The notes beneath the pieces are model-generated. The model had not been told where the DNA came from and searched no databases. It saw nothing but the letters and a program-made list of their open reading frames with translations. A stretch of 25,761 nt of DNA from positions 1-25,761 of IMG/VR virus record IMGVR_UViG_3300048124_000032. The stretch is one strand, 5' to 3'. The position numbers were made by a program, and so were the translations under genes. Below are positions 1 through 25,761 of the stretch, piece after piece. This DNA is from a virus. Position 1 is the stretch's first letter. Every line of letters starts with the position of its first letter.

Positions 1-431
1 CGTGTTTCTTTCAATTCGTTTCCTAGTTCTTCTATCTGACCTTTTAGTTCAAGTATCTTTTCTTCTAGTAATCTGTTTTCGTACACCATAGTCTCAACAG
101 TAGCAACAGTACCCTTTTTAGTGTACTTATTATATACTCTATCGTATGCCTCTTTAAATGCAGGGTTGTGGTTGTAATCCCAATCAAAGTTGTTTAGTGA
201 GTGTATTACAGTTGCGTGTGTCTGTCCTAGTGTGTCTCCAATAGACTTGTAACTCATCTTGGTAGTAAGAGTAAGTATCTTGTAGTATATCTTTCTTGCA
301 AATACTATTTCTCTGTGTCTAGTGTTTATTGTTATGTCTTTTCCTGTTTGCTTCTCAATCAAAGTTTTTAGGTGTTGTATGTTCTCCCTGTTTCTTTGTG
401 TGGTATTTAGTAAGAAGTTTTTGTATTTCAT
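1..431 (-). CDS. DnaA domain IV-like DNA-binding protein (C-terminus cut by window edge)
   Basis: The ATG at 431 opens a frame that runs off the window after 143 residues. Residues about 35-82 resemble the C-terminal DNA-binding domain (domain IV) of the replication initiator DnaA: a basic helix with RHREIVFARKIYY, then a helix-turn-helix SYKSIGDTLGQTHATVIHSL. The H-A-T-V-I-H part corresponds to the DnaA signature that contacts the DnaA box. No ATPase domain precedes it, so this is a stand-alone binding domain with a short N-terminal extension. Residues about 113-143 are rich in E, L and K and look like a coiled coil. It is the last gene of the replication operon seen here. It probably binds DnaA-box-like sites to start or modulate phage or host replication. 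The domain call is fairly firm, the role is inferred. Confidence 0.72.
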   Translation of the reverse strand, partial: MKYKNFLLNTTQRNRENIQHLKTLIEKQTGKDITINTRHREIVFARKIYYKILTLTTKMSYKSIGDTLGQTHATVIHSLNNFDWDYNHNPAFKEAYDRVYNKYTKKGTVATVETMVYENRLLEEKILELKGQIEELGNELKET

Positions 432-531
432 CTGTATAATAGTTTATTAGTTTCTCGTTTGTGTTTTCGTATGCTCTTTGTATTTCGCCTTTAAAGTAAG
501 CATAACTTTTTATTAGTGTAGTCTTACGCAT
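355..531 (-). CDS. small hypothetical protein, 58 aa
   Basis: The ATG at 531 overlaps the HNH gene stop by 8 bases (ATGCGTAA), a spacing typical of this operon. The product is polar and basic with an amphipathic helical centre (EKLINYYTDEIQKLLTKYH). Its last 77 bases overlap the start of the DnaA-like gene in another frame, which is unusually long for this genome and lowers confidence. The long overlap might be a by-product of the HNH insertion next door. No family recognised. Confidence 0.45.
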   Translation of the reverse strand: MRKTTLIKSYAYFKGEIQRAYENTNEKLINYYTDEIQKLLTKYHTKKQGEHTTPKNFD

Positions 532-1018
532 CTTTAAATACTTTGCGTTTGTTTATTAATTGCCATATCACTGTTGGATACATATGATATTTTCTACCTA
601 ATTCATTATAATTTTTTATTACTTTGTATTCTTCTCTTAATTTTAACACAAACTCTTTCGGATATTTTATAGACGCTTTATTACCTTTTGATGTATCTCT
701 TTTACGTTTTTCTTTAGGTATGTCCATTATATTATCTCTCTGTGTGCCTATGGCTATGTTATTCCAAGAATTGTCTAAACCGTTTCCGTTTAAGTGTCTG
801 ACTACAATACCATCTTGAAATAATTTATCTCCATATTTTTGATATGCTTGTAATCTATGCGTTTGAATATAAAGTTTTTTATTATTATTATTTAAAATTG
901 TTGTTCTTTCATACCCTTGATTATTTATCGAACCAATCCTTGTGCGTCTTAAACCAATTAAACATCCGTTTTTAGTAACTCTGTATCCTTTCTCGTATGC
1001 TATTTGTTCTCTATTCAT
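524..1018 (-). CDS. HNH homing endonuclease (HNH_3 type)
   Basis: This 164-residue protein has an NUMOD/HNH_3-like organisation. An N-terminal part (about 8-45) precedes the nuclease core: the H54-R55 pair, H75-L-N77, then LDNSWNNIAIGT (81-92), which supplies the conserved D/N residues. A basic lysine-rich linker follows at 100-118. The C-terminus (about 120-160) looks like a DNA-binding helix-turn-helix (NELGRKYHMYPTVIWQLI). Such genes are usually selfish elements that cut intron- or intergene-less alleles. It is inserted in frame-overlap fashion between a 43-aa and a 58-aa gene (8-base overlap on both sides), so it does not visibly break the operon. Its codons favour AAT, TAT and TTT more than its neighbours do, which fits a separate origin. 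Confidence 0.85.
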   Translation of the reverse strand: MNREQIAYEKGYRVTKNGCLIGLRRTRIGSINNQGYERTTILNNNNKKLYIQTHRLQAYQKYGDKLFQDGIVVRHLNGNGLDNSWNNIAIGTQRDNIMDIPKEKRKRDTSKGNKASIKYPKEFVLKLREEYKVIKNYNELGRKYHMYPTVIWQLINKRKVFKDA

Positions 1019-1142
1019 AATTCAATGCGTCTAATATAATCATTTCTTCTTTAACCTCTTGTAGCATTTCTAAAGCATCTTCATAGTCTCCTAGCTTGAT
1101 GGCTAGTTGTATGGTTTCCATATCGCTTATAAATCGTTTCAT
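1011..1142 (-). CDS. small acidic hypothetical protein, 43 aa
   Basis: The ATG at 1142 overlaps the stop of the upstream nuclease gene (ATGA), and the stop overlaps the HNH start by 8 bases. The product is a short acidic helical peptide (for example YEDALEMLQEVKEEMIILDA) with no membrane segment or recognised motif. Tight overlap on both sides is the main evidence that it is real. Confidence 0.6.
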   Translation of the reverse strand: MKRFISDMETIQLAIKLGDYEDALEMLQEVKEEMIILDALNYE

Positions 1143-1909
1143 AGTGTACCCCTTAATGTGTAGCTGTCTAGGTCTGCATCTTCTATAAAAAACATCTTGT
1201 ATCTGTCTATTGCCTCAAGGGTCTTACGTTCCCCTTCTAAATAGAAGTCCTCTGATACGTCGTATATCGCTATGTCTAGTGTGCCTTTGTCTAAAGCTAT
1301 AAATGTAAACTCTGTATAAGGTATGTTAAATAGTTGGCAGTATATGTACACCTGTATATCATAACCGTATTTTTTAGCTGAATAAGGGAAGGCTCGTATG
1401 TCGGTTGTAGTTTTTAAATCTACTATTCCGCTCTTACCCAATACATCTGCCTTGCCTCTAAATGGCATCATATCAATAGTGCCAATAGCAGGTACTTCTG
1501 TTTGGCAATCAGTAATAAGTTGTAAGGCTTGCTCGTTCTTAAAGAAAGCATCAATTAGTCTTTCGTTTTCGCTTCTCTCTTTTGCTGTAAAGCACTCTCC
1601 ATACTCCTCTACTGCTTCCTTAAACTTTTTAGCGTTTCTACTTTGTACGTCTATGAATTTTATATCGCTGTATTTTTCAGGCTCTAGTATAGCTGTGTGG
1701 AATAAATGCCCTGCACGTAAAGCAGGAGAAGTTTCGTTCTTACTGTACTTTGTAATGTAATGATATTTCTTTGGGCTTGTCTGTAACAATTTAATACTGC
1801 TACTACTTAATGCGTGTTTACCTAGATGACCATAGTAAAAGCTATCATCATCCATTTTAGATAGCAACTCTTGTCTATCCCACTTCTCTCCGTTTAGTAA
1901 TGTAATCAT
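1139..1909 (-). CDS. PD-(D/E)XK exonuclease, RecE/RecB-like
   Basis: 256 residues. The motifs follow the order of the phage RecE/Cas4-like exonuclease fold. ALRAGHLFHTAILEP (63-77) is the usual helix with a conserved His and Glu. RGKADVLGKSGIVDLKTTTD (151-170) gives D155 and D164-x-K166, the PD-(D/E)XK metal site. YDIQVYIYC (183-191) is the RecB-type Q-x-x-x-Y helix, with Q186. The enzyme would resect DNA ends 5' to 3' to feed single-strand annealing recombination during phage replication. No annealase such as RecT or Erf is seen in the window. ACAAACATATAGATATG precedes the ATG, the start-site motif shared with other early-type genes. It is followed by a 43-aa gene through an ATGA overlap. 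Confidence 0.8.
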   Translation of the reverse strand: MITLLNGEKWDRQELLSKMDDDSFYYGHLGKHALSSSSIKLLQTSPKKYHYITKYSKNETSPALRAGHLFHTAILEPEKYSDIKFIDVQSRNAKKFKEAVEEYGECFTAKERSENERLIDAFFKNEQALQLITDCQTEVPAIGTIDMMPFRGKADVLGKSGIVDLKTTTDIRAFPYSAKKYGYDIQVYIYCQLFNIPYTEFTFIALDKGTLDIAIYDVSEDFYLEGERKTLEAIDRYKMFFIEDADLDSYTLRGTL

Positions 1910-1922
1910 ATCTATATGTTTG

Positions 1923-2198
1923 TTATAATGTTTTCTCTTGTAGTTTCTCGTATAGTTCTTTGTAATCGTCTGCTAATTCTTTTGCTTTGTCTCTCTTTTC
2001 TTTTAATCTGTTTATAATTGCGTTGGCTTCTTTGATTTGCATCTCACAAGCTGTGGCATATATGTAGGAATTTGTCAAATACTCCGTAACATATTTCAGT
2101 TCTTTGTTGTCAGGGCTTTTCTCTAGCCACTTCTGTATGATGTGTGAAGCTGCTGTAAAGTCTCCTTGAAATTTAAGTTTTAGAAGTTCCCTTGTCAT
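1923..2198 (-). CDS. hypothetical helical protein, 91 aa
   Basis: A mostly helical protein. Residues about 1-45 (GDFTAASHIIQKWLEKSPDN) resemble a short TPR-like helical hairpin. Residues about 52-91 form a strong charged coiled coil (EANAIINRLKEKRDKAKELA). It overlaps the preceding small gene by 26 bases and is separated from the nuclease gene by 13 bases that hold the ACAAACA start motif. It could be an accessory subunit of the nuclease, but this rests on position only. Confidence 0.65.
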   Translation of the reverse strand: MTRELLKLKFQGDFTAASHIIQKWLEKSPDNKELKYVTEYLTNSYIYATACEMQIKEANAIINRLKEKRDKAKELADDYKELYEKLQEKTL

Positions 2199-2301
2199 CT
2201 TTTAATTTCTCTACTACTTGTTCTAATATCATATACAGCTTTACTACGTGCTGTTCTAGTTCCTGTATTCTTGCTGATTGGCTTGCTCGTTTCTTATTCA
2301 T
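2173..2301 (-). CDS. small coiled-coil protein, 42 aa
   Basis: The ATG at 2301 overlaps the stop of the 50-aa gene by 8 bases. The product starts with a basic patch (MNKKRASQSAR) followed by a leucine/valine heptad-like helix (IQELEQHVVKLYMILEQVVE). It overlaps the next gene by 26 bases. No family recognised; a small dimeric nucleic-acid-binding or adaptor peptide would fit. Confidence 0.55.
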   Translation of the reverse strand: MNKKRASQSARIQELEQHVVKLYMILEQVVEKLKDDKGTSKT

Positions 2302-2446
2302 TCTTTTCGTCTAGGTAGTCGTTTGCTGCTATGTATAAAGGATGATTGTCATCCATAGCAATATTGTATGTAGTTCGTACACCTACACCTCTAAAATAGT
2401 CTATGCGCTGTTCCCAACTCATAGCAATAAAATCTTCATTATTCAT
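2294..2446 (-). CDS. small acidic hypothetical protein, 50 aa
   Basis: The ATG at 2446 is preceded by AATAACAAACATAT, the start-site motif of several early-type genes here, and overlaps the upstream gene stop by 8 bases. The product is acidic with aromatic residues (MSWEQRIDYFRGVGV, then DNHPLYIAANDYLDEKNE). No recognised domain. Confidence 0.6.
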   Translation of the reverse strand: MNNEDFIAMSWEQRIDYFRGVGVRTTYNIAMDDNHPLYIAANDYLDEKNE

Positions 2447-2852
2447 ATATGTTTGTTATTATAGCTTGTTTCTCTTGTAGCAAATATACACTTTTATTTT
2501 GTTTCTTGGTGTTCCACATTGTAGTTTTAGGGCAGTACAGTTCTTCCTTCTTTAAATCTTTAAGGTCGTTTAGCCAAAACATATAGTTTCCTTTAGGGTC
2601 ATTTACAAAGTAAAACTTCTGTATGTCGCTGTCCATCTTCATAAGATTGTTGTACTTACCAACTTCTAGTATTTTGGTTTCATAGTACTTATCTCTAAAC
2701 TTCATTTCGATTACGCAAGGCATACCGCGTGGGCTTCGTCCCTGTGCATCGTATGGTAGCATAGTTTCCCCTGTGTGTACTAATCTCCAACCATCTAGGT
2801 TAAGAGCAGTAACTAGGGCTTTCTCAAACTTATGTATTAAGTCCAACTTCAT
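2439..2852 (-). CDS. putative PD-(D/E)XK-like nuclease, 137 aa
   Basis: The N-terminal half reads like a minimal PD-(D/E)XK fold: an opening helix (LIHKFEKALVTALNL), YDAQGRSPRG with D35, then the strand CVIEMKFRD carrying E49-x-K51. The rest (KYNNLMKMDSDIQKFYFV, 67-84) fits the following beta-alpha units. The TRG/phage family that joins a D...E-x-K core to small size includes resolvase-like and VRR-type enzymes; which one applies here cannot be decided. It sits in the replication/recombination operon. The start at 2852 lies 22 bases inside the previous gene and is preceded by AACAAGGATAT. Confidence 0.55.
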   Translation of the reverse strand: MKLDLIHKFEKALVTALNLDGWRLVHTGETMLPYDAQGRSPRGMPCVIEMKFRDKYYETKILEVGKYNNLMKMDSDIQKFYFVNDPKGNYMFWLNDLKDLKKEELYCPKTTMWNTKKQNKSVYLLQEKQAIITNIYE

Positions 2853-3051
2853 ATATCCTTGTTATTTGTGTCATCCATTCCTTTATGCGTTTTGGGCTGC
2901 ACGTACAAGGCTCGTGATATGGGTGTGCAAATAAATCAGCGTGTATCTTACATACAAATTTATATTGCTCGTTTGTTAGTTTGTTTCCAAGTGTAGCAAG
3001 AAACACCTGCCATTGCGCCATTTGATGTTGGCTCATTTTTCCTTTTGGCAT
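2830..3051 (-). CDS. hypothetical protein with CxC motif, 73 aa
   Basis: 73 residues, helical N-terminus (MAQWQVFLATLGNKLTNEQY), then HADLFAHPYHEPCTCSPKRI. The grouped H and C residues (H42, H46, H49, then C-T-C at about 52-54) could bind a metal, and the basic KRIKEW after it would suit nucleic-acid contact. No family recognised. It starts 2 bases downstream of the preceding small gene and overlaps the next by 23 bases. Confidence 0.65.
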   Translation of the reverse strand: MPKGKMSQHQMAQWQVFLATLGNKLTNEQYKFVCKIHADLFAHPYHEPCTCSPKRIKEWMTQITRIYEVGLNT

Positions 3052-3052
3052 A

Positions 3053-3178
3053 TTATAGTTCTATGTCATTCCACTTCTTTCTACGGTCATCGCACCCACA
3101 GTCAGGATATATCTTTTTCCACACATATCTAATACCTGTGTACTTGGTTATGTAATATACTAAATCTCCTAATCCCAT
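3053..3178 (-). CDS. small Cys-rich hypothetical protein, 41 aa
   Basis: The ATG at 3178 overlaps the end of the upstream nuclease gene by 10 bases. The product ends with IYPDCGCDDRRKKWNDIEL. A C-G-C followed by a basic R-R-K-K helix is a pattern that, from memory, recurs in very small phage proteins of Bacteroidota; function unknown. The one-base gap to the next gene supports a real gene. Confidence 0.6.
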   Translation of the reverse strand: MGLGDLVYYITKYTGIRYVWKKIYPDCGCDDRRKKWNDIEL

Positions 3179-3612
3179 TTTATATTTTTTTTAGTTATAG
3201 CGTATTTATATAACATATCTTTTTTAATTAAATATGCTTTCTTTTCCTTTACATCTCCCTTACCTACAAAACTACAAACAGATAAATTATTATCTTCAAT
3301 ACAGTTATAAATATCTTTTGGTTTAAAAAAAGTTATACACTCTCCATCATACCAAATCCAATAATCAGCTTTTGTTGTACTTAATGCAGATGGCTTATTA
3401 TCAAATTCAATTTCAACTACTATATTACCTGTGTATTTACTTTTCTCGTCTGACTTAACTTCTATCCCTGCTTTTATTTCAGGTATAAATAAATCGTAAT
3501 CTTTACAATAGCCTTTTATCTTATAAGCGTTAGGATATTTTTTTTGTATAAGATGCAGTATATTATACTCAACTTGTTCCCCTCTAGCTAAATCTCTGTA
3601 AAAAGTTTGCAT
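3169..3612 (-). CDS. PD-(D/E)XK nuclease-like protein, 147 aa
   Basis: An N-terminal helix carries an acidic residue (GEQVE, E12). YCKDYDLFIPEIKAGIEVKS (35-54) follows, giving D38/D40 and E51-x-K53, the classical PD-(D/E)XK metal site on adjacent strands. ADYWIWYDGECITFF (82-96) fits the following core strands. The size and layout resemble Holliday-junction-resolvase-like or restriction-type small nucleases. The gene is markedly A+T-richer than its flanks (long A and T runs, AAT/ATA/AAA codons), hinting at separate acquisition. It is translationally coupled (TAATG) to the sigma-like gene. A role in branch resolution or host DNA degradation is inference. Confidence 0.6.
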   Translation of the reverse strand: MQTFYRDLARGEQVEYNILHLIQKKYPNAYKIKGYCKDYDLFIPEIKAGIEVKSDEKSKYTGNIVVEIEFDNKPSALSTTKADYWIWYDGECITFFKPKDIYNCIEDNNLSVCSFVGKGDVKEKKAYLIKKDMLYKYAITKKNIKWD

Positions 3613-4109
3613 TACAGTTTATCTTTTATCTTACGTTTAACTTTCTGATAGGTATTGTAAAGGCTTCTGTACTCTATGTTGGTTTCCCTAGATAGTGCAG
3701 ATATATTGTTAGTGTCCTGTACAAGTTCAAATACCTTTTTGTCGTACCAATGCATCTCGTTTAGTGCTTCATTGACCTTATCAAAGGCTTCTTCAAATAT
3801 CTTTTCATCTTCTAACTCTACCTTTGTCTTTTCTTCTATTAGGTATTTTATGTAATCGTCTGTTAGGTCTACAACTTGTGTACGCTGCTCCTTACGACAT
3901 AAATCTAAAAACATACTACGAAGCACCTTATAAATGTAAAAGTCGTTTATATCGTCTTTATATGATATATCTATTCCGTTCTGTATAAGCACTAATAGTT
4001 TTAAATACATCTCTTGTACCAAGTCCTCGCTAGTGTCAGGGTTGCACCCCCAACTACGGCAGTAGCTTATCCATTTATTGTGTTTGCTTGTTAGTATGTC
4101 GGTTATCAA
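3612..4109 (-). CDS. phage RNA polymerase sigma-like factor, 165 aa
   Basis: A small sigma-70/ECF-like protein. Residues about 5-75 match region 2: SEDLVQEMYLKL (27-38) corresponds to the helix that binds core polymerase, followed by the YIYKVLRSMFLDLCRKEQR helix used for promoter -10 recognition. After an acidic linker (95-115), residues about 128-165 form a region 4-type helix-turn-helix (NISALSRETNIEYRSLYNTY, then a basic KVKRKIKDKL tail). It would redirect host RNA polymerase to phage promoters, plausibly the late genes with their shared start-site sequence. It could instead be a late-transcription regulator of the ArpU/RinA kind. ATGA overlap with the methyltransferase gene upstream. Confidence 0.68.
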   Translation of the reverse strand: MITDILTSKHNKWISYCRSWGCNPDTSEDLVQEMYLKLLVLIQNGIDISYKDDINDFYIYKVLRSMFLDLCRKEQRTQVVDLTDDYIKYLIEEKTKVELEDEKIFEEAFDKVNEALNEMHWYDKKVFELVQDTNNISALSRETNIEYRSLYNTYQKVKRKIKDKL

Positions 4110-4717
4110 AATAGTCGTGTTTGGTTTTTGTGTTGTTCAATTCGTTTTATTGCTGCATCGTAATACTCTTTATCAAGTTCACAGGCTGTTAAATCAAAGC
4201 CTAAATTATGACAAGCTATTGCTATTGAGCCACTACCCAAATGTGTGTCAAGTATTTTATCGCCTTCTTTAGCATAATTGATTAAAAGCCATTCATATAG
4301 CTTTACAGGTTTTTGTGTTGGGTGTATTTTACCTCCAATTTTGGGTACAGACATTCTAAAAATTTTAGCCAATTTGTCAAATGAAGTCCAAGCTAATTCT
4401 GCCATAGCTAAACTAAAATCCTCACTAACCTTTTTATCCCAAACAATAAAGCACCTACTGCTTTGTAAATTGTCAAAAAAGTAATTACCGCCCCAAATAA
4501 TTTGGTTTTTACTAACTCTTTTTAGTTCTTCAAAATATTCTTTTTTAGGAGGTGAAACATCCCATCCTTTATCTACCACTTCGTTAAAATTCATTTTACC
4601 ACTTTTCCCACCTTTAAATTTATCCCCAATCCCATAAGGTGGGTCAACAATAGCAAGGTCGAAGTAATTATCCTCATACCGTGCCATTAGTTCCATATTA
4701 TCCTCACAAGTAATCAT
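4106..4717 (-). CDS. DNA N6-adenine/N4-cytosine methyltransferase
   Basis: 203 residues. Catalytic motif IV is near the N-terminus (IVDPPYG, D25-P-P-Y28) and the AdoMet-binding motif I near the C-terminus (DTHLGSGSIAIA, about 157-168), the order of beta-class methyltransferases. IHPTQKPVKL (131-140) is the conserved helix before motif I. DPPY most often goes with adenine N6 methylation. The short region between the motifs (about 35-125) must hold the target-recognition part. No restriction enzyme partner is obvious, so it is best read as an orphan phage methylase that protects its own DNA from host restriction or marks replication. ATGA overlaps on both sides. AAT/TTT-rich codon use suggests recent acquisition. 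Confidence 0.88.
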   Translation of the reverse strand: MITCEDNMELMARYEDNYFDLAIVDPPYGIGDKFKGGKSGKMNFNEVVDKGWDVSPPKKEYFEELKRVSKNQIIWGGNYFFDNLQSSRCFIVWDKKVSEDFSLAMAELAWTSFDKLAKIFRMSVPKIGGKIHPTQKPVKLYEWLLINYAKEGDKILDTHLGSGSIAIACHNLGFDLTACELDKEYYDAAIKRIEQHKNQTRLF

Positions 4718-5625
4718 AACAATTCTGTTTGTTCTCGTTTAGGATATATAATAGGGTTTTTGCCCTCTATCTTAAAGCCTACGTTATTTAATACGCTTTC
4801 TAGTCTTATAGGGTCTTCCATCGGAGTAGGTCTACCACCTGTATCTACGTCTTTAATCTTCTTAATGTGCAAGTGTGAATACATCCAATCAGCAGGATGG
4901 TATATGTACCTGTGTATCACTAAAAAGTTATCACACCTATTAACAAACTTACCCCCACCCTCAACTGATGCTGCACTAGGTGGTATAGGATGCCCTTCAT
5001 AAAAGTGTCCTTTATGGTGTCTTTCCCTTAAACTTTGTGTAGCAGCGTGTGTACATACCCAAGTACTTATGTTATTCTCTTTGCAGAATATTCGTATCTC
5101 GCTTGTTGCTTGGTAGTCGTACTCGTGTCCTGATATACCTTTTAGTACATCTTTGTCTTTGTTTAGTGAGTTGTAAGGGTCTAATAAAAACCCCTGATAA
5201 TCCCAAGCCTTTTTTACGTGCTGTGCTAAATCAAGTAATGATTTGTACGTGTATAGCTTTGAACCATCAATAAATTTAAAGTGTTCGTTAATCCACTTTA
5301 CTTGCTCCTTGTAGTGTGTTTCCTCTATTTTGTTTATTGGTTTGCCTTCTTTAAATTCTACTATTTTTCTTATAATAGAATAAGGCTCATTCTCACTACT
5401 AAACACAAGCCATTTAATGCCGTGCTTCATAGCGTATAGTGTCATTAGGTATAGGACTAGAGATGTTTTCCCTACGTTTGCGTGTCCTAGTATGATATTA
5501 AAATCCCCATACTTAAACCTAAAGTGTTCATCAAGTCTAGGAATACCCAAGCGGAGACCCGTTTTTAAAGTCCCTGCTCGGTATTCGTCTAACTTCTTTA
5601 TGTGGTTGTCTAGCTGTATAAGCAT
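4714..5625 (-). CDS. DnaB/RecA-fold replicative helicase-like ATPase
   Basis: 303 residues forming one RecA-type domain. Walker A is GHANVGKTS (47-55), a second acidic motif is FSSENE (75-80), and Walker B is GFLLDPYNSL (145-154, D149). THAATQSLRERHHKGH is followed by SAASVEGGGKFVNRCDNFLV and the HIKKIKD strand, the arrangement of the C-terminal domain of DnaB/gp4-type helicases. The DnaB N-terminal domain is missing, so it may be a loader-independent minimal helicase or a recombination ATPase of the RadA/UvsX kind. Gene order (ssDNA-binding proteins, then this, then methylase) supports replication. Its start overlaps the stop of the upstream gene by 1 base. Confidence 0.78.
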   Translation of the reverse strand: MLIQLDNHIKKLDEYRAGTLKTGLRLGIPRLDEHFRFKYGDFNIILGHANVGKTSLVLYLMTLYAMKHGIKWLVFSSENEPYSIIRKIVEFKEGKPINKIEETHYKEQVKWINEHFKFIDGSKLYTYKSLLDLAQHVKKAWDYQGFLLDPYNSLNKDKDVLKGISGHEYDYQATSEIRIFCKENNISTWVCTHAATQSLRERHHKGHFYEGHPIPPSAASVEGGGKFVNRCDNFLVIHRYIYHPADWMYSHLHIKKIKDVDTGGRPTPMEDPIRLESVLNNVGFKIEGKNPIIYPKREQTELL

Positions 5626-5891
5626 TAGAAAGGCAAGTCAGCTTCTCTGTCAGGAGAATGTTGTGCTGTTGTTACTTCCTTTGACTTCTGTACTTCATAA
5701 GTGTTTAGCATTGAGTACAATCCTTTCTCACTTTTAGCTATCGTAATTGGAATAGAACCACGTTCGTTTACGTTTGCTCTATTTTGGTTAATCCAATTTA
5801 TCATCTCGTCTGCATTTATCTTAATGTCGCAAACTATCCATTCCTGTTTGTTATCGAATATTCTCAATCCGTCTACCCAAGTTTTAGTCAT
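5625..5891 (-). CDS. small ssDNA-binding-type protein with DLPF tip, 88 aa
   Basis: The body (WVDGLRIFDNKQEWIVCDIK, then INADEMINWINQN and the strand SEKGLYSMLNTYEV) resembles, from memory, the short phage family in which a small protein opens with 'dG..f.k....p.fV...isi' and ends with a 'K.G.yY..ln.w' strand. After a polar linker (about 66-80) it ends in DREADLPF, which closely matches the acidic-hydrophobic C-terminal tip of bacterial SSB (typically DDDIPF/DDLPF). In SSB that tip recruits helicases, nucleases and PriA-like proteins. It lies directly before the ATPase gene and after the OB-like gene. An SSB-like or SSB-mimic role is likely but not proven. Confidence 0.65.
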   Translation of the reverse strand: MTKTWVDGLRIFDNKQEWIVCDIKINADEMINWINQNRANVNERGSIPITIAKSEKGLYSMLNTYEVQKSKEVTTAQHSPDREADLPF

Positions 5892-5902
5892 AATATTTAT
5901 TT

Positions 5903-6292
5903 TTATCCGTTAAACACGTAGTTCTCAAATGTACGTGCTAAATTAATTATTTCATTTGTATTTATTTCTTTCCCTGCATACAAGTCAGTTGCTCTATTTA
6001 AACTGCTTTGTCTTATAATGTATTTTTGTACATCGTCTTTAGGATTAGAATAGTTTCCTTTAGGAGCAGGTGCTACGCTGCTTTTCTTGCCAAGTATTTT
6101 AGCCTTGTTTTTATTTTGGTCTAAATCATACTCAACTTCATCCCCTTCATTAAACGTCAATTCTTTAGGAGAATAAACATTAGGGTTATGTCCATTAGCG
6201 AATGTTACTGTGTATTTGTTCATAGTAACACCGTCAGGCAGTCTAAAACTTTCGCCTTTTACTACTGTATTTACTTTACTCGTATATTTCAT
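5903..6292 (-). CDS. putative OB-fold nucleic-acid-binding protein, 129 aa
   Basis: The N-terminal half (about 1-65) is all-beta with alternating hydrophobic strands (YTVTFANGHNPNVYS, then LTFNEGDEVEYDLDQNKNKA), fitting an OB-fold. A flexible AP/G linker (KKSSVAPAPKGNYSNPKD) follows. The C-terminal segment (DVQKYIIRQSSLNRATDLYA, then NEIINLARTFENYVF) resembles, from memory, the C-terminal helices found in several phage replication proteins of this kind. It is the first sizeable gene of the replication operon, next to the DLPF-tip protein. An SSB or a helicase accessory is the best guess; identity is not firm. Confidence 0.55.
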   Translation of the reverse strand: MKYTSKVNTVVKGESFRLPDGVTMNKYTVTFANGHNPNVYSPKELTFNEGDEVEYDLDQNKNKAKILGKKSSVAPAPKGNYSNPKDDVQKYIIRQSSLNRATDLYAGKEINTNEIINLARTFENYVFNG

Positions 6293-6407
6293 TTGTCATT
6301 ATTTGTTGTGTAAGTATCTCTATTTTTGCTTCAAGCATCTCTACTTTTTTTCGTAATGCTTCGGCTTCTGCTTCTCGTAACCGTAATAAATCCTCGTTAT
6401 ATGTCAT
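6276..6407 (-). CDS. small coiled-coil leader protein of the replication operon, 43 aa
   Basis: The ATG at 6407 lies 4 bases after a TAGCTTTG box, so it is the first gene of the operon and probably translated from a leaderless mRNA. The product is a single charged helix (LREAEAEALRKKVEMLEAK) with regular leucine/alanine spacing, a likely coiled coil. Its last 17 bases overlap the start of the OB-like gene, suggesting translational coupling. No recognised family. Confidence 0.65.
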   Translation of the reverse strand: MTYNEDLLRLREAEAEALRKKVEMLEAKIEILTQQIMTNEIYE

Positions 6408-6411
6408 AAGG

Positions 6412-6442
6412 CAAAGCTACAAAAAATATTTTAATAAAAAAC
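6412..6442 (-). promoter_or_regulatory. Bacteroidota-type promoter, replication operon, probably leaderless
   Basis: On the minus strand TAGCTTTG (6419-6412) fits the TAnnTTTG box of the Bacteroidota housekeeping sigma factor. A T-rich GTTT lies 19 bases upstream at the -33 position, which is weak. Transcription normally starts 4-7 bases after the box, which places it at or next to the ATG at 6407. Confidence 0.65.
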
Positions 6443-6462
6443 ATAAATAAATTCTATAAACA

Positions 6463-6493
6463 TTTGGTTAATAAAATAAAAGCTGTATATTTG
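6463..6493 (+). promoter_or_regulatory. consensus Bacteroidota promoter (TTTG-N19-TATATTTG)
   Basis: TTTG at 6463-6466 and TATATTTG at 6486-6493 are separated by exactly 19 bases, a full match to the Bacteroidota -33/-7 consensus. It drives the only plus-strand gene. The upstream half shares the 14-base AACATTTGGTTAAT with the promoter at the right end of the window. It is back-to-back with the minus-strand promoter at 6412-6442. Confidence 0.85.
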
Positions 6494-6514
6494 TACCAAC
6501 AAAAACAAACAATT

Positions 6515-6664
6515 ATGAAAACTTTCAACAAAATTACAAAAGAAGAACTAATCAAAACAGTACAAAACAATATGAAAGATGCGAAGGGTACAAATGAATA
6601 CTTACAGTCGCTAACAAAAGACGAATTAAGAACGTTACTCTGCCAATTAGTAGTATTAGGATAA
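6515..6664 (+). CDS. small plus-strand protein, 49 aa, possible regulator
   Basis: The only gene on the plus strand. The ATG at 6515 was chosen because AAACAAACAATT precedes it and the promoter above places the mRNA start near 6499. The product is a short helical, charged protein (FNKITKEELIKTVQNNMKDA, then SLTKDELRTLLCQLVV). It has no membrane segment or Cys/His cluster. It has its own consensus promoter and its own hairpin terminators, and faces both the NinG block and the replication operon, a position typical of a switch or anti-host gene. Function unknown. Confidence 0.7.
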   Translation: MKTFNKITKEELIKTVQNNMKDAKGTNEYLQSLTKDELRTLLCQLVVLG

Positions 6665-6672
6665 ATAAACGA

Positions 6673-6691
6673 GGAGGGCAACCTCCCCTTT
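6673..6691 (+). terminator. hairpin after the plus-strand gene
   Basis: GGAGG (6673-6677), a GCAA loop, CCTCC (6682-6686), then CCTTT. The stem is good but the T-run is short, so this may be a weak terminator or an RNA-stabilising hairpin before the stronger one at 6712-6745. Confidence 0.5.
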
Positions 6692-6711
6692 AAAACAAAC
6701 ATTTTACAATC

Positions 6712-6745
6712 AAAAAAGCCACCTCAAAAGGGTGGCTCTTTCTTT
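6712..6745. terminator. bidirectional Rho-independent terminator
   Basis: Stem GCCACC (6718-6723) and GGTGGC (6731-6736). On the minus strand it is followed by six T (complement of 6717-6712) and ends the NinG block. On the plus strand TCTTTCTTT follows and ends the plus-strand gene. It separates two converging transcripts. Confidence 0.85.
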
Positions 6746-6763
6746 ACAAACATATAGAGAAAC

Positions 6764-6783
6764 TAACCTACAAGTGCAGGTTA
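6764..6783. repeat. 6-bp inverted repeat between NinG stop and terminator
   Basis: TAACCT (6764-6769) and AGGTTA (6778-6783) are perfect inverted repeats with an 8-base spacer. There is no T-run, so it is not a terminator. It could be a small operator or an mRNA 3' hairpin. Confidence 0.35.
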
Positions 6784-6798
6784 TACTTTTAAACTATT

Positions 6799-7167
6799 TT
6801 ATCCATAGTCTTTGTATTTTTTTATTAATTCGGTTAGGTCATCATTTGACAATTTTACTAAACCCCTAGCTTTTTGTTGTAACTTTTCTGCTGTGCCTTC
6901 TCCATACTCTTTATCTAAATTAAGCCCAAAGGTGTACTGTTCTCCTTGACCAAACAAATTACATTTAGGACATTGTACTTGTACGTTTACCTCATCCCAT
7001 CTAGTTGCATAGTGCTTTCTACTCATAAAGTGTCCTGCGTGTAATCTACTTACATCATCTACTTTACCACAAGTGAAACATTCAGCTTTGCCATTGTTTG
7101 CAAATCTATTGCGGATGTATAGGCTGAACACACTATCTAGCTTTTTAACTATTTTGCTTCGTGTCAT
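6799..7167 (-). CDS. ninG: NinG/Rap-like recombination nuclease
   Basis: 122 residues matching lambda NinG (Rap) family features. LDSVFSLYIRNRF is near the N-terminus, then C30-x2-C33 (ECFTCGK), RLHAGHFMSR with H43 and H46, TRWDEVNVQVQCPKCNLFG with C66-x2-C69, and EQYTFGLNLDKEYG. NinG proteins bind and cut branched recombination intermediates; the core is an HNH/zinc-type nuclease. The ATG at 7167 is preferred over an in-frame TTG at 7176 because it overlaps the stop of the 28-aa gene as ATGA. Shorter than lambda NinG. It is outside the replication operon, in a three-gene block ending at the bidirectional terminator. Confidence 0.88.
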   Translation of the reverse strand: MTRSKIVKKLDSVFSLYIRNRFANNGKAECFTCGKVDDVSRLHAGHFMSRKHYATRWDEVNVQVQCPKCNLFGQGEQYTFGLNLDKEYGEGTAEKLQQKARGLVKLSNDDLTELIKKYKDYG

Positions 7168-7250
7168 ACTATCCAATCATATAAAACAACAAGTAATAAT
7201 GTTACAAGAACACAGCAATATGTAATTAATAAATTATTCAATATTTTCAT
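7164..7250 (-). CDS. 28-residue single-pass membrane microprotein
   Basis: The ATG at 7250 overlaps the previous stop as ATGA, and its own stop overlaps the NinG ATG as ATGA. This double coupling, in a genome built of such overlaps, is strong support for so short a frame. The product MKILNNLLITYCCVLVTLLL plus VVLYDWIV is almost entirely one transmembrane helix with two adjacent cysteines. It could be a membrane-acting anti-host or lysis-timing peptide; this is inference. Confidence 0.6.
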   Translation of the reverse strand: MKILNNLLITYCCVLVTLLLVVLYDWIV

Positions 7251-7459
7251 TTGTCCATAGCTTGTAATAAAGACTTACCAACAGGCTCATTGATGGTCTG
7301 TATTGCTTTATATATTTTTTTTGACATACGCTTTACTTCTTGCTTCTCGGTCTTTGTACTGTCTGTACCTAAATTTGTGTACATATTGCAATCTAATTCT
7401 AGTAACTTGTCTATCTTCTGATTGTCTGTTATTTGTTCTGCTAAAATGTTCTCTATCAT
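7247..7459 (-). CDS. hypothetical protein, 70 aa, first gene of the NinG block
   Basis: The ATG at 7459 lies 4 bases from a TATCTTTG box, so it is promoter-proximal and likely leaderless. The product is polar and helical (NQKIDKLLELDCNMYTNLGT, then a lysine-rich KTEKQEVKRMSKKIYKAIQT). No motif recognised. A DNA-binding or regulatory role is possible from its basic centre and first position. Confidence 0.65.
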   Translation of the reverse strand: MIENILAEQITDNQKIDKLLELDCNMYTNLGTDSTKTEKQEVKRMSKKIYKAIQTINEPVGKSLLQAMDK

Positions 7460-7463
7460 ATGC

Positions 7464-7495
7464 CAAAGATAAGCCTACTTCTAAACATCTAAAAA
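7464..7495 (-). promoter_or_regulatory. Bacteroidota-type promoter, NinG block, probably leaderless
   Basis: TATCTTTG (complement of 7471-7464) matches TAnnTTTG, with TTTT 19 bases upstream. GCAT separates the box from the ATG at 7459. The arrangement TA(k)CTTTG-N4-ATGA is the same as at the replication operon promoter (6412-6419). Confidence 0.6.
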
Positions 7496-7656
7496 TATAG
7501 TTTTTAACACATATATAGTAACTATTATATAGTAGTTTTTATTTATAGTTATATGCTATTTATAGTAGATGTTATATAGTAGTTATATGTTATATACTTG
7601 TTAATACTATATATCAATATTATATATAACTATATATATATATATATAACTATATA
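7496..7656. repeat. very A+T-rich repeat tract, possible origin or control region
   Basis: A 160-base tract of nearly pure A/T between the holin stop and the next promoter. The 13-mer TTATATAGTAGTT occurs at 7525-7537 and 7572-7584, a related TTTATAGTAG at about 7559-7568, and a (TA)n run at about 7630-7645. TTTATAGTTATATG on the plus strand resembles the late start-site element. No open frame or GC hairpin. It would melt easily, which suits a replication origin or a transcription control region. Confidence 0.6.
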
Positions 7657-8100
7657 TTACTTACGAATTTTATTGTATTTTTCAAAGCCTCTGCTACCAA
7701 AATACGCAACATAAACAGTAACTAGAAGTGTTTTAAGAAGTTCCACCCATTCACTACCTACTTTAAAAGGGCTATCGCTACTATCTAAAATAACAAACAA
7801 AGTAGTCATAAATGTTAAGTAAAGTAATGTAAGCGGTCTAGTGTTTTTGGATAGCCAACTGTCTGATGTCATATCGCTGCTCCATCTTTCAGTAACTTGC
7901 TCCATTTCTAGTATATCCATTTTAAGCAGTTCTAACGCACGTTCTTTTTCAAATGGGGATAAACTATTGTCTTTAGTAATTAAGTTCTTTACAAGCCCTA
8001 AAAAGCCCTTATCAGGCACTATATCGCTTAAATGCTTTAGTATACCCTTGTCTCCTATAAGAAACTTTCCTACTTTAGTATCTTTAAATGGTTTGCTCAT
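7657..8100 (-). CDS. holin, 3TM family
   Basis: 147 residues. The first about 85 are polar. SDMTSDSWLSKNTRPLTLLY is the signature that precedes the first membrane helix in the HOLIN_3TMs phage family. Hydrophobic segments lie at about 91-106 (TRPLTLLYLTFMTTLFVILD) and about 118-135 (LLKTLLVTVYVAYFGS), with a basic C-terminus. It would form the inner-membrane lesion that releases or activates the endolysin. It follows the M15 peptidase and two small membrane proteins, consistent with a lysis cassette. Start ATG at 8100 lies inside the end of the 49-aa gene (17-base overlap). Confidence 0.82.
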   Translation of the reverse strand: MSKPFKDTKVGKFLIGDKGILKHLSDIVPDKGFLGLVKNLITKDNSLSPFEKERALELLKMDILEMEQVTERWSSDMTSDSWLSKNTRPLTLLYLTFMTTLFVILDSSDSPFKVGSEWVELLKTLLVTVYVAYFGSRGFEKYNKIRK

Positions 8101-8233
8101 AGTTTCTAAATTGTAGTTGCATAAAGAACAAATATAAATTCAGTTCATTGAATGGGTAGTCTTTGTTTTTAGGGTAGTAAGATATACCGAAAATAAAACT
8201 TGTAGGGAATAAAGATATTATTGCTATGCTCAT
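8084..8233 (-). CDS. small protein with hydrophobic N-terminus, 49 aa
   Basis: The ATG at 8233 follows the M15 gene stop by 1 base. The N-terminus MSIAIISLFPTSFIFGISYY is one hydrophobic stretch, either a membrane anchor or a signal-like segment. The remainder (NELNLYLFFMQLQFRNYEQT) is amphipathic and aromatic. It lies between endolysin and holin, so a lysis accessory (spanin- or antiholin-like) is a guess from position. Confidence 0.65.
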   Translation of the reverse strand: MSIAIISLFPTSFIFGISYYPKNKDYPFNELNLYLFFMQLQFRNYEQTI

Positions 8234-8234
8234 A

Positions 8235-8591
8235 TTAGTATGTCCAAATTACGCCCTGTGCTTTGTCAGGGTCTATGTCAGCGTGTATAAAGGTATTTGC
8301 TATGCCTATTCTGTTAAATCCTACATCTAGTAAACAATTAACAAGGTCAAATTTATCTTTGCTTGTATTACAAGATATGTCAACAGCAAGTCCTTTTAGA
8401 TGGCTGCTACTTTCTACACCACCAATGGCTTCATTGTGTGCAGGTGTTCTAAAGCCACTATTGATGTGTATGGGTTTATCAAACTTGTCTCTTACTTCGT
8501 CTAGCATTTCAAGTAATATCTTATCCATAAGCTGACCGCTGCCCTGTACGTCAGGACTATCAAACTCTGAATAGTTAAAGTATTTCAACAT
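8235..8591 (-). CDS. M15-type zinc peptidase endolysin (Peptidase_M15_3)
   Basis: 118 residues, the usual compact length. NSGFRTPAHNEAIGG (44-58) is the conserved loop. SSHLKGLAVDI (62-72) gives zinc ligands H64 and D71, and FIHADID (101-107) gives H103. Such enzymes cleave L-Ala-D-Glu or D-Ala-linked peptide bonds in peptidoglycan stems. The opening MLKYFNYSEFDSPD is also typical. No signal peptide is seen, so export would rely on the holin nearby. The alternative, a virion-associated muralytic enzyme, is less likely given the neighbouring membrane proteins. Confidence 0.9.
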   Translation of the reverse strand: MLKYFNYSEFDSPDVQGSGQLMDKILLEMLDEVRDKFDKPIHINSGFRTPAHNEAIGGVESSSHLKGLAVDISCNTSKDKFDLVNCLLDVGFNRIGIANTFIHADIDPDKAQGVIWTY

Positions 8592-8618
8592 AAACCGCAG
8601 TTAAAGCAAATAATACAA

Positions 8619-8783
8619 TTATTCATCTTTCTTATTCTTTTTTAACTCGTACCACTTTTGGGCTGTATAGCCAATCGTAACTAATAATAAAAGTATCTTT
8701 AGACTATCTTCTAATATATCCATAGTGCTGACTGTAATGGCTGATAAGTTGATTACGTAAAGTTTAAACGAGTTTAAATCCAT
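8619..8783 (-). CDS. small single-TM protein, 54 aa, lysis-block candidate
   Basis: The ATG at 8783 is 2 bases after the upstream stop. One hydrophobic helix at about 28-40 (SLKILLLLVTIGYTAQ) is followed by a basic tail (KWYELKKNKKDE), giving an N-out/C-in topology by charge. It may be an antiholin or second holin. Twenty-seven bases separate it from the endolysin. Confidence 0.6.
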   Translation of the reverse strand: MDLNSFKLYVINLSAITVSTMDILEDSLKILLLLVTIGYTAQKWYELKKNKKDE

Positions 8784-8785
8784 AA

Positions 8786-9103
8786 TTAAAAATTTCTACC
8801 TAAAAAGGTGTGTACACCGTTTCCTTCAACGGTTATTTCGTAAGACTTCCATCCATAAGGACTTTCATCTAAATCGTTCCACAGCACGTCTATGCTGTAC
8901 TTGTCTGCGTATTCAGGCTCTACTGACCACCCATCGTTTTCATCATCCCACACAGGCTCATTAGTAATGATATGTCCTATATGAACAATAGCGTGGTTGT
9001 CCTCCAAGTAAGAGTGTCCGTCTACCTCTATATGTGGAAGCGAGGCAATCTTTTGCTCTGCCTGTTCCTTTGAGTTAAACTCGTATTTCTTGAATAGTTC
9101 CAT
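8786..9103 (-). CDS. hypothetical acidic protein, 105 aa, fibre-associated by position
   Basis: Starts in a TAATG overlap with the lectin-like fibre gene. The sequence is acidic with many W, H and Y residues (IEVDGHSYLEDNHAIVHIGH, then EYADKYSIDVLWNDLDESPY and SYEITVEGNGVHTFLG), fitting a small mixed alpha/beta fold. No known domain recognised. Position suggests a fibre chaperone or cap. Confidence 0.6.
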   Translation of the reverse strand: MELFKKYEFNSKEQAEQKIASLPHIEVDGHSYLEDNHAIVHIGHIITNEPVWDDENDGWSVEPEYADKYSIDVLWNDLDESPYGWKSYEITVEGNGVHTFLGRNF

Positions 9104-10338
9104 TACGTTGTTAGTGTTGTTAGTTCTGCGTCTGTTAGTGCTTCATTGAATACCATTAGTTGATGTATTTTAGCAAACATATTTTGTGAGCCACTTGTTG
9201 CTCTATTTTCAAAATTAACTCTATCCAAACCGCTTAATGTAAATGCTTCAGTTCTTGTCAGTACTTTAGTTCCATTTATAAAGCAATCTGTGTTGCCTGA
9301 TTTATACTTTATAGCTATTTTATTTCTATTTTTTGGCGTTTGACCGCTTACCGCTATACTACTAAAAAAAGTGTTGTTTGTGCTTCCTGCGGAAAAAGCT
9401 ATAACTCCTGCAACAGTTGTAAATTCTATACTTACAAAATCTGTACTTCCGTCTGAAAGTGATATTTTTCTTGCGGTTGTTCCGTCTCCTAATGCTTCTA
9501 AATCAGCAAACAAAACACCCTCGCTATCGTTAAATAAAGCATCATTTCCACCTTCTATACATCTGTCTTGTGTTCTTGTACCCGTACCACCTGATGTTGG
9601 TATGTAGCTTGTTGGATACGTTCCTGTTTCATATTGCGCTCCCCAAACATAAACAAATTCATCTCCTGTTGCGTTCCAAGATTGGTTAAAACTACTATCA
9701 GTTAAATAGATGCCAAAGTAAGATGTTGAACTTGAAGTTGTGGTGTGGTGTAATCTTACCCAATCATTAGGGTATAATTCATATCCTACATTGGAATAAC
9801 TACCTCCCCAAGTTAAAGTAGATAAGTTAAAATTAAAATCGCCCTGTGCTTTAAAAGTAATATAATCGTGATTGCCTCGTTTTACAAACATTGACATTGT
9901 TATACCACTTGGTATAGTAAAAGCACCTTTGCGTAAAATCTTGAAATTAGTACCGCTATTAGCTTGTATTTTATTGCCTGTATTAGAACCATCAGGAGCA
10001 GTAGTTTGATTAGTTGTAGCAACTACATCAATAACATTATTCCAATAACTTGTTTGCGTAAAGTCCTCGCTATGAGTTGTATCGTTAGTCCTCTGTGGCT
10101 CTAATAGTAAGGTAGGGTCTTGTAGGTTTGTAGGGTTGTAGTCAAGCCTTGCTTGGTTTGCTGCAACGCTTTCAACTAAACCATCTTTGTTTACTCTTGT
10201 AGCATCTGCATCTACTGACACGGTAAAATCCCCTGCGGTAGTATTAGGCACAACTGAATACAATTCAGCATCAGCAGCCTTGTAACCGCTTGGTATCTGT
10301 ACTAATGTAGCTTTTTGATATATGTCAGCTAGAGCCAT
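9103..10338 (-). CDS. tail fibre / receptor-binding protein with ConA-lectin-like domain
   Basis: 411 residues, beta-rich. Residues about 75-250 form a carbohydrate-binding jelly-roll-like unit (WVRLHHTTTSSSTSYFGIYL, ending in GTYPTSYIPTSGGTGTRTQD, a common junction in phage fibre proteins). Residues about 265-405 resemble a LamG/concanavalin-like lectin (EGVLFADLEALGDGT, KIAIKYKSGNTDCFINGTKV, and the closing IHQLMVFNEALTDAELTTL). It would bind surface polysaccharide. Start is TAATG-coupled to the 43-aa gene; an AGGAGG lies 17 bases before but inside that gene. S/T/N-rich composition and AAT codons differ from nearby head genes, fitting fast exchange of host-range modules. Confidence 0.78.
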   Translation of the reverse strand: MALADIYQKATLVQIPSGYKAADAELYSVVPNTTAGDFTVSVDADATRVNKDGLVESVAANQARLDYNPTNLQDPTLLLEPQRTNDTTHSEDFTQTSYWNNVIDVVATTNQTTAPDGSNTGNKIQANSGTNFKILRKGAFTIPSGITMSMFVKRGNHDYITFKAQGDFNFNLSTLTWGGSYSNVGYELYPNDWVRLHHTTTSSSTSYFGIYLTDSSFNQSWNATGDEFVYVWGAQYETGTYPTSYIPTSGGTGTRTQDRCIEGGNDALFNDSEGVLFADLEALGDGTTARKISLSDGSTDFVSIEFTTVAGVIAFSAGSTNNTFFSSIAVSGQTPKNRNKIAIKYKSGNTDCFINGTKVLTRTEAFTLSGLDRVNFENRATSGSQNMFAKIHQLMVFNEALTDAELTTLTT

Positions 10339-10469
10339 TATTCATCTGTTTCCTCCTCTTTACTCTCGTTGAATATCTTTACGATTTCCTGTACCTGTGC
10401 TATGTAAGCAATAGGCAAAGAGTTAAGAATTGCGTTTATACGTTGTATTTGTTCGTCTGTAATTTGCAT
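10338..10469 (-). CDS. small helical protein between two fibre genes, 43 aa
   Basis: TAATG overlaps with both the S74 fibre upstream and the lectin-like fibre downstream. The product is a short helix pair with an acidic end (QITDEQIQRINAILNSLPIA, then IVKIFNESKEEETDE). No known motif. It may be a fibre assembly helper. Confidence 0.65.
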   Translation of the reverse strand: MQITDEQIQRINAILNSLPIAYIAQVQEIVKIFNESKEEETDE

Positions 10470-11431
10470 TAGCCTTTTAATAATTCAACCTCTGCTTTTA
10501 GTTCTTTTATAGCTTGGACAAGTACAGGGACAAGTTTTCCGTAACTCATTTCTAACTTTTCAGGGTTTTCGTCATAGACAAGTCTTAATGTATCATCGTC
10601 TACTGACTGCACCTCTTGTGCTATAAATCCAAAATCTTTTTTGCCTTTGTTGGCTGAATAAAATTCTTCTCCGTCTTTATCCGTTTCTGCTCTATTATCC
10701 CAAACAAACTCTCTTGGTTGTAGGCTGTCGATAAAGTCTAAACCATAAGAGATGTTTTTTATATCTGTTTTATCTCTTTGGTCAGATAATGAAGTTATAG
10801 AGGTAACCGCACAACGTAAAGAAGCAACGGATGAGTTACCTAATGTTATTTCGTTACTAACAGAACCGCTGCTAGAAACTGCAGAATACCCTATATTAGT
10901 TATATTGTCTCCAGTTGCTCCGCCACCAGTTGAAGCACCTATACAAGTCCTTCCAAATCCACTTACATTAGCGTCGTCTGCGGCATATCCTACCGCAGTG
11001 TTCATAGGGCTAAAAGTTTGATTTTGTAGAAGCAATGCATTAACTCCAATTGCTACTGTTCTACCATCGCTTGTTGCAGCACCTAAAGCATTTGCACCAA
11101 TAACAACATTGTCATTGCCATCAGTATTTACATCCATTGCTGATGAGCCAATTACTGTGTTTCCATTTCCAGTTGTTATAGCATTTCCAGCACCTTCACC
11201 AAATACTACGTTATTTGCCGGATTGCCACTTAAACCACTTGGCACGTTAGAAACATATACCGATGTTCCGTCTACCGCACAATCACTTAATCCATTCAAG
11301 TCTGATGCACCTCCGCCACCTAAATTATCAGGTGCTATCCTTACGTTATCAGTACCATCGTAACCTACTACGAAGTCTACGTTTGCACTATCTGTTTTGA
11401 GCGTAAACTCACTAAATTTTTTATTTGCCAT
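10469..11431 (-). CDS. tail fibre/spike with C-terminal S74 intramolecular chaperone
   Basis: 320 residues. The opening MANKKFSEFTLKTDSANVDF is an attachment segment. Residues about 70-205 carry glycine- and asparagine-rich repeats (GNGNTVIGSSAM, NDNVVIGANALG, GRTVAIGVNALL, NTAVGYAA), as in trimeric beta-prism/YadA-head repeats. From about 213 on (SLSDQRDKTDIKNISYG, then FVWDN, DFGFIAQEVQ and LVPVLVQAIKELKAEVELLK) it is the Peptidase_S74 endosialidase chaperone, which folds the trimer and cuts itself off at a Ser-Asp bond, here S216-D217. The final helix is a coiled coil. Host-range protein. Confidence 0.9.
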   Translation of the reverse strand: MANKKFSEFTLKTDSANVDFVVGYDGTDNVRIAPDNLGGGGASDLNGLSDCAVDGTSVYVSNVPSGLSGNPANNVVFGEGAGNAITTGNGNTVIGSSAMDVNTDGNDNVVIGANALGAATSDGRTVAIGVNALLLQNQTFSPMNTAVGYAADDANVSGFGRTCIGASTGGGATGDNITNIGYSAVSSSGSVSNEITLGNSSVASLRCAVTSITSLSDQRDKTDIKNISYGLDFIDSLQPREFVWDNRAETDKDGEEFYSANKGKKDFGFIAQEVQSVDDDTLRLVYDENPEKLEMSYGKLVPVLVQAIKELKAEVELLKG

Positions 11432-11435
11432 TTTT

Positions 11436-11597
11436 TTATTCTTCTATAATTATATTGTCTCCATTTTCAGCTATTAGGAAATCTCCGTTTTCTGCTGTAA
11501 CTCTGTTAAGGGTTTCTGCAATACTTTGGTAAATACTTCCCCAAGTGCTACTTACAAATCCCCAATACGTTGTTTCGTATATCTTTCCGAAAGCCAT
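11436..11597 (-). CDS. small conserved-looking structural protein, 53 aa
   Basis: The ATG at 11597 gives MAFGKIYETTYWGFVSSTWG, with aromatic/glycine pairs (YWG, TWGSIY), then a duplicated strand ENGDFLIAENGDNIIIEE. This small protein type ahead of a tail fibre is, from memory, frequent in flavobacterial phages. It sits 4 bases from the S74 fibre start. The two ENGD(F/N)-I repeats suggest a tiny beta-hairpin. Its role is likely as a tail-tip or fibre adaptor, inferred from position. Confidence 0.65.
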   Translation of the reverse strand: MAFGKIYETTYWGFVSSTWGSIYQSIAETLNRVTAENGDFLIAENGDNIIIEE

Positions 11598-11655
11598 TTA
11601 TGTATTTTTTTAGTTTTACTATGTTTTTGTTTTTTGGTTTGTACGTCTTTGTCAT
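11548..11655 (-). CDS. possible 35-aa basic peptide
   Basis: The ATG at 11655 overlaps the connector gene stop as ATGA and gives MTKTYKPKNKNIVKLKKYIN followed by GFRKDIRNNVLGICK, strongly basic. The ATGA link favours it, but 50 bases overlap the 53-aa gene in another frame, so it could be a chance frame. Confidence 0.35.
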   Translation of the reverse strand: MTKTYKPKNKNIVKLKKYINGFRKDIRNNVLGICK

Positions 11656-12152
11656 AGAACCCATCCGTTAAATAAACTATCTTTGTCAGGATAAACATCG
11701 TCATCCGAGTTGTTATTATATTCAGGGAATAAATTACTGTTAAAATTCATATGGTCTATAAACCTTGTTGTGTAATACTCCGCTAGGTTTCTTTCTTTTT
11801 GTACTAAAAAGTCCACCTCATCTTTACTAGGTGTTTCTCCGTTTTCGCTAGAATGTTTAAACAACCCACCATTTTTTAGCTGATAAGCTGAATAAGGCAA
11901 ATACTCTACCATTGCAAAATGTATAAGCATAGGTGCTAAATACTCATCCACTAGCGTTTGGTAATTGCCTGTTAGATTGTCTGCTATAATATCAGCTTGT
12001 AATTTGTCGTATAATTTGCTACCTGTGTAGTTTCTTATGTGTATCTCTTGTGCTATCTTGATAAACTGTATAAACTTATTGGTATCTACATTACCATCAA
12101 GTATGCTGTTCTTAACAAGGTCAGTTCTGTTTATAAATAATGCTGTTGCCAT
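11652..12152 (-). CDS. putative head-tail connector, 166 aa
   Basis: A helical protein (FINRTDLVKNSILDGNVDTN, FIQFIKIAQEIHIRNYTGSK, YLAPMLIHFAMVEYLPYSAY) with an acidic, N-rich C-terminus. Its place directly after the portal, size and helical opening match gp6/gp15-type connector or adaptor proteins that sit under the portal ring. From memory, a family of such proteins (DUF6712-like) occurs in Bacteroidota phages. It starts 2 bases after the portal gene stop. Confidence 0.6.
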   Translation of the reverse strand: MATALFINRTDLVKNSILDGNVDTNKFIQFIKIAQEIHIRNYTGSKLYDKLQADIIADNLTGNYQTLVDEYLAPMLIHFAMVEYLPYSAYQLKNGGLFKHSSENGETPSKDEVDFLVQKERNLAEYYTTRFIDHMNFNSNLFPEYNNNSDDDVYPDKDSLFNGWVL

Positions 12153-12154
12153 AT

Positions 12155-13963
12155 CTAATTTTTAAATCCCATTTTATTCCAATAAGCAGCAGTATAGCCT
12201 TTATACTTCATATTTCTTGGCGCAACAGGTACTTTCTGTGCGTTAGTTTCAGGCTTAAATCCTTCTTTCCTCGCCTTTGTTGTGCTAATTACATCTCCTA
12301 AACTTTTACTGCCATCTTTTTTAGCATATATTCTTCGTGTCCACCTATGCGAACATCTTGCACCGCCTTTGTAAAGCCATATTGAATATGTGGTTTTTCC
12401 TTTGCCTGCTAAATTAGGATTTACAGCTTTATCTCCCATATCAGTAATATCTTCTTTACGATACACCTTTTTAGCACTTACCATTTTCTTACAAAATTCT
12501 CTTGAACTTGTTGTATCATCAGTCGGGTATCCATCTTTATAAGCATCATACATATATCTTACTAAATATGTAATATCTTCTTTACCTTCTTTTCTACCTT
12601 TACCATCTTGTTCGCTTTCTCGATATGGCTTGGCACTACCTGTACTTGCAAGATTTGTCTGCTCGTTTAACTCTTTAATTTTTTGGTTAAGGTCATCATC
12701 ATTGTCATAATCTACTTCCCTTGTATCTATAAGTTCATAGTTTTTTAATAGTTCTTCTTCATCTTGTCCTAAATCAATAAGTGCATCGGCAATCTCTGTG
12801 TCTACAAACTTATCCACATCACTTGCTAACTTTACACCTGTTTCTTCTTCTTGTGTTTCGTCATCAATAAGTTCTTTGTCAATATCTATAAACTCTAAAG
12901 GTTGTAGTGTCTTGAAATACAGGTTAAGAGATATATCGTTGTATGCTAGTATTTTGTCAAACGCTTCTATAAGTAAGTTCTGAAAAGGCTTAATAACCAA
13001 GTTCATCATTAGCTTTGTAGCTGTTTCTAACTCCTCTGCGTTGTTTCCAAGCCCTGTGTTGTCTTTAATACCTAAAAGCATAGGAGACACTACCCTGTGT
13101 GCTACAAGTATCTTACGGCTGCTCTCATCGCTTAAAAACTGATACTGATTATGTGCATCACTTAATTGTACAGGGTCTATTGTGGCTGCTGTTTCAGGGC
13201 TGTCGTTAAAACTTAAAATAAACTTACCTGCATTACTACTACCTGAAAACTTATCATAGATACGTCTTTCTATTTGTTCTCTTTCTTCTGCACTAGGAGT
13301 ACCTGAATTAAAGTTAATAAGCATACTAGGAGATAATCCTGATTGTATGTTATTTATATGAAAGTTAGATATTTCTTCTTCTAGGTCTGCATACTGCAAC
13401 CCACCTTGATAGTCAGGTGTAGCATAGTACTTGTATCCTGCTCTGTAAGGCTTAACGTAAACAATTTCGATAGCTTCATTACTCATACCAAAAGCAGGTA
13501 TACGCTTGACTTGGTTAATACGATTGTATTTAGCCCAATCACTAGAATAGTAATATGCTTCTATTTCTCCTTTGTCGTTGCACTTTTCAGCAGCTAGTTG
13601 TTCAACAGGTATATGCTCAACCCTTGCTATCTTTTTTCTGTCTTTACTATAAATTACCTGCATACTACATTGACCAAACAATTTAAGGTCTGCACATAGT
13701 TTACGTGTACAATCTTTGTGTAGTAGTGTAATGGCTTGTGCGTAGGCATCAGGTTTTGTATTGCTGTCAGTAGCATCTAAACCTTTACCGTATATCATCT
13801 CGCTTATACCGTTTATGACAGCGTTGTTTGTAGGACTACCGTTGTAGCGGTCTATAAGGTACTGAAAGTAAGAGTTTTTATCTCCGTATGTTACAAAAGC
13901 CTTATTCTTCTTTTCTTCAATAGTAGGGCTTACATAGTTAGATAATGTTAATGCGTGTATCAT
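12155..13963 (-). CDS. portal protein with C-terminal extension
   Basis: 602 residues. Residues about 1-400 have portal features: the opening about a structured ring (YFQYLIDRYNGSPTNNAVIN), LCADLKLFGQCSMQVIYSKD, IPVEQLAAEKCNDKGEIEAY, LISFN-type strand FILSFNDSPETAATI, and the crown-helix motif HRVVSPMLLGIKDNTGLGNN typical of SPP1/HK97-like portals. About 405-435 is acidic. Residues about 455-602 form an extra domain with paired C/H residues (EFCKKMVSAKKVYRKEDI, GGARCSHRWTRRIYAKKDG) seen, from memory, in portals of Bacteroidota phages, with unknown function. The portal is the DNA entry channel of the capsid. It is ATGA-coupled to the upstream beta-rich gene. Confidence 0.85.
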   Translation of the reverse strand: MIHALTLSNYVSPTIEEKKNKAFVTYGDKNSYFQYLIDRYNGSPTNNAVINGISEMIYGKGLDATDSNTKPDAYAQAITLLHKDCTRKLCADLKLFGQCSMQVIYSKDRKKIARVEHIPVEQLAAEKCNDKGEIEAYYYSSDWAKYNRINQVKRIPAFGMSNEAIEIVYVKPYRAGYKYYATPDYQGGLQYADLEEEISNFHINNIQSGLSPSMLINFNSGTPSAEEREQIERRIYDKFSGSSNAGKFILSFNDSPETAATIDPVQLSDAHNQYQFLSDESSRKILVAHRVVSPMLLGIKDNTGLGNNAEELETATKLMMNLVIKPFQNLLIEAFDKILAYNDISLNLYFKTLQPLEFIDIDKELIDDETQEEETGVKLASDVDKFVDTEIADALIDLGQDEEELLKNYELIDTREVDYDNDDDLNQKIKELNEQTNLASTGSAKPYRESEQDGKGRKEGKEDITYLVRYMYDAYKDGYPTDDTTSSREFCKKMVSAKKVYRKEDITDMGDKAVNPNLAGKGKTTYSIWLYKGGARCSHRWTRRIYAKKDGSKSLGDVISTTKARKEGFKPETNAQKVPVAPRNMKYKGYTAAYWNKMGFKN

Positions 13964-14325
13964 AGTACTATATAATCGTTATCGTGTGTATCGTTTGTAT
14001 CGTAAACATTCTTATTTACATTGTACCTGCTTTGTGTTACAGGTGTCTGTGCTGTACAGAACAATTTATCTCTATAAACTATTGTAGTGCCATTTAAAAC
14101 TTCTAGTGTGTAATAGTGTCCTTCTCTAAATGGTGCGTTGCTGCTGCCAAATGTCATAGTAGCTGTTAGAAAGTTTTCGTTGCTATCAACAATAGTAGAT
14201 GCTGTAATTGTTTCTGACTTGTTAGTTTGTTCATCAGTAACAGTATATGTGAGCGTTTGAGTAACATACTCTGCTCTTGGTATATACTTAAATGTTTGTG
14301 TTTGCGATACTGATACAATCTTCAT
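13960..14325 (-). CDS. beta-rich structural protein, 121 aa
   Basis: The ATG at 14325 is chosen because GTTATACTTAT directly precedes it, the late start-site element; an in-frame TTG at 14340 is less likely. The product alternates strands (QTLTYTVTDEQTNKSETITA, FLTATMTFG, YYTLEVLNGTTIVYRDKLFC) like an immunoglobulin-type or tail/decoration domain. Its N-rich tail (NKNVYDTNDTHDNDYIVL) may be flexible. Lying after the tube gene and before the portal, it is probably virion-associated; no family assigned. Confidence 0.6.
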   Translation of the reverse strand: MKIVSVSQTQTFKYIPRAEYVTQTLTYTVTDEQTNKSETITASTIVDSNENFLTATMTFGSSNAPFREGHYYTLEVLNGTTIVYRDKLFCTAQTPVTQSRYNVNKNVYDTNDTHDNDYIVL

Positions 14326-14337
14326 ATAAGTATAACG
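14323..14337 (-). promoter_or_regulatory. late start-site element GTTATACTTATATG
   Basis: CGTTATACTTATATG ends in the start codon of the beta-rich gene. It lies about 22 bases after the T-run of the 14360-14390 terminator, so a new transcript must begin here or nearby if that terminator works. Same block at 16576, 18059 and 24914. Confidence 0.55.
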
Positions 14338-14359
14338 CAAAAAAGCGAGAATTTGTAAT

Positions 14360-14390
14360 AAAAAAAAGGAGGGCTTTTACACCCCCCTCT
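14360..14390 (-). terminator. Rho-independent terminator after tail-tube gene
   Basis: On the minus strand GAGGG (14389-14385) pairs with CCCTC (14373-14369) around an 11-base loop, followed by eight T (complement of 14367-14360). Confidence 0.75.
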
Positions 14391-14439
14391 ATCATAATCA
14401 AAACAAAACTATACTCTATGCAAATATATAAAAAATATA

Positions 14440-14979
14440 TTAAGCAGGAGTAATAGGTGTAGTAGCACTTTCGTCAGGTGCTGTTGCAAAGAATGGTGGA
14501 TTAACCTCACTAGCTACTGCTGTAAGTGTAAAGCCTTGTAAATCTCCTGCTGCTGCTCCTGTTACAATAGTACCGCCTGTAACCTCTGCACCGTTGTCTT
14601 TTCCTATTAGTAAGTACTTTGTAGTACCTGTACCATCAGGATATAGTTCAACGACATAGTGCGCTCTACCTCTGTTTAGAAGTTTTATTTCTTCTTGTGT
14701 TGCAACATCTAGATTTTGAAAAGTAATATTTAGTGTACTTTCATAGAATGTCGTACCATTTTCTCTGCTTGACGTTACGCTTGTCTCTAAAGATGTTTGA
14801 CCACCTTTTACTTCGAACTTGAAAAATTCAGCACTTGCATCAGTTGGTAGTGTTACCGTTCCTGATGATGGGCTTAACGCTGCTACTACTGCGCTATAAT
14901 CAAGTATGTATACATTTTTGATACCTGCATAAGCTGCCTTACAGCCTATACCTCTACCTTTTGTTATTGCACAACTCAT
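14440..14979 (-). CDS. putative major tail-tube protein, 179 aa
   Basis: MSCAITKGRGIGCKAAYAGI is a glycine-rich N-terminal arm. The middle is beta-rich (AEFFKFEVKGGQTSLETSVT, TTFYESTLNITFQNLDVATQ), followed by EEIKLLNRGRAHYVVELYP and a loop KYLLIGKDNGAEVTGGTIVT. This strand-helix-strand layout is characteristic of phage tail-tube/Hcp-like proteins. It ends with a low-complexity T/P/A tail. The gene is isolated between two terminators, like the highly expressed capsid gene just upstream, as expected for a protein needed in many copies. Confidence 0.65.
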   Translation of the reverse strand: MSCAITKGRGIGCKAAYAGIKNVYILDYSAVVAALSPSSGTVTLPTDASAEFFKFEVKGGQTSLETSVTSSRENGTTFYESTLNITFQNLDVATQEEIKLLNRGRAHYVVELYPDGTGTTKYLLIGKDNGAEVTGGTIVTGAAAGDLQGFTLTAVASEVNPPFFATAPDESATTPITPA

Positions 14980-14994
14980 ATTTATTTATTTATT

Positions 14995-15024
14995 AAAAAA
15001 GGGCAGGTAGGATATTCCTAGCCC
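14995..15024 (-). terminator. terminator after major capsid gene
   Basis: The minus strand reads GGGC-TAGGA-ATA-TCCTA-CCT-GCCC and then six T (complement of 15000-14995). The stem TAGGA/TCCTA is extended by GGGC/GCCC with a 3-base bulge. It lies 16 bases before the tube gene ATG, so it may attenuate rather than fully stop transcription. Confidence 0.7.
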
Positions 15025-15046
15025 ACCCCTTTTATGTTGGTTAATA

Positions 15047-15967
15047 TTATGAGTAAAGAACGATATCGCCTCTTACTCCGTATTGTACACCTGCTGTGTA
15101 ACGCATCACAACTCTTACGTTTTGTGAACCATCAAGGTCAGCCATATCAATAACTTTAACTTCGTTACGGTCATCTAATAGACCTGTACCAAAGAATAGG
15201 TTGCTTTTTTGAGCAGCTACTGCTGTGTTATCAGCAAGTCCTTTAGCAACAACTAGGTTGATGCCTTCAAAAGTAAGCTGACCACCGTTGTACCATTGCG
15301 AACCTTTGTTATCTGTACCTGCACCTCCAATAGTAGCAACAAATCCGCCTAAAGAACGTACATACGCTCTAGCAATGTTTGAAGATACATATAGGTTAAG
15401 GTCTTCTTTTCCGTATACAGTTGTAGGAATAGCATCTACAATAGCACCTAATTGAGCTACTACGTTTGTGCTATCAATAGCAACAGCAGTTACATCAGCA
15501 CCACCGTCAGCAGTTAAAAGTGTATCAAAGCCGTCAAAAGAACCTTCTCCTGTGCTACCTGACCAAATAGAAGTTTCAGTTGCGTTTGCAACTTCAGCAG
15601 CTACTTGTGCGATAACGAAGTCAGAGAATAAAGGTGGCAATTCATCAAAAGCACTAAAGCCCATTTGAGCAGCTTCCCAATCTGCGTGCAATTCTTTCTT
15701 ACAGATTTGTAAGTTTACTTGCAATTCAGCAGGAGTAAGTACTTTTTCAGTTAGTGTCATTGTTGAAGTAGAACTATCGAAATCACAGTCAGCAGAGCGG
15801 ACAAGACTTCCAAAAGAACCTACTTTCATAGCAGCTTTATACTTTACGTTTGGTAAAATAGTAACAGTTCCGCTATCTAGTGTATCAGCAGACAAAAGAG
15901 CAGCAGCAAGATATTTTCCTGCAAACTCTCCTGCGTAACTTGAACTTGTAATAGTTGGGTTTGGCAT
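15047..15967 (-). CDS. major capsid protein, HK97 fold
   Basis: 306 residues. The N-terminus (MPNPTITSSSYAGEFAGKYL) is an arm rather than a long delta domain, so scaffolding comes from the separate acidic protein upstream. Conserved-looking parts are the E-loop region about 48-75 (VKYKAAMKVGSFGSLVRSAD), TEKVLTPAELQVNLQICKKE (about 73-92), the spine helix FSDFVIAQVAAEVANATETS, the A-domain DLNLYVSSNIARAYVRSLGG and a closing MRYTAGVQYGVRGDIVLYS. It builds the icosahedral shell. ATTAAATAAAATG is a typical Bacteroidota A-rich start context. A terminator follows it. Confidence 0.82.
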   Translation of the reverse strand: MPNPTITSSSYAGEFAGKYLAAALLSADTLDSGTVTILPNVKYKAAMKVGSFGSLVRSADCDFDSSTSTMTLTEKVLTPAELQVNLQICKKELHADWEAAQMGFSAFDELPPLFSDFVIAQVAAEVANATETSIWSGSTGEGSFDGFDTLLTADGGADVTAVAIDSTNVVAQLGAIVDAIPTTVYGKEDLNLYVSSNIARAYVRSLGGFVATIGGAGTDNKGSQWYNGGQLTFEGINLVVAKGLADNTAVAAQKSNLFFGTGLLDDRNEVKVIDMADLDGSQNVRVVMRYTAGVQYGVRGDIVLYS

Positions 15968-15978
15968 TTTATTTAATT

Positions 15979-16578
15979 TTAATTGTTAATTTTAGACATT
16001 ACTTTATCGAGCGTTGTTTGCTTTCTGTTTTGCGCAAACTTTACGCCAATATTGTTAGTTTTTTGTTCAGGGTTATGAGCAATAGGCTCGGCAGCAGGTT
16101 CAGACAATTCCTCTTTTACTTCTTTCGGTAATTCCTCTGATAACTCTACTTCTGCTTCTTCAACTACTTCTTCACTCATTTCTTCTTTCTTCATATCTTC
16201 AATCATAGCTTTGATTTCTGATACTGCTTCTGCTAGTTCTTCTTTAGTAACATAGCCTAATTCTTCTTCCGCTTCTACTTCTTCTTCAGCTTCTTCTTCT
16301 AGGTCTTTAATTTCAGCAATAATGCCTTCTTCTGCTACTACTAGCATCTTACCATCTTCCATAGTGTAATCGCCAACAGGCAATGCTACTTTGTCATCTT
16401 CGGTAATTATAAATATTTCCTTTCCTGCTTCAAACGCTTCTGCTTCTAGTACAGTACCGTTCTCTAGCTTTGCAGTTGCTAGTTCTACCTTCTCTTGGGC
16501 TTCAACATCATTCACAATGTCAGTAGTATCTTCGCCTAGATAGGTTTTAATCTTGTTTAACATTTCGGTTGCTTTCAT
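15979..16578 (-). CDS. acidic capsid scaffold protein, 199 aa
   Basis: The N-terminal part contains a small beta unit (about 40-90: EAGKEIFIITEDDKVALPVG, then DYTMEDGKMLVVAEEGIIAE). A very acidic helical stretch follows (about 90-165; runs such as EEEAEEEVEAEEELG), then a basic C-terminal helix FAQNRKQTTLDKVMSKI. A long acidic helix ending in a short basic capsid-binding hook is the usual form of phage scaffolds. Gene order protease-scaffold-capsid supports this. The GTTATAGTTATATG element precedes the ATG. Confidence 0.75.
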   Translation of the reverse strand: MKATEMLNKIKTYLGEDTTDIVNDVEAQEKVELATAKLENGTVLEAEAFEAGKEIFIITEDDKVALPVGDYTMEDGKMLVVAEEGIIAEIKDLEEEAEEEVEAEEELGYVTKEELAEAVSEIKAMIEDMKKEEMSEEVVEEAEVELSEELPKEVKEELSEPAAEPIAHNPEQKTNNIGVKFAQNRKQTTLDKVMSKINN

Positions 16579-16590
16579 ATAACTATAACT
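16576..16590 (-). promoter_or_regulatory. late start-site element GTTATAGTTATATG
   Basis: AGTTATAGTTATATG directly forms the scaffold gene start. The 36-base gap upstream of it is A/T-only-like and carries no gene. It shares the sequence with 14323, 18059 and 24914. Confidence 0.55.
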
Positions 16591-16614
16591 ATTTATTTAA
16601 CTTATTTTACATTT

Positions 16615-16752
16615 TTAAATTTTACCAATGCCTTGATTGATTAGTTTACCTTTACAGCATTTAGTACTGTAAGTGTCTTTGTCAGCACATAAACATCCGC
16701 GTTTACTGCTTTTAGGGCTTGTGTGTGATGGTGTCAAAAATCTCTTTAACAT
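16615..16752 (-). CDS. small Cys-rich protein, 45 aa
   Basis: The ATG at 16752 overlaps the previous stop by 7 bases. The basic N-terminus (LKRFLTPSHTSPKSSKRG) is followed by CLCADKDTYSTKCCKGKL and a QGIGKI end. The C-x-C...C-C pattern could hold a metal or a disulphide. From memory, small proteins with this CLC...CC...GIG signature recur in structural regions of Bacteroidota phages and prophages; function unknown. Confidence 0.65.
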   Translation of the reverse strand: MLKRFLTPSHTSPKSSKRGCLCADKDTYSTKCCKGKLINQGIGKI

Positions 16753-16883
16753 TTGCCTTGTCCTTTATATTTTTTCTTATAGTTCTTACTGCCCTTTGTA
16801 CTACTCATTTTAGTTTTAGCGTGTACACCCTTTCTTTTTACTTTAGGTTTTACTATATGCGCTACTTCAATTCTTTTAGCCAT
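16746..16883 (-). CDS. small very basic protein, 45 aa
   Basis: TAATG overlap with the protease gene. It has about 16 Lys/Arg in 45 residues (VKPKVKRKGVHAKTKMSSTK, then GSKNYKKKYKGQGKC). The GVHAKT...SKNYKK.Y.GQG pattern is, from memory, common in tiny phage genes of this host group. A nucleic-acid-binding or packaging-associated peptide fits the charge. Confidence 0.65.
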   Translation of the reverse strand: MAKRIEVAHIVKPKVKRKGVHAKTKMSSTKGSKNYKKKYKGQGKC

Positions 16884-18061
16884 TACTTAATAGGTATACA
16901 ATTAGGTACTAACTTACCATCCTTCTCTTTCATACCGTATTGTCTATATCCTGCTGTACAAGGCTTTTCTAATTTGTGTTGCTCACAAGGCATAAACCAA
17001 GTTTTACCCTCATACTCGTGTTCGTGGTAACTATCGCATCCTATATCCTGTGCTGCTTTTATTGCTAGTTCTTTAGTTGCGTAAGCTAGTCTATCGTCTA
17101 TAATAGCCATACTGTCGCTCACTACTTCACTTGCCAACTCTAATACTCCTAATTCTTTTAGTTTGCTTTCTGCCCATCTCTTGGCAGCCTTACCACCCCA
17201 CAACAAGTAGGATATAGTACCACAGGCTTTAGTATCGCTTTCATCGTAATTTACCTCTGCTCTTGACAAGTAGGAGTACATACGTTTTATAGTGCTTTCG
17301 CTAATTGGTTTGCCTTGTGCTAGTTGTTGCGCTCGTATCTTACCTACGTCAGTTGCGCATTTGTTGTTTATTTCTTTGTTTAGGTCTATGCCTCTTTGTG
17401 CGTTATTCTTTACAGCATCAGGATAATCAGAGTAGCTTTCTAGTTCTTCTTTCTTGCCATCCTTATAGCGTTTGTCATCTCTTACTATTCTACGTATATA
17501 AGACAGCATCTCCTCTGCTTCTTCTTCTTCAAAGTCATTTAAAGGCTCTTTAGGTCTTTCCATCTTGTCAATAAAGTACCCCTCAATACTAAAACCTTTT
17601 ACTTTACCTGTCTTTACATAGTCATTCCAAACTTCATCGTTGTTTACTTTGACTACACCCATCCAAGTACCCACAGGCACGTTTAAGCCATACTTCCTTG
17701 ACTTGTCGTGTGTTTCATCTTCTACTAGCCAACTCTCTACTAGCGTAAGCCCATTTAGGCTGTGTTGGTGTTCTAGTGTGCTGTTGTTCTGATTGCCCTT
17801 CATCAGGTACATTTCAGCAGCCTTACGGATAGTATCTTTAGAAAAATAAATATAATACTCATCTTCTCCCTTACGTCTGTATATAGGTTTGTTAGGAATA
17901 AGCAATGCACCTACTAATAGTTGTTTGTCTATTTGTGCTAGTTGTACTTCTTCGTTTTTTAGTGCAATAAAATCTTCTTCAATAGCAGGGTTTTCTACAA
18001 TAGAGATAGCCTCTATACCCTCTACACTATTTTCGTCTAAAATAAGTTCGACTATCCTCAT
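16883..18061 (-). CDS. XkdF-like prohead protease fused to two extra modules
   Basis: 392 residues in three parts. Residues 1-165 match the phage XkdF-type putative serine protease: EAISIVENPAIEEDFIAL, LLVGALLIPNKPIYR, STLEHQHSLNG with H98/H100, and KGFSIEGYF with S158. The spacing fits the herpesvirus-assemblin-like His-Ser pair. Residues about 211-295 (YPDAVKNNAQRGIDLNKEIN, CATDVGKIRAQQLAQGKPIS, ACGTISYLLWGGKAAKRWAE) form a separate module that recurs, from memory, in many phage structural proteins. Residues about 338-390 are Cys/His-rich (GCDSYHEHEYEGKTWFMPCE, KPCTAGYRQYGM, VPNC). It would mature scaffold and capsid proteins. Preceded by the late start-site element. Confidence 0.78.
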   Translation of the reverse strand: MRIVELILDENSVEGIEAISIVENPAIEEDFIALKNEEVQLAQIDKQLLVGALLIPNKPIYRRKGEDEYYIYFSKDTIRKAAEMYLMKGNQNNSTLEHQHSLNGLTLVESWLVEDETHDKSRKYGLNVPVGTWMGVVKVNNDEVWNDYVKTGKVKGFSIEGYFIDKMERPKEPLNDFEEEEAEEMLSYIRRIVRDDKRYKDGKKEELESYSDYPDAVKNNAQRGIDLNKEINNKCATDVGKIRAQQLAQGKPISESTIKRMYSYLSRAEVNYDESDTKACGTISYLLWGGKAAKRWAESKLKELGVLELASEVVSDSMAIIDDRLAYATKELAIKAAQDIGCDSYHEHEYEGKTWFMPCEQHKLEKPCTAGYRQYGMKEKDGKLVPNCIPIK

Positions 18062-18073
18062 ATAACTATAACG
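18059..18073 (-). promoter_or_regulatory. late start-site element GTTATAGTTATATG
   Basis: CGTTATAGTTATATG forms the start of the protease gene, in a 30-base intergenic gap after the tape-measure stop. Identical core to the scaffold copy at 16576. Confidence 0.55.
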
Positions 18074-18091
18074 TTTATTTTTTATATTTTA

Positions 18092-19825
18092 CTATATTGA
18101 TGCGCCCTCTACTATATTACGCTCTAAACTTTGTGCAGTTGTTACGTCTTGTGATGTTACAAACGCTTTAATAGGTCTTTCGTTTTGACCTGCTAGGGTT
18201 TCTGCTAGTTGGTTTCCTGCTCCTGCGCCTACTATGTTAAATGCAGGTGGTGCAGATGTGGGTGCGCTTGGTCTTGCTATTGATGGTGTACTACCACCGC
18301 CACCGCCTAAACTACTAGCTACTGACTTACTTTTACCTACTGCACTAGATATTGCACCTATAATTCCAACAGCCTGTAAGGCATATCCAATAAGCATAGG
18401 TATATTTTGTGGAAAACCTATTTTAGCTGTTTGTGCTGTACCTTCTGCTACTGCTGCTGTTGAACGTGCTGCTACTAAACTAGAAAATGTAATAGTTTTT
18501 TTAGCCTCTCCAATCATCTCCTGTACTGCTAGTAATTGTTTAGCTATAAGGGCTGCTTTACCTGCTGCTGTTTCTGCACCAAACAAACTAATAGCTGCAT
18601 CTACTGCTTGTGCCTTTGATTGTGTAATCATAGCATCTGTTTGTTGCTGACCTGCTACAATACGTGCATCTCTTTCTGTTTTTTCTTTTAGTTGCGTTTC
18701 TTCTCTCTCCTTATCTTCTGCTGCAATCCTATCTTTACGCTCTTTTTCTGCTGCATCTTCTTCTGCTTGTATTGCTTTACGTTCTGTTGCCTGTTCACGT
18801 ATAGCTGTTGTAAGTTCAGCAGTTAATGCTTTTTGTGTTCTTAATCTATTGGTTTCTAAATTTATTACTTGCGCTTTGAGTTGTGCTTCTTCTTCTAAAT
18901 CAGCCTTTGTGGATAGCCCTAGTGCGTTTTCAGCTTGTTTAGCTTCTAGTCGTAATTTAGCAGCTTCAATTTCTTTTTGTGTTATGTCAGCTTCTATTTG
19001 ACCTGCCTCTTTTATTGCCTCTAGTCTTTTCTCTAGCGACACATTTTCTTTATCAGCAGCCTGTTCTCTTAATTCTGCAATCCTTCTATTTGCCTCTGCT
19101 CTTTCTACTAGTAACTCCCTATCTACCTTGTCTGCTTTTGCTCGTTGGTCTGCAATCTTACCTGCTATTCTTCCTTCTTCTACGGTAGCTTGTATAAACT
19201 CGTTTGTTTTGTCTATTGCTTGTTGTGTTTTATCAACAATATCTTCAACTCCTAAAGTAACTTTAGCAACAGCGTTTGTAGCAGTTTTACCTGCTTCTTT
19301 AAACTTACCTTCAAATAGTAATCCTATTGCTTTGCCTAATTGTGGCACAAGTTCTAATAAACCTTCAAACCTGTTTACAATATTGTCTTTAATTAAGTTA
19401 GCAAAGTTTGTTAAGGCTTGTTTAGGGTTTTCAAAAGCACCTATAATTAAATCTCCAAGCCCTGCAATGGCATCCATAAACTGCCCTGTTACAGCACCAA
19501 TCACACCCATAAGTTTAGCAAACTTGTTTTGCCCTTCTTCACTTCTTGTAAAGGCTTGACCTACTGCTGTGATGGCTATAATTAATGCGCCTATGCCTGT
19601 TGCTGCAATAGCAAACTTTAAGGACTTAAAACCCTTTATAGCAGTACCTACTGACTTTGTAATACCTTTAAAACCACTAATAGCACCACCTGACATTTTA
19701 TCAAGTGAGTTTGTTGTATCTGCACTAGACTTGTTTACGTCTTTTATACTTTCATCTACTTTGTCAATACCTTTAACAGCATCTGTAGTGTCTGCTTGTA
19801 CCTGTATTACTATTTTTTCTGCCAT
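18092..19825 (-). CDS. tail tape measure protein, 577 aa
   Basis: A short N-terminal beta segment (EKIVIQVQADTTDAVKGIDK) precedes helical repeats. Hydrophobic segments follow at about 70-92 (LKFAIAATGIGALIIAITAV) and about 105-130. A very long charged coiled coil spans about 205-400 (LVERAEANRRIAELREQAAD and similar). A second hydrophobic region lies at about 465-500 (IPMLIGYALQAVGIIGAISS), then a GGGGGS/P linker and C-terminus. This is the standard tape-measure design. At about 0.15 nm per residue it predicts a tail near 85 nm. Unusually, it follows rather than precedes the tail-tip genes in reading order. Its start lies inside the end of the 48-aa gene. Confidence 0.9.
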   Translation of the reverse strand: MAEKIVIQVQADTTDAVKGIDKVDESIKDVNKSSADTTNSLDKMSGGAISGFKGITKSVGTAIKGFKSLKFAIAATGIGALIIAITAVGQAFTRSEEGQNKFAKLMGVIGAVTGQFMDAIAGLGDLIIGAFENPKQALTNFANLIKDNIVNRFEGLLELVPQLGKAIGLLFEGKFKEAGKTATNAVAKVTLGVEDIVDKTQQAIDKTNEFIQATVEEGRIAGKIADQRAKADKVDRELLVERAEANRRIAELREQAADKENVSLEKRLEAIKEAGQIEADITQKEIEAAKLRLEAKQAENALGLSTKADLEEEAQLKAQVINLETNRLRTQKALTAELTTAIREQATERKAIQAEEDAAEKERKDRIAAEDKEREETQLKEKTERDARIVAGQQQTDAMITQSKAQAVDAAISLFGAETAAGKAALIAKQLLAVQEMIGEAKKTITFSSLVAARSTAAVAEGTAQTAKIGFPQNIPMLIGYALQAVGIIGAISSAVGKSKSVASSLGGGGGSTPSIARPSAPTSAPPAFNIVGAGAGNQLAETLAGQNERPIKAFVTSQDVTTAQSLERNIVEGASI

Positions 19826-19956
19826 TTCGCTTCTCTTTTAATTTTTTTGCCTGCACCCATTAAACCACTTGGTAAATGATACTTACCTTGTGCTATACGG
19901 ATGTTCTCTGTTTCTCCTTTTGCTAACTCTAATAAGTCTAGTATATTCTTAATCAT
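19810..19956 (-). CDS. small basic protein upstream of tape measure, 48 aa
   Basis: The ATG at 19956 overlaps the previous stop as ATGA, and its end overlaps the tape-measure start by 16 bases. A helical start (MIKNILDLLELAKGETENIR) is followed by QGKYHLPSGLMGAGKKIKRE. No family known. It may act as a small tail-assembly factor by position. Confidence 0.65.
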   Translation of the reverse strand: MIKNILDLLELAKGETENIRIAQGKYHLPSGLMGAGKKIKREAKWQKK

Positions 19957-22007
19957 AAGTCGTTTAATAGTTCTATGTTGCTTTCTCCTGTTAGTAGGTT
20001 TGTGCTTATGCTGTTTATTTTGTATTGGTTTCCTGCTACTATAAACCTATCCCCTAGACCATAGTTAAGTAAGATACGCATAGGTAAATATGCCTTTAGC
20101 TTTGTTAGTCTTTGCTTGGTGTTAAATACACTTGCTATGTAGTTAGAATAATAAACAGAAAACAATGTGTCTGCAAAATCCGTATCTCCTGACCATTCAC
20201 TTGCTTCCCTATTGAAGTTTAGTTGAAAGTCATTAGTAGCTGAATTGTTGCTTACGCTATTAAAGGGTAGGTTTACTGATGTTAAGTTTTTGTGGCTTGT
20301 AGCTACGTTATCATCGTTTACAGCATCAACAAAAGAGATATCCCCTGTACTAACTAGGATAGGGTAAAACAATAAAGGACTACCTAAATAAGCATTTTGG
20401 CTTTTATCTACGTTATACCCCCATTGTATGTTTAACTGTGAACCATCATCAGCATCATTTAAACGCTCATATAGTAAATGACCAAACGGTAATTCAACCT
20501 TATATAATTGCCCTGCTAATGCTGTTTCTCCTGCATTGTAGGATATCTTACCCCAATCCCTGTTGTTTAGTTCTCCAAACTTATTAGCTAAAAAAGTCTT
20601 TGTGTCTTTAAACTTAAACTCTATTTCTCTATACGGAAGTGCTACATCTACCTTGCTACTATTCACATCTACAAACTCTGTTATGTCGTATGTGTCTGTG
20701 CCTGTATAGAAGTCATCTAATGGCTTTACTTGTATTACACCGTTTACCACAAAGGCAGTAAGATTAAACGTCTTAAATAGCCCTGTAAGAAAGTCTAGTA
20801 TTTTAATATCAGGCATTTGCTTATTTACGTTAAATGTAAATATTGCGGTGGTAGTATAAGTACCTGTTCCTTCTTGAAATTGAACAGCAGGTTCTTGTGG
20901 TTCTTGATATATTAAATCCCAAACGATATTAGAAAATGTAATAGCTTCTGATGCTGTTATAAATACTGTATAATCTCCATCTCCTATTTCAAAATCTCCT
21001 GCATCTCCATCTGCTGTGTGGTTTCCCGTTATGTCTGTTTCATTGTAAATACTTTGACCATCTTTAAATATTTCTACACTATAAGATACCGCACTTGTTG
21101 TGTTTAATTGTAGATGAAATCTTGAATAATAGTTATCAGGAATGCCTAAATCTACTATTAATGTTGTGGCTGTTATTCTCACTAAAGTTGGTGCAGGGAA
21201 GGGTGTAGGTGTCCAACCATCTACTTGTGTTTCAAACAATGCTGTGCTTCCTGATAAATCTTCTACCTTACCACTTTTCCTGTGAAGCCACATAAATAAA
21301 TGGTCAAACTCCTCTAGGCTTGTGTTCTTAAAAAAATCGCTAGAGAAAGATAGACCAAAGTCTGTTTCTATTTGCTCTATAATTTTATTAACTCGTATAG
21401 CGTATTTTAACTCGTTCCACTTTACTCCGTGTACGTGCTGACCACCACCACTATGATAATGTAAATCCCCACTATCAGCTACATCGCTTGCTGTATCGCT
21501 ATCATAAAACAATCTTTGACTGTGAGTTATTAATGGTGCTATAATATGATTGCTACTGCTCTCTGCTGTTGTTAGTTTACTTTCAACTGTTGCTTCATCA
21601 TACGTTAGATTGTATGCCGATAAATCTAGGTCTGATAGTTTCTTTTCTCCTAGTTTGTCTTTAAGGTCTACTATATCTCCAAAGAATGTAATCCTGTATG
21701 TGTGTGCTTTGTTTCCTTTTAAATCAACTCCTTCTAGTTTTATCTTACCTGTTCTAAATGGTATGTTGTTTAGTTCAATAGTAGCTACTACTTTTTTACG
21801 TGCATCAAAACCATTTGTAATATCAAAGTTATAGTAGTGCTTGAATATCTTGTTGTTGGTTTTAGAAGCAGGTACACTAAAAGATTGTGTAAAGGCAGTA
21901 AACACCTTATCAATGTCTTTTACATTTTGGATGCTGTCAGTTATTGTAACACTTTCGTCTTTGAATAACTCAAGCCTTTGCCCTTCTATGTATAGTTGTA
22001 TAATCAC
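19953..22007 (-). CDS. large tail-tip/baseplate-like protein, 684 aa
   Basis: The start is GTG at 22007 (overlap TAGTG with the previous gene). Residues 1-135 (QLYIEGQRLELFKDESVTIT, AFTQSFSVPASKTNNKIF, GKIKLEGVDLKGNKAHTYRI) form a beta-rich domain like those in tail hub proteins. SVPAS followed by a helix-strand unit is frequent in Bacteroidota phage tail proteins. About 260-380 is a beta-sandwich (TTSAVSYSVEIFKDGQSIYN), possibly a carbohydrate-binding insertion. The C-terminal part (DIKILDFLTGLFKTFNLTAF, VKPLDDFYTGTDTYDITEFV, then LGDRFIVAGNQYKINSISTN) looks like a hub/OB-type barrel. A Tal-like role is inferred. Confidence 0.65.
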   Translation of the reverse strand: MIIQLYIEGQRLELFKDESVTITDSIQNVKDIDKVFTAFTQSFSVPASKTNNKIFKHYYNFDITNGFDARKKVVATIELNNIPFRTGKIKLEGVDLKGNKAHTYRITFFGDIVDLKDKLGEKKLSDLDLSAYNLTYDEATVESKLTTAESSSNHIIAPLITHSQRLFYDSDTASDVADSGDLHYHSGGGQHVHGVKWNELKYAIRVNKIIEQIETDFGLSFSSDFFKNTSLEEFDHLFMWLHRKSGKVEDLSGSTALFETQVDGWTPTPFPAPTLVRITATTLIVDLGIPDNYYSRFHLQLNTTSAVSYSVEIFKDGQSIYNETDITGNHTADGDAGDFEIGDGDYTVFITASEAITFSNIVWDLIYQEPQEPAVQFQEGTGTYTTTAIFTFNVNKQMPDIKILDFLTGLFKTFNLTAFVVNGVIQVKPLDDFYTGTDTYDITEFVDVNSSKVDVALPYREIEFKFKDTKTFLANKFGELNNRDWGKISYNAGETALAGQLYKVELPFGHLLYERLNDADDGSQLNIQWGYNVDKSQNAYLGSPLLFYPILVSTGDISFVDAVNDDNVATSHKNLTSVNLPFNSVSNNSATNDFQLNFNREASEWSGDTDFADTLFSVYYSNYIASVFNTKQRLTKLKAYLPMRILLNYGLGDRFIVAGNQYKINSISTNLLTGESNIELLNDL

Positions 22008-23179
22008 TATCTTACTGTGTTTATCTTGTCAAAAGCATAATCAAAGTCTACTGTGTATTGTACAAGTCTATCGTTAAGGCTTGTCTTATATGTTACACTT
22101 TGTGTCTTTGGTATTACTGCTAATACTGTTTCTAGGTTGTTGCTATCAGGAGCAGGATTGTCTAGTCTAGTAAGCCATACTTGCTCTGACATCATAAGCT
22201 GTTTTATTACTTCGTTGTAATCTTCTGATAGATAATTAGTGTTTAGTGTGATGCTTTCTTTTCCTAGTTTGTTGTATTGTGCTACTTGTGGTTTGTAGGT
22301 GTCGTATGTTAGTGTACCAAAGTCTACTGCATTTGCCTTGTAGGTTTCTCCTGTGGTGTTAAGGCTCTCTATGCTTTTAAGGCTAAAGTACATATCCTGT
22401 AATGCGCCAAACTTATTTATGAATGTAACTTTGTAAGGCTCATACTTTGAGCAAGGCTCTGTGCTTATTTTAACGACTTCTGTGCTACTAGCAGAGTTAA
22501 TGTATAGTTCATCTACCAAGCCTATGTCTACGCTGTCTAAAAACGCATCTAAAAGGCTATTGTCCTCTAACGTACCGCTATCCGCTAATACTCTTTCTTT
22601 GTAGCTGTCCGTATTGTCTGCGCCTGATACTGTGATGTATTCTATTTGTCCGTTTGTATTTGTGCTGCTACTTACTGCTTGTACTCGCTTTACTTCTCCT
22701 TTGTATAAAAAAGATACACTACTTGTGTCCTCTGTAAAGACAGGTACTCGTACGTTTTGGTCATCAGGTCTGAATATTTTGTAATTACTTTGTAAGTACG
22801 TTCTGCTTAATTCGGTGTTAATACCATCTTCAAAATACCCATAACCATCAAGGGCTATATAGTCTGTGCTTGTTGTGCCTAAACTAGAACCACCGCCATT
22901 GGTAGCATCAAACATTTCTATATCAGCTTCAACCCATACGGTTTGGCTATCGTACTCCCCATCAAATTCAATGTCTAGGTAATCCCTTACAAGTTCTGCA
23001 ATCTCAAACACAACATAGTTATTGCTGCTTATTTCGTTTTTAGTTATTGTGTATTTTGCTGTTCCCTTGTCTGTTGTGAATGTTCCTGTGTATATGAATA
23101 GTTCCAAAGTAGCTGATGCTAAACTAGCATTACTTGCTTTTATATAATACGGACTTCTTACGTTTATTTTAGTTGCCAC
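22007..23179 (-). CDS. distal tail/baseplate-like protein, 390 aa
   Basis: Beta-rich. The N-terminal domain (INVRSPYYIKASNASLASAT, ELVRDYLDIEFDGEYDSQTV, WVEADIEMFDATNGG) is followed by a middle part with YGYFEDGINTELSRTYLQSN. The C-terminal galectin-like part (KYEPYKVTFINKFGALQDMY, ESITLNTNYLSEDYNEVIKQ, LMMSEQVWLTRLDNPAPDSN) ends in QYTVDFDYAFDKINTVR. The 'FINKFGALQD' strand and the 'LMMSEQVWL' helix resemble tail-tip proteins of flavobacterial phages as I recall them. Likely a Dit-like hub ring, next to the large tip protein. Starts 11 bases inside the preceding gene. Confidence 0.6.
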   Translation of the reverse strand: MATKINVRSPYYIKASNASLASATLELFIYTGTFTTDKGTAKYTITKNEISSNNYVVFEIAELVRDYLDIEFDGEYDSQTVWVEADIEMFDATNGGGSSLGTTSTDYIALDGYGYFEDGINTELSRTYLQSNYKIFRPDDQNVRVPVFTEDTSSVSFLYKGEVKRVQAVSSSTNTNGQIEYITVSGADNTDSYKERVLADSGTLEDNSLLDAFLDSVDIGLVDELYINSASSTEVVKISTEPCSKYEPYKVTFINKFGALQDMYFSLKSIESLNTTGETYKANAVDFGTLTYDTYKPQVAQYNKLGKESITLNTNYLSEDYNEVIKQLMMSEQVWLTRLDNPAPDSNNLETVLAVIPKTQSVTYKTSLNDRLVQYTVDFDYAFDKINTVR

Positions 23180-23735
23180 TTGTTGCTGATGTTAAAAATT
23201 CTTCTAAATCTAATTTATACGCATCTACTAACTCTTTTGGTAGTTTGTCAAATGCTTGTTCGAAACTCTTTGTAAAAAAATTAGTAGGTGTGATACCTCT
23301 GTTGTATATATTCTTTGCTATAACATATCCTAAACTCTGATAGTTACCCTTTGCGTATTTACCATTACTATCTCTAAATCTTATCCTTTTAGCTTTAGCC
23401 CACACACCCATCCTTTTAGCAAACTGTGCGAAAGTACCACTACTGCTGCCTGTACCAAATCTATATGGAGAGTTAGGTGCTTGTTGCCCTGTTTTTTTTG
23501 CATTAGGAGATACCTTACTTGGGTTCTTACCCTTTACACCCTTATCCTGATACATACCATATTCTTCCATAAGGAATTTAAGTATGAACATATTACCTGC
23601 TACTGTTAGGTCAAAATCTAAACTATTGTATAGCTTCTTATTATAATTGCTCTTACCTTTAGTTAAGCGTGTCCTAGATTGCTGTATAACTCTCTTGGCA
23701 AACCCCCTCAATATATCCTCTGTATTGTCTAGCAT
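23169..23735 (-). CDS. putative tail-completion (HK97 gp10-like) protein, 188 aa
   Basis: A basic helical protein. LRGFAKRVIQQSRTRLTKGK opens it, then a strand with MFILKFLMEEYGMYQDKGVK, where a conserved-looking 'YG.YqD.GvkG' turn resembles the gp10/gp64 tail-completion fold. GYVIAKNIYNRGITPTNFFT and SFEQAFDKLP close it, typical for proteins that cap the tail terminator ring. Order after the 155-aa gene and before the tail-tip proteins agrees. Overlaps on both sides (7 and 11 bases). Confidence 0.6.
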   Translation of the reverse strand: MLDNTEDILRGFAKRVIQQSRTRLTKGKSNYNKKLYNSLDFDLTVAGNMFILKFLMEEYGMYQDKGVKGKNPSKVSPNAKKTGQQAPNSPYRFGTGSSSGTFAQFAKRMGVWAKAKRIRFRDSNGKYAKGNYQSLGYVIAKNIYNRGITPTNFFTKSFEQAFDKLPKELVDAYKLDLEEFLTSATSGN

Positions 23736-24196
23736 AGGTATATGTCGTTAGGTATGGTTATGTCAAAGGTTGTAGACCATCCTGCTAATTCGTTCTCAAA
23801 CCTGTCATAGAAAGGCTCACAGCTAGGGTCGCTATCTAAAGAGTACACATCACTAACGTCAGCTTGTCTTAATAAACCAAACAATCTATTTAAAACTGCT
23901 AGTTGTGTGTTAAGCACATCTTGCTCGTTATTGTTACCTATAAATATGTCTGTTGTTTCTTCTTTGCTAAAGTCTACTATATCCATAGCTAGGACTGTGA
24001 TGTTGAACCTAATTACTTGTTCTTGTATGGTTGCGCTGTTTATAATAACGTGCGACAATGGGAATATAGTTTGCTTGGATAAGTCTATCTCTGTTAAGTC
24101 TCCTGTTGTAACTGTATTGACATTTTCATCCAATAGTAGTTGGTCTTTTATAGTTTGCGTGATTAGGTAAAAACCTCTTACTGCTGTATTAGCCAT
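23729..24196 (-). CDS. putative tail terminator / neck protein, 155 aa
   Basis: N-terminal helix LITQTIKDQLLLDENVNTVT, a strand QTIFPLSHVIINSATI, a central strand VIRFNITVLAMDIVDFSKEE, then a helix NNEQDVLNTQLAVLNRLFGL and a closing strand AGWSTTFDITIPNDIYLC. This helix-strand-helix-strand layout with the 'WSTTFDITIPND' end is shared by gpU/gp17-type tail terminators. It starts 8 bases inside the chaperone extension frame. Assignment by fold pattern and position only. Confidence 0.55.
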   Translation of the reverse strand: MANTAVRGFYLITQTIKDQLLLDENVNTVTTGDLTEIDLSKQTIFPLSHVIINSATIQEQVIRFNITVLAMDIVDFSKEETTDIFIGNNNEQDVLNTQLAVLNRLFGLLRQADVSDVYSLDSDPSCEPFYDRFENELAGWSTTFDITIPNDIYLC

Positions 24197-24498
24197 TTCT
24201 TTTAATTCTTTTTGCTTCTAACTCGTTTTTCTCTTTCATAAACTCTAATGCGTATAAACACTCGTGCATATTTAGTTTAGTGATATTTTCAAATCTTGTA
24301 ACGTCTCCTTGAGCCAATCCGAATATTGATTGATACCAACCCCACTTTGCTCCAAAGTTTGCTTCTGTTGAGAGGTCATTTCCTCCTTGAGTGAATAGTC
24401 CATCATAACCTGACACAATTCGCTCCCTAAATTGTAAAAAAAAACAATAGAACCTAGTACAACTCCTAAAGGCATATGCTTGTACTCTAAAGCATCTT
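24189..24498 (-). CDS. overlapping -1 frame of the tail chaperone (GT-like extension)
   Basis: The frame is open from 24498 to 24189 without an ATG; a GTG at 24416 could start a 75-aa protein (GYDGLFTQGGNDLSTEANFG, AKWGWYQSIFGLAQGDVTRF, then NMHECLYALEFMKEKNELEA). The coding look of this part is convincing. It lies in the -1 frame of the chaperone gene and is joined to it by the T-run at 24436-24444. A fusion would be about 242 residues (160 from the first frame, 82 from this one). In lambda-type phages a T domain fused to G is needed for tape-measure assembly. A stand-alone GTG gene is the alternative. Confidence 0.7.
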
Positions 24499-24916
24499 TA
24501 GCTTCGTATGGCTCTATGTTATATAATTTATCGTATTTGCCCTGTACGGGTCTGTAAAGGACTGCCATAGCTTTCTCTATGTTATCCCAATCTCCCAAGT
24601 ATGTATCTATGTCTATGTATTCCCCAAAAGACATATTGTCTAGGTTAGGTATAAAGCCATAGCGTTTACCATCTAGTTTAAACTCTCTTGTTAGTGCAGG
24701 AGTTTCATCAAACATCTTTGTGAGCGTTGCTACTATTGTTTGTATGTCAGCAGCTTTTATGTTTCTTACAACTTTGTCAGGTACATTACAAAATATAGTA
24801 ACCATTTTTAAGGCTACTTGATTTTCAGTTAAGTTTTCAGGTAGCTTTAGATACTGTTGGTATTGCCCTAGTGTTATCTCGTTAAGACTTGTAGGTACGT
24901 TTAATTCATACTTCAT
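24272..24916 (-). CDS. tail assembly chaperone (G-like), 214 aa
   Basis: The ATG at 24916 is preceded by GTTATATTTAT, the late start-site element; an earlier in-frame start at 25012 would cross the terminator and is rejected. The first segment (NVPTSLNEITLGQYQQYLKL) resembles a tail-chaperone opening of Bacteroidota phages as I recall them. It has a mid part TKMFDETPALTREFKLDGKR and YGFIPNLDNMSFGEYIDIDT, and ends with LKETLQDLKISLN. It would bind the tape measure during tail-tube polymerisation. The second frame overlaps its last 54 codons. Confidence 0.68.
   Translation of the reverse strand: MKYELNVPTSLNEITLGQYQQYLKLPENLTENQVALKMVTIFCNVPDKVVRNIKAADIQTIVATLTKMFDETPALTREFKLDGKRYGFIPNLDNMSFGEYIDIDTYLGDWDNIEKAMAVLYRPVQGKYDKLYNIEPYEAKDALEYKHMPLGVVLGSIVFFYNLGSELCQVMMDYSLKEEMTSQQKQTLEQSGVGINQYSDWLKETLQDLKISLN
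24436..24444 (-). promoter_or_regulatory. candidate -1 ribosomal frameshift site (T TTT TTT)
   Basis: The minus strand reads GTT TTT TTT TAC in the chaperone frame: nine T, containing the slippery heptamer T TTT TTT in the correct register. After slipping -1 the ribosome reads TTA CAA TTT AGG GAG into the frame that encodes the T-like extension, with no stop. Confidence 0.65.
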
Positions 24917-24928
24917 ATAAATATAACG
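24914..24928 (-). promoter_or_regulatory. late start-site element GTTATATTTATATG
   Basis: CGTTATATTTATATG forms the start of the chaperone gene, about 26 bases after the T-run of the terminator at 24954-24977, so a transcript start is expected in this interval. Confidence 0.6.
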
Positions 24929-24953
24929 TATATAAAGCAGGTTTTTAGGAAAT

Positions 24954-24977
24954 AAAAAAAGGGCTATAAAAGCCCTC
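24954..24977 (-). terminator. strong Rho-independent terminator of the early small-gene block
   Basis: AGGGCT/AGCCCT stem (24960-24965 with 24971-24976) around a 5-base ATAAA loop; seven T follow on the minus strand (24960-24954). The stop codon of the 50-aa gene (24964-24966) lies inside the stem. Confidence 0.88.
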
Positions 24978-25116
24978 TGTAAAATTCTTGTGTTCTGTGT
25001 AGTAATTCCCACACTTTATAATCCTTGTCTTTAGGATGCCTAGCCTTTACGCTTATCCCTATGTCTGTGTGTATGTGAGTTATTATAACTCCTGTGTGTA
25101 GTTTATGTAGTTTCAT
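24964..25116 (-). CDS. small basic hypothetical protein, 50 aa
   Basis: The ATG at 25116 overlaps the upstream stop as ATGA; a longer in-frame start at 25152 lies inside the previous gene and is less likely. The sequence (MKLHKLHTGVIITHIHTDIG, then ISVKARHPKDKDYKVWELLH) is His/Lys-rich with a beta start. No known family. The coding end enters the terminator stem, so translating ribosomes could affect termination. Confidence 0.6.
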   Translation of the reverse strand: MKLHKLHTGVIITHIHTDIGISVKARHPKDKDYKVWELLHRTQEFYRGLL

Positions 25117-25241
25117 ATCTCCATTTGTTGTTCCCACAGTACAGGTGTCCAATCCTCAAAGGTTTCATTCCAATATACCTCTTGTACTATCTCTAGTTCT
25201 CCGTTCACTCTAAAGTGTTTGTTTCCTACTTCTACTATCAT
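25113..25241 (-). CDS. small acidic protein, 42 aa
   Basis: ATGA overlaps on both ends. A beta-rich, W-rich acidic peptide (MIVEVGNKHFRVNGELEIVQ, then EVYWNETFEDWTPVLWEQQM). No known family. Confidence 0.6.
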   Translation of the reverse strand: MIVEVGNKHFRVNGELEIVQEVYWNETFEDWTPVLWEQQMEI

Positions 25242-25354
25242 AACCCCATCCATTTATCTGCTGATGCACACAAATATACAAAAGTTCCTGCTATTGCAAA
25301 TGCACCTAAGTAGATGATGCAGTCAAATATAAAGTTTTCTATTTTACCTTTCAT
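25238..25354 (-). CDS. small single-TM protein, 38 aa
   Basis: MKGKIENFIFDCIIYLGAFA followed by IAGTFVYLCASADKWMGL: one membrane helix at about 8-29 with a basic N-terminus. It overlaps the upstream gene by 11 bases and the downstream one as ATGA. It belongs to a small-gene early block; an anti-host or superinfection role is a guess from type and position. Confidence 0.6.
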   Translation of the reverse strand: MKGKIENFIFDCIIYLGAFAIAGTFVYLCASADKWMGL

Positions 25355-25493
25355 AAGTTCTTGTCATTATTTTAGTGAATTTCCCTTTATGGTTTTTTAG
25401 TATCAACCTTTCAAGTAGTTTTTTATCATAACTATGCATAATAACTTTATTAAGTTTATCTAACACATAGTATTTCTCTATCTTACGTTTCAT
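25344..25493 (-). CDS. small very basic protein, 49 aa
   Basis: The ATG at 25493 is preceded by AAACAAACATT, the early start-site motif. The product is strongly basic (MKRKIEKYYVLDKLNKVIMH, then LLERLILKNHKGKFTKIMTR) and could bind nucleic acid. No family known. Confidence 0.6.
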   Translation of the reverse strand: MKRKIEKYYVLDKLNKVIMHSYDKKLLERLILKNHKGKFTKIMTRTYER

Positions 25494-25503
25494 AATGTTT
25501 GTT

Positions 25504-25707
25504 TTAAGAATTTAGATACATTGATAAAGAAACCCTTTGCGTATAGGTCATACCTTTTAAGTCTTGTATTTCTGTTTCAATGCATTCTTGCTTATGTAAA
25601 AGTTTATTATAATCAAGCGTCATTTCTTTCCCATCTCTTGCAAGGTCAATAAGTTTCCAAAAAATTCTTTTTTCCTCTTTTTGTAAATCTTCTAGTTCTG
25701 TTCTCAT
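25504..25707 (-). CDS. small coiled-coil protein, 67 aa, first gene of the block
   Basis: The ATG at 25707 is preceded by AATAACAAACATT and lies about 19 bases from the promoter box. The product is a charged helical hairpin (RTELEDLQKEEKRIFWKLID, then KLLHKQECIETEIQDLKGMT). No known family. Confidence 0.65.
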   Translation of the reverse strand: MRTELEDLQKEEKRIFWKLIDLARDGKEMTLDYNKLLHKQECIETEIQDLKGMTYTQRVSLSMYLNS

Positions 25708-25725
25708 AATGTTTGTTATTTGATG

Positions 25726-25757
25726 CTAATATATAAACTATATTTTAATTAACCAAA
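25726..25757 (-). promoter_or_regulatory. Bacteroidota-type promoter of the right-end early block
   Basis: Minus strand TTTG (complement of 25757-25754), 20-base spacer, TATATTAG (complement of 25733-25726), one base off TAnnTTTG. Shares AACATTTGGTTAAT with the plus-strand promoter at 6463. The window ends 4 bases upstream. Confidence 0.7.
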
Positions 25758-25761
25758 TGTT

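Follow-up and report, generated by a model that had tools for sequence, protein, structure and literature searches.

In phages of the phiEco32 type, gp36, an ECF-family sigma factor, redirects the host RNA polymerase (RNAP) to the late operons, where a −10-type motif peculiar to the phage occurs in a few copies (PMC4331800, PMC4281155, PMC7881722). In this group of enterobacterial podophages (phiEco32, 7-11, Kuravirus), which we compared by description, the motif is tAATGTAtA and lies 6-8 nt before the start points. The late promoters of T4 likewise combine a phage sigma-like factor (gp55) with an A/T-rich −10-type late element, TATAAATA; they have no −35 element and require gp33/gp45. On the cellular side, ECF promoters such as those of Mtb SigH and S. 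coelicolor SigR join a GGAAC-like −35 to a (C)GT(T) −10, and CGT-box promoters of this kind (SM6) are known in flavobacteria (PMC9723704). The housekeeping promoter of the Bacteroidetes carries instead a TAnnTTTG box that begins 12 nt before the +1 and spans −12 to −5 (PMC9723704). Our literature search returned the phiEco32-type precedents and no description of a late promoter or transcription programme in a flavophage. Here we analysed a 25,761-nucleotide stretch of viral DNA (the window), in which a repeat at the start of four genes very probably serves as a promoter for RNA polymerase carrying a specificity factor that the phage itself encodes.

A preliminary description had reported that the start codons of four late genes end the same 14-base sequence. 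We found exactly four copies of GTTATANTTATATG in the window, all on the minus strand (14323-14336, 16576-16589, 18059-18072 and 24914-24927), and each copy ends in a start codon (ATG at 14325, 16578, 18061 and 24916, respectively), as claimed. The preceding base is a C in three of the copies and an A in the scaffold copy. The block is found only at operon heads and is absent at other genes, with the following arrangement:

24914..24950, minus strand: tail operon, predicted late promoter; −35-like box TCCTAAAAA at 24950-24942, core CGTTATA at 24928-24922, predicted +1 at the A of ATG 24916
18059..18094, minus strand: head-maturation protease, predicted late promoter; box TAGTAAAAT at 18094-18086, core CGTTATA at 18073-18067, ATG 18061
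16576..16612, minus strand: scaffold-capsid genes, predicted late promoter; box ATGTAAAAT at 16612-16604, core AGTTATA at 16590-16584 (C to A variant), ATG 16578
14323..14359, minus strand: beta-rich/portal operon, predicted late promoter; box ATTACAAAT at 14359-14351, core CGTTATA at 14337-14331, ATG 14325
24272..24916, minus strand: first gene of the tail transcription unit; phrog_32199 (unknown function), called "tail chaperone" in the preliminary description
16883..18061, minus strand: head-maturation protease, XkdF-like (PF14550, E 2.5e-15)
15979..16578, minus strand: acidic, scaffold-like protein; the probable major capsid protein (15047-15967) follows
13960..14325, minus strand: beta-rich protein; the portal gene (12155-13963) follows

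One hundred dinucleotide shuffles of the window gave a mean of 0.00 exact copies of the block. When up to three mismatches were allowed, the window held 27 matches against 27.5 by chance, so the signal resides in the exact copies only. That the block arose by chance, or through the recent duplication of some short AT-rich repeat, is a vanishingly improbable reading: the window is A/T-rich and the loose matches are at chance level, but exact matches are missing from the shuffles and the element is kept in distant phages with differing flanks, which rules it out. The distinction drawn earlier between the block and the usual TAnnTTTG promoter also holds, as this box is absent from all four block sites, which carry a core of the CG(T/A)TATA family. 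A generic sigma-70 promoter scan of the window gave fewer matches than in shuffles.

Next, we looked at the homologous starts of the four genes across IMG/VR relatives, and all four carry the element. The 14-mer itself is real but truncated: the full element extends upstream, with the C and a second box, and the four GTTATAnTTATATG copies are its downstream half. The complete element consists of a ATACAAAAT-like box, 12-13 bp and (C)GTTATA, with the first base of the core 12 nt before the ATG. A matrix built from 92 sites, all outside the clade of the window, gave the box ATACAAAAT, a gap of 12 (31 sites) or 13 (61 sites) and the core CGTTATA. Scanning the window with this matrix placed three of the four block sites in the first three ranks and the scaffold site in the sixth. 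A large group of viruses from the sea, with Bacteroidetes-type hosts, shares the element; many of them have it in sense orientation at these four genes and, a fifth time, ahead of the terminase genes. Bipartite sites of each relative's own type numbered 163 in sense and 7 in antisense orientation, against 5.6 in shuffles. Late operons in unannotated metagenomic contigs may be predictable from sequence.

These data bear on the other option raised for the block, a translation-enhancing start context. Bacteroidetes ribosomes, which initiate without Shine-Dalgarno pairing, use sequence upstream of the AUG, namely A-3 and A-6 (PMC6847099); the block ends in the start codon, and its core lies mostly 12 nt before the ATG (98 of 113 chaperone sites and 112 of 118 scaffold sites). 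A conserved pre-AUG element of this sort is nevertheless very unlikely. In relatives the distance between this core and the ATG is 12, 14-16, 23-24 or 33-41 nt, where a Kozak-like context would keep a fixed position relative to the start codon; a −35-like box accompanies the core at fixed spacing; the block is limited to operon heads; and copies in the window have no A at −3. The core, moreover, changes in concert within a lineage and covaries with the sigma factor described below. Because of the variable offsets, the fixed box and the concerted changes we do not regard the element as a translation context. Two points of the preliminary description change accordingly: the block amounts to the −10 half alone, and its tie to the start codon is not intrinsic, the core standing farther from the ATG in some relatives.

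The putative reader of the element is encoded at the following position:

3612..4109, minus strand: phage ECF-like sigma factor, 165 aa; sigma2 and sigma4, with region 2.4 helix YIYKVLRSMFLDLCRKEQR carrying S65, D69 and R72

Its product matched Pfam Sigma70_r2 with E 9.4e-5 and 22.6 bits, slightly short of the 24-bit cutoff, and phrog_1740 (RNA polymerase sigma factor) with E 3.3e-6. Length and build, with sigma2 and sigma4 only, agree with ECF (group IV) factors, which have ~150-200 aa. The structure model (pTM 0.44), predicted from an alignment with two rows left out, has two helical modules and, between them, a long helix of low confidence; its best Foldseek matches in the PDB were ECF sigmas (SigE/SigL/SigH; E 6e-4 to 1e-2, TM ~0.4-0.6), while at the sequence level the relation to solved ECF sigmas is weak (E 0.1-0.9). 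We found a homologue in each of the 27 tested contigs of at least 20 kb, and the seven contigs that have none are fragments of 12-19 kb. The search of 84,980 cellular genomes did not, at its sensitivity, recover close relatives of this sigma factor, and tblastn against cultured phages gave no match. Assignment of a host through prophages found none, only generic Streptomyces/Williamsia ECF matches.

We then compared core types among relatives. Four lineage-specific cores (CGTTATA, CGATATA, CTATATA and TTATATA) switch together across the sites of any one genome: the core 3-mer was the same across sites in 120 of 126 contigs, against a mean of 33 and a maximum of 46 after permutation. Contig G037, for instance, has CGATATA at each of the five positions where late sites are expected and lacks bipartite CGTTATA, and the nearest relatives of its sigma factor use CGTTATA. 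In 70 non-redundant phages, residue 69 of the sigma factor matched the second base of the core in every case (D with G, 46/46; non-D with T, 24/24), and residue 72 the first base, with R (49, plus one L) accompanying C and K (20) accompanying T or A. This match comes from few independent events, since five changes of core type suffice on the tree. A third-base rule for residue 65 had one exception (G004), and in L453 the same 2.4 core helix is found, yet with a CGA core. Core type predicted blind from sigma residues was right at 25 of 38 further loci, a weak test, given the many near-copies of training loci and no permuted baseline, which we do not count as evidence. The alignment to SigR/SigE equates D69 with SigH N92 and S65 with SigH N88, residues that contact promoter positions −11 and −10 (PMC6411747). 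Together, the CGTTATA core, the covariation and this alignment point to a (C)GT-type −10 that would be read by region 2.4, as in cellular ECF factors, with which the phage system also shares sigma2 plus sigma4 and the promoter spacing. Their −35 has an AAC motif (GGAAC), whereas the box here is ATACAAAAT; as the AAC-type −35 is typical of the family but not universal, and is absent here, we call the factor ECF-like. The phages form a natural covariation set for ECF −10 recognition.

The bipartite build, the 163:7 sense bias, the presence at all five late operons, the concerted changes and the region 2.4 covariation all speak for the earlier suggestion of a phage-specific late promoter with the sigma-like product as candidate reader. 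It is quite unlikely that a host alternative (ECF) sigma or another late activator of the phage reads the site and the sigma-like gene has a different role, because core type follows the phage lineage and region 2.4 of the phage sigma, which would be unexpected for a host factor; the phage sigma is present in every contig of at least 20 kb; and an activator operator would not need ECF −35/−10 spacing.

A cultured parallel was found in the Nonlabens phages P12024L/S (Inhavirus), which have homologous protease, capsid and portal genes and a sigma-like gp35 that we located through its annotation and a Pfam match (Sigma70_r2, E 1.4e-5 in P12024L). Inspection of P12024L revealed seven sites with ACAAA...CGTTAATA-like elements, placed in the −12 position ahead of late genes; the layout is related, but the core is CGTTAATA and not CGTTATA, and the sigma factor is ~27% identical over 64 residues. 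Compared with phiEco32, whose tAATGTAtA motif does not describe the late sites (CGTTATA plus a −35-like box), the present element is a bipartite ACAAAA/CGTTATA that abuts the ATG, with lineage-specific core switches and probable Bacteroidetes hosts. It differs from T4 late promoters in its conserved −35-like box.

We consider it likely, with good confidence, that the block forms the −10 part of a late promoter, that host RNAP bearing the phage ECF-like sigma reads this promoter, and that the +1 is the A of the ATG. Host RNAP carrying the 3612-4109 product would recognise ATACAAAAT (~−34 to −26), 12-13 bp and C(−12)GTTATA, with region 4 contacting the former box and the first core bases being read by the helix of region 2.4 (S65, D69, R72). 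The SigH promoter elements lie at −34..−29 and −11..−9, and overlaying them on the element puts the +1 on the A of the ATG, which would make the late mRNAs of the tail, protease, scaffold/capsid and portal operons leaderless; in relatives, the fifth copy would serve the terminase operon, usually with a short leader. Binding by the sigma factor, the precise start position, the lack of leaders and the late timing are all inferred from the sequence. Against leaderlessness counts its minority status in flavobacteria, 5.5% of mRNAs in F. psychrophilum (PMC9723704). If true, leaderless mRNAs would carry the structural genes in a phylum whose ribosomes ignore Shine-Dalgarno pairing.

The promoter could also be as proposed while the start falls some bases off the A of the ATG, giving short leaders, or coincides with it in some copies only. 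Copies with a leader do occur, the ATG lying 33-41 nt from the core at terminase and 24 nt at some chaperone sites; a loose scan for a +1 purine at these copies was noisy and carries no weight here. We regard this as unlikely, though deserving some weight: four unrelated genes maintain the −12 register, which matches the core-to-+1 distance of ECF promoters, and two host-type boxes share it:

7459..7471, minus strand: host-type box TATCTTTG at 7471-7464, then 4 nt and ATG; probable early promoter, same −12 register
6407..6419, minus strand: host-type box TAGCTTTG at 6419-6412, then 4 nt and ATG; probable early promoter, same −12 register

The TAnnTTTG box is present at both, and the early genes at 7459 and 6407 probably use host-type promoters. 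The wider picture is tentative, a little short of an even chance: a widespread family of marine Bacteroidetes phages in which the mRNAs of most late and probably some early operons would be leaderless, with promoters of both the host type (TAnnTTTG) and the phage type (CGTTATA) set exactly 12 nt upstream of the AUG, and in which the sigma factor and its approximately five promoters may have been rewritten together several times, recording a change of ECF −10 specificity via residues 69 and 72. A phage sigma, its recognition sequence and a set of operons would provide a testable model for an abundant marine group.

Finally, two of the copies (24916 and 14325) had been placed 22-26 bases after strong terminators. 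Terminator-like hairpins are indeed there, with stems ending ~28-30 nt and T-runs ~20-25 nt before the block, and they may shield the tail and portal units from upstream read-through:

24958..24978, minus strand: terminator-like hairpin directly upstream of the tail promoter
14365..14390, minus strand: terminator-like hairpin directly upstream of the beta/portal promoter

Four copies of GTTATANTTATATG occur in the 25,761-base window, a virus fragment from IMG/VR, all on the minus strand; the final bases of every copy are the start codon (ATG) of a long ORF. Dinucleotide-shuffled sequence contained none, bearing out the preliminary description, which had placed this block at four late-gene start codons; with three mismatches allowed, the count was at chance level. 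Terminator-like hairpins precede two of the copies, as had also been proposed. The genes that follow the block are:

14325, minus strand: small beta-rich protein, ahead of the portal
16578, minus strand: scaffold-like protein, ahead of the probable capsid protein
18061, minus strand: head-maturation protease, XkdF-like (PF14550)
24916, minus strand: tail-region protein

In IMG/VR relatives, the regions around the starts of homologous genes show the block's core in the matching position, with another conserved box further upstream. From 92 sites outside the window's clade we trained a two-block matrix, which yields ATACAAAAT, a spacer of 12 or 13 bp and then CGTTATA. When the window was scored with it, three of the four copies ranked 1-3 and the scaffold copy (AGTTATA) ranked sixth. 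Across 34 contigs, own-type sites numbered 163 in sense and 7 in antisense orientation, and 5.6 in Markov-shuffled sequence. Judged by conservation, the putative late element is bipartite.

A translation-enhancing start context had been the other option for the block. At most sites the first base of the core lies 12 nt ahead of the ATG, and at others 14-16, 23-24 or 33-41 nt. A fifth site lies ahead of a small gene, behind which most contigs have a terminase-large-like ORF carrying a Walker A motif; at this site a true leader usually separates element and gene. The varying distances and the leadered fifth site argue against a start-codon context, and we retained the proposed late promoter. In several phages (e.g. 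G003:15105, G007:10523) the fifth-unit leader holds an inverted repeat (TTGATTAATCAA, TTTGATTAATCAAA), then T-runs. In the CTA-type relatives G015 and G019 the corresponding site, before the tail operon, precedes a ParB/methyltransferase-like gene (MQLINIQEVRPNENNPRF...) instead of the small terminase-like gene.

The bases before TATA in the core are CGT, CGA, CTA or TTA, by lineage. One core type was shared across a contig's sites in 120 of 126 contigs, a count that scores AGT as CGT and is inflated by the relatedness of the contigs, so that core-type switches are the informative cases; when types were permuted between contigs, gene by gene, agreement averaged 33 and peaked at 46. The relative G037 has CGATATA at the five places where late-operon sites are expected and a sixth match besides, and bipartite CGTTATA was not found in it; G004 and G008, whose sigmas are nearest to its own, use CGTTATA. 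Core changes in these predicted promoters are concerted and lineage-specific. In two CGA-type phages, L085 and L086, the scaffold site alone has CTATATA, which makes their promoter set a mixed one.

The proposed reader of the promoters, the 165-aa product of 3612-4109 (minus strand), has a Sigma70_r2 match just under the curated cutoff and also matches a phage sigma PHROG; its AlphaFold2 model (mean pLDDT 84, pTM 0.44) resembles ECF sigmas in the PDB. Each of the 27 tested contigs of at least 20 kb had a homologue; the 7 contigs lacking it are fragments of 12-19 kb. We compared sigma and core in 70 non-redundant phages having both the sigma and the tail-operon site. At the second core position, D69 accompanied G (46/46), and N, A, S or Q at residue 69 accompanied T (24/24). 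R72 went with C at the first position (49, one L exception) and K72 with T or A (20). The third position was A where residue 65 is G (29) and T where it is another residue (40), apart from one exception; the relative L453 combines a CGA core with a region 2.4 core resembling a CGT phage's, which leaves the third-base rule incomplete. Just five core-type changes are required on the tree, and thus few independent events lie behind the residue-base match.

Profile alignment to SigR (1h3l) and SigE matched phage Y58, S65 and D69 to SigH W81, N88 and N92, the SigH numbering being transferred by position from the SigR alignment. In the SigH open complex, where the -10 element reads G-11 T-10 T-9 and the -35 element runs from -34 to -29, N88 touches T-10 and N92 the -11 pair (PMC6411747). 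On this scale the phage element would have C at -12 and G at -11, with its upstream box spanning roughly -34 to -26, and the predicted +1 would be the A of the start codon. All core types have T at the fourth position, as expected for a flipped T-9.

The cultured Nonlabens phage P12024L is homologous to the window in protease, capsid and portal, and its gp35 is a Sigma70_r2 protein. An ACAAA...CGTTAATA-like element with C at -12 stands before its late genes at 179, 3031, 5412, 22090, 24771, 26011 and 27612, the match being looser at 179 and 22090. At the three rule positions its sigma helix, YVWRTIYNLYMDELRRTKK, carries N, D and R, which is what the residue-base rule predicts for CGT; outside the helix this sigma is very divergent.

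phiEco32 and its relatives encode ECF sigmas that have late promoters of their own (PMC4331800, PMC4281155, PMC7881722); the literature searched, which covered few subscription journals or preprints, yielded no description of a comparable system from Bacteroidetes phages. The start regions of the window ORFs at 7459 and 6407, probable early genes, read TAnnTTTG-N4-ATG, TAnnTTTG being the host housekeeping box, located at -12 to -5 relative to +1 (PMC9723704). Across contigs, TAnnTTTG at 12-nt spacing occurred 14 times in sense, many of these being window-clade copies, and once in antisense. From these boxes and the P12024 relationship we infer Bacteroidetes as the host phylum. All of the evidence is sequence comparison, almost all from metagenomic contigs.

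In some close relatives (G014:C1:17263-17475, G025:C1:18828-19040) a second ORF (199 aa) directly follows the sigma gene; it matches the N-terminal part of the sigma (E about 3.5e-17) and is possibly a paralogous sigma-region-2 protein. No second sigma-like ORF was seen in the window. Sigma residues 145-154, in sigma4, include IEYRSLYNT in the window clade and ISYYSLYNT in most relatives, and the -35 boxes of protease (18061) and scaffold (16578) read GTAAAA in the window clade and (A/G)CAAAA in most relatives, a possible covariation in one lineage only. None of the block near-matches in 7490-7660 is a bipartite site before a gene. ATAGTTATATA-like units recur on both strands of this very A/T-rich intergenic stretch, which lies ahead of the early genes and is possibly an origin or regulatory region.
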